Below, in pieces: positions 1 to 64,000 of a stretch of DNA of 64,000 nt (position 1 is its first letter; each line of letters opens with the position of its first letter). The notes below the pieces were generated by a model that worked only from the letters and a program-made list of their open reading frames with translations, was not told the origin of the DNA and ran no database searches. A program made the translations under genes and the position numbers. Origin of the DNA: Pelagibacterales bacterium SAG-MED22. Its GTDB lineage: Bacteria; Pseudomonadota; Alphaproteobacteria; Pelagibacterales; Pelagibacteraceae. The stretch is taken from the NCBI GenBank assembly GCA_014653985.1, contig JACWDT010000005.1, forward strand, positions 1-64,000. The letters are read 5' to 3'.

Positions 1-951
1 CTTGCGGCCGGATGTTCTGTTATTATTAAACCAGCAGAAGATACACCTCTAACAGCTATAAGAGTTGCAAAAATTGCTCAAGAGGCAGGAATTCCTGATG
101 GAGTTTTAAATGTTCTTCCTGGTTATGGTGATGTGGGAGAAGCACTTGGTAGACATAAAGATGTAGATGCAGTTTCCTTTACAGGATCTACAGAAGTAGG
201 TGGATACTTTCTAAAATATTCAAGTGAAAGTAATTTAAAACCAGTAGCACTAGAAATGGGAGGTAAAAGTCCATTCATAGTATTAGAAGATGCAAAAATT
301 AATGATGATTTAATTGATAATGCAATTAACTCTGCTTTTTGGAATGGAGGTCAAAACTGCTCTGCAAATATGAGGCAGATAGTTCACGAAAAAGTTAAAG
401 ATGAATTTTTAGATAAAGTTTCAAAAAAAGTTAAAAGTTTAAAAGTTGGAGATCCATTAGATTTAAAATCCAATATGGGATCAATGATTTCAAAAAATCA
501 TTTAATGACTGTTAATAATTATATTCAAAAAGGAATCGATGAAGGTGCAAAACTCTTATTAGGAGGTGTTTCAGGAATAAAACAAAAAGGCTTTTATGCA
601 AAACCGACATTATTTGATGGATTAAAAGAAAATATGACTATTGCTCAAGAAGAGATTTTTGGTCCGGTGTTAGGAGTTTTGACTGTTAAGAATGACAAAG
701 ATGCTCTTAAAGTTGCAAGTAATTCTAAATATGGTTTGCATGCAAGTGTATTTACCCAAGACATAGATAGAGCATTTCATTTGGCAAAAAGTTTACCTTG
801 TGGAACAGTTTCTGTTAATACATTTTCAGAAGGAGATATAAAAACTCCGTTTGGTGGATATAAACAATCTGGATCTTTATCAAGAGATCAAGGTACCGAG
901 GCTTTAAATTCTTTTCTTCAAACAAAAACAATCTGGATTAGTCATTCTTAA
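1..951 (+). CDS. Aldehyde dehydrogenase, NAD(P)-dependent (3' part, truncated by window start)
   Basis: The reading frame is open from base 1 to the stop at 949-951, so the gene begins upstream of the window; about 316 residues are visible. The catalytic glutamate sits in LEMGGKSP (codon 253-255) and the nucleophilic cysteine in GGQNCSAN (codon 358-360). The C-terminal EEIFGPVL and PFGGYKQSG motifs are also present. The family oxidises an aldehyde to the acid with NAD(P)+; the substrate cannot be read from this fragment, though it resembles the betaine/aminobutyraldehyde branch. A 124-base gap with an operator-like palindrome separates it from the TRAP transporter genes, so it may be a separate transcription unit. 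Confidence 0.93.
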   Translation, partial: LAAGCSVIIKPAEDTPLTAIRVAKIAQEAGIPDGVLNVLPGYGDVGEALGRHKDVDAVSFTGSTEVGGYFLKYSSESNLKPVALEMGGKSPFIVLEDAKINDDLIDNAINSAFWNGGQNCSANMRQIVHEKVKDEFLDKVSKKVKSLKVGDPLDLKSNMGSMISKNHLMTVNNYIQKGIDEGAKLLLGGVSGIKQKGFYAKPTLFDGLKENMTIAQEEIFGPVLGVLTVKNDKDALKVASNSKYGLHASVFTQDIDRAFHLAKSLPCGTVSVNTFSEGDIKTPFGGYKQSGSLSRDQGTEALNSFLQTKTIWISHS

Positions 952-997
952 AATAATTTAAGCAGTTTATATAAGCTAATTGCATATCAGTTAACCC

Positions 998-1046
998 AAA
1001 ATGGACGTCCATTTTCTTTGACTCGTCTTTGTTAATCTAGTTAAAT
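998..1046 (+). promoter_or_regulatory. Candidate promoter with 18-bp perfect palindrome upstream of dctP
   Basis: Bases 998-1015 read AAAATGGACGTCCATTTT, a perfect inverted repeat. Two bases later comes a plausible -35 (TTGACT, 1018-1023), a 17-base spacer and a weaker -10 (TTAAAT, 1041-1046). The dctP start follows at 1076 with a purine-rich ribosome binding site (AAGAAGGGG, about 1061-1069). A palindrome just upstream of the -35 suits an activator; a repressor is also possible. The cognate regulator is not in the window. The hairpin could alternatively be a weak terminator for the upstream dehydrogenase gene. Confidence 0.55.
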
Positions 1047-1075
1047 TAAATCTTAAATTAAAGAAGGGGAAAATA

Positions 1076-2125
1076 ATGAAAATAATTAACACTAAAAAAA
1101 TTTGCAAAACTTTGCTTAAAGTATTTGCAATCGCTTTTTTTGCCCAAGCTGCCTATGCAGAGGTAACTCTTAAGCTTGGAACTACTGGAAGATTGGGTAT
1201 GCCTATTGGTGATGCCATAGATCAAGCATTGATACCAGCCTTGGCAAAAGCGTCTGGTGGTAAAATGAAAGTTGAACCATATTATCAAAAAACATTATGT
1301 GCAGAGCAAAAATGTGGTGAACAAGCCAATCAAGGACTTATAGCTCTATGGACTAGTTCCACTGCAAACTATGGTAATTTTGGACCAGAGCTAGCAATTT
1401 TTGATTTGCCTTTCATTTTCAAATCATTGGAAGATGCAAAAAGAATATCAGATGAATGGTTAGCTGAAAGACAGTGCAAACTTGCCCTTGAAAATGCTGG
1501 TCACATTTGCCTTTCTGTATATTCAAGTGGTGGATTTAGACAGCTTGGAAATGCAACTAAACCAGTTCATGTTCCTAATGATATGAAGGGACTAAAATGG
1601 CGTACTACAAAAAGTCCAGTTGAGTTCATGCTAGTAAAAAATTGGGGTGCAACTCCAACTCCTTATGACTGGAGCCAGTTATACTCAGGTCTACAGTCGG
1701 GTGTAGTTGAAGGTCAGTATGTTGCTAGTCCATGGCAGCACGTAGCAAAACTTCATGAAGTTGCAAAATACTTCACTGAAATTGGTGGTATGTGGTCAGG
1801 AAACATTTTAGCAATGGATGCAAAGCAGTATAATGCTCTGTCGTCTCAAGAGAAAAAATGGTTACACGAAGCAGCCGATGCTTATGGAGAAAAAGTAAAC
1901 CAGTTAGATAACGCTTGGATTAAGAATGGTGAAGACGCAATCAAAGCATCTGCAAAAGAATGGTATGTGCCAACTGAAGCAGAAATGTCTAAATGGAGAG
2001 CAGGTGCAATTGGTGCTTGGTTAGATGCTAAAGGTACTTTTGAACCAGAAGTAGCTAAAAGAGTTCTTCTAGAACAAGGAATGGATGGATTTGTAGCTCA
2101 ATTAGAGAAAGCTGGGGCTCTATAA
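1076..2125 (+). CDS. dctP: TRAP transporter substrate-binding protein (DctP family)
   Basis: A 349-residue periplasmic solute receptor. The N-terminus has lysines, a hydrophobic stretch and an AYA/E cleavage site after residue 28. The mature protein has the DctP pattern, including the IFDLPFIF and GLKWRT segments and the GVVEGQ motif. DctP proteins capture an organic acid or related small anion or zwitterion for uptake driven by the sodium gradient; the substrate is unknown here. A CAEQKC cysteine pair near residues 72-78 could form a disulfide. It is first of dctP-dctM-dctQ-dddK. A stem-loop lies between it and dctM, a common arrangement that leaves more receptor than membrane subunit. Confidence 0.92.
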   Translation: MKIINTKKICKTLLKVFAIAFFAQAAYAEVTLKLGTTGRLGMPIGDAIDQALIPALAKASGGKMKVEPYYQKTLCAEQKCGEQANQGLIALWTSSTANYGNFGPELAIFDLPFIFKSLEDAKRISDEWLAERQCKLALENAGHICLSVYSSGGFRQLGNATKPVHVPNDMKGLKWRTTKSPVEFMLVKNWGATPTPYDWSQLYSGLQSGVVEGQYVASPWQHVAKLHEVAKYFTEIGGMWSGNILAMDAKQYNALSSQEKKWLHEAADAYGEKVNQLDNAWIKNGEDAIKASAKEWYVPTEAEMSKWRAGAIGAWLDAKGTFEPEVAKRVLLEQGMDGFVAQLEKAGAL

Positions 2126-2145
2126 ATCGTTTAAAGAAAAACTGT

Positions 2146-2187
2146 GTAAAGATCATTTAGTTCTATTTAGAGTTAGATGATCTTTAC
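2146..2187 (+). promoter_or_regulatory. Intergenic stem-loop between dctP and dctM
   Basis: GTAAAGATCAT (2146-2156) is perfectly complementary to ATGATCTTTAC (2177-2187), giving an 11-bp stem with a 20-base loop. No T-run follows, so it is not a standard terminator. By analogy with other binding-protein transport operons it probably protects the dctP message or reduces read-through into dctM. Function is inferred from position. Confidence 0.5.
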
Positions 2188-2216
2188 CTAAAACAAATCA
2201 TAACATATAAGTAACT

Positions 2217-3500
2217 ATGGAAAGTATCATTCTACTTGTAGTACTACTTTTCCTAATCTTATTAGGTGCACCCATTGGCTTCATATTAATACTGATACCA
2301 TTTGTTTATATTTTATTTACTGACGCTGTACCGCTTGTTTTGATCCCAAGTCAAATGTTTAATGCAATTGACTCGGTTCCATTAACTGCAATTGCGTTCT
2401 TTATGCTTACAGGTGAGTTAATGACAAGTGCTACGATTACGGACCGATTAGTAGCTTTGAGTAGGGCATTAATTGGACGTATACGAGGGGGGTTGGCCCA
2501 AGTAAATGTTCTTGTAAGTATGTTTTTTGCGGGGATGAATGGTTCTGTAGTAGCAGATACAGCTACAGTGGGAGCACTAGTTTTACCAGCAATGAAAAAA
2601 GCTGGATATCCTGCTGCTTTTTCGGCTGCAGTTACAGGAGTTAGTTCCACCATAGGAGGGATAATTCCACCAAGTATCATGATGATTGTACTTGCTAACT
2701 CGACTGAGATTTCGATTGCAGCTTTATTTGCAGCTGGGATTATTCCAGGTGTGTTGATAGGAGTTGTTATCATGATAATTAATCATTATTTTGCAATCAA
2801 ATATAACTTTGAGAGAAGTGATGAACCATTTTCGATACGTCGAGCTGGTAGAGAATTATATCGATCCTCGTTCGCCCTTCTAATACCTTTAGTTTTAGTC
2901 GGTTCAGTAATGGGTGGTGTGGCATCGGTTGTTGAGGCTGGTGCTATCACAGCAATGGTTGCGCTATTAACAGGAGTATTCGTTTATCGAACTATTAAAT
3001 GGAAAGAATGTACTGGTGCTTTTCGTCGAGCATTCCGTAATTCAGCAATGGTTTTTATTATTATAGCTGCTTCAGGACCTTTCAGTTGGTTACTTACTTC
3101 TCTAGGGGCAATTGGTGATCTTGAAAGCTGGCTTTTAAGCCTGACAGGTTCCCCCATTATTTTTATTTTAGCGGTGATTCTATTCATTTTTCTTCTTGGA
3201 ACAGTAATGGACTCAGCAGTAAACATTATCATAGTTGGCCCAGTTCTAGTTAACGTTATGGCTCAAGCCGGTTTTCCTGAGGTACAAGCAGCCATTGTTG
3301 TAATAGTTGGTTTTTTAATAGGATCAGTAACACCACCAGTAGGCGTAGCTTACTTTACTGCTGCAACAATAGCACAAGTGCGTCTTGAAAAGGTGGCTGT
3401 TGCTTTAATTCCTTATTTAGTTGGTCTTTTTTTACTTTTATTTTTTATTCTTGTTATTCCAGAGTTGACTATGTTTCTTCCTAACCTAATGAGCAATTAA
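2217..3500 (+). CDS. dctM: TRAP transporter large permease subunit (DctM family)
   Basis: A 427-residue, very hydrophobic inner-membrane protein with about 12 predicted segments. It shows the DctM hallmarks: GMNGSVVADTATVG near residue 106, IIPPS at 149-153 and a second GSVTPPVG motif near residue 350. It forms the sodium-coupled transport channel that takes substrate from DctP, with DctQ as the small subunit. The order P-M-Q places the large subunit before the small one. Sampled bases 2641-2700 contain 23 G+C of 60, clearly higher than most of the window, consistent with recent acquisition or with membrane-protein codon bias. Confidence 0.94.
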   Translation: MESIILLVVLLFLILLGAPIGFILILIPFVYILFTDAVPLVLIPSQMFNAIDSVPLTAIAFFMLTGELMTSATITDRLVALSRALIGRIRGGLAQVNVLVSMFFAGMNGSVVADTATVGALVLPAMKKAGYPAAFSAAVTGVSSTIGGIIPPSIMMIVLANSTEISIAALFAAGIIPGVLIGVVIMIINHYFAIKYNFERSDEPFSIRRAGRELYRSSFALLIPLVLVGSVMGGVASVVEAGAITAMVALLTGVFVYRTIKWKECTGAFRRAFRNSAMVFIIIAASGPFSWLLTSLGAIGDLESWLLSLTGSPIIFILAVILFIFLLGTVMDSAVNIIIVGPVLVNVMAQAGFPEVQAAIVVIVGFLIGSVTPPVGVAYFTAATIAQVRLEKVAVALIPYLVGLFLLLFFILVIPELTMFLPNLMSN

Positions 3501-3504
3501 ACAT

Positions 3505-4014
3505 ATGTTAAAATTTTTAAACAACTTTGACCGTTTTACTCATCGAATATTGGAAGCTATGTGTTCACTCTTTTTGGCTGCGATGGTTTTTTTCACTATT
3601 TATAACGTTACTATGCGATATGTTTTTAATAACCCTCCTGTTTGGGGTGATCTACTAACAGTATTAAGTAATATTTGGTTGATGTTTATAGCACTTTCCT
3701 TAACAGCGAGAGACAATGAACACATAGCTTTAAATCTAATTTATGAAAGATTACCAAATAGAATATCACTATATATACGTCAATTTTGGAAAATTATGAT
3801 TATGGTAATTGGTATAGTCCTAATAATTTATGGAGTTGAACTTGTAGAAGGTATGCGTGGGAAGTATTGGGAAATGTGGTATTTTGAAATTAGTTCTAAA
3901 GGTATTGAGTTTAAAGAGAATTATATGCCAAAAAAATACGCAGTCGCAATTTTGCCATTAGCTGGATTTTTGACAACTATTGGTGCTGCTATTAGTTTTG
4001 TGAAAAAGGTCTAG
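3505..4014 (+). CDS. dctQ: TRAP transporter small permease subunit (DctQ family)
   Basis: A 169-residue membrane protein with four hydrophobic segments. The conserved N-terminal portion contains NVTMRYVFN, a tryptophan-containing cytoplasmic loop (PPVWGD) and an ARDNEHIALN segment, all typical of DctQ. It starts four bases after the dctM stop and is followed 11 bases later by dddK, so it belongs to the same operon. DctQ is required for assembly and function of the TRAP transporter but carries no substrate information that can be read from sequence. Confidence 0.9.
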   Translation: MLKFLNNFDRFTHRILEAMCSLFLAAMVFFTIYNVTMRYVFNNPPVWGDLLTVLSNIWLMFIALSLTARDNEHIALNLIYERLPNRISLYIRQFWKIMIMVIGIVLIIYGVELVEGMRGKYWEMWYFEISSKGIEFKENYMPKKYAVAILPLAGFLTTIGAAISFVKKV

Positions 4015-4025
4015 TTCTTTGAGTT

Positions 4026-4406
4026 ATGATATTTGTTAAAAATTTTAATTCAATCTCCAGTCAAGAATGGAAAACAAGTGAGAAATATCCTGGAGTGAGA
4101 TGGAAGTTTTTAGTTGATGCAGATATTGATGGAAGCAAAGGAATTTCTTGTGGTTTTGCGGAAATTTTACCAGGTGGAAAATTAACTTTACATCATCATG
4201 CACCAGACGAAATTTATGTTGTAACCAATGGTTCTGCAACTTTAAACAAAAATGGTGAACTTGAAGAGATTAAAAAGGGGGACGTAGTTTATATTTCTAA
4301 TAATGCTAAACATGCACTTAAAAATAATAGTGATGAAACATTTGGATTTTATTGGCTTTTCCCAACAGATCGATTTAAAGAAGTTGAATATTTTTCTGAT
4401 GAGTAA
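4026..4406 (+). CDS. dddK: DMSP lyase, cupin type (DddK-like)
   Basis: A 126-residue single-domain cupin. From memory of the SAR11 enzyme DddK, its metal ligands are His56, His58, Glu62 and His96, with catalytic Tyr64 and Tyr122. This protein has H56, H58, E62, Y64, H96 and Y122 at exactly those positions, within HHHAPDEIYVV and the C-terminal FPTDRFKEVEYF. DddK cleaves dimethylsulfoniopropionate into dimethyl sulfide and acrylate. The gene follows dctQ by 11 bases and is therefore probably co-transcribed with the TRAP transporter, suggesting uptake of DMSP or a related compound (inference). A generic cupin of unknown function is the alternative, made unlikely by the residue match. Confidence 0.88.
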   Translation: MIFVKNFNSISSQEWKTSEKYPGVRWKFLVDADIDGSKGISCGFAEILPGGKLTLHHHAPDEIYVVTNGSATLNKNGELEEIKKGDVVYISNNAKHALKNNSDETFGFYWLFPTDRFKEVEYFSDE

Positions 4407-4412
4407 AGTTTT

Positions 4413-5327
4413 TTAATTTAGAAAATGAACACTAAAAAGTTTTTTGCTATCAACCCAAGTTTTATCTAGTTTCCATCCAGCTTTATTAGCTAAGTTTTTG
4501 AAGGATTCAATCGTATATTTATGAGAATTCTCTGTATGTATCTCTTCATTTTTTTTAATTAAATAATTTGAACCATTAATTCTAATATTATTTATTTTTT
4601 TAGATTTTAATCTCATTTCAATTCTTTTTTTTTGTTTATTATAAATGGCTAAATGTTTATAGGAATTCAGATTTATATCTGCACCTAATTCAGTATTAAT
4701 TCTTTGTAAAATATTTTTATTGAATTTTGCGGTTACCCCTTTTTTGTCATCATAAGCAGTAATTAGAGTTGGGATATCTTTTACTAAATCAGCACCGATG
4801 ATAATTTTTTTTGCTTTAAATTTTGATTTTAACATTTTTAAAAATTTAACAGCATCCTTCTCTTCGAAATTTCCAATGGTTGATCCTGGAAAAAATATAA
4901 TTATATTTTCAGATGAATTGATTTTAAAAGGTAGTTTATTATTTCTTGAAAAGTCATATCCTTTAGGAGTAATAGCTATTTTTGGGAATTTTTTTTTAAA
5001 ACTTTGAGATATCTTGTTTATATAATCTTCTGAAATATCCAAAGGTATATATTTTTTAGGCTTATCTAAACTGTTGAGAAAAATAGCTATTTTCTTGAAG
5101 TCTCCAGCACCTGGTTCAATTAAAACTGCTCGCTTACCTATTTTATTAGCAATTTCAATTTTATTATCTTTTAAAATTTTTCTTTCAGTTCTTGTTGGGT
5201 AATATGTTTTCAACTTCGTTATTTGTTCAAAAAGTTTCGATCCACGAAAGTCATAAAACCATTTAGAACTTAACTCTTTATTTTTTTTACTTAAACCGAA
5301 ACTTACTTCTTGTAAAAATGATTTCAT
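4413..5327 (-). CDS. egtD: L-histidine N(alpha)-methyltransferase (EgtD)
   Basis: A 304-residue SAM-dependent enzyme that trimethylates the amino group of histidine to hercynine, the first step of ergothioneine synthesis. Visible family motifs in order are WFYDFRGSKLFEQIT, YYPTRTERKIL, the SAM motif EPGAGDFKK, FFPGSTIGNF, the YDDKKGVTAKFN segment and RIEMRLKSK, then HTENSHKY near the C-terminus. The start ATG shares bases with the stop of the upstream methyltransferase gene (ATGA overlap), so translation is probably coupled. It is the last gene of an egtB-dioxygenase-methyltransferase-egtD series and converges on dddK with a six-base gap. Very AT-rich (11 G+C of 60 at 4621-4680). Confidence 0.95.
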   Translation of the reverse strand: MKSFLQEVSFGLSKKNKELSSKWFYDFRGSKLFEQITKLKTYYPTRTERKILKDNKIEIANKIGKRAVLIEPGAGDFKKIAIFLNSLDKPKKYIPLDISEDYINKISQSFKKKFPKIAITPKGYDFSRNNKLPFKINSSENIIIFFPGSTIGNFEEKDAVKFLKMLKSKFKAKKIIIGADLVKDIPTLITAYDDKKGVTAKFNKNILQRINTELGADINLNSYKHLAIYNKQKKRIEMRLKSKKINNIRINGSNYLIKKNEEIHTENSHKYTIESFKNLANKAGWKLDKTWVDSKKLFSVHFLN

Positions 5328-6244
5328 TTTATACTTTGCCTAACTAAAAGACGACTAATTGGCATTGAAAATCGCCCTTGTCTTTCATTATCTGTGCTCA
5401 CTTTGGATATTGCGAGCACGTCAGATAAATTTTTAATCATTAATTTTCTTTTTTCTGGTTTTAAGATAAATGCTGCGTAAAAAAATCCTGAAGCAATTTC
5501 AGCTACTTTAATAACTGGTCCTTCCATAGATACAACATTTGTTTCGATAGTCACACTTGCTTCTGGAAACGCTTTATGTGCAAGATTACTTAGACTCTCA
5601 GATCCTCGTATCCTTGGATCACCTAAATCAATCTCTCCATAACTAGGTAATTCTTCTTGAACATAGCTATAAATTAAATCATGTACCTCTGCATATCCAG
5701 ATGCTACATTCATTGGTCCATCAACTAATGCAGCAAACTGACCTTTAGAAGTTAAAACTCGTTTGATTTCATCTAAAACAGGAACTATCGGGTCCATTAA
5801 TGTCAAAGCCCAATGACATAACACAATGTCTATAGAGTTATCATTGATTGCTGTCAAATTTTGTGCTTTTGACTCAATAAGATTAACCCCACTATTTTTA
5901 AGACGAGTTTTAGCTAGTACCAATTCTTCAGGGCACATGTCTATACCTTTTAAATTTAAATTTTTATTACGATCAAATAAAATTTTTAATAACGGCCCTG
6001 ACCCGCAGGCAAGATCTAATACACTCAAACTTGCGTTATCAGGCACAACTTCACTTAGCCATTCATAACTATTACGTCCAGCTTCATCACGACAAGAACT
6101 TGCACATGCTTCAGTAAATCCAGTATTTTCTTGATGGATTGTTTTTAAATGATCAACTAAAGCATTACCATTAGGATGAAGATTACGAGCAAGACTTTTA
6201 GTCCAGATTGAATTTAATCCATTTTGATTATTTATGTTTTTCAT
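5324..6244 (-). CDS. SAM-dependent class I methyltransferase, substrate unknown, in ergothioneine-type cluster
   Basis: A 306-residue protein starting at the ATG that overlaps the upstream dioxygenase stop (ATGA, 6241-6244); a start at 6268 is possible but less economical. Motif I VLDLACGSG is at residues 75-83, an acidic motif II follows (KGIDMCPEEL), and later come CHWALTLMDP and the RVLTSKGQF segment typical of Rossmann-fold methyltransferases. An unusual cysteine-containing stretch (EACASSCRDEAGRNSYEWL) lies around residues 45-63. It is translationally coupled to egtD by another ATGA overlap at 5324-5327, so it probably acts on the same small-molecule pathway. The methyl acceptor is unknown; a histidine, thiol-histidine or hydroxylated intermediate is a hypothesis. 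Confidence 0.85.
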   Translation of the reverse strand: MKNINNQNGLNSIWTKSLARNLHPNGNALVDHLKTIHQENTGFTEACASSCRDEAGRNSYEWLSEVVPDNASLSVLDLACGSGPLLKILFDRNKNLNLKGIDMCPEELVLAKTRLKNSGVNLIESKAQNLTAINDNSIDIVLCHWALTLMDPIVPVLDEIKRVLTSKGQFAALVDGPMNVASGYAEVHDLIYSYVQEELPSYGEIDLGDPRIRGSESLSNLAHKAFPEASVTIETNVVSMEGPVIKVAEIASGFFYAAFILKPEKRKLMIKNLSDVLAISKVSTDNERQGRFSMPISRLLVRQSIK

Positions 6245-7239
6245 GATTTGTCTTTTAATGGCCAACAAATCGGATTTAGTGGACTAGCAGCCAAGTCTCC
6301 TGGTTTGACATTTGGTACAAATTTCTGCCAGTCACCAGAAACCATCGTAGGTGAATCAACTATTCTCGCTCCATCACGATAATAAGTATTGGCAAGAGCC
6401 ACTCGACTACGATTAGTTCGGTTGCGTGAGGCTGTATGGAAATTTAAATTATGATGAAAGCTAACTTCACCCAGCTCAAATGGAGTTTCATTTACAGTTA
6501 CATTATTTTTTGAAAAAACATCTGTAACCCCACGGTCATATCCAGTACCAGTTTTTTTAAACGTAACTGCATTGACTAATTTGTGGACATCGAGTGGATA
6601 GGCGAAAGAGAGCGGTCCCATCTCAAGAGGAATTGGCTGTGCAGGTGCCCAAGCAGTAACTACGTCATTGGTATCTAGAGGAAAATGATGATCGTCGAAG
6701 TGCCAAGGGGTACGACCACAACCAGCTTGTTTAGCTAATACATTGTCATGATAAAGTCTAACAGCTGGTACTCCAAGAAGATCTGCTGAAATTTGCCCTA
6801 GACGAGGTGATAATACATAAGCACGAAGCAGTGCGTTGTCAGGCCAAATCATTTCAAGACTAAGGAAACGAGCATGTGCTCCTTTATCTGGATCAACCTT
6901 AAATTCTTCTTTTAATAAATTAATTAACTCAGATCTAAGTTTTAACACAGCCCCAGGTGAAAAAACTTTTTTAAGTTTAATAAAACCATTTTTTTTAAAA
7001 AAATCAATTTGATCATTAGTTAAATGGTAGGGCTTAGCTAATTCTGAGATAACTTCATCATCACTTGGTATTGTAATATCTGGTAAAGGATCGGCATTAA
7101 TAATTTCATTTTCTTTATCATCATTATCTGCGAGACTAACATACCAGTCCCACCAGGCCTGATTATCCTTATCCCATGGTTTACTAATATCCGTAGCATC
7201 AGTTAGTTTAGAATTTAAATTGGTATTAGATTTAGACAT
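6241..7239 (-). CDS. Phytanoyl-CoA dioxygenase (PhyH) family 2OG-Fe(II) oxygenase in ergothioneine-type cluster
   Basis: A 332-residue non-heme iron oxygenase. The facial triad is readable: H180 and D182 in WHFDD, and H268 in NFHTAS, with R279 (NRSRVAL) placed to bind 2-oxoglutarate. The first 70 residues are polar and low in complexity. PhyH-type enzymes hydroxylate or halogenate small molecules; the substrate here is not known. The stop overlaps the next methyltransferase start, and egtB lies 112 bases upstream. Bases 6361-6420 hold 26 G+C of 60, much above the flanking egtD (11 of 60), which suggests the gene pair was acquired or exchanged recently. Ectoine-hydroxylase-like activity is another possibility. 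Confidence 0.87.
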   Translation of the reverse strand: MSKSNTNLNSKLTDATDISKPWDKDNQAWWDWYVSLADNDDKENEIINADPLPDITIPSDDEVISELAKPYHLTNDQIDFFKKNGFIKLKKVFSPGAVLKLRSELINLLKEEFKVDPDKGAHARFLSLEMIWPDNALLRAYVLSPRLGQISADLLGVPAVRLYHDNVLAKQAGCGRTPWHFDDHHFPLDTNDVVTAWAPAQPIPLEMGPLSFAYPLDVHKLVNAVTFKKTGTGYDRGVTDVFSKNNVTVNETPFELGEVSFHHNLNFHTASRNRTNRSRVALANTYYRDGARIVDSPTMVSGDWQKFVPNVKPGDLAASPLNPICWPLKDKS

Positions 7240-7351
7240 TTAAGTTGTTCTTATAGTTTTATTTTTTTTTAGTAACAGCGCGTTTTGACATGTAATGATT
7301 GATTTATCTGAAAAAAGTTTAGTTTTTTGTTCTAGTCATACAAAAATTCTC
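7240..7351. other. Intergenic region between egtB and the dioxygenase gene
   Basis: A 112-base gap, the longest in the thiol cluster. It is AT-rich with several homopolymer runs. No convincing promoter pair, hairpin terminator or riboswitch could be recognised, although it is long enough to carry a promoter for the dioxygenase-methyltransferase-egtD genes. Confidence 0.4.
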
Positions 7352-8575
7352 TCATTTAGCAAGTCTTAGTCCAGACATTTGCCATCTTTGATGAGGATAA
7401 AAGAAGTTACGATATGATTTTCTCATTTGATCTTTAGGTGTAAGGCATGAGCCTCCTTTTAACACTATCTGGTTGACCATAAATTTACCATTGTATTCGC
7501 TGATATCATCATTGTGATATTTAAACCCTGGATAAGGAGAGAAGTTTGAAGAAGTCCACTCCCATACGTGTCCCCAATGTTGATTTAAATCTGCACTATT
7601 TTTTTTTGAATATGGCTGATATATTTTATTTTCTAAAAAATTCCCTTGAATATTATCATTAGAAGCAACCTCCCATTCAAATTCTGTTGGAAGTCGTTTA
7701 TTGTTCCATCTTGCAAAAGCGTCAGCTTCAAAGTAGCTAATATTACTTACAGGCGCATTGAGATCTATTTCTTTATTCCCATTTAAAGTGAAGTGAAACC
7801 ATTTACCTTCTTTTTTTTTCCAATAAAGAGGGGACTGCCAATTTTCCTGCTGGCATTTTGAAAATCCATCTGACAACCAATATTCACTTTTATTATAACC
7901 GTCATTATCAATAAACTCGATCCATTCACCATTTGTAACTAACTTGTTTGATATTTCAAAAGGAAGGATTAAAACTTCATGTTTAGGTCGCTCACAATCG
8001 AAAGAGAAATTTTCATCATCTGTACCTATACTTTTAATAGCTTTTTCAAAACCAACCCATTCTTGTTTAATATTTTCACTTTCAATATCTTTTTTAGTTG
8101 GATCGTACTTGGGACCAGTAGGGTTGAAGCTTAAACCATGCTGTAGATCTGTTAACATTAATTCTTGATGTTGCATTTCATGGTGACAGCCTACTTCAAT
8201 CATATCTAAATCGGAGTTACTTGATTGACATAACTCTGTAATTCTATGGTTTATAGTTTGCCTATATTCTAGAACCTCTTCAATTCCTGGGCGTGAAATT
8301 ATGTTTCGAAGTGATCTTGTGTATCTTGGACCTGCTTTGACATAATAAGAATTAAATAAATAATTATAATCCTCATTAAAATATTTATAATTAAACTTTA
8401 TTTTGCTTAAAACGAATTTTTCAAAAAACCAAGTAGTGTGAGCAAGATGCCATTTGATAGGTGACGCATCATCCATCGATTGGATACTCATGTCCTCTGG
8501 ACTTAGATTTTCGATAATTTTAATCGATTGATTCCGTGTTTTCTCAAATAAGTTCTGAATATCGTTATTATTCAT
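7352..8575 (-). CDS. egtB: Ergothioneine-type sulfoxide synthase (EgtB/OvoA family)
   Basis: A 407-residue non-heme iron enzyme with an N-terminal DinB-like domain and a C-terminal FGE-sulfatase-like domain. Iron ligands are visible as the HLAH motif (H43/H46) and HHEMQH (H132, H136). The C-terminal half has WEWTSSNF, KGGSC and a terminal SGLRLAK, typical of the FGE fold. The enzyme joins hercynine (or histidine) to a cysteine-containing thiol with oxygen to give a sulfoxide. It lacks the C-terminal methyltransferase domain of full-length OvoA; a separate methyltransferase is encoded nearby. EgtD in the cluster favours the hercynine substrate. No EgtC-type amidohydrolase or EgtE-type lyase is in the window. 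Confidence 0.92.
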   Translation of the reverse strand: MNNNDIQNLFEKTRNQSIKIIENLSPEDMSIQSMDDASPIKWHLAHTTWFFEKFVLSKIKFNYKYFNEDYNYLFNSYYVKAGPRYTRSLRNIISRPGIEEVLEYRQTINHRITELCQSSNSDLDMIEVGCHHEMQHQELMLTDLQHGLSFNPTGPKYDPTKKDIESENIKQEWVGFEKAIKSIGTDDENFSFDCERPKHEVLILPFEISNKLVTNGEWIEFIDNDGYNKSEYWLSDGFSKCQQENWQSPLYWKKKEGKWFHFTLNGNKEIDLNAPVSNISYFEADAFARWNNKRLPTEFEWEVASNDNIQGNFLENKIYQPYSKKNSADLNQHWGHVWEWTSSNFSPYPGFKYHNDDISEYNGKFMVNQIVLKGGSCLTPKDQMRKSYRNFFYPHQRWQMSGLRLAK

Positions 8576-8645
8576 AAGATTACTTTATCAAAATAACAAT
8601 AAAGCCAACATAGTTCACTTTACAAAACGACGCTGATTATTAAAC

Positions 8646-9971
8646 TTAGTTAGATTGTTGATCAGAAGCTTTTATGTCTTCAACAGCAGTTTCAGAAGCT
8701 AATTTTGTTGGTTCATCAATTGGCTCTGTAGTTGGGCTTAATTCAATACCTGCAGGCGTAATTGACTGAGGCATTGCAATAAATTGAGAGTCTGGATTTT
8801 CAACTGCTGGTCTAACTCTAGATCTATAGACACCATAAATTCCAATTAAAATATGAAAAAACATTAGAAAAACAAAAAAACCATTAAGACCCGCCATATC
8901 CATAAAAATTGAGCACAAAAATGGACCACCAATCGCACCTAAACCAAAAATAAATTGTAAACTAGCACCAGCTGCAACAAATTTTTCTTTAGGAATAAAA
9001 TCATTTGTGTGAGCAAGGATCAATGAGAACATTGGTAAACTACAAAAGGCAAATAAGATTAAAAAAATATAAAACCAAAATTTACTTGTTCCCAATCCTT
9101 CAGGTAAATACATTTGTGCAGAAGAAAAAATTGCACATAATGCAAAAAAGGCTGCAGCAAAACTCACAACTATAATTACTTTTCTTCTATCATACATGTC
9201 TGATATTTTTCCTATTGGCCACTGTGAAACTGCACCAGAAATTGCTAACAAGAATGTAGCTAATGAAATATGAAAAATTGAAAAATTCATTCCCGCAGCG
9301 TATACAGCTAGTAATGTAAATAATGCAGATTGAATTGTTCCATAAAAAAATGCACTTACCATTCCAAAGGGAGATGAAATATAAACTTCTTGAATTGACA
9401 TAGTTTCTATTTTTTTAAATGTTGGAGGTTTTCTTTTAGTAAGTAAAATTGGAATTAGTGCACCAGATGTTATAATTGATATTAATACAAAAGGTTCAAA
9501 ATTTATCGGATTACTAAAGTTTAAAAAAAACATTCCTGTTCCCATTGAACCATACAAAATCACCATGTAGATCGATAAGACACTTCCTCTGTTCTTATTA
9601 CTTGCTCTATCGTTTAACCAACTTTCAGCAACAGTATAAATAGAGACCATACTGATTCCTGTAAGCACTCTTAATAGGAACCATACAAATGGACTAACAA
9701 ACACAGCATGAACTAAAATTACTAAAGATGCAATTGATGCAAAAGCTGCAAAGATTCTGATATGACCAACTCTTGATATTAATTTAGGAATAGTCATTGC
9801 TCCTATAAAATATCCAACGAAATAACCAGACATCATAAATCCAGTTGCAGTTAAACTAAACTCTTCTTTAACTGCTCGAACTCCTAAAAGTGATCCTTGA
9901 AAACCGTAGGCTAGCATAATTGCTCCCATACCTAAAAATAAAGCCCATGAATTTTTTAACACCTTGTTCAT
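8646..9971 (-). CDS. Major facilitator superfamily permease (YcaD-like)
   Basis: A 441-residue integral membrane protein with 12 hydrophobic segments and a polar, acidic C-terminal tail of about 50 residues. The pattern GISMVSIYTVAESWLNDRAS and the internal GKISDMYDRRKVI loop (between helices 6 and 8) are typical of the YcaD/quinolone-resistance-like branch of MFS. The substrate cannot be predicted. It lies between the glutathione genes and egtB on the same strand with gaps of 54 and 70 bases, so it could export or import a thiol compound, but that is only a guess from position. Confidence 0.85.
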   Translation of the reverse strand: MNKVLKNSWALFLGMGAIMLAYGFQGSLLGVRAVKEEFSLTATGFMMSGYFVGYFIGAMTIPKLISRVGHIRIFAAFASIASLVILVHAVFVSPFVWFLLRVLTGISMVSIYTVAESWLNDRASNKNRGSVLSIYMVILYGSMGTGMFFLNFSNPINFEPFVLISIITSGALIPILLTKRKPPTFKKIETMSIQEVYISSPFGMVSAFFYGTIQSALFTLLAVYAAGMNFSIFHISLATFLLAISGAVSQWPIGKISDMYDRRKVIIVVSFAAAFFALCAIFSSAQMYLPEGLGTSKFWFYIFLILFAFCSLPMFSLILAHTNDFIPKEKFVAAGASLQFIFGLGAIGGPFLCSIFMDMAGLNGFFVFLMFFHILIGIYGVYRSRVRPAVENPDSQFIAMPQSITPAGIELSPTTEPIDEPTKLASETAVEDIKASDQQSN

Positions 9972-10025
9972 ATGAATCGCTATCTATTTCTGATTTGTGG
10001 CCAAATCAAGTTAATTTTAATAGGG

Positions 10026-10886
10026 CTATGATTTTTTTAGTTTAAGAAAAGAGTGAATAGCTATCGTCAAAATGATGACAATGCCTCCTTGAATTGTTTC
10101 TAGACTTGGTTGTTCTTTAATGACCATCCAGACCCAAATTGGCCCGATGATTGTCTCTAGCAAAAAGAATAAGTTCACCTCTTCAGCAGGTATAAATCTT
10201 GGTGCAATAGTTACTAAAACAAAAGGTATAGCAACACACATTACGCACATCAGAGGAACAATTAATAAGTCTCTCCCAACTAAGGCGTAAGTTTCAATAA
10301 AGAAAATGGCAAATATTGCAACCAACAGCTTACCAACTACAGCAGCAGGAACTAGGTTTTTTGTTTTAGCAGATCTAATCGTAACGGCTCCAACCGCTAA
10401 TCCTAAGGCACAAACGAGACCCAATAAATCCCCAAAAATATTCCCTAATTGTAAGGAGTCGTAAAATATATATATCGCAGCAAGAAAAGTTACTGCGATT
10501 GCTATCCAAGTTTTACTATCTGGTATTTCTTTTAAAAATATTGCCCCTAAAATTGCTGAAAGCATAGGCGCCATAGCAATCATAACCAATGTATTGGCTA
10601 CATTTGTATTCTGAATAGAAACAACAAAAGCAATATTGGTTATAGAAAAAGTTATTATATAAATTATTCCATGATGCCCACTCGTGAAAAGCATTTTGAA
10701 GAAATTTGCTTTGTAGATAAGCAACATACCGAACAATACGGTAAAAAAAGGAATTACTCCTCGATAAAAAACTAAACTCCAGGTATCAACACTAGCCAAT
10801 CTTATAAATAAGCTATCAGGCGTAATAAACATAACCGCAACAAATGCTAGCAAAGAACCTTTTTGCTGCTCGTTTAAAGTTTTCAC
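10026..10886 (-). CDS. EamA/DMT-family permease linked to gshB
   Basis: A 286-residue membrane protein with ten hydrophobic helices arranged as two EamA repeats; the second repeat has the AEEVNLFFLLETIIGPIWVW segment that ends in a family-typical glutamate-proline-rich loop. Its start overlaps the gshB stop by four bases (ATGA), a sign of translational coupling. DMT permeases export amino acids, thiols or other metabolites. Coupling to gshA-gshB suggests a thiol or cysteine-derived substrate, but this is inference. Four tightly linked genes (gshA, gshB, this permease, the MFS permease) form the upstream half of the thiol region. Confidence 0.85.
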   Translation of the reverse strand: MKTLNEQQKGSLLAFVAVMFITPDSLFIRLASVDTWSLVFYRGVIPFFTVLFGMLLIYKANFFKMLFTSGHHGIIYIITFSITNIAFVVSIQNTNVANTLVMIAMAPMLSAILGAIFLKEIPDSKTWIAIAVTFLAAIYIFYDSLQLGNIFGDLLGLVCALGLAVGAVTIRSAKTKNLVPAAVVGKLLVAIFAIFFIETYALVGRDLLIVPLMCVMCVAIPFVLVTIAPRFIPAEEVNLFFLLETIIGPIWVWMVIKEQPSLETIQGGIVIILTIAIHSFLKLKKS

Positions 10887-11809
10887 GCTTTAAGTTCTTT
10901 CCAAAAAACTTTAGCAAGATTTATACCTGATAAATCGAAAAGGGTTTTAAGTCCAGTTGGGGAGGTTACATTAATATCACCATTAAGTTTTTGATCAATA
11001 AAATCTATTCCTGCAAAAAAAATATCATCTTTTTTTAAATCCTTAGCAATTAATTTTGATATCTTATTTTCATTTACACTCAGTTTAACATTTACAGGCT
11101 TTGCACCTTTACTCATATTACTTAAAATAGACCCTGTTTTTGGAATTCTAGAGATTGCTCCACAAACTTTACCTTTGATTATAAAAACTCTTTTATCTCC
11201 TTTGATAATTTTAGGTAAAAATTTTTGCAACATAATATGATCATGTTTTTTAATAAAACTGTTGATTAATTTTGGATTAAATTTGTTTAATAAATGTATA
11301 TCATTCCCACTGTAACTATGGATTGGTTTTAAAATAACCTTTTCGTTCTTTTTAAAAAATTTTTTTATTTCATTAATGTTTCTACTAAAAATAGTATCTG
11401 GCATATATTTTTGATATTTTGCTGAATACAACTTTTCTGAAACATTTCTTATAGAGGTAGGGTTATTTAAGATTTTTACTTTATGTTTAATAGTATCTAA
11501 AATGTATGTCGTTGAAATATATTCAAGATTAAAGGGCGGATCTTGTCGTATAAGTATAAATTTAGATTTAGTAAGTTCTAAACTACATTTTTTTAATATT
11601 TTAAAAAATTTTTTTTGAGTGTAATTAAATTTTACAAAAAAACCTGTTGCAATTACTTTTGAATTGATAATTGAAAGGTCTTTTGGCTCATAATAGAATA
11701 TTTTATAATCCTTATTTTGAGCCTCATTAGCCAAAAAAATACTTGTATCTGAAACTGGATTTAATTTTGAAGGATGGTTACCTTGAATAGCAACAATTTT
11801 ATTTGTCAT
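10883..11809 (-). CDS. gshB: Glutathione synthase
   Basis: A 308-residue ATP-grasp ligase that joins glycine to gamma-glutamylcysteine. Characteristic features are IRQDPPFNLEYISTTYIL in the N-terminal domain, NPTSIRNVSEKLYSAKY, GDKRVFIIKGKV and the C-terminal INVTSPTGLK. The glycine-rich loop that in most GshB proteins reads like LDGMGG is here KPIHSYSGNDI, so the ATP-covering loop is divergent. It overlaps gshA by 11 bases and the downstream permease by four. Its length is close to the usual 315 residues. An alternative ATP-grasp role is possible but the flanking motifs and gshA neighbour make GshB likely. Confidence 0.88.
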   Translation of the reverse strand: MTNKIVAIQGNHPSKLNPVSDTSIFLANEAQNKDYKIFYYEPKDLSIINSKVIATGFFVKFNYTQKKFFKILKKCSLELTKSKFILIRQDPPFNLEYISTTYILDTIKHKVKILNNPTSIRNVSEKLYSAKYQKYMPDTIFSRNINEIKKFFKKNEKVILKPIHSYSGNDIHLLNKFNPKLINSFIKKHDHIMLQKFLPKIIKGDKRVFIIKGKVCGAISRIPKTGSILSNMSKGAKPVNVKLSVNENKISKLIAKDLKKDDIFFAGIDFIDQKLNGDINVTSPTGLKTLFDLSGINLAKVFWKELKA

Positions 11810-13094
11810 ATAATTCGTCTAAATTTTCATTTTCTGAAAATCTACTAATCATATGATCTGCGTTTGTTGTCTTGTTATCAATTACTTTTTGTAAATGATT
11901 TAAAAAAATCGTTTCGTTACTTCCTTTTTTGTTTAAAATATCCCTATTTTCTAAACCTTTTTTTGATAGATTTAATAAGGTTGAAGACCAATAAAGAAGA
12001 TCTTTACCCATTAATTGAGTATTAAATCCTTTTTGAGGTGCTTCTAAGTAGGCATTAATAATCTTATCTGTTTCCCACCTTGAGACAACATCATAAATTT
12101 CATCAAGATTACCATAAAGCATCCCAATATTAAAAGCGGGTCCAGCACATAAGCAATCCCAACCACAAGTATCCATCGATCTAAGCTCAATATATTTTTT
12201 TAACCTGTTCTCTGTAAAGATTGTACTTAAATGTGTTGTAAGATCACTTTTTGTGGGTAATCGTTTACCAATCTCTTCAATTTTACCCTCCATAAAATCT
12301 CTAAAAATATATTTTCTACCAGAAATATATTCATCTTTATCTTGAATAAATAAAATAGGAAAATTCATTGTAAATTCTGCATATTTTTCAAAATTTAAAT
12401 TTTCAAAAAACAATTTTGGAAGTCCACCTCTAGAAGTATTCTGCCAAACTTTTGATCGGTATGATAAATAATTACTATTTTTCTTTTCAACTATTGAGGA
12501 ATTAGCAAATAAAGCAATAGAAATTGGTACAATTGAATTTATAACTTTAAATTTTTTTATAAAATCTTCCTCTGAACTATAATCAACATTTAATTGAGTT
12601 CCACAAGTTCGATACATCATATCTAAACTTAATTCACCACCTAGGGGCATGTCTTGGGTCATTAATTTATATCTCTGCTTTGGATTGTTTGGGATCTCTT
12701 CTAATTTTGAGATGGGGTCAAAACCAGCACTGACAATTTCAATATCTAATTTTTTTGTTACTTGCTTTAATTCAAATAAATAATCTTGAGACTCTGAACA
12801 AGCCTCATGAATATTGTTAAGCTTATCTCCTGATAATTCAATTTGATTTCCAGGCTCGAGTGTTATATTTTTTCCACCCTTGTTAAGTGCAATTATATTA
12901 TCATTTTCAAAAACTGGGTTCCATCCAAACTCCAAAAGTGCATTGAACATTTCTTTTATTTTAAAATAATCTACTCGTTTATTATTTTTTTTATTAAATA
13001 GAAACTTTTCATGCTCAATTCCAATTTTAAAATCTTTAGTCTGTTTCACTCCAGATTTAAAATATTCAATTATTTTTTCTTTATTATCGATCAT
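11799..13094 (-). CDS. gshA: Glutamate-cysteine ligase, plant/alphaproteobacterial type
   Basis: A 431-residue enzyme forming gamma-glutamylcysteine from glutamate and cysteine with ATP, the first step of glutathione synthesis. Family features include KIGIEHEKFLF, ITLEPGNQIELSG, LMTQDMPLGGELSLDMMYRT and SRGGLP, plus the RSMDTCGWDCLCAGPAFNIG segment in the C-terminal half, which carries cysteines also seen in plant-type enzymes under redox control. It begins the gshA-gshB-permease operon. Its product could also serve as a sulfur donor for an EgtB that uses gamma-glutamylcysteine, but no EgtC is seen here. Confidence 0.92.
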   Translation of the reverse strand: MIDNKEKIIEYFKSGVKQTKDFKIGIEHEKFLFNKKNNKRVDYFKIKEMFNALLEFGWNPVFENDNIIALNKGGKNITLEPGNQIELSGDKLNNIHEACSESQDYLFELKQVTKKLDIEIVSAGFDPISKLEEIPNNPKQRYKLMTQDMPLGGELSLDMMYRTCGTQLNVDYSSEEDFIKKFKVINSIVPISIALFANSSIVEKKNSNYLSYRSKVWQNTSRGGLPKLFFENLNFEKYAEFTMNFPILFIQDKDEYISGRKYIFRDFMEGKIEEIGKRLPTKSDLTTHLSTIFTENRLKKYIELRSMDTCGWDCLCAGPAFNIGMLYGNLDEIYDVVSRWETDKIINAYLEAPQKGFNTQLMGKDLLYWSSTLLNLSKKGLENRDILNKKGSNETIFLNHLQKVIDNKTTNADHMISRFSENENLDELYDK

Positions 13095-13146
13095 AATTCT
13101 CTAGATAGTATCTTTTATTTTTTTTTAAAGAACTGTTTTTATCATC

Positions 13147-14628
13147 CTAGTTGTTTGAGGCGGTACTTAACAAAGATAATTGTGTTATTTTACTATCACC
13201 TAGCTCATCAACTGGTTTAACAGGATAATCTCCTGTAAAATAATGATCTGTTAATTGAGGGTAAGTATTATTTCGCTTATCAAAACCAATAGCTCTATAT
13301 AAGCCATCAATAGACAAAAATTTTAATGATTTAGCACCAATATACTCACAAATTTCATCATTCGTTTTATTTGCAGCTAATAATTCTTTTTTGGTTGGAG
13401 TATCCACACCATAAAAATCAGGATATCTAATTTCAGGACAAGCTATTCTAACATGGACTTCTTTTGCACCTGCATCATATAACATTTTTACTATTTTATG
13501 AGAAGTAGTTCCTCTGACAAGCGAGTCATCAATTAAAATAATTTTTTTATTTTTAATAGTAGTTTGGTTTGCATTTAATTTAAGCTTTACACCCAAACTT
13601 CTGATTTTTTGGCTTGGTTCAATAAAAGTTCGACCCACGTAATGGTTTCTTATCAAACCATGTTCAAAGTTCATTTTATGCTTTTGGGAAAATCCTAATG
13701 CTGCTGCATTACCAGAGTCTGGAACCGGTACTACGATATCGGCATCAATATCGTTTTCTTTTGCAAGTTCTTTTCCTAAATTTTTTCGATGTTCATAAGC
13801 AGTTTTATTATCTAATAAACTGTCAGGTCTTGCAAAGTAGATATACTCAAAAACGCATGGTCTTACTTTTTTAGGAGGAAATGGCTTGATGCTAGTCAGT
13901 TGATTGTTCTCAATTAAAACAATTTCGCCATTTTCAACTTCTCTAACAAAGTTTGCACCAATAATATCTAATGCACAGGTTTCTGAAGCTAGTACATAAC
14001 TACTTCCCAATTTACCAATTAACAAAGGTCTAATACCATATGGATCTCTTACCCCAATAAGAGAGTTTTGAGTTAACATTACCAAAGCATATCCGCCTTG
14101 TATTTGAAAAATTGCATCAATTACTTTATCGATAGTTTTCGATCTCTTTGATTTTGCAATCAGTTGTACAATAGTTTCAGTATCTGAGGTGGTGTAAAAA
14201 ATAGCTCCCTCCTCAACAAGTTTTTTTCTTAAAGAAATTGAATTAGTTAAATTTCCATTGTGTGAAACTCCAATTCCTCCTGCATTAGTATCAGCAAAAA
14301 AAGGTTGGATATTTCGTAAAGTATTATTACCAGTTGTACTATACCGATTATGACCTATAGCGTAATTACCTTTTAAATTATTTAAAACTTTTTCTTTATT
14401 AAAGTTGTCTCCAACTAAACCAAATCGCTTTTCAGAATAATATTTTTCACCATCAAAACTTACAATTCCACAACCTTCTTGTCCTCGATGTTGCAACGCA
14501 TGTAATCCAAGTGCGGTTAAAGCAGAAGCGTCTTTTGCATTACTAATACCAAATACCCCACACTCTTCTTTTAATTTTGGATCAAAGTTCTTCAATTTTT
14601 TCTCTAGATTCTTGATATGTTTTTTCAT
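13147..14628 (-). CDS. purF: Amidophosphoribosyltransferase
   Basis: A 493-residue enzyme that catalyses the first committed step of purine synthesis (PRPP plus glutamine to phosphoribosylamine). The class II glutamine amidotransferase domain begins with the nucleophile in EECGVFGI after a short propeptide, followed by ALQHRGQEGCGI and GHNRYSTTG. The C-terminal phosphoribosyltransferase domain has the PRPP loop IILIDDSLVRGTT. The start overlaps the end of cvpA by 47 bases, an unusually long overlap, but no later methionine precedes the catalytic cysteine, so this start is required. cvpA-purF is a classic gene pair. Confidence 0.97.
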   Translation of the reverse strand: MKKHIKNLEKKLKNFDPKLKEECGVFGISNAKDASALTALGLHALQHRGQEGCGIVSFDGEKYYSEKRFGLVGDNFNKEKVLNNLKGNYAIGHNRYSTTGNNTLRNIQPFFADTNAGGIGVSHNGNLTNSISLRKKLVEEGAIFYTTSDTETIVQLIAKSKRSKTIDKVIDAIFQIQGGYALVMLTQNSLIGVRDPYGIRPLLIGKLGSSYVLASETCALDIIGANFVREVENGEIVLIENNQLTSIKPFPPKKVRPCVFEYIYFARPDSLLDNKTAYEHRKNLGKELAKENDIDADIVVPVPDSGNAAALGFSQKHKMNFEHGLIRNHYVGRTFIEPSQKIRSLGVKLKLNANQTTIKNKKIILIDDSLVRGTTSHKIVKMLYDAGAKEVHVRIACPEIRYPDFYGVDTPTKKELLAANKTNDEICEYIGAKSLKFLSIDGLYRAIGFDKRNNTYPQLTDHYFTGDYPVKPVDELGDSKITQLSLLSTASNN

Positions 14629-15127
14629 TAGGAAATTCTTTAATCAGATAATTACTACCTTTTTCTAAATATGGAAAGGCGTATGATTTGTCTATATTTA
14701 TTGGCCATTTATCATAATTATAAACGATATGAATACCTGAAAAAATACAAACAGAAATTACATAAGCTTTTATAAAGCCAAAAAAGAATCCAAATGTTGT
14801 ATCTAGCCCACCTATACCAGTGTATCTAACAGCTTTACTAATACCTTTATTAACCAACAATACTAAAAAAATAACTACAATAAAAATTGCTATCCCAAGA
14901 CCAACGTTCGATATATATTCATTATCAAAAATATCTTTTACATACGGTTTAACTCTAGGAAATAGAAATAGAGTTATCAAATAAGCCAAAAGCCATTTTA
15001 CCATGGATAGGATACTTAATATAAAACCTTTTTTATAACAGCTAATCAAAGACCAGATAGTGATTACTAAATAAGTCAAATCTACAATGGAAGTTGCTTT
15101 GTAAAAATCTGCCAAAGTTTCTAACAT
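14582..15127 (-). CDS. cvpA: CvpA family membrane protein
   Basis: A 181-residue protein with four hydrophobic segments and the CvpA pattern: SCYKKGFILSILSMVKWLLAY near the N-terminus, then GIGGLDTTFGFFFGFIKAYV. CvpA is linked to colicin V production and envelope stress in other proteobacteria and typically precedes purF, as here. Its start codon shares one base with the stop of the upstream RND gene (TAATG). The molecular function of CvpA is not settled. Confidence 0.93.
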   Translation of the reverse strand: MLETLADFYKATSIVDLTYLVITIWSLISCYKKGFILSILSMVKWLLAYLITLFLFPRVKPYVKDIFDNEYISNVGLGIAIFIVVIFLVLLVNKGISKAVRYTGIGGLDTTFGFFFGFIKAYVISVCIFSGIHIVYNYDKWPINIDKSYAFPYLEKGSNYLIKEFPNEKTYQESREKIEEL

Positions 15128-17523
15128 TAAGCTGATTTACCAAAGGGTTTTATAATCAAGATTAAAGCAGGCAGTAAAGTTAATACTGAGATCATAGCCA
15201 ATAACATTGCTAAACCAGTGAACATACCAAAATAAATTGTGGGGATAAATTTAGACAAAGCTAAAATTGAAAATCCAAAAACAATCGTGATTGATGTGTT
15301 TAAAATTGCAACCCCCACTGTTGAATGACATAATTTTAATGTTTTGTTATAATCTTTAATCTTATTGAACTCCTCATTAAATCGATAAATATAATGGATA
15401 CTATTGTCTACTGCTATACCAATGGTAATTGCAGCGATGGTAATAGTCATCATATCTAAAGGAATTTCTAACAATCCTATAATTCCAAGTATGAAAAATG
15501 CAGCAATGAAATTTGGCACAACCCCTATTAAAGATAATTTAATATTTCTAAAGAGAATTAAAAACATAATAAAAATCCCAATCATTACCAATCCTAAAGT
15601 AAGTATTTGTGATTTAAATAAGCTCTGTAATAAATTATTAAATAAAATTAATACTCCAGCAAGTTGATATTCGCTTTCTTCTAGACCAATCTTATCCTTA
15701 AGATCAAAATTTATTTTATTAATTAAATCGTTTCTTCTTAAATTTTCTTGAGAGTCTATTATTCTTAAGCTAATCCTTGCTTCATCGTTTTCTATTGAAA
15801 GATATGGATCAATAATTTCTGTTTTAATGCTTTCAGGTATTTTGGAATAAAGCACACCCATTTCTAATGTGCCTAAAGGTTTATTGTTATTTAATTGAGT
15901 TGCTACATCAATAATTGATGAAAAAGACAAAACTTTCCCAATTTCAGGAAGACTATCTAAGTAATTATGAACAGATGCAATTTTATCAATTTTATCTTTA
16001 GTAAACCAATATTTGTCATCATTCTTGTCATTTTCATCTCCCCAGTCCTCAAACTCATCATCTTCAGCTGATTTTTTTTCTTTATCTTTCTTAGGAAACT
16101 TAAGAATAACTTCTAATGGTGTTGTTCCACCAAGCTCTTCATCTATAAGTTTCATGCCTTTATAGATTTCAGTATTTTTGTTAAAATAATTAATAAAGCT
16201 GTTTTCAACTTCTAGTTTGCTAATACCAATAATACTTAAAATTATTACAATTCCTGTTACTGAAAAAATTAAATTCTTTTTACTAATAGAAAGTGATCCT
16301 AGAAAAGTAGTAAATTTAGAATCCTGTTCTTCTTTAAGCGAAATATTATCTGAAGGAGCGAAACTTAAAAAAGTTGGGAGTAAAGTGAAGGTAATTATAA
16401 ATGAAGTAATTAGACCAAAAGTCATCATCCATCCAAAGTCAATAATAGGTTTGATTTCACTAAAGATTAAAGACAAAAATGCTAAAATAGTAGTCAATAC
16501 AGTGTATAAAATTGGCCAAAACATTTTTCTGGTGGTTAAAGAAATGATTTCTAAAGTATTTTTTGAAGAGGAGTTTTTTTTAAGCTGTAAAAATCTAGTA
16601 CTCATGTGAATGTTCATTGCCATTGTTAAAATCAACATCAAAGCAATAAAGTTCGATGAAATAACAGTAACTTTCCATCCAAGTAGTCCGAGTAACCCTG
16701 TCATTATCACGACTGAAATTATACAACTGCTAATTGGAACTATAATCCAGATAAGTTTCCTAAAAACAAACCATAGTGTTCCAATAATAAATAATAAAAC
16801 ACCTATTCCAAAAACCACAATGTCACTTTTAATAAAGGTCATCATGTCATCAGCAATCATTGGGATACCACCTAAATAAATCTTACCCACATCACCATAG
16901 CTCTGAATGACTTGTCTGATCTCTAGAATATTTAGATGATTTCGTTTTTTGAGTTGATCTTTATATTTTTCAATTTCATCTTTTGATTTACTTTCAATAT
17001 TTTCAAGTTTTTGAGTCTGTTTGATATAAACAATTATACCACTGGTTTTACCATCCTCACTAATGACAAAGTTTCTAAATACTGGACTATTAAGAATTTC
17101 CTTAAATCCTCTATCTTTATCAACTTCTTCGTCTTTTAAAGTTTTAAAACTTTCTAATCTTTCTTGAAGTGGGGCATCTGAATTACTTAACAATGGTACA
17201 TCTAGAAGAGTTATAACACTATGAACCCAATTCAAACTTTGAATTTTATATTTTAAACTTAGTAAATTATTAATTGATGTATCTGTTACCATCCCTTCAT
17301 TAGGTGTATAAGTAAGAATTAAAAACTCTCTAGATCCGTATCTTTCAGAAACTTCTTTCAGATAGGCTAAATCTGGATCACCATCAATCAATAACGTCTC
17401 TGAAGATGCATCCAATCTAAAGTCTTTTGTATAATAACCAAAACTTAAGATGGCGATTATTAGTAATACAAGTACTGCTTTAGGATTCTTTAGAACAATG
17501 TTTTGATAAATGCGAGCCAACAT
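15127..17523 (-). CDS. RND/MMPL superfamily exporter
   Basis: A 798-residue inner-membrane protein with about 12 transmembrane helices in two MMPL repeats. Each repeat has one N-terminal helix, a large periplasmic loop and five clustered helices (first cluster about residues 230-390, second near 640-790). The second cluster carries IAAITIGIAVDNSIHYIYRF, a typical proton-relay region. The first periplasmic loop opens with ASSETLLIDGDPDLAYL, like hopanoid/lipid exporters of the HpnN type, and the second contains a strongly acidic stretch (DDEFEDWGDEND). Such proteins move lipids or hydrophobic compounds. It lies between dnaB (20-base gap) and cvpA (one-base overlap). The substrate is not known. 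Confidence 0.88.
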   Translation of the reverse strand: MLARIYQNIVLKNPKAVLVLLIIAILSFGYYTKDFRLDASSETLLIDGDPDLAYLKEVSERYGSREFLILTYTPNEGMVTDTSINNLLSLKYKIQSLNWVHSVITLLDVPLLSNSDAPLQERLESFKTLKDEEVDKDRGFKEILNSPVFRNFVISEDGKTSGIIVYIKQTQKLENIESKSKDEIEKYKDQLKKRNHLNILEIRQVIQSYGDVGKIYLGGIPMIADDMMTFIKSDIVVFGIGVLLFIIGTLWFVFRKLIWIIVPISSCIISVVIMTGLLGLLGWKVTVISSNFIALMLILTMAMNIHMSTRFLQLKKNSSSKNTLEIISLTTRKMFWPILYTVLTTILAFLSLIFSEIKPIIDFGWMMTFGLITSFIITFTLLPTFLSFAPSDNISLKEEQDSKFTTFLGSLSISKKNLIFSVTGIVIILSIIGISKLEVENSFINYFNKNTEIYKGMKLIDEELGGTTPLEVILKFPKKDKEKKSAEDDEFEDWGDENDKNDDKYWFTKDKIDKIASVHNYLDSLPEIGKVLSFSSIIDVATQLNNNKPLGTLEMGVLYSKIPESIKTEIIDPYLSIENDEARISLRIIDSQENLRRNDLINKINFDLKDKIGLEESEYQLAGVLILFNNLLQSLFKSQILTLGLVMIGIFIMFLILFRNIKLSLIGVVPNFIAAFFILGIIGLLEIPLDMMTITIAAITIGIAVDNSIHYIYRFNEEFNKIKDYNKTLKLCHSTVGVAILNTSITIVFGFSILALSKFIPTIYFGMFTGLAMLLAMISVLTLLPALILIIKPFGKSA

Positions 17524-17543
17524 TAGCTCTTTTATATTGGAAA

Positions 17544-18962
17544 TTAATTAGTTTGAGTATCTTTAAATTTTGTAAATCTTTCTTCAAATTCAAGAGTTAC
17601 GTTGCCTATTGGACCGTGTCTTTGTTTTTGAATTATAATCTGAGCTAAGTGTGCTACTTCGTTCATTTTTGCTTGCCATTCGGCGTGTTCAACTGTTGCA
17701 GGCCTTGGCTCTTTTCGCTGTAAATAATATCCTTCTCTATAAACAAACATCACAACATCCGCATCTTGTTCAATAGAACCAGACTCTCTCAAATCTGACA
17801 ATTGAGGTTTATGATCATCTCTTTGCTCCACTTGTCTAGACAGTTGTGAAAGAGCCACAACAGGAACACGTAGTTCTTTTGCAATAGCTTTAAGTCCTTG
17901 TGTAATTTGAGAAATCTCCTGTACTCTACCATCTTTGTTAAATGTAGTCCCTCTCATTAGTTGAATATAATCCACTACAATCAGGTCTAGACCACTCCTT
18001 CTTTTTATTCTTCTTGCTCTATTACTCATGGCAGCAATACTCAAAGCAGGCGTTTCATCTATGAAGAGGGGTAAGTCAGCTATATCTTTAGATGTTTCCA
18101 AAAATTTATCAAATTGATCATCAGATATTCTTCCTTGTCTAATATCGTTGGAACTAATTCTTGCTTGTTCGGAAATAATTCTAGTAGAAAGTTGTTCTGA
18201 AGACATCTCAAGAGAAAAGAATGCAATTGAGGATTTTTTTCCACTGTCTTGTAAATCTTTTGCAGCATTAAATGCAATATTAGTTGCAAGTGATGTCTTA
18301 CCCATTGAAGGACGTCCAGCTATAATAATTAGATCAGATTGATGTAAACCACCAAGTTTATAGTCTAAATCTCGAAGTCCTGTTGGAACACCTACAATTC
18401 CACCCTCATTTTTATAGGCTGCTGATGCCATATCAATAGTCTGCTTCATTGCTTCGTCAAATTTAATTATACTTGAATTAAAAGAACCTTTTTCTGCTAA
18501 ATCAAACAAAGATTTTTCAGTTTTCTCAATAATATTTTGTCCATTTGTATCAAGATCATTTAATTTTACATCATCAACAGTTTCTTCAGAAATTTTTATT
18601 AGTTCTCTTCGAACAAACATGTCGTAAATAATTTTAGAATATTCTATGGCTTGTCGAGCTGAAGTAGAAAATTTAGTAATTTTAACTAAATACTCTGGAA
18701 CATTTAAATCATCTTTTTCATCTTCAAAATAATTCTTTAAAGTAATTGGGTTCGCTAACAATCCTTTATAAATTAAATTCTCAATTGACTCGAAAATTTT
18801 TTGATGCATAGGATCATAGAAATTAGCACTGCCAATTATAACACTAATTTCATCGAACATTTCATTGCTTACAAGAATAGATCCTATCACAGCTTGTTCC
18901 GCCTCGATATTGTTTGGTAGCTCTTTGAATTGGCTTTTAACTAGGCTTAAATTATTTTCCAT
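17544..18962 (-). CDS. dnaB: Replicative DNA helicase DnaB
   Basis: A 472-residue hexameric 5'-3' helicase of the replication fork. The N-terminal domain starts with LPNNIEAEQAVIGSIL, followed by a linker and the RecA-like domain with GVPTGLRDLDYKLGG, Walker A GRPSMGKT (216-223), Walker B LIVVDYIQLM, and the SQLSRQVEQR and DLRESGSIEQDAD motifs. The length equals the usual bacterial DnaB. It follows rplI on the same strand, the common rpsF-rpsR-rplI-dnaB order, with a 67-base gap in which no clear terminator was seen. No intein is present in the P-loop region. Confidence 0.98.
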   Translation of the reverse strand: MENNLSLVKSQFKELPNNIEAEQAVIGSILVSNEMFDEISVIIGSANFYDPMHQKIFESIENLIYKGLLANPITLKNYFEDEKDDLNVPEYLVKITKFSTSARQAIEYSKIIYDMFVRRELIKISEETVDDVKLNDLDTNGQNIIEKTEKSLFDLAEKGSFNSSIIKFDEAMKQTIDMASAAYKNEGGIVGVPTGLRDLDYKLGGLHQSDLIIIAGRPSMGKTSLATNIAFNAAKDLQDSGKKSSIAFFSLEMSSEQLSTRIISEQARISSNDIRQGRISDDQFDKFLETSKDIADLPLFIDETPALSIAAMSNRARRIKRRSGLDLIVVDYIQLMRGTTFNKDGRVQEISQITQGLKAIAKELRVPVVALSQLSRQVEQRDDHKPQLSDLRESGSIEQDADVVMFVYREGYYLQRKEPRPATVEHAEWQAKMNEVAHLAQIIIQKQRHGPIGNVTLEFEERFTKFKDTQTN

Positions 18963-19029
18963 ACTTGTAATTTATATGAAAAAATTATTAATAAAATTCT
19001 TAATTATTGCTGGGGAAAAAAATGTATAA

Positions 19030-19488
19030 TTATTGAATTGTTTCTGCAGAAGAAACATCTATAGAAATTTCTGCATCAACTTCTGAGTGTAGAGAAATTT
19101 TAACCTTAAACTTTCCTAAAGCTTTGATCTCTTCGACAGGTTGTATCATTGAAGGCTTAATTTCTATCTTATTTTCATCCTGAATTAGTTTAGCAATTTC
19201 AGTTGGCTTAACTGAACCATATAATTCTTTATTTTCTGTACTTAATTTTTTAACAGAATATTCTTTTCCATTAATTTGTTCAGCTATTTGAGAAGCCTCT
19301 TTTTTCTTTTCGTTATCCTTTTTGGATAAGTCAGTTTTTATTTTTTCAACTTCTTTAATATTTTCTTTTGAGGCATAAAGTGCCTTTTTATTAGCTATAA
19401 GATAGTTTCTTGCAAAACCCCTTTTAACATCTATTATTTCTCCAATAGACCCAATTCTTTTAACATTTTCTAATAAAATTACTTTCAT
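19030..19488 (-). CDS. rplI: 50S ribosomal protein L9
   Basis: A 152-residue ribosomal protein. The N-terminal domain has VILLENVKRIGSIGEIIDVKRGFARNYLI, the hallmark of L9, and is joined by a lysine-rich helix to a C-terminal domain. L9 binds 23S rRNA near the L1 stalk and helps reading-frame maintenance. The start follows the rpsR stop directly. Its C-terminal domain is slightly longer than the E. coli protein (149). Confidence 0.97.
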   Translation of the reverse strand: MKVILLENVKRIGSIGEIIDVKRGFARNYLIANKKALYASKENIKEVEKIKTDLSKKDNEKKKEASQIAEQINGKEYSVKKLSTENKELYGSVKPTEIAKLIQDENKIEIKPSMIQPVEEIKALGKFKVKISLHSEVDAEISIDVSSAETIQ

Positions 19489-19761
19489 TTATATTAATGC
19501 TAAATTTCTAGCTCTTTTAATTGATAAAGATAGTTCTCTTTGTTTTTTCTGAGAAACATTAGTTATTCTTGATGGTAAAATTTTTCCATTTTCCGACATA
19601 TATTTTTTCAATAATTTAATGTTTTTATAATCAACTTGTGGGGCACCTTTTGCTGAAAGAGGACAACTTTTTTTAAATTTATATTTATTAGGCTGGAAAA
19701 TACTTAATTTAGCAAAATTACTTTGTTTTCCTTTTTTATTTCCGCTTTGTCTTTTAGGCAT
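19489..19761 (-). CDS. rpsR: 30S ribosomal protein S18
   Basis: A 90-residue ribosomal protein. Core motifs are the [24 protein letters not shown] stretch and a C-terminal KRARNLALI. It forms a heterodimer with S6, whose gene is immediately upstream; the stop of rpsF and the start of rpsR share one base (19761). The basic N-terminus ([11 protein letters not shown]) is a little longer than in E. coli. Confidence 0.97.
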
Positions 19762-20114
19762 TAGTTTTTAACACTCTCTTTTTTTTCACTATCTTCTTTC
19801 TTGCCAAAGTAAACTGTATCTAAATCAAAGTTTTTTACCCTTACAGTTAAATATCTTAACAATTTTTTATCTATTAGCTCATTTTTTTCCAATTCATCAA
19901 TAACTTTTCCATCACCTTTGATTTTGAAATGAATATAACTACCTTTTCTATTTTTTTTTATTAAATATGACAGGTTTAGCAAACCCCAGTTTTCAGTCTT
20001 TACTACTTCTCCGTCATTTTTTTCAATAATTTTGGAATATTTTTCAGATAATTGCTTCAATTCACTCGGTGAAGTGTCTTGTCTAGCAATAATAGTATGT
20101 TCGTATAAATTCAT
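19761..20114 (-). CDS. rpsF: 30S ribosomal protein S6
   Basis: A 117-residue ribosomal protein. It has the S6 pattern [13 protein letters not shown] at the start, [20 protein letters not shown] in the middle and [10 protein letters not shown] near residue 95, then a charged tail. It is first of rpsF-rpsR-rplI. A TATAAT-like -10 on the minus strand (20147-20152) with a weak -35 (TTTAAC, 20170-20175) lies upstream. fabD diverges from it across 87 bases. Confidence 0.97.
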
Positions 20115-20146
20115 TTAAGTTCTTTAATAAAAAATGAGGATATACT

Positions 20147-20175
20147 ATTATAAAAGTTCAATTACAATAGTTAAA
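20147..20175 (-). promoter_or_regulatory. Candidate promoter of rpsF-rpsR-rplI
   Basis: On the minus strand TTTAAC (20170-20175), a 17-base spacer and a consensus TATAAT (20147-20152) precede rpsF by 32 bases. The -35 is poor. The same 87-base interval must also hold the fabD promoter on the plus strand, which could not be picked out with confidence. Confidence 0.45.
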
Positions 20176-20201
20176 AAGGCAAATTAATTAGTTTTTTTTA
20201 T

Positions 20202-21128
20202 ATGTTTTCAGTAATTTTCCCTGGTCAAGGTTCCCAAATTGTGGGAATGGGAAAGGAGCTTTATGACAAATTTGATATCGTTAAGAACCTATTTAAGCAG
20301 GCAGACGACACACTAAATTTTTCTATTTCCAAGTTAATTTTAGAAGGCCCAAAGGAAGAGTTAGATTTAACAATTAATACTCAGCCAGCAATATATTTAA
20401 TTAGTTATTCAATATTCAACATAGTTAAAAAAGAATTCAACTTAGATTTAAACAAGGCTAAATTTTTCGCTGGACATTCTTTAGGTGAATACTCAGCTTT
20501 GTCATGTGCTGGATATTTAGATTTTTCAGAGACTTTAAAAATATTAAGAATTAGAGGTGAGGCTATGCAAAACTCAGTTCCCAAAGGACAAGGAGGTATG
20601 GTTGCAGTTTTGGCTTCAAATATTCAGGTAATTGAAAAAATATTAGATGATAATAAAAAAATACTTAATGCTCAAATTGCAAATGACAATTCTGATGGTC
20701 AAATGGTATTGAGTGGAAAAACAGAAGACTTAGAAACGTTAATAAAAATTTTAAAAGAAAATTCTATTAAAAATATTAAACTTCCAGTTAGTGCTCCTTT
20801 TCATTGTGATATGATGAGTGATGCTACCAAAATTATGACAGATGAGATAAATAAGCTTAATTTCAAAAATGGAAAAAATAAATTAATTTCAAATGTGACA
20901 GCTCATGAAATTAAAGATGTAGATGAGCTTAAAACTCTCTTAATTAAACAGATAGAGAGCAGAGTAAGATGGAGAGAAAGCGTTATTAATATGATAGAAA
21001 ATAGGGTAAATCATTTTATTGAAATTGGGCCAGGGAAAGTGTTGTCAGGTTTAGTAAAAAGAATTAATAGAGATGTTAAAATCGATACAATAAATAGTTT
21101 AAGTGATATTGAGAGTATAAAAATATGA
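20202..21128 (+). CDS. fabD: Malonyl-CoA:ACP transacylase
   Basis: A 308-residue acyltransferase that moves malonyl from CoA to acyl carrier protein for fatty acid synthesis. GQGSQ at residues 8-12 forms the oxyanion region, GHSLGEYSA at 91-99 carries the nucleophile Ser93, and APFHCDMM carries the catalytic histidine. The terminal IGPGKVLSGLVKR segment is conserved. It overlaps fabG by four bases (ATGA), and acpP follows, so enzyme and carrier protein are made together. Length is normal. Confidence 0.97.
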   Translation: MFSVIFPGQGSQIVGMGKELYDKFDIVKNLFKQADDTLNFSISKLILEGPKEELDLTINTQPAIYLISYSIFNIVKKEFNLDLNKAKFFAGHSLGEYSALSCAGYLDFSETLKILRIRGEAMQNSVPKGQGGMVAVLASNIQVIEKILDDNKKILNAQIANDNSDGQMVLSGKTEDLETLIKILKENSIKNIKLPVSAPFHCDMMSDATKIMTDEINKLNFKNGKNKLISNVTAHEIKDVDELKTLLIKQIESRVRWRESVINMIENRVNHFIEIGPGKVLSGLVKRINRDVKIDTINSLSDIESIKI

Positions 21129-21862
21129 TTGAGTTAAAAGGTAAAAATATTATTATTACTGGTGCTTCTGGTGGTATTGGAAATTCAATTATTGAAAAAT
21201 TAAACCAAGCTGGAGCAAATATTTTAGCTTCCGGTACAAGAATTGAAAAACTAAATGAGTTAAAAGAAAAATTTCAACATATTAAAATATTAAAATTTGA
21301 TATTTCCCAAAGTCATAAAATTGAGGAATTTATAGAAAATGCAACAAAAGAACTTGGTGGAAGTTTAGATTGTATTATTAATAATGCAGGAGTTACTCAA
21401 GATAACCTTGCAATAAGAATGAGTTTAGAAGAATGGCAAAAAGTAATTAACATTAATTTAACTTCAACATTTTTAATGAGTAAATTTGCAATTAAAAAAA
21501 TGCTTAAAAACAAATCAGGTAGGATTGTTAATATAACATCTGTAGTTGGTCATACAGGAAATTTAGGTCAAGCTAATTACACTGCATCTAAAGCAGGCAT
21601 AATAGCAATGTCAAAAAGTTTGGCGCAAGAGTATGCAAAAAAAAACATAAATATAAATTGTATTTCCCCAGGCTTTATTAAAACAGCAATGACCGAAAAA
21701 CTAGAAGATAAATTTAAAGAGGCCATAATATCAAAAATTCCATCAGCTCGCCTGGGAGACCCTGATGATATTGCAAATGCAGTGCTTTTTTTATGTTCAA
21801 AACAATCTAGCTATATTAATGGAGAAACTTTGCATGTGAATGGAGGCCTGTATATGGCTTGA
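21125..21862 (+). CDS. fabG: 3-oxoacyl-ACP reductase
   Basis: A 245-residue short-chain dehydrogenase that reduces 3-oxoacyl-ACP with NADPH. The cofactor loop is TGASGGIG (residues 12-19), then NNAGVTQDNL, the catalytic serine in NITSVVG and the YTASK tyrosine-lysine pair. The C-terminal NGETLHVNGGLYMA is typical of FabG. It is coupled to fabD by a four-base overlap. Its stop codon lies inside the -35 element proposed for acpP. Confidence 0.97.
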   Translation: MIELKGKNIIITGASGGIGNSIIEKLNQAGANILASGTRIEKLNELKEKFQHIKILKFDISQSHKIEEFIENATKELGGSLDCIINNAGVTQDNLAIRMSLEEWQKVININLTSTFLMSKFAIKKMLKNKSGRIVNITSVVGHTGNLGQANYTASKAGIIAMSKSLAQEYAKKNININCISPGFIKTAMTEKLEDKFKEAIISKIPSARLGDPDDIANAVLFLCSKQSSYINGETLHVNGGLYMA

Positions 21863-21886
21863 CAAAATATCTTTTTAAACTAATAA
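21859..21886 (+). promoter_or_regulatory. Candidate promoter of acpP, overlapping the fabG stop
   Basis: A consensus -35 (TTGACA, 21859-21864) contains the fabG TGA stop. After a 16-base spacer a -10-like TAATAA occurs at 21881-21886, 24 bases before the acpP ATG, which has a good AAAAAGGA ribosome site. An own promoter would fit the high ACP demand. It rests on motif match only. Confidence 0.5.
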
Positions 21887-21910
21887 GAATTTATAACAAA
21901 AAGGATCAAT

Positions 21911-22150
21911 ATGTCAGAAGACGTTTCAAGCAAAGTCAAAAAAATTGTAGCTGATCACTTAGGGATCGATGAAGCAAAAGTTACTGAGGAGTCTAGTTTT
22001 ATAGATGACTTGGGAGCTGACAGCTTGGATACGGTTGAACTAGTGATGGCTTTCGAAGAAGAATTTGGATCTGAAATATCAGATAGTGAAGCTGAGAAAA
22101 TTTTAACTGTTGGAGATGCAGTTAAGTTTATCGAAGGAAAAGCAAACTAG
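21911..22150 (+). CDS. acpP: Acyl carrier protein
   Basis: A 79-residue acidic protein that carries growing acyl chains on a phosphopantetheine arm attached to Ser38 in the [15 protein letters not shown] motif. Helices and length match bacterial ACP. It lies 48 bases after fabG with its own likely promoter. Instead of fabF, gmk follows eight bases later, so the usual fabD-fabG-acpP-fabF order is broken here. Confidence 0.97.
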
Positions 22151-22158
22151 AAAATCTA

Positions 22159-22791
22159 ATGCCCTCAGAACAAGATGGGGTAATGATAATTTTATCTTCT
22201 CCCTCTGGAGCAGGTAAGACTACATTAGTAAAAATGTTATCAAAGTTACATAACTTTGAAATCTCCATATCTCATACAACAAGACAACCTAGACACAATG
22301 AGTCTCATAACAAAGATTATTTTTTTGTTGATGAGAAAGAATTCAAAAGGTTCATTAAAAATGAGGAATTTCTAGAATATGCAAAAGTTTTTAGTAATTT
22401 TTATGGAACTACAAGGACACCAGTTATCAATAAACTTAATAAAGGTAAAAATGTTTTATTTGATATTGATTGGCAAGGCGCTGACCAAATAAAGAACAAA
22501 AATTTAGATTATAAGCTAATCTCTTTTTTTATTTTACCACCAAGTAAAGAGATATTGTTTGAGAGACTCTCAAATAGAGACATGAGAGATAAATTAATTG
22601 CTGAAGAAAGAATGAAGCAGTTTAGTAGAGATGTGTTGCATTGGATTAATTATGATTATGTAATTATAAATGACTCTATTGAAACTTGTTACTCTAAAAT
22701 AAAAAATTTAATTCATGCAGAAATAAATAATGGTTCCAAAGATTATGACGCTGAGTATATTAGGAATCATATTGAAAAATTAACTTCTTAA
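22159..22791 (+). CDS. gmk: Guanylate kinase
   Basis: A 210-residue kinase that converts GMP to GDP with ATP. The P-loop SGAGKTT is at residues 16-22, followed by the GMP-binding [11 protein letters not shown] segment, [10 protein letters not shown], and [14 protein letters not shown]. It starts eight bases after acpP and its end overlaps the convergent ksgA stop by 12 bases. Length is typical for the family. Confidence 0.96.
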
Positions 22792-23565
22792 ATTTTCATA
22801 TTCACTAGTTAATTGATAGTAAGTTTCAAAGTCTAAATTTTGAGGTCTAAGATTTAAATCAATTTTGAATTTATCTAATATTTTTTGATCACCATTAAAA
22901 AGTTGATTAAAAGGTTTTTTTAACATTTTTCTTCTATGACTAAAAAAAACTCTTGTTACTTTCTCTAAATTTTTAGGATCCTCAATCTTAAATATTTTAT
23001 TTTTTGGAGTGAATAATAACAAAGAACTATCAACTTTTGGTTTTGGAGAAAAAGACACAGGTTTTATATCACAAATTTTAACAATTTTGAGTTTCCAATT
23101 TGCCAATATAGAAAGTCTGCCATAAGTTGACGTATTAAATTTTGAGATAATTCTGTTAGCTACCTCTTTCTGAAACATTAAAACGAGATGATCAAACCAA
23201 AATCCATCTTTTAAATTTATAATCCATTTACTCAATATTTCAGTAGAAATATTATATGGAAGATTTCCAAATACAGTAAACTTTTCATTTATCAACGAAT
23301 GTTCATCAATCTCAAGAATATCCTTATTAATTACAGTTACTTCGTCTCTAAAATTTTGCTCAAGTGTTTCTGCAAGATTTTTATCTTTTTCAACAACTAT
23401 TACTTTTTTGGGATTTTTTTTTAAAATACAAGAGGTAAGAGCTCCGGTACCAGGACCAATTTCAAGAATATTTTTTTCCTTAATTTGAATTACGTTAACT
23501 ATTCTTTCTAGAATATTTGCATCTATTAAAAAATTCTGACCAAGACTTTTTTTAGCTTTGATCAA
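22780..23565 (-). CDS. ksgA: 16S rRNA dimethyladenosine transferase
   Basis: A 261-residue SAM-dependent enzyme that dimethylates the two adjacent adenines in the 3' terminal hairpin of 16S rRNA. Motifs are [17 protein letters not shown], the SAM loop [12 protein letters not shown], and the catalytic [10 protein letters not shown]. The C-terminal domain has [13 protein letters not shown]. It overlaps pdxA by four bases; pdxA-ksgA is a conserved pair behind lptD-surA. Its last codons overlap gmk. Confidence 0.96.
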
Positions 23566-24527
23566 TTTCTATCCAAAAATTGAATAGCTTTTATAAGGCT
23601 TAATGGATTTGACATATTTTTACCTAACATTTTTTCATTTGGGCCATGGTCTGGAGATACTCTCAAGAAAGGCAAACCAAGAGTTATATTTATAGCATCA
23701 TATTCAAATATAGTCTTAATAGGCGTCAGCACTTGATCATGATACATGCCAACAATAACATTATATTTACTTCTATTTTTTTTCAGAAATATTGTGTCTG
23801 CAGCAAATGGACCAGCGATATTTAGCCCTTTTTTTTTAAGATTCTTTACAGCTGGCTTTAAGATCTCTTCATCTTCGTTAAATTTATCAATTGTTTCGCA
23901 ATGAGGATTTAAACCAATTATGGCAATTTTGGCTTTTTTATTTAGTTTTTTGTAAAAATTATGAATTAATAAAATTTTCTCAACAATGGTTTTTTTACTT
24001 ATATTTTTTGAAACAGCTTTAATTGGTAAATGTGTTGTTATAGGGCATACAGACAATTTCTCATTATAAATTAGCATTGCATTTTTTTTAATTTTAAAAC
24101 TTTTTGAAATGTATTCTGTAATACCTTCATATTTCTTGTCTAAAAATGTTTTTTTATTAATTGGCCCATTAATAAATTTTGTAATTTTATATTTTTTAAT
24201 TATTTTAAATGCGTTTTTGAAACACTTTAAAATATAATCATTTGATTTAGATGAAATATTTTCAAAAGCTTTTGTTGGATTATAATCAACATTAATCAGA
24301 TTTATTACATTATTATTAATTTTAAAATCAAGAATATTATGATCTTTTAAAATTTTAATTTTTTTTTTGTATTTTAGTTTTGACATTTGGAGTTTAACTA
24401 ATTTTAAGGAAGCTATTAAAATTATATGTTTTTTTGTATTAATCTTTTTTAAAGATTTAAAAAATATTTCTAAAAAAATACTATTTGGTTCACCCGCAAC
24501 TATAATTATATAATTTTCAGAGCTCAT
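23562..24527 (-). CDS. pdxA: 4-hydroxythreonine-4-phosphate dehydrogenase
   Basis: A 321-residue enzyme of the DXP-dependent pyridoxal phosphate pathway. Recognisable features are GPINKK, the metal-site region IIGLNPHCETI, then GMYHDQVLTPIKT and LGLPFLRVSPDHGP near the C-terminus. The sequence is lysine-rich and diverged from E. coli PdxA; the usual HAGE near the LNPH motif is changed to HCET. Position in lptF-lptG-lptD-surA-pdxA-ksgA matches the conserved order. Overlaps both neighbours by a few bases. Confidence 0.9.
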   Translation of the reverse strand: MSSENYIIIVAGEPNSIFLEIFFKSLKKINTKKHIILIASLKLVKLQMSKLKYKKKIKILKDHNILDFKINNNVINLINVDYNPTKAFENISSKSNDYILKCFKNAFKIIKKYKITKFINGPINKKTFLDKKYEGITEYISKSFKIKKNAMLIYNEKLSVCPITTHLPIKAVSKNISKKTIVEKILLIHNFYKKLNKKAKIAIIGLNPHCETIDKFNEDEEILKPAVKNLKKKGLNIAGPFAADTIFLKKNRSKYNVIVGMYHDQVLTPIKTIFEYDAINITLGLPFLRVSPDHGPNEKMLGKNMSNPLSLIKAIQFLDRN

Positions 24528-25437
24528 TTATTTGTATTTCTTTTTTGACTTTATTAAAATGCATGCTCGAAAATTGATTAAGCTGCTGATTTGTTTTAAA
24601 TTGAACAATTGAATTTAATTCTTTTTCTGGATCTAAGTTACTTGTCTCACTTTTTTTATCTTCCAGCATTACAATTAGAAAACCCTCAGGTAGAGAAATA
24701 GGTTCTGAATATTTATTAATCTCTAATTTGTTTACAAATTCTAAAATTTTTTTATTAAGAGAATTTTCATTAATCCAGCCTATATTTCCACCATTACTTG
24801 CTGAGTTGGCTACACTATGAATTATTGCAGCCTTATTGAAACCCTGATTATCAATATCAAATTTAATTTTTTCATACTTTTTGTTTATTTCATCTGTATT
24901 TTTTGCATCGAAAAAAATTTCTGATAACAAATAAGATTTAACTTTTTTATTTTTCACTAATTGTTCTAATTTATTTCTATCAATTTTTATATTTGAAGAG
25001 TATTTTTTAAATATTAAATTATTCCATAAAAATTCAATTACTAATTTTTCTCTCATTTGCTCATAATTAAAATTCATTGAATTTATAAAATCTCTATAGT
25101 CACTAACTGTATATATTTTATTTGATTTAAAAATTGAATTAACAAATGAGTTTAATTTCTCATCTTTAATATTCATGTCTATTTTTTGTTTTTCTAGTTC
25201 AATTTTTTTTATTTTCTCTTTAATGAGTAAATTTTTTGATAGTTCAAAAATTTGATTGTCATCAAATTTGTTAAGATTGGCATCTAATATTTTTAAATAT
25301 CTCGATTGATTATAAACATCTATTGTTGTTATTAGTTTATTGTCTACTTTAACTAGAATTCTATTTTCTAAAGCAATCGTATTGTTATTAAGGATTAGAA
25401 AATATATAATCAGAAAAATTTTAAATTTAAAAATCAT
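24517..25437 (-). CDS. surA: Periplasmic peptidyl-prolyl isomerase/chaperone SurA
   Basis: A protein of 306 residues from the ATG at 25437. That start gives a clean signal peptide (IFKFKIFLIIYFLIL) and avoids overlapping lptD; an ATG at 25467 is an alternative. The N-terminal chaperone domain (NRILVKVDNKLITTIDVYNQSRYLK) is followed by one parvulin-like domain around VKSYLLSEIFFDAKN and GGNIGWI. E. coli SurA has two parvulin domains and about 430 residues, so this is a short form. It escorts outer-membrane proteins such as LptD, which is encoded just upstream. Confidence 0.87.
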   Translation of the reverse strand: MIFKFKIFLIIYFLILNNNTIALENRILVKVDNKLITTIDVYNQSRYLKILDANLNKFDDNQIFELSKNLLIKEKIKKIELEKQKIDMNIKDEKLNSFVNSIFKSNKIYTVSDYRDFINSMNFNYEQMREKLVIEFLWNNLIFKKYSSNIKIDRNKLEQLVKNKKVKSYLLSEIFFDAKNTDEINKKYEKIKFDIDNQGFNKAAIIHSVANSASNGGNIGWINENSLNKKILEFVNKLEINKYSEPISLPEGFLIVMLEDKKSETSNLDPEKELNSIVQFKTNQQLNQFSSMHFNKVKKEIQINEL

Positions 25438-25444
25438 TGTAATA

Positions 25445-28060
25445 TTATCTATCAAAATTTCTTTCATAAGTAGTTAATGGAAAAATAGTAATTGAAATTA
25501 TAAAGTCCTCAGTAGGCAATAGGTCTCGATCTTGATAATAAGTTTTTTTATATTTTATCCCTGCTATTAAACAATCATTTTTATATTCATATACAAGGTT
25601 ATAAAATTCTGTTAAATCGATTTTTCTGTTTCTTCTGGTGTTAAAAGTTAAATAGTTGCTTTCATCAAATTTATATTCCATAAAATTCTCTATAATATTA
25701 GAGTCGCCTATTTTATTATTTTCTTCTATGAAATTTATCCCAGTAGAAAATTTGTTTAGATTTAGGTTTGCACTTAATGAATTGTAATCAAAAGTTTTTA
25801 AATCATTATCAATTGAAAAGTCATAAGTGAAATTAAAATTTTCATTTATGTTATTTTTAATAGAGCCAATTAAATTACCACTTTCTTTTATTGCACTAGA
25901 TAAAGGAATTTTAGATGTAGTGTCATCCCTGAATACCGAAGCTATCTTAAATTCAAAATACTTATTTATATTATCTAGATCTTCTTTTTTATAATCTAGT
26001 CCTACAGTTAAAGATTTTCCTTCTTCAAATGAGTCTGTCAGACCCAACCTGTTAATGTTGAAAATATTAGATACATCAATTTTTCTATTACTATCAGAAT
26101 AATTTTTCATATTACCCGGATTAAATCTAAAAGAAATTTTAGGCTCTAAATAGTTATTTGAATTTGACCCTGACTTTATTAAAGGTAAAGTTGAGCGTGT
26201 CTCAAAGATACTCATTAACTCAATTTGGGGAGTTGATTTATAAATATTATCATTTTTAGCAACAGTATTTAGATTTTTGGTAAGGAACTGAAAGTTATTT
26301 TTAATTCCAAACTCTGTGAAATAATCCAAGCTTTCAAAGCTTAAATCATTAATCACTCTTGATTTTAGGTTGTTTGTATTTTGTAAATTATTACTTCCAG
26401 ACGAGTATAGGTTAACCCTTAATATATCCTGATTTTCAAATAAGTTTCTTGAAAAATTATAATAGGGCAAAACATATTGATATCTATCGCTATTTTTACC
26501 ACTTAAACTCTCATAACTGGTAAAACCTGAAGATAAATTAAAGTTTTGATGTTCTAATGAAAAATCTAAAGATGAAGTCAATTTATCTTTGTTTTGAGGT
26601 TTAATTAGAGTTTCTGTTAAATTACTATCAAATACCTTTAAGTAAGTATCGTTGTTTACTTTCTCAAAATTTAAATCCAAAATACTTGAATTATAATTTT
26701 CTAAACCAAGATCTAATTTATATTTAGCAAAAAGGTGAGAAATATTTTTTTTTTTACTATTAACTGAAGATTTATAGCCTCGTGTAAACCCATAATTAGC
26801 TAATAAAGTTGAATTTCTTGATTTTTGTCTAAATTCATTTTCTACCATAAAGATATCTTTTTCAAATATATTTGGTGAAATAGTTAAATCTTTATCTTCA
26901 GACAAAACCTTATAATATGGGATTTTTAAAGACGACCCTAAGATATTAGATTGGTTTAAAATTGGTTTTAGTATTCCAGTTTGTCTTTTAACAGTCGGAT
27001 CTGGATGAAAAAACTTTGGGAAATATACTACTGGCACATCATATATTTGAAGAATAGCATTGTCGTAAATTAATTGTTTTCTAAGTTTATTATGCTTTAT
27101 TTTTTCAGCTTTAATACTCCAAGGTGGGCAATTATCTGTTTTTTTACAACTTGTGAAAATACCTTTATTAACCTGAGTAATTTCATTTTTCTTAAAAGAA
27201 GAAACTCCAATTAATCTAGGATCATTATTGATGTTACCAAAAATATTTTTTTTCATTTCAACTTTGGTTTCAGTTGCATTAAAATTATTATTTTTAAGAT
27301 CAAAAAATCCACTGCTGAAAAAAAATTTGTCTGATAATTTGATTGGTAAATTTGTATTTGTTATTATTTCAACATCATTTCCTTTCAATAACTCGTCATT
27401 AACAAAATATTTAAATTCTCTTACTTTGTATAAATTAAATTTATTATCTTTTATTTGTGTCTCATTTTTTGAGCTTAATTCCATCATATTGCGATCAAGA
27501 TTCACGTTTTTTGAATAAAAATTATATTTTTCATCAATTTTTGCATCTGTAAGTCCGACCGTGGATATTTTTTCTATATTTTTTTCATAAGTTACATCTT
27601 CCCCTCGAAGAATAATGTTTTTAATCTTATCTTTAAATTCAACATTATTTGTAGCTTTTATAATGTTTAAATTTTTATTATATTCAAATTCATCTGCTGT
27701 TAAGATTAATTCTTTATTAATCGCCTTTGAATTACTTTTTGTAATAAATTTTTCTTCATTTTTAAAATAAGTAACATCGTCAGAATAAATCTTATAATCA
27801 TTAATGTTATCTAATATTTCGACATTACCTTCCGCATTTAGAATATTGGTAATTTTATAGTAAACAAACTTATCTGCATTAATAATAATTCCATTTTCTG
27901 AAGTAATAGTTCCTCGCTTTACCCCTCTAAACTTTTTACCGTTATCTAAAATTTCAACTTCAGTTACATCAAAGTTAAATTGTTCACTGGATGAAACATT
28001 AAAAGAAATAATTATTAGAAAATTTAAAATTATTATTATTTTTTTAATCTTATTTTTCAT
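25445..28060 (-). CDS. lptD: LPS-assembly protein LptD
   Basis: An 871-residue outer-membrane protein that inserts lipopolysaccharide into the outer leaflet. A signal peptide (IIIILNFLIIISFNVSSS) is followed by an OstA-like domain of short beta repeats with DGKK- and NAEGNVE-type turns. The conserved region CKKTDNCPPWSI, FPKFFHPDPTVKRQTG follows, and then a long C-terminal barrel rich in aromatic and asparagine residues. The CKKTDNC cysteines may form the disulfide needed for maturation. It overlaps lptG by 11 bases. Presence of LptD/F/G implies an LPS-type outer membrane. Confidence 0.94.
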   Translation of the reverse strand: MKNKIKKIIIILNFLIIISFNVSSSEQFNFDVTEVEILDNGKKFRGVKRGTITSENGIIINADKFVYYKITNILNAEGNVEILDNINDYKIYSDDVTYFKNEEKFITKSNSKAINKELILTADEFEYNKNLNIIKATNNVEFKDKIKNIILRGEDVTYEKNIEKISTVGLTDAKIDEKYNFYSKNVNLDRNMMELSSKNETQIKDNKFNLYKVREFKYFVNDELLKGNDVEIITNTNLPIKLSDKFFFSSGFFDLKNNNFNATETKVEMKKNIFGNINNDPRLIGVSSFKKNEITQVNKGIFTSCKKTDNCPPWSIKAEKIKHNKLRKQLIYDNAILQIYDVPVVYFPKFFHPDPTVKRQTGILKPILNQSNILGSSLKIPYYKVLSEDKDLTISPNIFEKDIFMVENEFRQKSRNSTLLANYGFTRGYKSSVNSKKKNISHLFAKYKLDLGLENYNSSILDLNFEKVNNDTYLKVFDSNLTETLIKPQNKDKLTSSLDFSLEHQNFNLSSGFTSYESLSGKNSDRYQYVLPYYNFSRNLFENQDILRVNLYSSGSNNLQNTNNLKSRVINDLSFESLDYFTEFGIKNNFQFLTKNLNTVAKNDNIYKSTPQIELMSIFETRSTLPLIKSGSNSNNYLEPKISFRFNPGNMKNYSDSNRKIDVSNIFNINRLGLTDSFEEGKSLTVGLDYKKEDLDNINKYFEFKIASVFRDDTTSKIPLSSAIKESGNLIGSIKNNINENFNFTYDFSIDNDLKTFDYNSLSANLNLNKFSTGINFIEENNKIGDSNIIENFMEYKFDESNYLTFNTRRNRKIDLTEFYNLVYEYKNDCLIAGIKYKKTYYQDRDLLPTEDFIISITIFPLTTYERNFDR

Positions 28061-29123
28061 TGATAGTTCTCATCAAAATAAAATTCACTGTTGTTAAGAT
28101 AAATAAAGGAAACCAAACAGATAGATAAATTGAAACCCTTTCAGTGTTTCCTAGAACATAAAAGAAATTGTTAATATAATAAATTATCACTGAAAAAAAT
28201 AATCCAATTGCAATTTTTATACCAGTATTTTTTAAATTTTTAGAATTAAACATAATAATTGAGGAAAAAATTGTCATCAATAATAAATAAAAAGGATAAG
28301 ATATTAATCTATTTAAGTGCACTTCAACTTCAACAGTAGAATATCCAAGTAATTTGTAATTTTCTTTAAGTTTTAATAATTCTAAAACTGAAAGAGACGA
28401 AAGATTGGAAAATAGACCTTGAATTCTCTCATAATTAAAATTAGATTTTATTTTTATATTTTTGTTTGCAGTTGAGATATTGTTAGCAAAAATTTCTGCG
28501 TCATTAATAATCCATTCATTGCTTTTGATATTTACTTCTTCGCTTTTTATATTTCTTATAATGTTAAAATCACTATCAAATTCACTTATAAAGGCGTCTA
28601 CAAGATAATCAGGTTTTATCTTGGTGGAGTTAATTATCAGAGTTCTGTTGTCAATTTTATCTTTAATCCAAAGCCCATTATTTGTAATTACAGCAAGGTA
28701 CTTATCATCTGAGGTATAATTTGACTTCAACTCTAAGTAAAAATTTTTAAAATTTGAGGTGAGATTATAAAAAAAAATTACAACAAAGATGCCAATAAAA
28801 AATGTTAAAAAACTTAATATTTTAATAATACTTGAATTCTTTAATCCAGAGTACTTAAAAACACTTAGCTGATTATCTTTAAACAAACTTATAAAAAAAA
28901 ACTGGGTACATAAAAGAAAAATAAAAGGAAACATTTCAAAAATTAAAGACCCAGAATTTAGTAATGCGAGATAGATAGGAAATAAGTTTCCAACCTCAAG
29001 GTCTTTAAAAAAATCAAGCTCACTTAATAAATTTAATATCAAAACAAGAGAAAGCATAATCAAAAAGATATTTATAAATGACTTCAAGAAACTTATGGTT
29101 AAAAATCTAATATAGGTTTTCAT
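28050..29123 (-). CDS. lptG: LPS export ABC transporter permease LptG
   Basis: A 357-residue YjgP/YjgQ-family protein with six transmembrane helices, three on each side of a periplasmic beta-jellyroll domain (about residues 120-260). Residues YLALLNSGSLIFEMFPFIFLL at the second helix and LNRLISYPFYLLLMTIFSS after the jellyroll are family-typical. It works with LptF and LptB to extract LPS from the inner membrane. It is one base downstream of lptF and overlaps lptD. Confidence 0.92.
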   Translation of the reverse strand: MKTYIRFLTISFLKSFINIFLIMLSLVLILNLLSELDFFKDLEVGNLFPIYLALLNSGSLIFEMFPFIFLLCTQFFFISLFKDNQLSVFKYSGLKNSSIIKILSFLTFFIGIFVVIFFYNLTSNFKNFYLELKSNYTSDDKYLAVITNNGLWIKDKIDNRTLIINSTKIKPDYLVDAFISEFDSDFNIIRNIKSEEVNIKSNEWIINDAEIFANNISTANKNIKIKSNFNYERIQGLFSNLSSLSVLELLKLKENYKLLGYSTVEVEVHLNRLISYPFYLLLMTIFSSIIMFNSKNLKNTGIKIAIGLFFSVIIYYINNFFYVLGNTERVSIYLSVWFPLFILTTVNFILMRTINEK

Positions 29124-29124
29124 T

Positions 29125-30267
29125 TTAAATCTTTATTTTCTTTAAATTAAAATTGAGAATGTATCTTAAAATGCTATAAAATATAGCAGGTACCATAAGA
29201 GGAATTAAAATTATTTTTAAATTACTGTTCAAGTCCTCAACAATTAATCTTAAGCTCATTTCAGAAAAAACAATAATAAAAATACCTAATAAGAATATTA
29301 GAGATTTAAGTTTTAAATAATTTAAATTTCCTCTAGAAATTAATACTAATATTAATACTGCAAGAACTAATGTCGGTATAAAAAGTGGGATTATCATTCT
29401 TTTATAAAGCTCTTGAAATATATTAGATAAATTTCTAATACTACAGTTTTCAATTTTTAAAATTTGATTAATTTTTTTATCTACAAAAATTAAATTTCTT
29501 AAACAATTAATCAAATCTATTGACGAATTTTGTTGGGTCTTTTTATAAGTATTGGTGTTAGATTGAAGATTAGAAAGGTTAAAATCAAATTCAGAAAAAG
29601 TAAAACTATCTACATTATTATTTTTGCTTTTAATATTTTGACCATTAAAAAGAGTGAGAACTTGATTGTTATTTTTATTTTTAATAACCCCAGTTCGTGC
29701 TAATAAAATTTCAAACTCATTAGCATTTGAAATTTTTTTTATGTAAATATTTTCTAATGAACCATCTAATTTTTTCTTTTCTGTATACATTGTCACATTT
29801 TTAATTACATCATTGAACTTTTTTGGCTTTAAAAAATTGTCATAAAAATTAATATTTGAATTTCTTAATATAGATCTAGCCATATCTTGGGTTTTAGGAA
29901 CTAAAAATGTGAGCAAAAGAATTTGAATAATCATTAAAGCAAATGAGGCTTTTAGAAAAAAATTAATTACTTGTAATTGACTTATGCCGTGGTTCCAAAA
30001 TATTAATAATTCATTATTTTTTTCATATTTAGAAAGGACATAATAAAAAGATAAAAATAAAGCAAATGGATAAATTTTACTAATAATTTTTGGAAAAATT
30101 AAAATAGTATATTTAAAATAGATAAAATAATTTCTTCCATCTTCAACCATAATATCAAGATAATTTACTGCCTGAAAAACCCATACAATTGTGCCAACAC
30201 CAAGAATGGTTAATAAAAAAAATTTAAGACAATCTAATAATATCTTTCGAAATAAAATCTTTTTCAT
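29125..30267 (-). CDS. lptF: LPS export ABC transporter permease LptF
   Basis: A 380-residue YjgP/YjgQ-family permease. The start chosen is the ATG at 30267 (MKKILFRKILLDCLK), which begins the first helix; an ATG at 30309 would add 14 residues without family support. Six helices flank a periplasmic domain. Conserved YYVLSKYEKNNELLIFW occurs near residue 85, followed by IPLFIPTLVLAVLILVLISR after the periplasmic part. Together with LptG it forms the inner-membrane LPS extractor. The gene diverges from pepA. Confidence 0.9.
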   Translation of the reverse strand: MKKILFRKILLDCLKFFLLTILGVGTIVWVFQAVNYLDIMVEDGRNYFIYFKYTILIFPKIISKIYPFALFLSFYYVLSKYEKNNELLIFWNHGISQLQVINFFLKASFALMIIQILLLTFLVPKTQDMARSILRNSNINFYDNFLKPKKFNDVIKNVTMYTEKKKLDGSLENIYIKKISNANEFEILLARTGVIKNKNNNQVLTLFNGQNIKSKNNNVDSFTFSEFDFNLSNLQSNTNTYKKTQQNSSIDLINCLRNLIFVDKKINQILKIENCSIRNLSNIFQELYKRMIIPLFIPTLVLAVLILVLISRGNLNYLKLKSLIFLLGIFIIVFSEMSLRLIVEDLNSNLKIILIPLMVPAIFYSILRYILNFNLKKIKI

Positions 30268-30327
30268 TGAAATATGATAATTTAAATATATATAACACTC
30301 TACTTTCATAGAGTGTATTTAAAATTT

Positions 30328-31782
30328 ATGTCATTAAAAATTAGTTATAAAAACAGTTATCCAAAAAATAAAATAGACAATTTGCTATTATTTGTTGATG
30401 AAAACTTCGATATATCGCATTTGAAAAAATATATTTCGGTTAATGAGTATGCGTTTATCAATGATTTACTCAAAGTAAGTGACAAGAAAAGTAATAATGT
30501 CTTTTTTGATATAAGTTCCAAAAAAAAAATAATTTTGGTTTCGGCTAAAAAAAATCTTAAAAATTCAGACTTTGAAGGTTTGGGTGCACAATTATATGAT
30601 CAAATTAAATATATCAAACAAAGTAATTTCATAGTCAATTCAGACTCTATTAAAAGTACTTCAAAAAATATAATAGGCTATTTTTTGCACGGAATGAAAT
30701 TAAAGTCTTATATCTTTGAAAAATATAAATCAAAAAAAAAAAATAAAAGAATAACTATAACTGTAATTGGAAAAAATATACCAACCAAAGCTGATCAATT
30801 AAAATTTACTGCTATTGAAGAAGGAACATTCTATGCAAGGGATTTAGTGTCTGAACCAGGAAATATTTTGCATCCTGATGAATATGCTAAAAGATTAAAC
30901 TCCTTAAAAAAATTTGGTTTGAAAATAAATATTTACGATGAACATAAATTAAAAAAGTTAGGTATGAATACTTTGTTAGGTGTGGGTCAAGGAAGTATAC
31001 GGGGATCTTATCTGGTCACTATGGAATGGAAGGGGTTAAAAGATAATTCTAAACCTTTGGCATTTGTAGGTAAAGGTGTTTGCTTTGATACAGGAGGTAT
31101 ATCGCTCAAACCAGCAAAATTTATGGAAGACATGACATATGATATGGCTGGTTCAGCAACAGTAGTCGGTTTAATGAAAACTTTGGCTCTAAAAAAAGCA
31201 AAGGTTAATGCAATAGGTGTTGTGGGGCTAGTTGAAAATATGCCAGGAGGAAATGCACAAAGACCTGGAGATATTGTTAAATCTTATAGTGGCAAAACAG
31301 TAGAAATCTTAAATACTGATGCAGAAGGTAGGTTAGTATTAGCTGATGCTATTACTTATACAGAAGAGAAATATAAACCAAAATTTATTGTTGATTTAGC
31401 AACATTAACTGGTGCTATAATTGTTTCTCTTGGATCTGAATATGCTGGCTTATTTTCTAATGATGATAAATTATCTAATCAATTAATTGATGTAGGTGAG
31501 AAAACTGATGAAAAAGTTTGGAGAATGCCTTTAAATAAAAATTATGATAAATTAATAGACTCTAAAAATGCTGACATGCAAAATATTAATTATGTAGGTG
31601 GCGCAGGTTCGACTACAGCCGCACAATTTTTACAGAGATTTATTTTAAACAAAACACCGTGGGCACATTTAGATATAGCTGGAATGGCTTTTTCAAAGTA
31701 CGGTGGAGCTCTCAATTCAGGTGGCGCAACAGGATATGGAGTTAGATTATTAAACAAACTAATAGAGGACTATTATGAGTAA
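30328..31782 (+). CDS. pepA: Leucyl aminopeptidase (M17 family)
   Basis: A 484-residue cytosolic zinc/manganese aminopeptidase, from the ATG at 30328 (a GTG at 30313 is in frame). The catalytic domain has FVGKGVCFDTGGISLKP, DMAGSATVVGLM, and the signature NTDAEGRLVLADA, where lysine, aspartates and glutamate bind the two metals. The N-terminal domain is diverged. It releases N-terminal amino acids from peptides. The ndk start overlaps its end by eight bases. Confidence 0.95.
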   Translation: MSLKISYKNSYPKNKIDNLLLFVDENFDISHLKKYISVNEYAFINDLLKVSDKKSNNVFFDISSKKKIILVSAKKNLKNSDFEGLGAQLYDQIKYIKQSNFIVNSDSIKSTSKNIIGYFLHGMKLKSYIFEKYKSKKKNKRITITVIGKNIPTKADQLKFTAIEEGTFYARDLVSEPGNILHPDEYAKRLNSLKKFGLKINIYDEHKLKKLGMNTLLGVGQGSIRGSYLVTMEWKGLKDNSKPLAFVGKGVCFDTGGISLKPAKFMEDMTYDMAGSATVVGLMKTLALKKAKVNAIGVVGLVENMPGGNAQRPGDIVKSYSGKTVEILNTDAEGRLVLADAITYTEEKYKPKFIVDLATLTGAIIVSLGSEYAGLFSNDDKLSNQLIDVGEKTDEKVWRMPLNKNYDKLIDSKNADMQNINYVGGAGSTTAAQFLQRFILNKTPWAHLDIAGMAFSKYGGALNSGGATGYGVRLLNKLIEDYYE

Positions 31783-32185
31783 TCTAGAACAAACTTTGTC
31801 AATTATAAAACCTGATGCGGTTGAACGAAATCTAGAGAATGAAATTAAACAGATGTTTAAAAATAAGGGTTTTTCAATATTAAAAGAAAAAAAAATTCAA
31901 ATTGAAAAATCTGAAGCTGAAAAATTTTATAAAGTTCATGAAACCAAACCTTTTTATAACGATTTATGCGCATATCTGTCTTCAGGACCTATTGTTGTAA
32001 TGGTTCTTGAAAAAGATAACGCAGTTTTTGGAAATAGAGAGCTAATGGGAGCCACCAATCCAAAAGATGCTGAAGAGGGCACTATTAGAAAAAAACATGG
32101 CATATCAATAGATAAAAATTCAGTTCATGGTTCTGATAGTGTTGAAAATGCAAAAATTGAAATAGATTTCTTTTTTAAAGACTAA
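31775..32185 (+). CDS. ndk: Nucleoside diphosphate kinase
   Basis: A 136-residue enzyme that equilibrates NDPs and NTPs. The N-terminal LSIIKPDAVERN motif and the active-site NSVHGSDS with phospho-histidine His118 are intact. Length is slightly below the usual 140-145. It overlaps pepA at the start and the convergent purN stop at the end by 11 bases. Confidence 0.97.
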   Translation: MSNLEQTLSIIKPDAVERNLENEIKQMFKNKGFSILKEKKIQIEKSEAEKFYKVHETKPFYNDLCAYLSSGPIVVMVLEKDNAVFGNRELMGATNPKDAEEGTIRKKHGISIDKNSVHGSDSVENAKIEIDFFFKD

Positions 32186-32756
32186 ATACTTTACTGATTG
32201 CTGCTGGATAAAGTTTGTGTTCTTGAATTAAAATTTTTTTTGATAAAGATTTAGCCGTATCAAGTTTACTAATCTTCACTTTTTTTTGAAGAATAATTTT
32301 TCCTGAGTCTAATCTCGAGTTAACAAAATGTACGGTACAACCAGAGTATTTTTCATTATTTGATATTGCTCGTTGGTGAGTATTCAAACCTTTATATTTT
32401 GGGAGGAGAGAAGGATGAATATTTAATATTTTACCTTTAAATCTTTTTATAAAATTTTTTGATAGAATTCTCATAAATCCTGCCAGGCAAATTAATTTAA
32501 TATTTTTATTATTAATTTCATAAATTATTTTTTTTTCAGCAATTATCTTATTTTTATAATTAAAAATTTTTTTTGATATTTTAAAAATTTTACCAAATTT
32601 TAACCCTTTTGCCTTTGGATTATCCGAAATAATTAATTCTATTGAGATAGGTGAATTTTTTTTTTTATTAAATTGAAGTAGTGACTTTAGGTTACTACCA
32701 TTTCCAGAAATGAAAACTGCACACTTTAATTTTTTAGCACCAGTTGATTGAACCAT
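32175..32756 (-). CDS. purN: Phosphoribosylglycinamide formyltransferase
   Basis: A 193-residue enzyme that transfers a formyl group from 10-formyl-THF to GAR in purine synthesis. Motifs are AVFISGNGSNLKSLLQ, the catalytic NIHPSLLPKYKGLNTH region, and the C-terminal HFVNSRLDSGKIILQ. It is the second gene after purM with a 23-base overlap, suggesting coupled translation. The sequence is lysine-rich like its neighbours. Confidence 0.96.
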   Translation of the reverse strand: MVQSTGAKKLKCAVFISGNGSNLKSLLQFNKKKNSPISIELIISDNPKAKGLKFGKIFKISKKIFNYKNKIIAEKKIIYEINNKNIKLICLAGFMRILSKNFIKRFKGKILNIHPSLLPKYKGLNTHQRAISNNEKYSGCTVHFVNSRLDSGKIILQKKVKISKLDTAKSLSKKILIQEHKLYPAAISKVFSL

Positions 32757-33762
32757 TTAATTTAACTTTGTTATTACCTATAGAAATTTTACCTATCACA
32801 TAAGGCTTATAGTCTTTTGAAAAATATTTGGTGACTTTTTTGAAATCTTTTGGATTTATAATTAAGCAAAATCCAACTCCACAATTAAATGTTTTCAGCA
32901 TCTCCTTTTCTGATATTCCATTTTTTTTAAGCCAATTAAAAATATGTAAAGTTTTAATTTGATTCAAATCTATGTCTGCAACCATTTTATTAGGTACAAT
33001 TCTTTTGATATTATCTGAAAGACCTCCACCTGTTATATTTGCACAACCATTAATTAAATTATTATCAATTAATTTTAAAACTTCATCAACATATATTTTA
33101 GTAGGCTTTAAAAGTTCAGATTTTAAAAATTTATTATTTTTTATATTAATCTTTTTTTGATTTATAAGATATCTTACTAATGAGTACCCATTGGAATGTA
33201 ATCCACTTGATGGTACAGCTAAAATAAGATTATTTTTTTTTATTTTATTTTTGGTTAAAATTTTATTTTTCCCTACTATGCCTACTGCAAACCCTGCAAT
33301 ATCAAATTTACCTTTCTCATATGTGTCAGGCATTTCAGCTGTCTCGCCACCAACTAGCTCACAACTAGACAATTTACACCCCTGAAGGATTCCTTTAATT
33401 ATTGATTTCAGCTTTTTTAAATTAATTTTATTAATTGAAATATAATCTAAAAACAAAAGAGGTTTAGCACCTTGAACGATTAAATCGTTAACACTCATTG
33501 CTACTAAATCTATACCGATTGTGTCATACTTATTTAGTGTATTTGCTATTTCAATTTTTGTGCCAACGCCATCCGTACAAGCTACAATTTTTGGTTGGTT
33601 TATTCCTTGAGGAATACTGGTTATGGACCCAAATCCTCCTATATTTGAAAACTTTTTTTTGCCTTTTTTCTTTGATGAAACATTAGAAATGAAATTAACG
33701 AAATTATCTGCAGCATTGATGTTAACACCACTTTTTTTATAGGTAAATTTTTTTTTATTCAT
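32734..33762 (-). CDS. purM: Phosphoribosylformylglycinamidine cyclo-ligase
   Basis: A 342-residue ATP-dependent enzyme forming AIR from FGAM. Recognisable elements include IGGFGSITSIP, VACTDGVGTKIEIA, DLVAMSVNDLIVQGAKPLLFLDY and CELVGGETAEMP, plus AVPSSGLHSNGYSLVR in the C-terminal domain. It is upstream of purN in an overlapping pair. Only 11 bases separate its start from the divergent DUF2066 gene at 33774, so its promoter must lie inside that gene. Confidence 0.96.
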   Translation of the reverse strand: MNKKKFTYKKSGVNINAADNFVNFISNVSSKKKGKKKFSNIGGFGSITSIPQGINQPKIVACTDGVGTKIEIANTLNKYDTIGIDLVAMSVNDLIVQGAKPLLFLDYISINKINLKKLKSIIKGILQGCKLSSCELVGGETAEMPDTYEKGKFDIAGFAVGIVGKNKILTKNKIKKNNLILAVPSSGLHSNGYSLVRYLINQKKINIKNNKFLKSELLKPTKIYVDEVLKLIDNNLINGCANITGGGLSDNIKRIVPNKMVADIDLNQIKTLHIFNWLKKNGISEKEMLKTFNCGVGFCLIINPKDFKKVTKYFSKDYKPYVIGKISIGNNKVKLNGSINWC

Positions 33763-33773
33763 TAAAAAGATCT

Positions 33774-34853
33774 ATGAAATATATTTTTCAAAATTTTAAA
33801 TTAAGAAAGTTATATATATATTTTTTATTTCTTGCTGTATTAAATATTTTTTTTTCCACAGGAATTAGTTTTGCTAAGACTTTCTCTATAATTGATCTTG
33901 AATTATCCACTCCTTTCAAGATCAATTTTAACAAAAACAAAATAATAGATGAAGGATTTGTTCAAGCTTTTAATCAGCTAATGCTATCTACTGTTCAGTC
34001 TAAGGATCATCAGAAGCTTAAAAAAATACCATTAAATCAAATCAAAAGTATGATTGAGACATTTTCAATTAAAGAGGAAAAATTTGTTAATGAAATCTAT
34101 TATATAAAACTTAATGTATCTTTTAATAAAAAAATCGTCTTCGATTTATTGGAAAAGAAAAATATTTTCCCATCATTGCCAGTAAAAAAAGATATTATTT
34201 TTATTCCAATAGTTGTTGATCAAAATAAAAGTCAGATCAAAATGTTTTCAGACAATATTATATATAATCAATGGAATTCTAATAACAAACAATTTGAACT
34301 TTTAAATTATATTTTACTGACCGAGGATCTTGAAGATTTAAACTTGATTAAAAAAAATATTGAAAATTTAGAAAATTTTGAATTTAGAGAAATAGTAAAA
34401 AAATATAATCTTGAAAACTATATTATATCTTTATTTTTTATAGGTTCTGACCAAACCAGACTTTTAAATAAAATAAGTTTTGATGATAAAAAAACTTTAA
34501 AAAATACACTAATAAAAAATATCGATTTTAATAGCAATTCTGAAATAGATAAATTCATAGAAAATTTAAAAATTTCCTTTGAAGATTATTGGAAATCTCA
34601 GAATGAAATAAACACATCCGTTAAATTACCTTTAACAATCTCAGTTAAAAATAGTAACAATATAAAAATCAACCAATTAGAGGAAAACCTTTCTAACATA
34701 GATCTAATTTATAATTTTCATATTTTTAAATTTGATAACAAAAATAATATTTATAAAATAATTTTTAACGGAACACCTGATAAGTTTATTGAAGTGATGA
34801 AAAATAATAACTATGAATTTGAAACTGTTAATAAAATATGGGTGATGAAATGA
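33774..34853 (+). CDS. DUF2066-family exported protein, function unknown
   Basis: A 359-residue protein with a long basic N-terminus and one hydrophobic segment (LYIYFLFLAVLNIFFSTGISFA) that may act as signal peptide or anchor. The body has the DUF2066 pattern, a GFVQAFNQLMLSTV region followed by alternating strands, and a C-terminal NNYEFETVNKIWVMK. In alphaproteobacteria this family is often found before hdaA or purM, as here. No catalytic motif is seen; a periplasmic structural role is plausible. Very lysine- and asparagine-rich. Confidence 0.75.
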   Translation: MKYIFQNFKLRKLYIYFLFLAVLNIFFSTGISFAKTFSIIDLELSTPFKINFNKNKIIDEGFVQAFNQLMLSTVQSKDHQKLKKIPLNQIKSMIETFSIKEEKFVNEIYYIKLNVSFNKKIVFDLLEKKNIFPSLPVKKDIIFIPIVVDQNKSQIKMFSDNIIYNQWNSNNKQFELLNYILLTEDLEDLNLIKKNIENLENFEFREIVKKYNLENYIISLFFIGSDQTRLLNKISFDDKKTLKNTLIKNIDFNSNSEIDKFIENLKISFEDYWKSQNEINTSVKLPLTISVKNSNNIKINQLEENLSNIDLIYNFHIFKFDNKNNIYKIIFNGTPDKFIEVMKNNNYEFETVNKIWVMK

Positions 34854-35512
34854 AAAATCTAAACCAACAAATTCTTTATTTTGATTTTGAGCAGAATTTT
34901 AAAGACCAGGATTTTTATGTGTCTAAAAGTAACGAATATTCATTTAAACTTTTAAATAGCTGGCCCAAATGGGAAAAAAATTTTGTTAATTTAATTGGTG
35001 AAAATTTTTCTGGAAAATCTCATTTGATAAATATTTTTTTGCAGAATTTTAAAGGTATTAAAATTACCGCTTCCAGAATTACAAACGATTTTTTAAAAGA
35101 AATCAAAATTTATGAGAATATTATTATCGAAGATCTGTTGGAAAGTATTAATGAAAATTTATTATTTACTTTAATTAACACCATAGAGCAGGATAATAAA
35201 TATCTTATAGTTACTTCCACAAAACCTATTGTTGACTTTAAATTTAAACTTCAAGATTTAAATTCAAGATCTAAGAATTTTCTTTTATCAGCAATAGAAA
35301 AACCAGAAGATGATTTAATGTATGCTTTGATATTAAAAAATTTATCTGATCGCCAGATCTCAATTGATAAAAAATTAATAGATTTCATTATTAAAAGGAT
35401 AAGTAGATCTTATGGTAAAATATCTGATTTCATATATAAAATCGACGAAATTAGTTTAAAAAGAAAAAAACCAATCGACTTTAAAATTATAAAAGAGGCT
35501 TTAGGAGAATAA
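34850..35512 (+). CDS. hdaA: DnaA-related regulatory inactivator (HdaA/Hda-like)
   Basis: A 220-residue AAA+ protein related to the DnaA nucleotide-binding domain but without the DNA-binding domain. The start at 34850 overlaps the preceding stop as ATGA; an ATG at 34838 is possible. The N-terminal QQILYFDF resembles the beta-clamp-binding motif of Hda. The P-loop is NLIGENFSGKSHLI and there is a modified Walker B-like EDLLESI. Hda-type proteins stimulate ATP hydrolysis by DnaA after replication starts. The sequence is diverged; clamp-loader-like alternatives are less likely given neighbours purM and DUF2066. Confidence 0.78.
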   Translation: MKNLNQQILYFDFEQNFKDQDFYVSKSNEYSFKLLNSWPKWEKNFVNLIGENFSGKSHLINIFLQNFKGIKITASRITNDFLKEIKIYENIIIEDLLESINENLLFTLINTIEQDNKYLIVTSTKPIVDFKFKLQDLNSRSKNFLLSAIEKPEDDLMYALILKNLSDRQISIDKKLIDFIIKRISRSYGKISDFIYKIDEISLKRKKPIDFKIIKEALGE

Positions 35513-37297
35513 TTGAATAAGTACAGAACACATAAATGTAACGAGTTAAGAAAAAGTGATGTTGACAAAAGTGTATCTCTTTCTGGATGGATAAATAAAA
35601 AAAGAGATCATGGAAATTTATTATTTATTGATCTTCGAGATAATTATGGAATTACTCAGTGCATAATTGATAAAGAAAATAAAAATTTTTTAGAATTAGA
35701 AAAAACACAGCTAGAGACTGTTATTAAGGTTAATGGTAAGGTAGTAAATCGTTCACATGAAACTAAAAATAAAGATATTGAGACTGGAGAAATTGAGGTA
35801 GCTATATCTGAATATGAGACATTAGGGACTTGTAAAGAATTACCATTGCCTGTTTTTAGTGATCAAGAATATGCAGAAGAAATAAGACTTAAATATAGAT
35901 TTTTAGATTTAAGAAGAAAAAAAATTCATGAAAATATCATTTTAAGATCAAAAGTTATTTCTTACATAAGAAATGAAATGACAAAATTAGGTTTTTTAGA
36001 ATTTCAAACTCCAATTTTAACCTCATCTAGTCCTGAAGGAGCCAGAGACTTTATTGTACCAAGTCGTTTAAACCCAGGAAAATTTTATGCTTTGCCACAA
36101 GCTCCTCAACAATTTAAGCAATTAATAATGGTATCGGGTTTTGATAAATATTTTCAAATAGCTCCTTGCTTTAGAGATGAGGATGCTAGAGCTGATAGAA
36201 GTCCTGGTGAATTTTATCAACTCGACTTAGAAATGTCTTTTGTTGAGCAAGAGGATGTATTCAATATTGTAGAAAAACTAATGGTTAATACTTTTAAAAA
36301 TTTTTCTGATAAAAAATTGTTGTATGATATTTTTCCAAAGATACCATACTCTGAAGCAATGATTAAGTATGGGACTGACAAACCTGATTTAAGAAACCCT
36401 CTTATTATAAATGACATTACAGAAATATTTAGTAGAGAAGATGTTTCATTTGATATTTTTAAAAAATTAGTAAAATCTGGATCTAAAGTTAGATCTATTA
36501 CTACTAGAAATACAAAAGATAAACCTAGAAGTTTTTTTGATAATATTGATAAATGGGCTAAAGACCAGGGTGCTTCCGGACTAGCATACTTTACCTTTGA
36601 AAAAGATAATAAAATTTCAGCTAAAGGACCAGTGGGAAAATTTTTTTCTGAAGATGCACTTTTAGAAATAATGAAAATCACTAAATCTGAGTTTGGAGAT
36701 AGTATTTTTTTAGCATGTGGAAAGCAAAATGAATTAGAAAAAATAACAGCCCTAGCTAGAGATAAAATTGCTAAAGATTTAGATCTAATTGATGATGATA
36801 CTTTTGCTTTCTGCTGGATAGTTGACTACCCTATGTTTGAAAAAGATGAATTAACAAATAAGATTAAATTTAGTCATAACCCATTTTCAATGCCACAAGG
36901 TGAATTAAAAGATAAAAATTTTGAAAATCCTCTTGATATTCTTGCTTACCAATATGATATAGTTTGTAATGGAATAGAGTTATCTTCTGGTGCAATAAGA
37001 AATCACAAACCTGATCTTATGTATAAACTCTTTTCAATTGCAGGTTACAATAAAGGAGAGGTAGATGAAAAATTTAGTGGGATGATTAACGCATTAAGTT
37101 TTGGTGCACCACCACATGGTGGAATTGCACCTGGAATAGATAGAATTGTCATGCTTTTAGCAAATGAAAAAAATATAAGAGAAGTTACTATGTTTCCAAT
37201 GAACCAAAACGCTCAAGATTTAATGATGAATGCACCATCAGAGATTAATCAGGACCAATTGAAAGAATTAAACCTCTCAATAAAAACTAAGAATTAA
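35513..37297 (+). CDS. aspS: Aspartyl-tRNA synthetase
   Basis: A 594-residue class II synthetase with a TTG start preceded by an AGGAG ribosome site. The N-terminal OB fold (GWINKKRDHGNLLFIDLRD) binds the anticodon, followed by the catalytic core with QAPQQFKQLIMVSGFDKYFQI and motif 2 FRDEDARADR. The bacterial GAD insertion precedes motif 3 GIAPGIDRIVMLLA. It charges tRNA-Asp, and in many bacteria lacking AsnRS also tRNA-Asn, then amidated by GatCAB. The end is three bases from the convergent TSCPD gene. Confidence 0.97.
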   Translation: MNKYRTHKCNELRKSDVDKSVSLSGWINKKRDHGNLLFIDLRDNYGITQCIIDKENKNFLELEKTQLETVIKVNGKVVNRSHETKNKDIETGEIEVAISEYETLGTCKELPLPVFSDQEYAEEIRLKYRFLDLRRKKIHENIILRSKVISYIRNEMTKLGFLEFQTPILTSSSPEGARDFIVPSRLNPGKFYALPQAPQQFKQLIMVSGFDKYFQIAPCFRDEDARADRSPGEFYQLDLEMSFVEQEDVFNIVEKLMVNTFKNFSDKKLLYDIFPKIPYSEAMIKYGTDKPDLRNPLIINDITEIFSREDVSFDIFKKLVKSGSKVRSITTRNTKDKPRSFFDNIDKWAKDQGASGLAYFTFEKDNKISAKGPVGKFFSEDALLEIMKITKSEFGDSIFLACGKQNELEKITALARDKIAKDLDLIDDDTFAFCWIVDYPMFEKDELTNKIKFSHNPFSMPQGELKDKNFENPLDILAYQYDIVCNGIELSSGAIRNHKPDLMYKLFSIAGYNKGEVDEKFSGMINALSFGAPPHGGIAPGIDRIVMLLANEKNIREVTMFPMNQNAQDLMMNAPSEINQDQLKELNLSIKTKN

Positions 37298-37300
37298 AAA

Positions 37301-38125
37301 TTATTTTTTTCCCTTTAAGCTAATTTTAACATCAGATAGATCCACTAGATTTTTTTTGTAATTGTTTCTTACAAATCCTTTGCTTGTAATATCTTTAACA
37401 ATTTTTAGTAGTTGATTTTGATCTTCTGAGTTTTGATCATCTGAACCATTTGTGTCGTTTTCACCAATAGAGGGTGTGTGAGCTAGATCCTCTCTATTTT
37501 GATAAGAAATTGCTAGTTCCCTAAAAATATAATCTAAAATAGATGTAGCGCTTAAAATTCTATCATTTCCTAATACCTTGCCTGATGGCTCAAATTTTGT
37601 TCCAACAAATGCACTAATAAACTCATCTAAAGGCACCCCATATTGAAGACCAAGAGAAACTGCAATTGCAAAATTATTCATTAATGCTTTTACTAGCTCA
37701 CCTTCTTTACTTGTATCTATAAATATCTCACCAATTTTTCCATCTTCATATTCGCCAGTATGTAGATAGACCTTATGATCTCCAATTGTTGCTTTCTGAA
37801 TATATCCTTTTCTTCGATCAGGCATACCAAATCTTTTCCCACCCCTTTCTGAAGCTTTATTAAGATTTGTTACAACGTTTTCTTTACTATTTGGATTAAG
37901 GTTTTCTGAATTGTTTAATATTTCAACATTTTTATTATCTACGATTTTGTTATTTTTAGGGTCAAGACTTTTAGTTTTTCTATTATCCAATTTAACATCT
38001 AAAACTTCGAATTTTCCATCGTCTCTTTTTTCTAAATTTTTTAATTCCGTTTCATTTATATCATCTAAGTAATGATTGACTTTAAATGTGCACGTATAAT
38101 ATGTTTCGACTAGATATTTTGCCAT
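37301..38125 (-). CDS. Orphan NrdJ C-terminal-like (TSCPD) protein
   Basis: A 274-residue protein. Residues about 105-215 look like the C-terminal part of B12-dependent ribonucleotide reductase Nrd[65 protein letters not shown] and [11 protein letters not shown]. The catalytic barrel is missing. The N-terminal 55 residues ([21 protein letters not shown]) are not part of NrdJ and a charged low-complexity linker joins them. Free-standing proteins of this sort are common in alphaproteobacteria; their role, perhaps regulating or completing a reductase, is unproven. Convergent with aspS, divergent from the NDUFA12 gene. Confidence 0.8.
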
Positions 38126-38144
38126 TTGACCTCAATTTAAAATT

Positions 38145-38187
38145 AATTTGAATAATGAATCATTTAATTTATATACTTATTCAAATT
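38145..38187. promoter_or_regulatory. Inverted repeat and candidate promoter between the TSCPD and NDUFA12 genes
   Basis: AATTTGAATAA (38145-38155) is repeated inverted as TTATTCAAATT (38177-38187). On the plus strand TTGAAT (38148-38153), an 18-base spacer and TATACT (38172-38177) make a reasonable promoter for the NDUFA12-like gene, so the arms overlap -35 and -10. The symmetric placement could let one factor control both divergent genes. Confidence 0.45.
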
Positions 38188-38238
38188 TTAGTCTAATTTA
38201 AATTTTACAATTTTTAATTGAAAAAATAGAAAATAATA

Positions 38239-38598
38239 ATGTTGACACTTTTAAAAAAAATTTTCATTTGGTGGAATCAAGATACATTTGGAACTAGGTT
38301 AAAAACTATTTTTTTTGGAAAACTCGTTGGAATAGATGAGCTAGGCAACAAATACTATCAAAGTAAAAAAGGGAAGAGGTGGGTTGTATATACTGATACA
38401 ATTGATGCATCAAAAATTCCAGTTGAGTGGTATTCATGGATGCATTTTACTCCTAACAAAATAGAGAAAAAACATATTCTTGAAAAATATGAATGGCAAA
38501 AACCTCATCAATCTAATTTGACAGGTACTGATCAAGCATACTATCCCAATAAAAATAAAGATGGAGCTAAAAAAAAATATAAAAGCTGGAAAGAATAG
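38239..38598 (+). CDS. NADH:ubiquinone oxidoreductase accessory subunit, NDUFA12 family
   Basis: A 119-residue protein with the NDUFA12/B17.2 pattern: WWNQDTFGTRLKTIFFGKLVG, DELGNKYYQSKKGKRWVVY, IPVEWYSWMHF, and a C-terminal HQSNLTGTDQAYYP. This accessory subunit of complex I is limited to alphaproteobacteria and mitochondria, so it supports the taxonomic placement. The next gene (DUF2155) starts 38 bases before its end. Confidence 0.93.
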   Translation: MLTLLKKIFIWWNQDTFGTRLKTIFFGKLVGIDELGNKYYQSKKGKRWVVYTDTIDASKIPVEWYSWMHFTPNKIEKKHILEKYEWQKPHQSNLTGTDQAYYPNKNKDGAKKKYKSWKE

Positions 38599-38965
38599 TT
38601 TTAAACTAAACTTAATAATTTTTGTTTATTTTTCTTTATTTTCATTTGCATTTTCGCAAAGTAACTTGGAGGGTACTTACACGGATATTAAAATTTTAGA
38701 TAAAATAAGTTCCAAAAACACACTTTTGAAATTAAAAAATGGAGATCTAGTGGCGTTTAAAGACTTATCAATAAAAAGTTTAAAATGTAAAAATTCAGAA
38801 TTTGACGACAACCCTGAAATTACTGCTTACATACAAGTTACTGACCTTAATAATTCAAATAATGATGAAGTTTTTGTTTTTAATGGATGGATGTTTTCTT
38901 CAAGCCCATCAATAACTCCATTTGACCATCCAGTTTATGATATTTGGCTTGTAAACTGCTATTAA
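38561..38965 (+). CDS. DUF2155-family secreted protein
   Basis: A 134-residue protein with a hydrophobic export signal (LIIFVYFSLFSFAFS) and a C-terminal domain of DUF2155: KLKNGDLVAFKDLSIKSLKC, VFNGWMFSSSPSITPFDHPVYD and a final WLVNCY. Two conserved cysteines may pair in the periplasm. In alphaproteobacteria it almost always follows the NDUFA12-like gene, as here, though no function has been shown. Its stop overlaps the convergent accC stop by four bases. Confidence 0.87.
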   Translation: MELKKNIKAGKNSFKLNLIIFVYFSLFSFAFSQSNLEGTYTDIKILDKISSKNTLLKLKNGDLVAFKDLSIKSLKCKNSEFDDNPEITAYIQVTDLNNSNNDEVFVFNGWMFSSSPSITPFDHPVYDIWLVNCY

Positions 38966-40299
38966 ATAATTTTTTCTTTATCTATCCATCCTACATTGAA
39001 GTCAGACTCGATAAATTTTTTATGATTTAACAGTTTTTTATGTAAAGGAATAGTTGTTGTAATTCCTTCAATTACAAATTCATCTAAAGATCTATTCATT
39101 CTTTGAATTGCTTCTAATCTATTTCGACCATGACAAATTAACTTACAAATCATACTGTCGTAATAAGGAGTTACTTTATAGCCTTGATATATAGCTCCAT
39201 CTACTCTTGTTCTAAAACCAGAAGGTTGATGACACATCCCGATAGTCCCTGGAGAAGGTTGGAAGTTTTTACTTGCATCTTCTGCGTTAATTCTACACTC
39301 AATTGCATGGCCTCTTGGATTGATGTCACTTTGCTCTAATGCTGTCTCACCTGAGAACGCAATCCAAATTTGTTCTTTGATAATATCAATTCCTGTAACC
39401 ATCTCTGTTACTGGATGTTCTACTTGAACCCTAGTATTCATCTCAAGAAAATAGAATTTATTATCTTCATAAATAAATTCGACTGTCCCAGCACCCATAT
39501 AACCAATTTTTTCAACCATATTTACTGTTTTTTCAAAAAGATCTTTTCTAACTTCATCATTTAAAACTGGGCTAGGTGTCTCCTCAATGAGTTTTTGATG
39601 TCTCCTTTGGACTGAACAGTCTCTTTCATGGAGATGCACAACTCTGTTCTTACCAGCTAAAATCTGTACTTCAATATGCCTAGGATTTTGAAAAAATTTT
39701 TCAATGTAAACTTCGTCATTTCCAAAATATTTTTCTGCCTCTGATTTAGCAGTAGAAAATAATGTTTCAAATTCCTCATCTTTGTAAACGATTTTCATAC
39801 CTTTTCCGCCACCTCCACCTGAGGCTTTAATTAAAACAGGAAAGCCAATTTTTTTACAAAGTTCCTTAGCTTGAGCTATATCTTTAACACCACCCTCAGA
39901 ACCTTCAATAATTGGTAATCCATTTTCTTTTGCAATTTTTTTTGCTTGAATTTTATCTCCCATCATCGCAATTAATTCAGAAGAAGCTCCAATAAATTTA
40001 ATTTTATTTTCCTCTAATATTTTTGCAAAATTTGCATTCTCTGAAAGAAAACCATAACCAGGATGAACAGCTTCAGCATTAGTTAGCTCTATAGCAGACA
40101 TCAATGCAGGTATATTTAGGTAACTGTTTTGTGGTTGGTGTGTGCCTATACAGACACTCTCATCAGCAAGTCTAACGTGCATACTGTCTCGATCAACATC
40201 AGAATGGACAGCGACAGTTGATATTCCCCATTCTTTACATGCTCTAATAATTCTAACCGCAATTTCCCCACGGTTAGCAATTAAAATTTTCTTAAACAT
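38962..40299 (-). CDS. accC: Acetyl-CoA carboxylase, biotin carboxylase subunit
   Basis: A 445-residue ATP-grasp enzyme that carboxylates biotin on AccB, the first step of fatty acid synthesis. Motifs include ILIANRGEIAVRIIRACKE, the glycine-rich loop KASGGGGGKGMKIV, HERDCSVQRRHQKLIEETPS and EMNTRVQVEHPVTEMVTG. It follows accB by three bases. Length is within two residues of E. coli AccC. The carboxyltransferase subunits are not in the window. Confidence 0.98.
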   Translation of the reverse strand: MFKKILIANRGEIAVRIIRACKEWGISTVAVHSDVDRDSMHVRLADESVCIGTHQPQNSYLNIPALMSAIELTNAEAVHPGYGFLSENANFAKILEENKIKFIGASSELIAMMGDKIQAKKIAKENGLPIIEGSEGGVKDIAQAKELCKKIGFPVLIKASGGGGGKGMKIVYKDEEFETLFSTAKSEAEKYFGNDEVYIEKFFQNPRHIEVQILAGKNRVVHLHERDCSVQRRHQKLIEETPSPVLNDEVRKDLFEKTVNMVEKIGYMGAGTVEFIYEDNKFYFLEMNTRVQVEHPVTEMVTGIDIIKEQIWIAFSGETALEQSDINPRGHAIECRINAEDASKNFQPSPGTIGMCHQPSGFRTRVDGAIYQGYKVTPYYDSMICKLICHGRNRLEAIQRMNRSLDEFVIEGITTTIPLHKKLLNHKKFIESDFNVGWIDKEKII

Positions 40300-40302
40300 T
40301 AT

Positions 40303-40737
40303 TTATTCTAAAACAATAAGAGTTTGACCAAATTCAACTGGTTGGCCATCATCGATACATATTTCTTTTACAACCCCGTCAGATGAGGAGGGCACATGAT
40401 TCATTGTCTTCATTGCTTCAACAATCATTATTGTGTCACCTTTTTTAATTTTCTTACCTACTTCAATAAATTTTTTTGCACCTGGTTCAGGCGCATGGTA
40501 AGCAGTACCTATTATTGGAGATGTAACCTCAATACCATTTTTAATATTTTGATAATTTTCTGAAATAATTTTTTCAGTTGGGGAATTATAAGCAACCATT
40601 GAAGGTTGATTAATGCTAGATCCTGTATTTTTTGAGACTTTAATTTTAGTGTCTTTCTCAGTGATTTCTATTTCAGTAAGATTAAACTCTTCTAGATAAT
40701 CGTTTAATTCTTTAATAATTTTTTTATCGATTTTCAT
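40303..40737 (-). CDS. accB: Biotin carboxyl carrier protein
   Basis: A 144-residue carrier. The N-terminal half (KKIIKELNDYLEEFNLTEIEI) dimerises and contacts AccC; a linker leads to the biotinyl domain, where Lys110 in VEAMKTMNH is the biotinylation site. The C-terminal VEFGQTLIVLE completes the fold. The start overlaps the aroQ end by 14 bases. The common EAMKMMN is EAMKTMN here, a frequent variant. Confidence 0.97.
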   Translation of the reverse strand: MKIDKKIIKELNDYLEEFNLTEIEITEKDTKIKVSKNTGSSINQPSMVAYNSPTEKIISENYQNIKNGIEVTSPIIGTAYHAPEPGAKKFIEVGKKIKKGDTIMIVEAMKTMNHVPSSSDGVVKEICIDDGQPVEFGQTLIVLE

Positions 40738-41173
40738 TCTCTATGATCTTTTGTATAGAAATTATGGCTAAAATATAACCTTCAGTACCTAAACCAAAAA
40801 TACCACCAGTTGCTATATCACTTATTAAAGATTTGTGTCTAAACTCCTCTCTTTTATAAATATTAGATATATGTAATTCGATTATTGGTTTTTTGAACAG
40901 ACTAAGAGCATCTCTAATTGCTACTGATGTATGCGTAAACCCCGCTGCATTAATTATCATTCCTGTGTATTTTTTTCTAGCTTCTTGAATGATATTTACT
41001 ATTTCACCTTCTAAATTTGATTGTGTAAAGTTTACATCTAAACCAATTTCTTTTGATTTTTTTAAGCATTTTTCTTTTAATTGCTCAAATGTATCTGATC
41101 CATATTGTGATTGTTCTCTTTCACCTAATAGATTAATATTTGGACCATTAATAATAATTATTTTATTAGTCAT
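40724..41173 (-). CDS. aroQ: 3-dehydroquinate dehydratase, type II
   Basis: A 149-residue enzyme of the shikimate pathway that dehydrates 3-dehydroquinate. Motifs are INGPNINLLGERE with the catalytic tyrosine in SQYG, NAAGFTHTSVAIRDAL and ELHISNIYKREEFRHKS. It is first in aroQ-accB-accC, a grouping found in many proteobacteria. Only 16 bases separate its start from divergent thiS. Confidence 0.97.
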   Translation of the reverse strand: MTNKIIIINGPNINLLGEREQSQYGSDTFEQLKEKCLKKSKEIGLDVNFTQSNLEGEIVNIIQEARKKYTGMIINAAGFTHTSVAIRDALSLFKKPIIELHISNIYKREEFRHKSLISDIATGGIFGLGTEGYILAIISIQKIIENENR

Positions 41174-41189
41174 TCAGCACTTATATACG

Positions 41190-41399
41190 ATGAAAAAAAT
41201 AAAAATTAAAGTAAATGGTAAATTTAAAACAGTTTTAAATAACTCTAAATTGTCTGATCTTTTGAAAAATCTTAAAATTCCAATAAAAAAAGTAGCAATT
41301 GAATTAAATCAAGAAATTATTGATAAAAAAAGATCTAACAATATAAAATTAAAAAAAAATGATAAAATTGAAATAGTTCATTTTATTGGAGGAGGATAG
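41190..41399 (+). CDS. thiS: Sulfur carrier protein ThiS
   Basis: A 69-residue beta-grasp protein ending in FIGGG, whose terminal Gly-Gly is activated and thiocarboxylated to donate sulfur for thiazole synthesis. The ATG at 41190 is used; longer reading frames reach back through aroQ but lack support. It is followed one base after its stop by thiG. The protein is very rich in lysine. No thiF, thiO, thiE or thiC is adjacent. Confidence 0.9.
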   Translation: MKKIKIKVNGKFKTVLNNSKLSDLLKNLKIPIKKVAIELNQEIIDKKRSNNIKLKKNDKIEIVHFIGGG

Positions 41400-41400
41400 T

Positions 41401-42174
41401 TTGAAAAAAGATAAACTAATAATTGCAAAAAAAAAATTTGACTCAAGATTAATAGTCGGAACTGGGAAATACAAAACCATGGCAGAATGTGCAAAGGCAA
41501 TAAAATTTTCTGGTGCGGAAATTGTTACAGTCGCTGTAAGACGTGTGAATATTTTAAATAAAAATAAACCACTCCTAATGGACTACATTGATCCAAAAAA
41601 AATTACGTATCTTCCAAATACAGCAGGCTGTTTCAACTCAAAAGATGCTTTAAGAACACTTAGATTAGCAAGGGAAATTGGAGGATGGAAGCTAGTCAAG
41701 CTTGAAGTTTTAGGCGATAAAACTAATTTATTTCCAGACATGATTGAAACCTTAAAAACAACAGAGGTCCTTGCCAATGAAGGGTTTAGAGTTATGGTTT
41801 ATTGTAATGATGATCCTTTAATGGCAAAACGTTTAGAGAATTCAGGAGCAGATGCAATTATGCCTTTAGCGGCACCGATTGGCTCTGGATTAGGAATATT
41901 AAATAAAATTAATATTCAAATTATTCGAAAGCAAACTAAACTTCCCGTTATTATCGACGCAGGTTTAGGTCAAGCATCAGACGCAACGATTGCAATGGAG
42001 CTTGGTTGTGATGGTGTCTTAGTAAATACAGCAATAGCAAAAGCAAAAAAACCATTTGAAATGGCATTAGCTTTTAAAAATGCAGTTGTAGCTGGAAGAC
42101 AATCTTACTGCTCAGGTAGAATATCTAAAACATTAATGGGAAATCCTTCGTCTCCAACCGAAGGAATTATTTAG
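41401..42174 (+). CDS. thiG: Thiazole synthase ThiG
   Basis: A 257-residue TIM-barrel enzyme that makes the thiazole phosphate moiety of thiamine from DXP, dehydroglycine and ThiS-thiocarboxylate. The start is the TTG at 41401, six bases after a strong GGAGGA site; a TTG at 41386 lies inside that site. Motifs: LIVGTGKYKTM, GAEIVTVAVRR, the Schiff-base lysine in LVKLEVLGD, and VIIDAGLGQASDA. SAR11 genomes are known to make thiazole but to lack ThiC; this window fits but does not test that. Confidence 0.95.
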   Translation: MKKDKLIIAKKKFDSRLIVGTGKYKTMAECAKAIKFSGAEIVTVAVRRVNILNKNKPLLMDYIDPKKITYLPNTAGCFNSKDALRTLRLAREIGGWKLVKLEVLGDKTNLFPDMIETLKTTEVLANEGFRVMVYCNDDPLMAKRLENSGADAIMPLAAPIGSGLGILNKINIQIIRKQTKLPVIIDAGLGQASDATIAMELGCDGVLVNTAIAKAKKPFEMALAFKNAVVAGRQSYCSGRISKTLMGNPSSPTEGII

Positions 42175-43969
42175 GTTTTTTATAAAATCTTTTTTTTTTG
42201 TAAGTTTTTTTATAGGTTTTTTTTTCTTTATTTTTGATTATTTTATCCTCTTTATTTTTAAGTTCTAGATTTTTAAGTTTTTCATAATACTCAACTAATT
42301 CTATAGTTTTTTTAGACTTGTTTTGAACATCTATTATATATTCAGGAATTATTAATGAATTATCGCTGATTATATCTAGTTTCATTTTATTTTTTTTTTC
42401 AAAATAAGTTAAATCATTAACAAAGTTTTCTTTTAAAAAATCAGAAATTTTTTTACAAACTTTTAATTCTACAAATTTTGCTTTGTTTAAAACTGCTTTT
42501 AATTCAACAATTTTAAGCAGTTTCTGTGCAAACGATTCGTCAGTTAAAGTAACTTTCCATTTAATGGCACTTTCTCTTAATCTTTGCCTAGACATTTCTA
42601 AAAGACCAAAGTTACTTATTCTTCCTATCTGTATTCTAGCTCTATCAGACCTGCATTTTTCTTTTAGTTTTCTCTCAACCAATCGTCTGTTTCCGTAACT
42701 TAACATGTCAATAAAATCTATTATAATTAAACCAGATAAATCTCTTATTTTAATTTGTCTTGCAATTTCCTCTCCTGCTTCGATATTTGTATCTAACGCA
42801 GTGCTTTCAACATTTTTACCTTTTATGGAGCTTCCTGAGTTTATATCTATAGATACTAATGCTTCAGTGGGGTTAATAACTAAATAACCTCCTGATTTAA
42901 GTTTAATTTCAGAGTCAAAGATTTGATTCAATTTTTGCTCAATATTTTCTTCAATGAACAAAGGTACTTTACCTCTATATTTTTTTACCTTTTTAACACT
43001 AGATGGCATCATTGTTTTCATAAAAGACTGGGCTTTTTTATAACCATCTGTACCCTCTACAATTATATTTTGGGTATTATCGTCAAACATGTCTCTTAAA
43101 GTTCTTTTAATAATTTCACTTTCCTGATGAATAAGTGATGGAGCAATAGAATTAATTGCATTATCTTTGATTTGGCTCCAGGTTTTAATAAGAGTTGTTA
43201 AATCATTATTGATTTCATTTTTAGTTTTATTACTACCCGCTGTTCTAACAATTAATCCCATTTCTTTTGGTATTTCAATTTCATTTAAAATTGTTCTTAT
43301 TTTTTTTCTATCAGCAGGATTAAAAATTTTTCTTGAAATACCCCCACCTTTTGGTGTGTTAGGCATTAAAACTATATATTTTCCAGCGATAGAAATGAAA
43401 GTACTAAGAGCAGCTCCTTTTTGACCTCTTTCATCTTTAATAACTTGAACAAGTATAACCTGATTTGGTTTTATGACTTCCTGAATTTTATATCTTTTAA
43501 ACCTAAGCTTATTTTCTTTCTTTTTTTCTTTTTCCTCTTCAGTATTATTCTTTTCGTCTATAATTTCTTTATTTTCTGTCTGATTTTCTATTTCTTTTTC
43601 AATAGGATCATCTATCTCTAATTTTCCCTCAGCGATGTTTTCTTCCTCTTTAGCCTCAACTTGTTTTGAAAGTTCTTCTCTAGCTTTCTCTTCTTCCTCT
43701 TTAATTTTATCTAAATCAGCCTTTGGTATTTGATAATAATCTGATTGGATGTCATTAAAAGACAGAAAGCCATGTCTATCTCTTCCAAAGTCAACAAAAG
43801 CTGCTTGAAGAGATGGTTCTATTCTACTTACTTTACCTAAATAAATATTATTTTTTATTAGGTTGTTCTTTAAACCTTCGTATTCGTAATCTTCAATGTT
43901 TTCGTCAGATTTAAGAACAACTCTAGTTTCATTTGGATGCGAAGCATCGATATATAAATTTTTTTCCAT
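42167..43969 (-). CDS. rne: Ribonuclease E/G (short form, no Zn-link motif seen)
   Basis: A 600-residue endoribonuclease. The N-terminal S1 domain (NLIKNNIYLGKVSRIEPSLQAAFVDFG) is interrupted by a long acidic insertion (about residues 84-165), as in alphaproteobacterial RNase E. The catalytic domain has VSIDINSGSS and LIIIDFIDM with the two metal-binding aspartates, then EMSRQRLR. After that, where RNase E/G proteins usually carry the CPxC zinc-link, none is present. The C-terminus is a short lysine-rich tail with no long degradosome scaffold. It matures rRNA and degrades mRNA. Convergent with thiG by eight bases. Confidence 0.92.
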   Translation of the reverse strand: MEKNLYIDASHPNETRVVLKSDENIEDYEYEGLKNNLIKNNIYLGKVSRIEPSLQAAFVDFGRDRHGFLSFNDIQSDYYQIPKADLDKIKEEEEKAREELSKQVEAKEEENIAEGKLEIDDPIEKEIENQTENKEIIDEKNNTEEEKEKKKENKLRFKRYKIQEVIKPNQVILVQVIKDERGQKGAALSTFISIAGKYIVLMPNTPKGGGISRKIFNPADRKKIRTILNEIEIPKEMGLIVRTAGSNKTKNEINNDLTTLIKTWSQIKDNAINSIAPSLIHQESEIIKRTLRDMFDDNTQNIIVEGTDGYKKAQSFMKTMMPSSVKKVKKYRGKVPLFIEENIEQKLNQIFDSEIKLKSGGYLVINPTEALVSIDINSGSSIKGKNVESTALDTNIEAGEEIARQIKIRDLSGLIIIDFIDMLSYGNRRLVERKLKEKCRSDRARIQIGRISNFGLLEMSRQRLRESAIKWKVTLTDESFAQKLLKIVELKAVLNKAKFVELKVCKKISDFLKENFVNDLTYFEKKNKMKLDIISDNSLIIPEYIIDVQNKSKKTIELVEYYEKLKNLELKNKEDKIIKNKEKKTYKKTYKKKRFYKKPK

Positions 43970-44057
43970 AATATTGTAATTGTTGATTTCATTAAATTTT
44001 CTAAGTTTAAATAAATTTTGTTTAATTCTTGTGCCTTATCTTTAACAAATTCCAAGA

Positions 44058-44063
44058 TATAAT
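44058..44063 (+). promoter_or_regulatory. Candidate -10 element for the PBP1A gene
   Basis: A consensus TATAAT occurs 10 bases before the PBP1A ATG, within the 103-base divergent gap from rne. No convincing -35 is seen 16-18 bases upstream (CTTATC). The short leader this implies would leave almost no ribosome site, so the element may be coincidental in this AT-rich DNA. Confidence 0.25.
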
Positions 44064-44072
44064 GGAATTAAA

Positions 44073-46409
44073 ATGCATAAGTTTTTAAAGAATATTCTTA
44101 TTATTTCTATATCTATAGTTCTTTTAACTAGTGTTTTGATAGTTGGCGTCTTGTGGACTTATTCAAACGACATTCCTGATTATAAATTTTTAAAAAATTA
44201 CAAACCACCTGTTTCAAGTAAGGTTTATTCAGGAGAAGGAGAGCTTGTTGCAGACTTTTCTCAGGAAAAAAGAGTATTTGTACCTTACAACTCAATCCCT
44301 AAAAATGTAATAAATGCATTTTTATCTGCAGAAGATAAAAATTTTTTTTCACACCCAGGTGTAGACGCTAAAGGAGTATTGAGAGCAGTAGTTAATAATA
44401 TATCTAACATTATTTCCTCTAAGCGATTAGAGGGTGCCTCTACAATAACGCAACAAGTTGCTAAAAATTTTTTACTAACAAATGAAGTCAGTATTAATAG
44501 AAAAATTAAAGAAGCAATTTTGGCCTTTAGGATCGAAAGAGCACTTTCTAAAGAAAGAATTTTGGAATTATACTTAAATCAAATATATTTAGGAAGTGGA
44601 GCTTATGGAATAGCAGCTGCAAGCTTGGAATATTTTGATAAATCAATTAGAGACATAAACTATTCAGAAGCTGCATTATTAGCAGCATTACCTAAGGCTC
44701 CAAGTAGGTATAATCCATATAAAGATATCGAAGTTGCAAAATTTAGGAGAAATCTAGTTTTAAAAAATTTATTAGATAATAATTATATAACCTCTGACTG
44801 GTATGAGAAATTAAAAAATAAAGAAATTATATTAAGAAAAAATAAGAAAATTTATTTAGAAGATGCACAATATTTTATTGAGGATGTAAGAAAAAATGTA
44901 ATCGAAAACTTTACCTATGATAAAGTATACAAACAAGGGTTCAATATAAATACACCTATCAATTTAGAGTTTCAAAAAATTGCTACAATCTCCTTGAGAA
45001 ATGGATTAATTTTATATGATCAAAGAAAAGGTTGGAGAGGACCATTAACCAGCAAGATTTATAATAATAATTGGAATAAAGATTTAAAAAAGTTTAATCT
45101 AGAAAAGTCAATTGGTTGGTCATTAGCAATAGTAAAAAAAATAAATAAATTCTCAGCAGAAATTGAGACAGAAGATAAAATTCAAGGTGTTATTAAATAC
45201 AAAGATATTTCTTGGACCAAAAAAGAATTTAAAAACTTATTGCAACCAGGTGACATTATATATGTGAAAAAAATAAGTGATAAAAAATTTAGTTTACAAC
45301 AATTACCTAAAATAAACGGAGGAATTGTCGTTATGGATCCTTTTACTGGAAGGATTTTGGCACTTAGTGGTGGATTTAGTTTTAAAAAAAGTGAATTTAA
45401 TAGAGCGACTCAAGCAAATAGACAGCCAGGTTCTGCTTTTAAACCATTTGTTTATGCATTGGCATTAGAAAGTAATTATACTCCAACATCTTTAGTATTA
45501 GATGCACCTTTAGTTTTAGATCAAGGTGACGATCTAAAGATGTGGAAACCTGAAAATTATGGAAAAAAATTTTATGGCCCATCTACACTTCGAACTGGAC
45601 TGGAAAAATCTAGAAATTTAATGACTGTACGAATTGCTCAAGATCTTGGCATTGAAAAAATTGTAAATTTTTCAAAAGATCTTAAAATTTATGAAAATCC
45701 AGAGGAATTATTGTCTATATCGTTAGGTTCTGCTGAGACTACCCTTATAAATTTAACATCAGCTTATTCAGCTTTTGTAAATGGTGGAAAACTTGTTGAG
45801 CCAATACTAATTGATAGAATCCAAGATAGTGAAGGTAATACTATATACAATAATAACTTGAGACAGTGTACAGATTGTGATCAAATTTCCTACTTGAGTA
45901 ACGATTATCCAAAAATTCAAAATAACTATAAGCAAATTTTTTCACCTGAAACTGCATATCAAATGACCTCGATTCTTGAAGGTGTAGTTCAGAGAGGTAC
46001 AGCAAAAAAACTAAGAGACTTGAACTTAAATATTGCTGGCAAAACTGGCACAACAAACAAAAACACAGATACTTGGTTTATTGGCTTTACCTCAAACTTA
46101 TTAGTAGGTGTTTATGTGGGTTCAGATAGTCCTTCACCTCTTGGAAAATATGAAACTGGCTCAAAAACCGCACTACCAATTTTTAAGGATTTTATTAAGC
46201 AAGCTGTAAAAAAATCAGATGCCAGACCCTTTAAGGCAGCCGAAGATACAATTATGATGGTAGTAGATCCTAAAACTGGGCAAAAGGCTAAATTTTCGAC
46301 AAAAAATACTATCATAGAGGTCTTTAAAAAAGAAAATGTTGTTAATGGAAAAGTTCTTTACTCAAATACAGATAGATTAGATAGCAATAATATACTAAAG
46401 TTTTATTAA
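44073..46409 (+). CDS. mrcA: Penicillin-binding protein 1A (bifunctional peptidoglycan synthase)
   Basis: A 778-residue protein with one N-terminal transmembrane helix. The glycosyltransferase domain has SAEDKNFFSHPGVD, GASTITQQVAKNF and LELYLNQIYLGSGAYG. An OB-like insertion (about residues 310-410) precedes the transpeptidase domain, with the active serine in RQPGSAFKPF, then SRN and KTGTTN. It polymerises and crosslinks peptidoglycan in the periplasm. Its stop (TAA, 46407-46409) overlaps the first base of the prfB start codon. Confidence 0.97.
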   Translation: MHKFLKNILIISISIVLLTSVLIVGVLWTYSNDIPDYKFLKNYKPPVSSKVYSGEGELVADFSQEKRVFVPYNSIPKNVINAFLSAEDKNFFSHPGVDAKGVLRAVVNNISNIISSKRLEGASTITQQVAKNFLLTNEVSINRKIKEAILAFRIERALSKERILELYLNQIYLGSGAYGIAAASLEYFDKSIRDINYSEAALLAALPKAPSRYNPYKDIEVAKFRRNLVLKNLLDNNYITSDWYEKLKNKEIILRKNKKIYLEDAQYFIEDVRKNVIENFTYDKVYKQGFNINTPINLEFQKIATISLRNGLILYDQRKGWRGPLTSKIYNNNWNKDLKKFNLEKSIGWSLAIVKKINKFSAEIETEDKIQGVIKYKDISWTKKEFKNLLQPGDIIYVKKISDKKFSLQQLPKINGGIVVMDPFTGRILALSGGFSFKKSEFNRATQANRQPGSAFKPFVYALALESNYTPTSLVLDAPLVLDQGDDLKMWKPENYGKKFYGPSTLRTGLEKSRNLMTVRIAQDLGIEKIVNFSKDLKIYENPEELLSISLGSAETTLINLTSAYSAFVNGGKLVEPILIDRIQDSEGNTIYNNNLRQCTDCDQISYLSNDYPKIQNNYKQIFSPETAYQMTSILEGVVQRGTAKKLRDLNLNIAGKTGTTNKNTDTWFIGFTSNLLVGVYVGSDSPSPLGKYETGSKTALPIFKDFIKQAVKKSDARPFKAAEDTIMMVVDPKTGQKAKFSTKNTIIEVFKKENVVNGKVLYSNTDRLDSNNILKFY

Positions 46410-47504
46410 TGAATGATAATTTTCAAAATTATAAAGAGGAAATAGATAATATAAATCAAAGAATTAAGGAGTATCTTTGAAAATAATAATATTTATTCAA
46501 AGCTTCAGTCTCTAAATACAAAAATGCTAGAAGCCAATTTCTGGCAAGATAAAAGTAATTCTCAAAAAGTAGTTAAAGAAAAAAAATTTTTTGAGGATTT
46601 AATAAATTCTTTAAATTCATCTGTTGAAAAATTAAATGATTTTGAAGATTTAAATGAATTAGCTTTGGAGGAAAATAACTCGGACGTTCAAGGTGAAATT
46701 ATACAGAATATTAAACAATTAAGATCGGAAATAAAAAAAAGTGAAATCAAATGTTTTTTATCAAGTGAAGCAGATCCATTAGATTGCTATATTGAGATTC
46801 ATGCAGGTGCTGGAGGTACAGAGAGTCAAGATTGGGCTGATATGTTAAGACGAATGTATTTAAAATGGTCTGATAAAAAGAATTTTAAATCTAACTTAAT
46901 AAGTGAACATAGAGGAGATGAAGCTGGAATTAAGTCAGCAACAATAAAGATAGAAGGAGATTATGTTTTTGGTTGGCTTAAAAAAGAGTCTGGTATTCAT
47001 CGTTTGGTTAGAATATCTCCATTCGACTCAGGAGCAAGAAGACATACAAGTTTTGCAAGTATCTGGATATATCCAGTTGTTGACGAAAATATTAATATAG
47101 AAATTTCTGAAAAAGATTTAAGAATAGACACCTATCGATCTAGTGGAGCAGGTGGTCAACATGTTAATACTACCGATAGTGCAGTAAGAATTACCCATTT
47201 ACCTTCCAAAATTGTTGTACAGTGTCAAAATGAGAGGTCTCAACATAAAAATAAAGAGACATGTATGAATATGTTAAAAGCCAGATTGTACGATCATGAA
47301 ATTAAGAAAAGAGAGGAACAAAATCAAAATACTGAAAACTCAAAATCTGAAATTGGTTGGGGCCACCAAATAAGATCCTATGTGCTACAACCTTACAGAT
47401 TAGTTAAAGATAATCGAACAAATTTTGAAAGTACTAGTCCAGATAAAATTTTAGATGGTGATCTGGATGAATTTTTAGAACAATCGCTCTATAAAATTAA
47501 ATGA
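46409..47504 (+). CDS. prfB: Peptide chain release factor 2, with programmed +1 frameshift
   Basis: The gene begins at the ATG at 46409 and is read for 23 codons to an in-frame TGA (46478-46480). A +1 shift after CTT (46475-46477), skipping T46478, continues in the frame that ends at 47504 and gives 364 residues, close to the 365 of E. coli RF2. The slippery context AAGGAG-TAT-CTT-TGA, with an internal Shine-Dalgarno three bases before CTT, matches the classic autoregulatory site. The product carries SPFDSGARR, which reads UGA/UAA, and the GGQ motif in SSGAGGQHVN. It overlaps PBP1A by one base and the AsmA-like gene by four. Confidence 0.96.
46466..46480 (+). promoter_or_regulatory. Programmed +1 frameshift signal in prfB
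   Basis: The internal Shine-Dalgarno AAGGAG (46466-46471), TAT, the slippery codon CTT and the TGA stop (46478-46480) reproduce the layout of the E. coli site. When RF2 is scarce the stop is read slowly and the ribosome shifts forward, making more RF2. Confidence 0.94.
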
Positions 47505-49918
47505 GAAAATTTTTATTAAAGTTTTTTATAGCTATTACAGTTTTAATTTTTTTACCAATAATTTATTTAAGTACTATTGGAATTGAAACAGAAAGTTTTA
47601 ATGAACAGATAAAAAATAAAGTTAATGAAAGTAATAAAAATTTACAACTAAATCTAAAAAAAATAAAAATTAAATTAGATCCACTTAGATTAAAATTTAA
47701 TGCAAAAACTGTTGGTGCTACTATTTATTATTATAATAAACCACTTGATTTAGAATATATAGGAACAGATGTATCTCTTGCTTCAATAATTAAAAATAAA
47801 TTTGTTTCATCAAATCTTGAAATAGGATCAAAATCATTGCCAATAGGTGATTTAATTAAATTTACAAGGACAGCTTACAAAGGTCCAGAATTATTTATTT
47901 TAGAAAAAATAATAAAAAAAGGTCATATAATATTTGATTTAAAAATTAATTATGACGAAAATGGGAAAATTAAAGATGATTATGAAATAAATGGCATAAT
48001 AAAAGACGGAAAAATTCAATTATTAAATAATTATAGTTTCGAAAAAATTAATTTTATATTTAATCTAAAGAAACAGGAATTTAAATTCCAAGAAATAAAA
48101 TTTTCGACAAATAAAATTAATTTTTTTTCCAGGAAGATAAACGTTAAGCAAAAAGAAGATATTTTTTACATTGATGGAAATTTCGAAAATAAAAATGCTG
48201 CTTTATCGAAAAATTTCTTAAAAATTGCAAAACTAAATTTAAAAAATTTAAATTTTGATAACAGTACTTTTAGTTCAGATAATAGTTTTAGTTTTGAGGT
48301 TAATAAAAATTTTAAATTAAAAAATATGTTTCTGGAGTCTAATATTGATTTAGATCAGCTTAAATATAATAGAAAAAGTTATATCTCAGACTTTTTCTCA
48401 AACATAAATGAGGAAATTGTTTTAAAAAATCATAAGTTAAAATTACAGTATAGTAAAAATTTATTATCAATTATTGGGGAAGGAGAAATAAAATTGGAAG
48501 AAAATTTTAATAAAATTGACTATATTTTCAAAAAAAATGATCAAAGTTTTAGTATTAAGTCGAATTTCACTTTAGATGCTATTAGTTTAAAAAAACAAGA
48601 TTTTATTAGTATTTTTTTCCCGTCTGCTAATGAGAATATTAATTTAAAAAACCAAAAATTAAATATTACATATAATAACAAAAAATTATCTTTAGCAGGT
48701 GAAGGTAAAATAAAAGTTGATGATGAATTTGAAAGTATAAAATATTTAATATCAACAAAAGATAAAAAAATTAATTTTGATTTAGATTTGAATTTAAACA
48801 AAACTGATTTTGAAGTAAATTTTTTTAATTATAAAAAAAATAATAAAATAGATACCCAATTAAAAGTTGATGGTTATTATGAGCAAGATGAAAATCTTTC
48901 TTTAAATAATCTAACTATTTTAGAAGACAAAAATAAAATTGAAGTAAGTAACCTTATCTTAAACAAGAATAATTCAATTATTAATGTTGATTATATTGAG
49001 CTTGATTATTTAGATACTGAGAATAAGTTAAACAAATATTCTGTAAAAAGAATAAAAAAAAACGATTACGATATAATTGGCTTTAGTTTAAATGCAAATA
49101 CTTTAATTACAAATCTTTTAAAAGGTAATGATAAAAAAAGAAATAATATTTTTCAAAATAATATTATTTTAAATATAAAGTTAGATGAAGTTTCTTTAGA
49201 TGAAATTAATTATATATCAGATTTAAAAGGAAATTTATTTATTAAAGATAATAGTGTTGTAGATGCTAATTTATCTGCACTTTTTGATGATAAAAAAAAT
49301 ATATCATTTTCAATTAATAGTGATGCTGTAAATAACAAAATAACTACACTATACTCCTCAAAAGCAAAACCATTAGTTGAACGATATAAATTTATTAAAG
49401 GATTTGATGAAGGATATCTAGATTTCTATTCATCTAAAAAAGATAATATTTCTATATCTAAACTTAATATTTATGATTTTAAATTGAAAGAATTACCAGT
49501 TTTAACAAAAATCCTTACTCTTGCTTCTCTACAGGGAATTGCAGATATTTTATCAGGAGAGGGAATTAGATTTGATGAATTTGAAATGAATTTTAAAAAT
49601 CAGGGAGATCTAATGACAATTGACGAGATTTATGCAATTGGTCCTGCAATTTCAATATTAATGAGTGGATATGTAGAGAATGATAAACTAATTAGCCTAA
49701 GAGGGACACTTGTGCCAGCAACCACTATTAATAAAACAATTAGTTCAATACCAGTTCTTGGTAAAATTTTGGTTGGAGACAAAACAGGAGAAGGTGTTTT
49801 TGGAGTAAGTTTTAAGATTAAAGGGCCGCCAAAGAAGCTAGAAACTACTGTAAATCCAATTAAGACATTAACCCCAAGATTTATAACTCGTACTATAGAA
49901 AAAATTAAAAAAAATTAA
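47501..49918 (+). CDS. Large AsmA-like/YhdP-type envelope protein
   Basis: An 805-residue protein with an N-terminal membrane anchor (FFIAITVLIFLPIIYL) and a long, strand-rich, lysine/asparagine-rich body ending in an AsmA-like C-terminal domain (ILTLASLQGIADILSGEG, then PVLGKILVGDKTGEGVFGVSFKIKG). Such proteins are thought to bridge the envelope and move phospholipids to the outer membrane. Two internal units of about 74 residues, near 296-370 and 371-443, resemble each other (both with N-(E/N)-I-x-LKN and GEGxIK patterns), consistent with a repeated beta-groove. It overlaps prfB by four bases and the tyrS stop by four. Confidence 0.82.
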   Translation: MRKFLLKFFIAITVLIFLPIIYLSTIGIETESFNEQIKNKVNESNKNLQLNLKKIKIKLDPLRLKFNAKTVGATIYYYNKPLDLEYIGTDVSLASIIKNKFVSSNLEIGSKSLPIGDLIKFTRTAYKGPELFILEKIIKKGHIIFDLKINYDENGKIKDDYEINGIIKDGKIQLLNNYSFEKINFIFNLKKQEFKFQEIKFSTNKINFFSRKINVKQKEDIFYIDGNFENKNAALSKNFLKIAKLNLKNLNFDNSTFSSDNSFSFEVNKNFKLKNMFLESNIDLDQLKYNRKSYISDFFSNINEEIVLKNHKLKLQYSKNLLSIIGEGEIKLEENFNKIDYIFKKNDQSFSIKSNFTLDAISLKKQDFISIFFPSANENINLKNQKLNITYNNKKLSLAGEGKIKVDDEFESIKYLISTKDKKINFDLDLNLNKTDFEVNFFNYKKNNKIDTQLKVDGYYEQDENLSLNNLTILEDKNKIEVSNLILNKNNSIINVDYIELDYLDTENKLNKYSVKRIKKNDYDIIGFSLNANTLITNLLKGNDKKRNNIFQNNIILNIKLDEVSLDEINYISDLKGNLFIKDNSVVDANLSALFDDKKNISFSINSDAVNNKITTLYSSKAKPLVERYKFIKGFDEGYLDFYSSKKDNISISKLNIYDFKLKELPVLTKILTLASLQGIADILSGEGIRFDEFEMNFKNQGDLMTIDEIYAIGPAISILMSGYVENDKLISLRGTLVPATTINKTISSIPVLGKILVGDKTGEGVFGVSFKIKGPPKKLETTVNPIKTLTPRFITRTIEKIKKN

Positions 49919-51144
49919 TTTAGCTCAACTTTAATGTGTCTTTTTTTTCCTATAGATAACTTGAGGTAATTTTCTTTAAAAAGATTGTGATCAATAATAA
50001 ATTTTTCGTCAGATATAGTATTGTCATTAATTTTTATGGCATTTCCTTTTATAAGTCGTCTAATCTCACTTTTAGAATTTTCTAATTTAGATAGTAAAAT
50101 AAGATCTAAAATATTAATTTTTTTATCAATATTTTCTAATGATATATTTACAGATGGTAAATTTGAACCAAGTGAATTTCCTGAAAATGCCTCTTCAGCT
50201 GCTTGTTCCGAGTTCTTAGCTGCCTTTTCGCCATGAAGCAAAGAGGTAGTTTTATTTGCAAGCAAAATTTTTAATTCATTTATGTTATTGTTTTTTAATT
50301 TTTCTATCTCGACAATATCAAGATCTGTAAACATTCTTATAAATTTAATCACATCCCTGTCATCAATATTTCTCCAAAATTGCCAGTAATCATAAGCTGA
50401 TAAAAATTTTTCATCTAACCAAACTGCACCATTTTCTGTCTTACCCATTTTTGCACCAGTAGCCAAAGTAATTAGTGGAGTAGTTAAACCAAAAGTTTGT
50501 TTATTTGAGTATCTTTTAATAAGCTCAACTCCGTTTACAATATTTCCCCATTGATCAGAACCACCAATTTGTAAAACACAATTTTCTTTTTTATTTAATT
50601 CTAAAAAATCATATGCTTGCAAAATCATATAATTAAATTCCATATAACTAAGTGATTGTTCTCTATCCAATCTCAATTTGACACTATCAAATGTCAACAT
50701 CCTATTGATAGTAAAGTGTTTTCCAATATCTCTTAGGAAAGATATGTAATTCAAATTTTTTAACCAAGAATAATTATTTACAAATATTGGTTTTGTGTTT
50801 GGATCATCATTATCTAAAAATTTTTTAAGAATATTTTTAATATTTTGAATATTTTTTTCAATTTCCTCTTCGCTTAAAATTTTTCTAGTTTTATCTTTTC
50901 CTGAAGGGTCACCAATTCTAGTAGTTCCACCACCAAGTAAAACTATAGGACGGTGTCCATTTTTTTGAAGTAATCTCAAACACATTATTTGCAGTAAGCT
51001 ACCAACATGTAAACTCTCTGCGGTACAATCAAAGCCAATATAAGCTTTGATTTTTTCTTTATCTAGTAGATTTGATAATTCATCCTCACTAGTACATTGG
51101 TAGAAATATCCACGATCTTTAAATTCTTTTAAAAATTTATTCAT
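49915..51144 (-). CDS. tyrS: Tyrosyl-tRNA synthetase
   Basis: A 409-residue class I synthetase. The HIGH-type motif appears in GFDCTAESLHVGSLLQI, substrate residues lie in YMILQAYDFLEL and QIGGSDQWGNI, and the KMSKS-type loop is AKMGKTENGAVW. The C-terminal S4-like domain starts at EIRRLIKGNAIKINDN. It charges tRNA-Tyr. Convergent with the AsmA-like gene (four-base overlap) and divergent from anmK with 45 bases between them. Confidence 0.97.
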   Translation of the reverse strand: MNKFLKEFKDRGYFYQCTSEDELSNLLDKEKIKAYIGFDCTAESLHVGSLLQIMCLRLLQKNGHRPIVLLGGGTTRIGDPSGKDKTRKILSEEEIEKNIQNIKNILKKFLDNDDPNTKPIFVNNYSWLKNLNYISFLRDIGKHFTINRMLTFDSVKLRLDREQSLSYMEFNYMILQAYDFLELNKKENCVLQIGGSDQWGNIVNGVELIKRYSNKQTFGLTTPLITLATGAKMGKTENGAVWLDEKFLSAYDYWQFWRNIDDRDVIKFIRMFTDLDIVEIEKLKNNNINELKILLANKTTSLLHGEKAAKNSEQAAEEAFSGNSLGSNLPSVNISLENIDKKINILDLILLSKLENSKSEIRRLIKGNAIKINDNTISDEKFIIDHNLFKENYLKLSIGKKRHIKVELN

Positions 51145-51189
51145 AAGTCTATAGTCACAATATACAAATTTTTATTAAAAAGAATATCA

Positions 51190-52332
51190 ATGAAACAAAA
51201 ATTATATACATCTATAGGATTAATGAGTGGAACTTCAATGGATGGAGTGGATATATCAATAATCCAATCTGATGGACAATATCAATTTTACAACATTTTA
51301 GATAAGTATTTTGAATATGATGTCGAATTGCAAACTGAGTTAATTAGATTAAGAAACTTAGTTTTAGGCGAGAATGATTTATTTAAATATTCCAAAGAAT
51401 TGGGAAATCTAGAGAGAAAAATCACAGTTTTTCATGCAGAAAAAATAAATCAAATATTATTAAAATATAAGCATGAAATTGATCTAATTGGTTTCCATGG
51501 CCAAACAATATTTCACGAGCCACAAAAAAAAATCACAAAACAGCTTGGAGACGGAAAGCTGCTATCTCAACTATTAAAAAAAAAGGTAGTCTATAACTTT
51601 AGACAAAAAGATATTGAGAATGAAGGACAAGGAGCCCCTTTAACGCCAATATTTCACTATCTCATATCCAATATTTTGAATAAAAAATTCAAAACAGGAT
51701 TTCCTATTGGATTTATAAATATTGGAGGCATAACAAATCTTACTAAGATTATAAGTATTTACAGTAATTTTGAGGATAATATTACTGCTTATGATATTGG
51801 GCCTGGAAATTGTTTGATAGATGACTGGGTTAGAAAAAATTCTAATAAAAAATTTGATGAAAATGGAAATATATCAAAAACAGGAAAAATTGATCAATTA
51901 ATTACTAATCAAATCATTGAAAATTTTAACATAGATACATACTCGAAATCTTTAGATATTAAAGATTTTGACAATTCTTTTGCTAGAGGTCTCACATTTG
52001 AAAATGGTTGTGCAACAATAACTAACTTTACAGGCTATCTAATAGCTAAAGGAATAGAAAATATAGGCACTGATAGTAAAATTAAATACTTAATTTCAGG
52101 GGGAGGAAGAAAAAATATTGCCTTAATAGATTGTATTAAAGAAAATCTTAACAATAAAAATGATTTTATTTTAGACAATATAGACAACTATGGTTTCAAT
52201 GGTGACTATATTGAATCTCAGGCTTTTGGATATTTAGCTATTAGATCTTTTTTGGATTTACCTATTTCATTTCCAAATACAACAGGATGTATAAAGCCTA
52301 CAGTTGGTGGGAAACTAGTAAAAAATTTTTAA
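51190..52332 (+). CDS. anmK: Anhydro-N-acetylmuramic acid kinase
   Basis: A 380-residue sugar kinase of the ASKHA fold that phosphorylates and opens anhydro-MurNAc, recycling cell-wall sugar. Motifs are GLMSGTSMDGVDISII, IGFHGQTIFHEP, NIGGITNLT, AYDIGPGNCLID and the C-terminal GGGRKN. Length is typical. The tyrS/anmK pairing is common in alphaproteobacteria. It converges on the hydrolase gene, their stops overlapping by four bases. Confidence 0.96.
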   Translation: MKQKLYTSIGLMSGTSMDGVDISIIQSDGQYQFYNILDKYFEYDVELQTELIRLRNLVLGENDLFKYSKELGNLERKITVFHAEKINQILLKYKHEIDLIGFHGQTIFHEPQKKITKQLGDGKLLSQLLKKKVVYNFRQKDIENEGQGAPLTPIFHYLISNILNKKFKTGFPIGFINIGGITNLTKIISIYSNFEDNITAYDIGPGNCLIDDWVRKNSNKKFDENGNISKTGKIDQLITNQIIENFNIDTYSKSLDIKDFDNSFARGLTFENGCATITNFTGYLIAKGIENIGTDSKIKYLISGGGRKNIALIDCIKENLNNKNDFILDNIDNYGFNGDYIESQAFGYLAIRSFLDLPISFPNTTGCIKPTVGGKLVKNF

Positions 52333-52985
52333 TAAAGAGCTGTCTCTTTTTTAATATATTTATCAAGACTTTTAATTAATACATTATCTGTTTTAGAAAA
52401 AAAATGATTGGCATCTGTTATAGTGTGAAATTCAACTTTAATTCCTTTTTGTGCACTTAGTCTTTTATCTAATTCCGTAATATACTCTACTGGAACTAAT
52501 TCATCCTTTTTTCCATAAACTACCATCCCAGATGTAGGACATGGTGATAAAAAAGAAAAATCATAAACATTAGGTTGAGGTGAAATAGCTATAAATCTAT
52601 TTATTTCAGGTCTCCTCATTAGTAGTTGCATAGCTATCAATGATCCAAAAGAAAAACCAGATACCCAACATTGGGAATTATCAAAATTTTCTCTTTCTAA
52701 CCAGTCTAACGCAGCTGCTGCATCAGCAAGTTCTCCTTGGCCATTATCAAATTCTCCATCACTTTTTCCAACACCTCTAAAGTTAACTCTACAAACAGAA
52801 AAATCATTTTCCATAAATGTATGGAATGTATCCACCACAACCTTATTATTCATGGTTCCTCCATATTGTGGATGAGGTTGTAATACTAGTGCTACAGGGG
52901 ATGTATTTTTTTTACTTTTAAAATACTTAGCCTCAAGACGTCCAGCAGGACCTGGAATAAATATTTCTAAAATTTTGTTATCCAT
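52329..52985 (-). CDS. Alpha/beta hydrolase, YghX/Dienelactone-like small hydrolase
   Basis: A 218-residue cytoplasmic alpha/beta hydrolase. The nucleophile elbow is GFSFGS (serine about residue 105), and the oxyanion region is LVLQPHPQYGGTMNNKVV near the N-terminus with VCRVNFRGVGKSDGEFDNG. The acid and histidine are in VYGKKDELVP and DANHFF. Members of this group are common in alphaproteobacteria and annotated as putative esterases, but no substrate is known. Convergent with anmK. Confidence 0.85.
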   Translation of the reverse strand: MDNKILEIFIPGPAGRLEAKYFKSKKNTSPVALVLQPHPQYGGTMNNKVVVDTFHTFMENDFSVCRVNFRGVGKSDGEFDNGQGELADAAAALDWLERENFDNSQCWVSGFSFGSLIAMQLLMRRPEINRFIAISPQPNVYDFSFLSPCPTSGMVVYGKKDELVPVEYITELDKRLSAQKGIKVEFHTITDANHFFSKTDNVLIKSLDKYIKKETALY

Positions 52986-53071
52986 AAGCGCAATTGATTA
53001 TTATTCTCAAAAAAAAGTTACGTTTATCATAACTGAGCGACAATATGTTAGTTTTTTTTTAAAGTCTAAAC

Positions 53072-53099
53072 TTGACCATTTTAGTCAGGTATGTATAAA
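53072..53099 (+). promoter_or_regulatory. suf operon promoter with overlapping Rrf2-type operator
   Basis: TTGACC (53072-53077), a 16-base spacer and TATAAA (53094-53099) form a strong promoter 24 bases before iscR. The inverted repeat TGAC-N7-GTCA (53073-53087) overlaps the -35 and spacer. It fits the TGA-N9-TCA pattern known as the iron-responsive (RirA/IscR-type) operator in alphaproteobacteria, so repression by the downstream Rrf2 protein is likely, giving negative feedback. Confidence 0.65.
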
Positions 53100-53122
53100 A
53101 AGCCCACAATTCAAAGGGTAAT

Positions 53123-53548
53123 ATGAAATTAACATCAAAAGGTAGATACGCCGTTATGGCACTTGTTGATCTTGCAAGATTTGACACTATTAATCCAGTG
53201 TCTTTGCGAGATATTTCATTAAGACAAGGAATTTCCTTAGATTATTTAGAACAAATTTTTTCAAAGCTCAAAAGAAATCAAATTGTAAAAAGTACCAGAG
53301 GTACTCAAGGCGGATATGTTTTATCAAAAAAACCAAATGAAATAAAACTTACTAACATTTTTAATGCTGTTGATGAAAAAGTTAAAACTGTTCAGTGTAA
53401 AAAAGAGTCAAAAAAAGGCTGCAATGGAAAAGCAACTAAATGTGTAACTCATAACCTTTGGGATGAATTAGAAACTCATATTAATAGTTTTTTTGAAAAA
53501 AAAAGTTTAGAGGATTTATTAAAAAATAATTCAGAACGGGTTAATTAA
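53123..53548 (+). CDS. iscR: Rrf2-family Fe-S regulator (IscR-like)
   Basis: A 141-residue winged-helix regulator. The N-terminus ([17 protein letters not shown]) and DNA-reading helix ([16 protein letters not shown]) are typical of IscR. Candidate cluster ligands are C92, C100, C107 and H110. E. coli IscR has C92, C98, C104, H107 and RirA C91, C99, C105, so the spacing is intermediate. It likely senses Fe-S or iron status and represses the suf genes from the operator at 53073-53087. sufB begins one base after its stop. RirA is the alternative name. Confidence 0.9.
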
Positions 53549-53549
53549 G

Positions 53550-54992
53550 ATGGAAAATAGACAAAAGGAAATTGATAAATTAAAAGATTATAAATATGGT
53601 TTCTCAACCGAGATAGAAAATACAAGAGCACCCAAGGGTTTAAACAAGGATGTAATTAAATTTATTTCTAATATTAAAAAAGAACCACAATGGATGCTTG
53701 ATTTTAGATTAAAAGCTTTTGAAAGATTTAAACAATTAAAAGAACCAGATTGGCAAAAACCAAAATATCCAAAGATAGATTATCAAGATTTATATTACTA
53801 TTCTGCACCTAAAAGCATGGATGATAAACCAAAAAGTTTAGATGAACTAGATCCTAAACTTTTAGAAACATACAAAAAATTAGGAATACCTCTTCAAGAA
53901 CAAGCAAGATTAAATGGTATTGCTGTAGATGCAGTTTTTGATTCAGTTTCTGTTGCAACAACTTTCAGAGAAGAATTAATTAAACAAGGTATTATTTTCT
54001 GTCCGATTTCAGAGGCTATTCAAAAACATCCAGAATTAGTTAAAAAATATTTAGGATCTGTCATTCCTTTAACTGATCATTTTTTTGCAACTTTAAATTC
54101 AGCAGTTTTTACGGACGGTTCATTTGTATACATTCCAGAGGGTGTTAGATGTCCAATGGAACTCTCAACATATTTTAGAATTAATGCATCTAATACAGGT
54201 CAGTTTGAGAGAACTTTAATCATTGCAGACAAAGGAAGTTACGTTAGTTACTTAGAAGGTTGTACAGCTCCTATGAGAGATGAAAATCAATTGCATGCTG
54301 CTAATGTTGAATTAGTTGCTCTTGATGATGCTGAAATAAAATATTCAACAGTTCAAAATTGGTATCCAGGTGATAAAGATGGAAAAGGTGGTATATACAA
54401 TTTTGTCACTAAAAGGGGATTGTGCAAAGGTAAGAATTCTAAAATATCTTGGACACAAGTTGAAACTGGATCCGCAATCACTTGGAAATATCCTAGCTGC
54501 ATTTTAAAAGGTGATAATTCTGTAGGGGAATTTTATTCAATTGCCATTACAAATAACCACCAAAAAGCTGATACAGGCACTAAAATGATCCATTTAGGAA
54601 AAAATACAAAAAGCAAAATCATATCAAAAGGAATAAGTGCTGGCTTTTCAGATATGACTTACAGAGGATTGGTTGATATTTCGTCGAAAGCATCAAATTC
54701 AAATAATTATACACAGTGCGACTCTCTATTGATGGGTAACAAATGTGGTGCTCACACAGTTCCTTACATTAAAAACAAAAATTCAGAATCAAATATAGCT
54801 CATGAAGCAACAACTTCTAAAATAAGTGAGGAACAATTACATTACTGTCAACAAAGAGGATTAAGTGCTGAGGAGGCAGTTGGTTTAATTGTAAATGGAT
54901 TTTGTAAAGAAGTATTACAACAATTACCAATGGAATTTGCTGTTGAGGCACAAAAGTTAGTAGGGATAAGTTTAGAAGGAAGTGTGGGTTAA
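53550..54992 (+). CDS. sufB: Fe-S cluster assembly scaffold SufB
   Basis: A 480-residue beta-helix scaffold protein. Family features include [49 protein letters not shown], the [20 protein letters not shown] segment and a C-terminal [23 protein letters not shown]. It forms SufBC2D, where the cluster is assembled on conserved cysteine and glutamate residues. Length matches the family. The sufC start shares the last base of its stop (TAATG). Confidence 0.98.
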
Positions 54993-55726
54993 TGTTAAAA
55001 ATAAATAAATTAAATGCCAAAATAGATAATAAGGAAATTTTGAAAGGATTTTCACTTGATGTTAATCCTGGTGAAGTTCACGCTATAATGGGTCCTAACG
55101 GATCAGGTAAAAGTACTTTATCAAATATTTTATCAGGAAAGAAAGGATATGAGGTTTCCGGAGAAGTTCTTTTTGAGGAAAAAGATTTATTTGAACTTGA
55201 AACAGAGGAAAGAGCTCACAAAGGTATTTTCTTAGCTTTTCAATATCCATTGGAAATTCCTGGAGTAAACACAAATATATTTTTAAAAACTTCTCTAAAC
55301 GCAGTAAGAAAAGCAAGAGGAGAAAAAGAACTTGATGCGATAGAATTTCTTAAATTAGTTAGAGAAAAGTCTAAAGAACTAAAATTTGACGAGGATAAGT
55401 TAAATAGACAATTAAACGTTGGTTTTTCTGGAGGAGAAAAAAAGAAAAATGAAATTTTACAGATGTCAATGTTATCTCCAAAACTTTCTATCCTTGATGA
55501 AACAGACTCGGGGTTAGATATAGATGCTTTAAGAATTGTTGCAGATGGAGTAAATACTTTAAGAAACGAAAAAAACTCATTTTTAATAATCACACATTAT
55601 CAAAGGTTGCTAGATTATATAAAGCCTGACTTTGTCCATGTTTTAATGAATGGTAGGATCGTTAAATCTGGAGGTCCAGATCTAGCTCTTGAATTAGAAA
55701 AAAAGGGATATGAAAATTTTAATTAG
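54992..55726 (+). CDS. sufC: Fe-S cluster assembly ATPase SufC
   Basis: A 244-residue ABC-type ATPase of the SufBCD complex. Walker A is GPNGSGKST, the signature is NVGFSGGEKKKNEILQM, and Walker B leads into LDETDSGLDIDALRIVADGVN. ATP hydrolysis drives conformational changes of SufB and SufD during cluster formation. It shares one base with sufB and its end abuts the sufD start. Confidence 0.98.
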   Translation: MLKINKLNAKIDNKEILKGFSLDVNPGEVHAIMGPNGSGKSTLSNILSGKKGYEVSGEVLFEEKDLFELETEERAHKGIFLAFQYPLEIPGVNTNIFLKTSLNAVRKARGEKELDAIEFLKLVREKSKELKFDEDKLNRQLNVGFSGGEKKKNEILQMSMLSPKLSILDETDSGLDIDALRIVADGVNTLRNEKNSFLIITHYQRLLDYIKPDFVHVLMNGRIVKSGGPDLALELEKKGYENFN

Positions 55727-56974
55727 ATGAAAGAACAATTACAAAAAGATTTCGACAACATTATTAAAAATTTAAGTTTATCTCAAAAGGATATTGAAAT
55801 TAAAAAATTTTCTTTAGATAATTTTATAAACAAAGGTTTTCCTAATAGAAAAGAAGAAGATTGGAAATTCTCAGATCTAAATCAGATAATTAAAAAAAAT
55901 ATTGGGGAATTAAGTTTTTATAATGATTACACATCTACCAATAAAGTTGACACTTCTGTATTCGTAGATGGATTGGAGCACAATAAAATAGTCTTTATAA
56001 ACGGGAGAATTGAAAAAATTGATTTTGATTATGAAAAAAAAGATCAAATAGAAATAATTGATCAGTCAGAAACTATTAATAAATTTGATAACAATAATTC
56101 TTTATCTGATTTAAATAATGCTTTTACTAATAAATCCTTTAAAATAGTCATTAAAAACAGCTATAAGCTATCAAAACCACTTATTATTTACCATACAACT
56201 AATTCTAAAATTTGGTCAAAAAACATTAATTTAAAATTAGACTTTGAGCTGCAAGAAGATAGCTCCTTAAGATTGATTGACTTATTCAATGATACATCAG
56301 AAAAAAATTTTTTAAATATTTTTTATAATTTTGATTTAAAAGAAAATGCAATTCTTAAAAATTATAAAGTAGATAAATTAGAAAATAAAAATATTAAATA
56401 TTCTTTTAATAATATTGAGCAAAATAAAAATACTATTTCAGAGACATTTATTTTATCATCAGGATCAAATTTCTTTAAAAGTGAAATTAATTGTAACTTA
56501 AAAGGTGAACATTCATCAGCTTTTGTAAATGGTATTTTCTCTCTTGATAAAAATAAACATCACGAAATTAGAACTATTGTAAATCATTTAACAGAGAATA
56601 CAAAAAGCTATCAACTAATTAAGAGTGTTTTAGAAGATAGTTCTAAAGCAGCATATCAAGGAAAAATATTTGTAAATTCTATTGCACAAAAAACGGATGG
56701 ATACCAGCTTAGTAAAGCAATATTATTAAATAAAGACTCAGAATTTAATGCCAAACCTGAATTAGAAATTTATGCAGATGATGTTAAATGTTCACATGGT
56801 TCAGCTTCAGGAAGTCTTAATGAAGACTCTATATTTTATTTAATGTCTAGAGGTTTAAATTACAATCAAGCAAGAGAACTTTTAATAAATGGTTTTTTAC
56901 TTGATGTAGTAGAAAAAATTACAGACTCAGAAATTAAAAATCTAATTAAAAATATGATTGGAATAAAAGAATGA
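55727..56974 (+). CDS. sufD: Fe-S cluster assembly protein SufD
   Basis: A 415-residue paralogue of SufB. The N-terminus contains FPNRKEEDWKFSDLNQI, and the conserved C-terminal half contains ADDVKCSHGSASGSLNEDSIFYLMSRGLNYNQARELLINGFL with the conserved histidine in CSHGSA. It completes SufBC2D and is needed for iron acquisition. The middle region is lysine- and asparagine-rich and diverged. Overlaps sufS by four bases. Confidence 0.95.
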   Translation: MKEQLQKDFDNIIKNLSLSQKDIEIKKFSLDNFINKGFPNRKEEDWKFSDLNQIIKKNIGELSFYNDYTSTNKVDTSVFVDGLEHNKIVFINGRIEKIDFDYEKKDQIEIIDQSETINKFDNNNSLSDLNNAFTNKSFKIVIKNSYKLSKPLIIYHTTNSKIWSKNINLKLDFELQEDSSLRLIDLFNDTSEKNFLNIFYNFDLKENAILKNYKVDKLENKNIKYSFNNIEQNKNTISETFILSSGSNFFKSEINCNLKGEHSSAFVNGIFSLDKNKHHEIRTIVNHLTENTKSYQLIKSVLEDSSKAAYQGKIFVNSIAQKTDGYQLSKAILLNKDSEFNAKPELEIYADDVKCSHGSASGSLNEDSIFYLMSRGLNYNQARELLINGFLLDVVEKITDSEIKNLIKNMIGIKE

Positions 56975-58191
56975 AAATAGAAAATATAAAAAAAGAATTT
57001 CCTATATTTGATGAAAAAATTCAAAATAATGATCTTGTTTATCTAGATAGTGCAAACTCTTCGCAAAAACCAAAAATTGTAGCAGATAAAATTAATGAAT
57101 TTTATACTAAACAGTTTTCAAATGTTGGAAGAAGTGTTCACTATCTTGCAGTTGCAGCTACAAATTTGTATGAGAATACAAGGTCCTCTGTTCAAAAATA
57201 TATTAACGCTAAAGATAAAAATGAAATAGTTTTTACGAAAGGTGCAACTGAAGCGTTAAATTTAGTTGCAAATACTTTAGGACAAAATTATTTAAACGAA
57301 GGCGATGAAATTTTAATCACTGAACTTGAGCATCATTCAAATTATGTTCCATGGCATTTTTTAAGAAAATCAAAAAATATCAAAATTAATTTTGCGGAAA
57401 TGAACGAAGATGGTGATATTTCTTTAGAAGAAATTGAAAAAAAAATAACACCTAAAACTAAAGTTATAGCAATTACACATTTGTCAAATGTAACAGGAGC
57501 AATATTACCAGTTAAAGAAATAACCAATTTAGCACATTCAAAAGGAATAATTGTTGTTATTGATGGTTGTCAGGGTGCGCCACATCTTAAACTTGATATG
57601 CAAGATCTCGATTGTGATTTTTATGCAATATCATGTCACAAAATGTATGGACCAACAGGACTTGGTGTTTTATATGGTAAAAAAAAATGGTTAGAGGAAT
57701 TACCCCCTTATCAAGGTGGCGGAGGAATGATCAGAGAAGTTAAAAAAGATAGTATTTCTTATGGTGAATTACCAAATAAATATGAAGCAGGAACAATGGC
57801 AACTGCTCAAGTCATTGCCTTTGACGAGTCAATTAAGTTTATGGAAAACATTGGTATAGAAAATATTATGCAACACGAAGCTGATTTAGTTGAATATGGA
57901 CAAGAATTATTACAAAAAAACAATTCTGTTAAATTGATTGGTAGTCCAAAAAATAAAGGTGGAGTTTTATCATTTACTTTAGAAGGTGTTCATCCACATG
58001 ATATTGCGACTATACTTGATGAAGACGGAGTTGCAATAAGAGCAGGACATCATTGCTGTCAAATTTTACATGATAAATTAAATATACCTGCTAGTGCAAG
58101 AGCTTCTGTTGGAATTTATAATACTAAAGACGATCTAGATAAATTAAATGACTCAATAAATAACTGTAAAAAAATATTTAACTTAAAATGA
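56971..58191 (+). CDS. sufS: Cysteine desulfurase SufS
   Basis: A 406-residue PLP enzyme that takes sulfur from cysteine for cluster assembly. PLP-binding lysine is in SCHKMYGPTGLGVLYG, the phosphate-binding GATEALN and TELEHHSNYVPWH motifs are present, and the catalytic cysteine lies in RAGHHCCQ. Type II (SufS-like) by length and loop. It overlaps sufD and the SufU-like gene by four bases each. Confidence 0.97.
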   Translation: MKIENIKKEFPIFDEKIQNNDLVYLDSANSSQKPKIVADKINEFYTKQFSNVGRSVHYLAVAATNLYENTRSSVQKYINAKDKNEIVFTKGATEALNLVANTLGQNYLNEGDEILITELEHHSNYVPWHFLRKSKNIKINFAEMNEDGDISLEEIEKKITPKTKVIAITHLSNVTGAILPVKEITNLAHSKGIIVVIDGCQGAPHLKLDMQDLDCDFYAISCHKMYGPTGLGVLYGKKKWLEELPPYQGGGGMIREVKKDSISYGELPNKYEAGTMATAQVIAFDESIKFMENIGIENIMQHEADLVEYGQELLQKNNSVKLIGSPKNKGGVLSFTLEGVHPHDIATILDEDGVAIRAGHHCCQILHDKLNIPASARASVGIYNTKDDLDKLNDSINNCKKIFNLK

Positions 58192-58652
58192 ATTTAAAAG
58201 AATTATATCAAGAAATTATTTTAGAGCATGGAAAAAATCCAAGAAACCTTGGAAAGACAGATGACTTTAATAAAGATGCAAAAGGTAACAATCCTTTATG
58301 TGGTGACAATGTTCATGTTTATTTAAAATTAAATGGTCAAAAAATAGTTGAAGATATTTCATTTGAAGGAAGTGGCTGTGCTATTTCAATGGCGTCAGCC
58401 TCAATCATGACAGATCTAATTAAAGGTAAAAATGAAAATGAAGCTAAAGAAATCGTTGAAGATTTTTTAGGAATGATTAAAGAAAATCCAGAATTAAAAT
58501 CAGAATATTTACAGGAAGATGAAAAAACTAAATTAATGTGCTTGTCTGGTGTTAAACAATATCCAATGAGAGTAAAGTGTGCTACACTTTCATGGCATAC
58601 TTTGGTTTCAGCATTTGATGATAAAAAAGAAGAAGTAAAAACAGAGAATTAA
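58188..58652 (+). CDS. sufU: SufU-type sulfur acceptor/Fe-S assembly protein
   Basis: A 154-residue protein of the IscU/SufU fold. Zinc or sulfur ligands sit in NPLCGDNV, SGCAISMASASIM and MRVKCATLSWHTL, and the insertion typical of SufU (about 20 residues, compared with IscU) is present around residues 85-120. It receives sulfur from SufS, replacing SufE. Use of SufU instead of SufE is typical of Firmicutes but also seen in several other groups. Confidence 0.9.
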   Translation: MNLKELYQEIILEHGKNPRNLGKTDDFNKDAKGNNPLCGDNVHVYLKLNGQKIVEDISFEGSGCAISMASASIMTDLIKGKNENEAKEIVEDFLGMIKENPELKSEYLQEDEKTKLMCLSGVKQYPMRVKCATLSWHTLVSAFDDKKEEVKTEN

Positions 58653-58654
58653 TT

Positions 58655-58954
58655 ATGTCAAAAAAAGAACTAATCATAGAGGAAATAAGAAAAATTTATG
58701 ACCCTGAGTTACCTGTTAACATTTATGAACTAGGTTTAATTTATGATATAATTGTAGAAAATGAAAAATCAGCTAAAATTAAAATGACTTTGACAACACC
58801 AAATTGCCCTGTAGCCGAAAGTTTACCTAAAGAAGTTAAAGAGGGTGCAATGCAAGTAGAGGGAATTGAAGAAGTTGATTTAGAATTGGTATGGGATCCG
58901 CCATGGACCAAAGACATGATGTCTGAGGCAGCTAAATTGGAATTGAATTTATAA
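58655..58954 (+). CDS. sufT: MIP18/DUF59 family Fe-S maturation protein SufT
   Basis: A 99-residue single-domain DUF59 protein. DPELPVNIYELGLIYDI is the family core, followed by TLTTPNCPVAESLP with the conserved cysteine and LVWDPPWTKDMMS. Proteins of this type help mature Fe-S enzymes under high demand. It lies between sufU and sufA, sharing one base with sufA (TAATG). Confidence 0.94.
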   Translation: MSKKELIIEEIRKIYDPELPVNIYELGLIYDIIVENEKSAKIKMTLTTPNCPVAESLPKEVKEGAMQVEGIEEVDLELVWDPPWTKDMMSEAAKLELNL

Positions 58955-59289
58955 TGACTCAAATAATTAAATTAAGTGATAACGCTGCATCTAGAATTAA
59001 AGAGATAATGTCTAATGCAGAAAAAGATTCTCTGGGTGTAAGAGTATCAGTTAAATCTGGTGGTTGTGCAGGAATGTCTTATGTTATGGAATATACAAAA
59101 GAAGTTAATCCAAATGATGAAATAATTGAAGATAAGGGTGTGAAGGTATTCGTAGACTCTGCAGCTATTATGTATCTTTTAGGAACCGAAATGGATTATA
59201 AGAAAGAGGAGTTATCCTCAACTTTTGTTTTTAATAATCCTAATGAAACCGAGCGTTGTGGCTGCGGTGAGTCATTTAAAACATCATAG
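58954..59289 (+). CDS. sufA: A-type Fe-S carrier protein SufA
   Basis: A 111-residue HesB/IscA-type protein. The three cysteines that bind the cluster are in SGGCAGMSYVM and the C-terminal ERCGCGESF. It carries finished clusters to target proteins. It is the last clear gene of iscR-sufBCDSUTA. Confidence 0.95.
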   Translation: MTQIIKLSDNAASRIKEIMSNAEKDSLGVRVSVKSGGCAGMSYVMEYTKEVNPNDEIIEDKGVKVFVDSAAIMYLLGTEMDYKKEELSSTFVFNNPNETERCGCGESFKTS

Positions 59290-59317
59290 GCCAATAGTCC
59301 CATTTTGAGCATATCAG

Positions 59318-59335
59318 ATTTGCATAATTTGCATA
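59318..59335 (+). repeat. Perfect 9-bp tandem duplication
   Basis: ATTTGCATA occurs twice head to tail (59318-59326 and 59327-59335), 20 bases upstream of the small ORF at 59355. It might be a direct-repeat operator or a chance slippage product in AT-rich DNA; no matching site is seen elsewhere in the intergenic DNA examined. Confidence 0.5.
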
Positions 59336-59354
59336 TCTAAGATAAAACTCTGCA

Positions 59355-59525
59355 ATGAATACATTTGAGTTTAAAAATCTTGTTAAAAACTTAAAAAATT
59401 CTTTGAAAGAGAAATCATTTTTTAAGGACCTCAGAAAAGAAGTAGACACTGGTGCCAACGGCACACAAGACTACGTTGTTAAAAAAGGTATTAACAAAGA
59501 TACAATAGCTACAACTAAGCAGTAA
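59355..59525 (+). CDS. Small basic protein of unknown function (56 residues)
   Basis: I do not recognise this gene. It encodes 56 residues with 15 lysines or arginines: an amphipathic helical N-terminal half (FEFKNLVKNLKNSLKEK) and a polar C-terminal half with TGANGTQDYVV and a TTKQ end. The ribosome site is poor. It occupies the 243-base space between sufA and glnA, which would otherwise be unusually empty for this genome, and its codons look like those of neighbours. It converges on glnA with seven bases between stops. Confidence 0.45.
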   Translation: MNTFEFKNLVKNLKNSLKEKSFFKDLRKEVDTGANGTQDYVVKKGINKDTIATTKQ

Positions 59526-59541
59526 CTAATTACTAACTGCT
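59518..59541. terminator. Weak bidirectional hairpin at the small ORF/glnA junction
   Basis: AGCAGT (59518-59523) and ACTGCT (59536-59541) are complementary around a 12-base loop and span both stop codons. The stem is short and no T-run follows, so this is only a possible termination aid. Confidence 0.22.
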
Positions 59542-60939
59542 ATAATACATCTCAAACTCAACCGGATGAGGTGCATGTTCAAATTTATGAATTTCTTCAA
59601 ATTTAAGAGCAATGTATGCATCAATTTGATCATCTGTAAATACACCACCTTGAGTTAAAAATTCTCTATCTTTATCTAAACTTTCCATTGCTTCTCTCAA
59701 AGATCCACAAACTGTTGGAATAGCTTTAACTTCCTCTGGTGGTAATTCGTAAAGATCTTTATCAAAAGACTCACCTGGGTGAATTTTATTTTTAATACCA
59801 TCAATTCCGGCCATAAGCATTGCAGCAAATGTTAAATATGGATTACCAGATGCATCTGGGAACCTTATTTCACATCTTGCTCCTTTTTTACTCAAGGTAA
59901 TAGGAATTCTACATGAAGCTGATCTATTTCTTGCAGAGTATGCAAGTAATACTGGAGCCTCAAAGCCTGGTATTAATCTTTTATAACTATTTGTAGTAGA
60001 GTTAGCAAAAGCATTAATAGCTTTAGCATGTTTTAAAATTCCACCAATATAATGCAACGCAGTTTCAGATAATCCTGCATAAGCGTCACCAGAAAAAACT
60101 GGCGTATCACCTTTCCAAATTGATTGGTGAATATGCATACCGGAACCATTATCTCCTGCTACTGGTTTAGGCATAAAAGTTGCAGTTTTGCCAAACGAGT
60201 GGGTTACCATTTGAACAACATATTTATATAACTGAACATTATCAGCCTGATCCACTAAAGTTCCAAAATACATTCCAAGCTCGTGCTGACTTGGAGCAAC
60301 CTCATGGTGATGTTTTTCAACTTTAATTCCTACTTCTTTTAAATTTTTTAGATATTCACCACGCATATCCTGTTCACTATCCACTGGTGGCACTGGGAAG
60401 TATCCACCTTTGATTGGTGGTCTGTGTCCCATGTTTCCACTTTCATATTCTTTTCCTGAATTATATGGACCTTCTTTGCTATCAATTTTAAATCCACATT
60501 CATTCATATCGTTTTTAATTCTTACATCATCGAAAACAAAAAATTCTGGTTCTGGACCGAAGAATGCTTTGTCGCCGATACCTGAAGCTTTTAAATATTC
60601 TTCAGCTTTTTTAGCCACACCCCTTGGATCTCTTTCGTAAGGATCTTTTTTAATTGCATCTAAAATATCACAAAACAAAACTACAGTATTGTGGGAAGTA
60701 AATGGATCCATAAACATTCTTGAAGTATCTGGTTTTAAAATCATGTCTGACTCATTAATTGCTTTCCAACCAGCGATAGATGACCCATCAAAAAATACAC
60801 CCTCATTAAGCATATCTGAGTCAACAACAGTTGAGTCCATTGTTAAATGTTGAAGTTTTCCTCTTGGATCAGTAAATCTTAAATCTACGAATTCAGCCTC
60901 TTTTTCTTTAATAAATTTTAAAACGTTTTCTGCACTCAT
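59533..60939 (-). CDS. glnA: Glutamine synthetase type I
   Basis: A 468-residue dodecameric enzyme joining ammonia and glutamate with ATP. The beta-grasp start ([23 protein letters not shown]), the metal site in [23 protein letters not shown], the ATP-site [10 protein letters not shown] and the [10 protein letters not shown] loop are intact. The adenylylation tyrosine lies in [11 protein letters not shown], so the enzyme is probably regulated by GlnE-type adenylylation. Length is typical. Its upstream region (60940-61076) is shared with divergent ybaK. Confidence 0.98.
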
Positions 60940-61076
60940 TATGTCTCCTATGTAATTTCAGAGCATTAATTAGCAAATAAACTCTTATAAATATTGCTTA
61001 TTTAATAAATAACACTTATGCAATTTTCACATAAGTAGTGTATTTAATCAATATTATTAATCATACGAGTAAATAA
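60940..61076. promoter_or_regulatory. Divergent glnA/ybaK intergenic region with small hairpin
   Basis: A 137-base, very AT-rich region. ACTTATG (61014-61020) pairs with CATAAGT (61030-61036) around a 9-base loop. A good ribosome site for glnA (minus strand GGAGACAT) is visible at 60942-60949. I could not identify a sigma-54 site or glutamine riboswitch. Promoters for both genes must lie here. Confidence 0.45.
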
Positions 61077-61559
61077 GTGAATTCCATTTTAGATAAAGAA
61101 CCAGTTAAAAGAGCAGAGAAAATTCTTAAAGACTTTGATCCAAATATTAATGTTATTATTTTAGAACAAACAGCAAGAACAGCAAATGATGCTGCTACAG
61201 CCTTAGGTTGCAATGTAGGTGCAATTGTAAAAAGTTTACTTTTTAAATTAGGCGATAAATTTTGTCTTTGTTTAGTATCAGGAGACAAAAGATGCTCTTT
61301 AAATAAGTTGAAAAAAAAATTAAGCGAAAAAGATGTGTCAATGGCAAGTCCTGAGGAGGTTAAGCAAATTACTGGTTATACAATAGGAGGCGTATCCCCA
61401 ATAGGTCATATAGTGAATACCAAAGTATATATGGATAAACATTTAGAAAGATTTTCAAAAGTTTTTGCTGCAGCAGGACATCCAAACGCAGTTTTTGGAA
61501 TTACATTCTTTGAACTTAAAAAATTAACTAATTCAGAAGTTGATGATTTAACAGAATGA
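61077..61559 (+). CDS. YbaK/ProX-type aminoacyl-tRNA deacylase
   Basis: A 160-residue protein with a GTG start. It has the YbaK/EbsC fold: TARTANDAATALGCNVGAIVKSLLFK with the catalytic lysine, LVSGDKRCSL, then TGYTIGGVSPIGH and AAAGHPNAVFGI. These enzymes hydrolyse mischarged aminoacyl-tRNAs. The next gene starts four bases before its stop. Confidence 0.92.
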   Translation: MNSILDKEPVKRAEKILKDFDPNINVIILEQTARTANDAATALGCNVGAIVKSLLFKLGDKFCLCLVSGDKRCSLNKLKKKLSEKDVSMASPEEVKQITGYTIGGVSPIGHIVNTKVYMDKHLERFSKVFAAAGHPNAVFGITFFELKKLTNSEVDDLTE

Positions 61560-62443
61560 AGCAACCAAAATTAATAGATTATGCTTTATTAACCATATTA
61601 TCTTTAATATGGGCATCTGCATTTTTTAATATAAAAATTGCAACTTATTCATTTGGTCCAGTTACAATCGCTTTCCTGCGAGTATTTTTTGGAGCAATTC
61701 CAGTTCTACTTCTTTGTTACTATAAAAAAATAAAAATTGAGGCTTTCTCTAAAGATTGGCATTGGTTTGCTATGATTGGTTTTATAAATTTGGTTGCACC
61801 ATTCTTTCTAATTGCATATGGAGTAAAATCTGTTCAAAGTAATCTCGCTGCAATCTTAATGTCAACAACACCACTGAGTTCTACTATACTAGGTCATTTT
61901 TACACAAAAAATGAAAAATTTAATTTAGTTAAAACATTTGGAATTTTAATCGGTTTTTCAGGAATAATTTTTTTATTTTCAGACAATCTTTTAATTGATC
62001 AAAATAATTTTACTTCAGCTTTGTTAATTTTGTTGGGTTCAACATGTTATGTTATTGGTGGTGTATTAACTTTAAAAATTAGTAAGAAAAAAAACGAAAA
62101 TGTGACAAGTTCGATATTAATCTGGGCAACAATTATTTTAATACCATTGGTATCATTTATTGAACAACCGTGGCAGGTAGTGCCAAGAACAGACTCATTA
62201 ATATCTGTAATTTATCTAGGTATTGTTCCAACAGGAATTGCATGGTTATTAAGGTTTAAAATATTAAAAGATAATGGTTTGATTTTTCAATCCCAGGTAT
62301 CTTATTTAATACCAATTTTTGGAACAATTCTAGGATACATATTCTTAAAAGAATTAATAACAATTAAAGTCTTAATTTCTTTGACTGCAGTTTGTATAGG
62401 TATTTATTTTGTTCGAAGAGCTGATAGAAAAAAATTATCTTAG
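61556..62443 (+). CDS. EamA/DMT-family permease
   Basis: A 295-residue membrane protein with ten helices in two EamA repeats (LLTILSLIWASAFFNIKIA first, SYLIPIFGTILGYIFLKE second). It overlaps ybaK by four bases and its stop overlaps the convergent homocysteine methyltransferase by nine. Substrate not known; the group includes amino acid and drug exporters. Confidence 0.88.
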   Translation: MKQPKLIDYALLTILSLIWASAFFNIKIATYSFGPVTIAFLRVFFGAIPVLLLCYYKKIKIEAFSKDWHWFAMIGFINLVAPFFLIAYGVKSVQSNLAAILMSTTPLSSTILGHFYTKNEKFNLVKTFGILIGFSGIIFLFSDNLLIDQNNFTSALLILLGSTCYVIGGVLTLKISKKKNENVTSSILIWATIILIPLVSFIEQPWQVVPRTDSLISVIYLGIVPTGIAWLLRFKILKDNGLIFQSQVSYLIPIFGTILGYIFLKELITIKVLISLTAVCIGIYFVRRADRKKLS

Positions 62444-63352
62444 TTTAGCAATTTCTCTAATATCCTCTGGTGTTGTTTCGCAACATCCACCCAGAATTGT
62501 TGCCCCTTGTTCAACAAGTCTTTTCGAAAAATCATAGAATTTTTTAGCTGAATTGTTGTCTCTTTTCCCAAGAGTAACATTTGGATTGGTACCTATTTCA
62601 TCAGGTTTAGCCTTATTAAAAGTTTGAACTGGAGTTGGCTCTTCTACTTTCCAAAGGTTGGCCTTAAATCCAAACGGGATATCCAACTTTTTAATTTCAG
62701 AGGTGCACTCCTCAGCAATTTTTGGAGAAACGCATGCTGTAATTACTCCTAGCCAATTATTACTTCTATATTTATTCAAGACTTCAGTGATAGTTTCATT
62801 TGAGGGGAGTAAGTTATTTTTTTTAACATGAATACCTAAGAGAACAGTTTTATTTAATTTGACTGCAACGTTTGATGCTATGTCTATTTCTCTTCCACTT
62901 GAAACAACATCTAAATAAAAAAAATCTACATAGGGAGCAATAACCTCAGCTTGTTCATAAAAAGCTTTTTCTAATTCTTTGCTATCTCTTTGATCTTCTA
63001 CATAAGTATCATTTTGACATGGTAAGCTACCAGCAATTAAAACATCTTTTCCAGATTTTTCCTTTGCTTTAATAGATAATAAACAAGCTTGTTCGTTTAT
63101 ATATACAAAGTCTTTATCAACTTTATTTTGTATTAATCTAATTTTTCTCGCCGAAAAGGTATTTGTAAGTATCACCTCAGATCCAGCATTTATAAATGAT
63201 AAGTGTACGTTAACAACCAGATCATGAAATTTTTTATCTAAATTAGCACTAGCGGACCACAATGTTCCTTTCGAAATTAATCCTTTGGCTAATAGCTGTT
63301 GCCCCATACCGCCATCCAAAATTCTAATATTTTTAAAAAAATTAGTATCCAT
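62435..63352 (-). CDS. mmuM: Homocysteine S-methyltransferase family protein
   Basis: A 305-residue zinc-dependent TIM-barrel methyltransferase. It has RILDGGMGQQLL at the start, NTFSARKIRL, the first zinc cysteine in ITACVSP, and the GGCCETTPEDI pair at the end. Family members move a methyl group from S-methylmethionine, betaine or another sulfonium donor to homocysteine. Without a cobalamin domain it is MmuM-like rather than MetH. In this sulfur-compound-using organism a DMSP-type donor is conceivable but unproven. It begins directly after the stop of the neighbouring oxygenase gene. Confidence 0.88.
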   Translation of the reverse strand: MDTNFFKNIRILDGGMGQQLLAKGLISKGTLWSASANLDKKFHDLVVNVHLSFINAGSEVILTNTFSARKIRLIQNKVDKDFVYINEQACLLSIKAKEKSGKDVLIAGSLPCQNDTYVEDQRDSKELEKAFYEQAEVIAPYVDFFYLDVVSSGREIDIASNVAVKLNKTVLLGIHVKKNNLLPSNETITEVLNKYRSNNWLGVITACVSPKIAEECTSEIKKLDIPFGFKANLWKVEEPTPVQTFNKAKPDEIGTNPNVTLGKRDNNSAKKFYDFSKRLVEQGATILGGCCETTPEDIREIAKLR

Positions 63353-63943
63353 TTATTTTTTAAAAATAATTTTTACATTAAAAGAAAATGATCGTCTTTC
63401 TCCATTTATGTTAAATGGATATGCAGTGTGCATTAGATAGTTTGGAAATATTATTAAGTCTCCAATTTTTGGAATTAGATTATAAATACTGTTACTAAGA
63501 AATGCTTTTTGTCCATTTATAAAGTCAATTGTTCCATTGGTTTTAAGTTTTTTATTTTTAACTAAATTGTTTTTTGTCATATTTTTTGGCAAAGTTAAAT
63601 ATCCAACCCCAGACAAATCGCCAGTATGATAATGGATAGGGTTATACTCACCCTTAAACTGTCGAACAACCCAAAGATTAAGTATTTTTACTTCTTTTAT
63701 ATTTTTAATTTGTTCATTGGCTAAAAATTTTTTGATATTTATTCTTAGTTCTTTAAATAAATATTTTTTAATAAAATTATTTGAAATCTTTATTTCATTT
63801 TTTATTTGACTCGCTAATTTTGAACTATAATCAATTTTTTTATTATTTGATTTTTTATCAAATTCCTCATTTAGTTTATTTATAAACCTTTTAGATATTT
63901 TTGTTTTTCCAATAGAGGGACCAAATGGCTTAATATTTTTCAT
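63353..63943 (-). CDS. 2OG-Fe(II) oxygenase family protein
   Basis: A 196-residue protein with the pattern of the putative 2OG-Fe(II) oxygenase family (2OG-FeII_Oxy_5). The iron-binding region reads NPIHYHTGDLSGVGYL, with the distal histidine in NYLMHTAYPF and arginine in ERRSFSFNV. Relatives occur in marine bacteria and phages. The target is unknown. It is directly upstream of mmuM with no gap, so the two are probably co-transcribed. The sequence is lysine-rich like its surroundings. Confidence 0.83.
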   Translation of the reverse strand: MKNIKPFGPSIGKTKISKRFINKLNEEFDKKSNNKKIDYSSKLASQIKNEIKISNNFIKKYLFKELRINIKKFLANEQIKNIKEVKILNLWVVRQFKGEYNPIHYHTGDLSGVGYLTLPKNMTKNNLVKNKKLKTNGTIDFINGQKAFLSNSIYNLIPKIGDLIIFPNYLMHTAYPFNINGERRSFSFNVKIIFKK

Positions 63944-64000
63944 AGCTAAATTGATTATATTATAAATCTACAAAATCAATGTGACGGTTTAAAATTTAAT

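Follow-up and report, generated by a model that had tools for sequence, protein, structure and literature searches.

The dioxygenase (PhyH) and methyltransferase (MT) genes that follow egtB in the window, by which we mean the whole 64,000-nucleotide stretch of DNA that was analysed, form with egtD a functional unit to which egtB is an optional neighbour. We draw this conclusion because the three genes are joined in the locus, their products co-occur in genomes and PhyH has an upstream element of its own. We favor, with modest confidence, the reading that PhyH, MT and EgtD make up one EgtB-independent pathway, which would yield a histidine betaine that contains no sulfur, carries added hydroxyl and methyl groups and would plausibly serve as a zwitterionic compatible solute. 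The features of the locus are the following.

7352-8575, minus strand: egtB, sulfoxide synthase (DinB_2 and FGE-sulfatase domains), 407 aa, an optional member of the locus.
7250-7289, minus strand: promoter-like element within the egtB-PhyH gap, upstream of PhyH only.
6241-7239, minus strand: PhyH-family Fe(II)/2-oxoglutarate dioxygenase (PF05721), 332 aa.
5324-6244, minus strand: MT, class I SAM-dependent methyltransferase, 306 aa from its ATG, adjoining PhyH.
4413-5327, minus strand: egtD, L-histidine N-alpha-methyltransferase (hercynine synthase; TIGR03438), 304 aa.

The four open reading frames of the first-pass annotation were confirmed on the minus strand, as were both ATGA overlaps on the coding strand (PhyH/MT at 6241-6244 and MT/egtD at 5324-5327) and the egtB-PhyH gap of exactly 112 bases. 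The region showed no terminator-like site. The gene arrangement is not due to chance, since it is kept by close relatives and dN/dS is low (0.08-0.23 for PhyH, MT and egtD). Relatives of the window PhyH with 92-99% identity are carried by Pelagibacteraceae single-cell genomes, which places the host in SAR11.

When 84,980 species genomes were searched with a PhyH alignment, 158 relatives came up; the best 80, mostly from SAR11, were retained. PhyH and MT are inseparable, being found together in 80 of these 80 loci; egtD is present in 52 of the best 80 and egtB in 19. Outside SAR11, egtD-PhyH-MT occurs in a 'Burkholderiales' single-cell genome and two MAGs (loci L152, L120 and L131), and other loci belong to Marivita (L153), a 'Thioalkalivibrio' MAG (L155), two further Rhodobacteraceae (L156 and L157), Rhodosalinus (L158) and Actibacterium (L159). 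The egtD gene adjoins PhyH in L153, L156, L120, L131 and L152; in the first two of these loci the two genes are divergently oriented. Loci L153 and L184 also have a sodium:solute symporter gene close to the set. Distant orthologues (53-56% identical) are present in three other alphaproteobacteria, all with PhyH and a further methyltransferase, MTa, and two with MT. The phylum sample contained only two PhyH relatives, both remote, plasmids carry remote relatives only, in other contexts, and PhyH was not found on viral contigs.

The co-occurrence of PhyH with EgtD is pronounced. PhyH orthologues are present in 24 of the 197 SAR11-family genomes, and 22 of these 24 have EgtD versus 20 of the 173 others (Fisher p 1.4e-15, a value that overstates independence given the kinship of the genomes, most PhyH genomes being from one genus). 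The same pattern is seen outside SAR11, where EgtD is present in 11 of 12 PhyH genomes versus 79 of 289 (~27%) sampled alphaproteobacteria (binomial 6e-6). In the family of Actibacterium only one of 298 genomes has PhyH, and so no co-occurrence statistic can be given there. Two SAR11 genomes reached via their loci (G493 and G496) have PhyH-MT and no detected EgtD, and seven genomes of genus g2, most of them incomplete, have EgtD without PhyH. In one g2 locus (L217) the neighbours of EgtD are a ProX binding protein and oxygenases resembling TmpA and TmpB.

A rival reading is that PhyH and MT act on a metabolite unrelated to histidine, so that the link to egtD would reflect only a shared niche or inheritance. 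The g2 pair, which stands alone between housekeeping genes with egtD elsewhere, would agree with this, as would Rhodosalinus (G491), which has PhyH-MT and in which EgtD was not detected, and the remote PhyH relatives that adjoin alcohol dehydrogenases and hydrolases. However, the MT-egtD start-stop overlap recurs at many SAR11 loci, egtD and PhyH are independently adjacent in both the Rhodobacteraceae and the L120/L131/L152 group, and the presence of EgtD in nearly all of the PhyH genomes outside SAR11 also argues against it. We consider an unrelated substrate unlikely.

The distribution of EgtB is quite different from that of EgtD. EgtB is above the cut-off in 13 of the 197 SAR11-family genomes, all 13 of which have EgtD, and it is present in only two of the 24 with PhyH, the window's genome and a near relative; there is no association between EgtB and PhyH in the SAR11 family (Fisher p 0.66). 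For example, the single-contig, 100%-complete genome G040 has PhyH-MT-egtD, and its only EgtB match is a short one to the FGE domain. In Marivita (G486), in the Rhodobacteraceae genome G489 and in G483, egtD adjoins PhyH and EgtB is absent. Therefore, an EgtB-less EgtD-PhyH-MT set exists in several separate lineages. The dioxygenase and methyltransferase had been tied to an ergothioneine cluster in the first-pass annotation, and this tie holds for EgtD and fails for EgtB; the pair, which was to be checked for occurring only beside egtB and egtD, is common without the former and almost never found without the latter.

PhyH also has its own upstream element. An alignment of 47 loci revealed the conserved element GTCAAAACGCGCtgTTACTAA...TATAAG at 7250-7289, and almost every SAR11 locus has GTCAAAACGCGCtcTTACTAAT...(A)CTATAA just 5' of PhyH, whether egtB is present or not, with a weaker form in genus g2. 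Both strands of 4.68 Mb gave 63 non-redundant matches to the element, 61 of them upstream of PhyH, and the window has one match with 0.11 expected. The element resembles a promoter accompanied by an operator. Because it lies inside the egtB-PhyH gap, the trio could be transcribed independently of egtB. A short conserved leader peptide before PhyH was considered and rejected, as its frame is not kept among relatives, and the region was read as promoter-like; an Rfam search of positions 1-16000 of the window gave no match to a riboswitch or known RNA in the gap.

The history of the cluster can be partly followed in trees of EgtD and EgtB, both of which contain long branches and open forks beyond the SAR11 clades considered here. 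The window EgtD is in a fully supported clade whose members all come from PhyH-MT-egtD operons, some having egtB and others lacking it, and the sister group contains EgtDs from simple egtB-egtD operons (G051, G487 and G066). The EgtB tree is congruent, with the EgtB of the window lineage sister to those of G051 and G487. In locus L096 (EamA-MFS-PhyH-MT-egtD) the same EamA-MFS neighbours are present, with no trace of egtB at the syntenic site. On the simplest reading, an egtB-egtD operon probably acquired PhyH-MT, and many descendants would later have lost egtB; a regain of egtB is possible.

The first-pass annotation suggested that the dioxygenase and methyltransferase modify the histidine/thiol-histidine intermediate to give a hydroxylated or methylated betaine thiol; in this model their substrate would be ergothioneine or another thiol-histidine made by EgtB. 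Action on a pathway intermediate probably stands, with the EgtD product in that place. As for the thiol, egtB is 112 bases upstream of PhyH in the window, is upstream of the set in 18 close relatives and adjoins it in L152; EgtB is also present in many PhyH genomes outside SAR11, elsewhere in the genome in many outside g2, and in most outside g2, g9 and g12. Yet a modified thiol-histidine is improbable as the general product because EgtB is missing from most PhyH genomes (22 of the 24 in the SAR11 family, one of them closed, as well as Marivita and G489) and shows no association with PhyH. The separate upstream element of PhyH and the egtB-free syntenic site in L096 point the same way. Uptake of ergothioneine from seawater would rescue a thiol substrate, yet it would leave the link to EgtD unexplained.

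The assignments of EgtB and EgtD themselves are secure by NCBIfam profile searches. The window EgtB scores 527.5 bits against TIGR03440 (cut-off 360), its closest solved relative is the Chloracidobacterium EgtB (6qki/6o6l, E about 1e-103), and the motifs HLAHTTWFFE, FNSYY and HHEMQHQE are all intact. Two other identities were rejected, the selenoneine enzyme SenA (320.9 bits, cut-off 420) and the OvoA sulfoxide synthase (ovoA_Nterm, 115.8 bits, cut-off 400). The window EgtD scores 353.5 bits against TIGR03438 (cut-off 290.9) and keeps the residues that align with Y39, Y56, N166, M252, E282 and S284 of the mycobacterial EgtD, which we take to be histidine-binding residues. Because these residues are kept, the product of the window EgtD should be hercynine. 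The window therefore resembles the known ergothioneine pathway in having an EgtD orthologue above the curated cut-off and, linked to it, a Chloracidobacterium-like EgtB orthologue. It differs in that the conserved set is EgtD-PhyH-MT, which adds a 2OG oxygenase and a second SAM methyltransferase, and in that most SAR11 genomes with EgtD, PhyH and MT have no EgtB.

The full set of histidine contacts is kept in the EgtDs of the window and the other trios. At position 252, where the mycobacterial enzyme has Met, g2 has Gly and the gamma group has Leu; the EgtD substrate in these two groups may differ. We doubt that PhyH and MT first hydroxylate and methylate histidine and that EgtD then trimethylates the modified amino acid: the operon order PhyH-MT-egtD and a position 252 that could admit a larger side chain would fit, but the window and other trio EgtDs retain all of the contacts, and EgtDs serving EgtB resemble those serving PhyH in the residue alignment.

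The window PhyH matches PF05721 (E 2e-13) and has the domain, the 2-His-1-carboxylate triad and the 2OG arginine expected of the family; the ligands H180/D182/H268 (HxD...H) and R279 are invariant in 15 diverse homologues. An N-terminal signature, NQAWWDWY, has an invariant WWDWY core. The predicted structure is of low confidence (pLDDT 40), and its pocket cannot be read. Hydroxylation is the usual activity of PhyH enzymes. The best PDB sequence match is SnoK (E 6e-16), which with SnoN is a PhyH-family carbocyclase/epimerase of nogalamycin synthesis, a polyketide antibiotic context with nothing comparable at the window locus. Profile matches to MysH (E 3e-6) and EctD (E 1e-3) place PhyH in the same fold family as two hydroxylases of small protectants, among which EctD converts ectoine to hydroxyectoine; if PhyH likewise hydroxylates a small zwitterion, it would be a close functional analogue. 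However, the similarity to both is at the profile level only, the NQAWWDWY region is distinct, and PhyH is linked to EgtD and not to ectoine or mycosporine genes. Orthology with EctD was rejected, as the profile match is distant and there is no EctD family match in NCBIfam.

MT matches Methyltransf_11 (E 7e-16), and its predicted structure is confident (pLDDT 88.8); a fold search returned general class I methyltransferases only. The suggestion that the cluster makes an ovothiol/ergothioneine hybrid, with the OvoA methyltransferase supplied in trans, finds no support, as there is no OvoA chain among the PDB matches listed for MT in sequence and profile searches and the OvoA C-terminal family is absent from the 25 NCBIfam families listed. 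MTa is located between PhyH and MT in L153 and L155-L159, is present at another site in the L120/L131/L152 genomes, and was absent from the search results for seven SAR11 genomes with PhyH. Histamine N-methyltransferase methylates an imidazole ring. It is the best PDB match of the MTa profile (E 8e-4), a remote similarity that is partly general to SAM methyltransferases; the match is weak, and it fits the proposal made below.

Returning to the EgtB-independent pathway, we infer the following substrate, order of steps and products. EgtD would trimethylate histidine to hercynine (histidine betaine), and the PhyH-family oxygenase would hydroxylate hercynine, probably on its side chain. We place hercynine as the substrate of PhyH and MT because it is the only known product available when EgtB is absent. 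MT would then methylate the product once more, at the ring, at the new hydroxyl or at the carboxylate. Many bacteria outside SAR11 would add yet another methyl by means of a third enzyme, MTa. In the window lineage, the upstream egtB would share the hercynine pool, and so ergothioneine and the new betaine may be parallel products.

Betaines are known to serve as compatible solutes. Rhodosalinus is presumably of marine-saltern origin. Two other carriers outside SAR11 also come from saline habitats, HLUCCA09 from Hot Lake consortia (PMC5468372) and B1Sed10 from hypersaline soda-lake sediment (PMC6146748). These habitats and the general behaviour of betaines lend moderate weight to the idea that the product is perhaps a salt-stress protectant. 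Hercynine itself was detected in nine of 10 cyanobacterial strains in one study (PMC3826126), and 6-methylhercynine from the sponge Characella is a precedent for a methylated hercynine as a marine natural product, although its methyl group is on the imidazole C-2, the proposed route is radical and it has no hydroxyl (PMC8779493). Our literature search found nothing on ergothioneine in SAR11 and no description of the EgtD-PhyH-MT gene set.

It is quite possible, though we would not yet call it probable, that SAR11 and scattered marine and salt-lake bacteria make a hydroxylated, further methylated hercynine as a compatible solute and that several EgtB-less lineages have turned EgtD wholly to this purpose. 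The presence of EgtD is usually taken to indicate ergothioneine, and in SAR11 with PhyH-MT, EgtD alone would mislead. If the proposal is true, SAR11, whose cells rank among the most abundant in the sea, would make a new nitrogen-rich betaine; the osmolytes and dissolved organic nitrogen of the ocean would then include a compound so far unseen, and the EgtD-PhyH-MT set would supply the exact genes and masses with which to seek it.

At the downstream end of the ergothioneine-type genes, egtD of the window and a DddK-type DMSP lyase gene are convergent neighbours.

1076-4014: TRAP transporter genes dctP, dctM and dctQ and an aldehyde dehydrogenase gene, ahead of the DddK-type gene
4026-4406, plus strand: DddK-type DMSP lyase (cupin), E 1e-61 to the DddK structures 5tfz/6a53

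Together these genes (1076-4406) are likely to form a locus for the uptake and cleavage of sulfur compounds. Among the homologous loci compared, those of several relatives showed no TRAP or aldehyde dehydrogenase genes next to the DddK-type cupin.

On the other side, the window has a gshB-like/gshA-like pair (10883-13094, minus strand), which, judging from their sequences, we take to be two glutathione genes, followed by EamA, MFS and egtB. This order is the same in most of the close relatives whose homologous loci were compared.

The surroundings of egtD display other patterns elsewhere in SAR11. In genus g2, where egtD lies apart from the PhyH dioxygenase-methyltransferase pair, its neighbours (region L217:2834-7277, and L214) are a ProX-type glycine betaine binding protein, a PhnZ/TmpB-type HD-domain oxygenase and a TmpA-like dioxygenase, the last scoring 330.7 bits, under the cut-off of 400. 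In different SAR11 genera, DMSP demethylase/GcvT-like and weakly MetF-like proteins adjoin egtD or egtB-egtD, the family search being on the L216 copies only:

L216:6820-8911
L218:8145-10275
L221:4704-6780

Outside SAR11, the PhyH-methyltransferase set has a third methyltransferase, MTa, with a remote likeness to histamine N-methyltransferase. MTa is unlinked to the set in genomes G483-G485, and a search of seven PhyH-bearing SAR11 genomes did not detect it.

L153:6140-6979: MTa, Marivita
L155:1749-2588: MTa, 'Thioalkalivibrio' MAG
L159:10989-11825: MTa, Actibacterium
L183:7024-7848: MTa, distant alphaproteobacterium
L183:5720-6949: MFS-type protein adjoining MTa (family search of this copy)
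L184:12751-13986: MFS-type protein adjoining MTa, distant alphaproteobacterium (family search covered the L183 copy only)

The MFS-type protein of these two distant alphaproteobacteria, both carriers of the set, is a candidate for moving the set's product out of or into the cell.

Finally, the egtB-egtD pair of L060, from a SAR11-family genome (G048), clusters with gamma/'Burkholderiales' proteins in both the EgtD and EgtB trees, and this grouping points to transfer between marine lineages.
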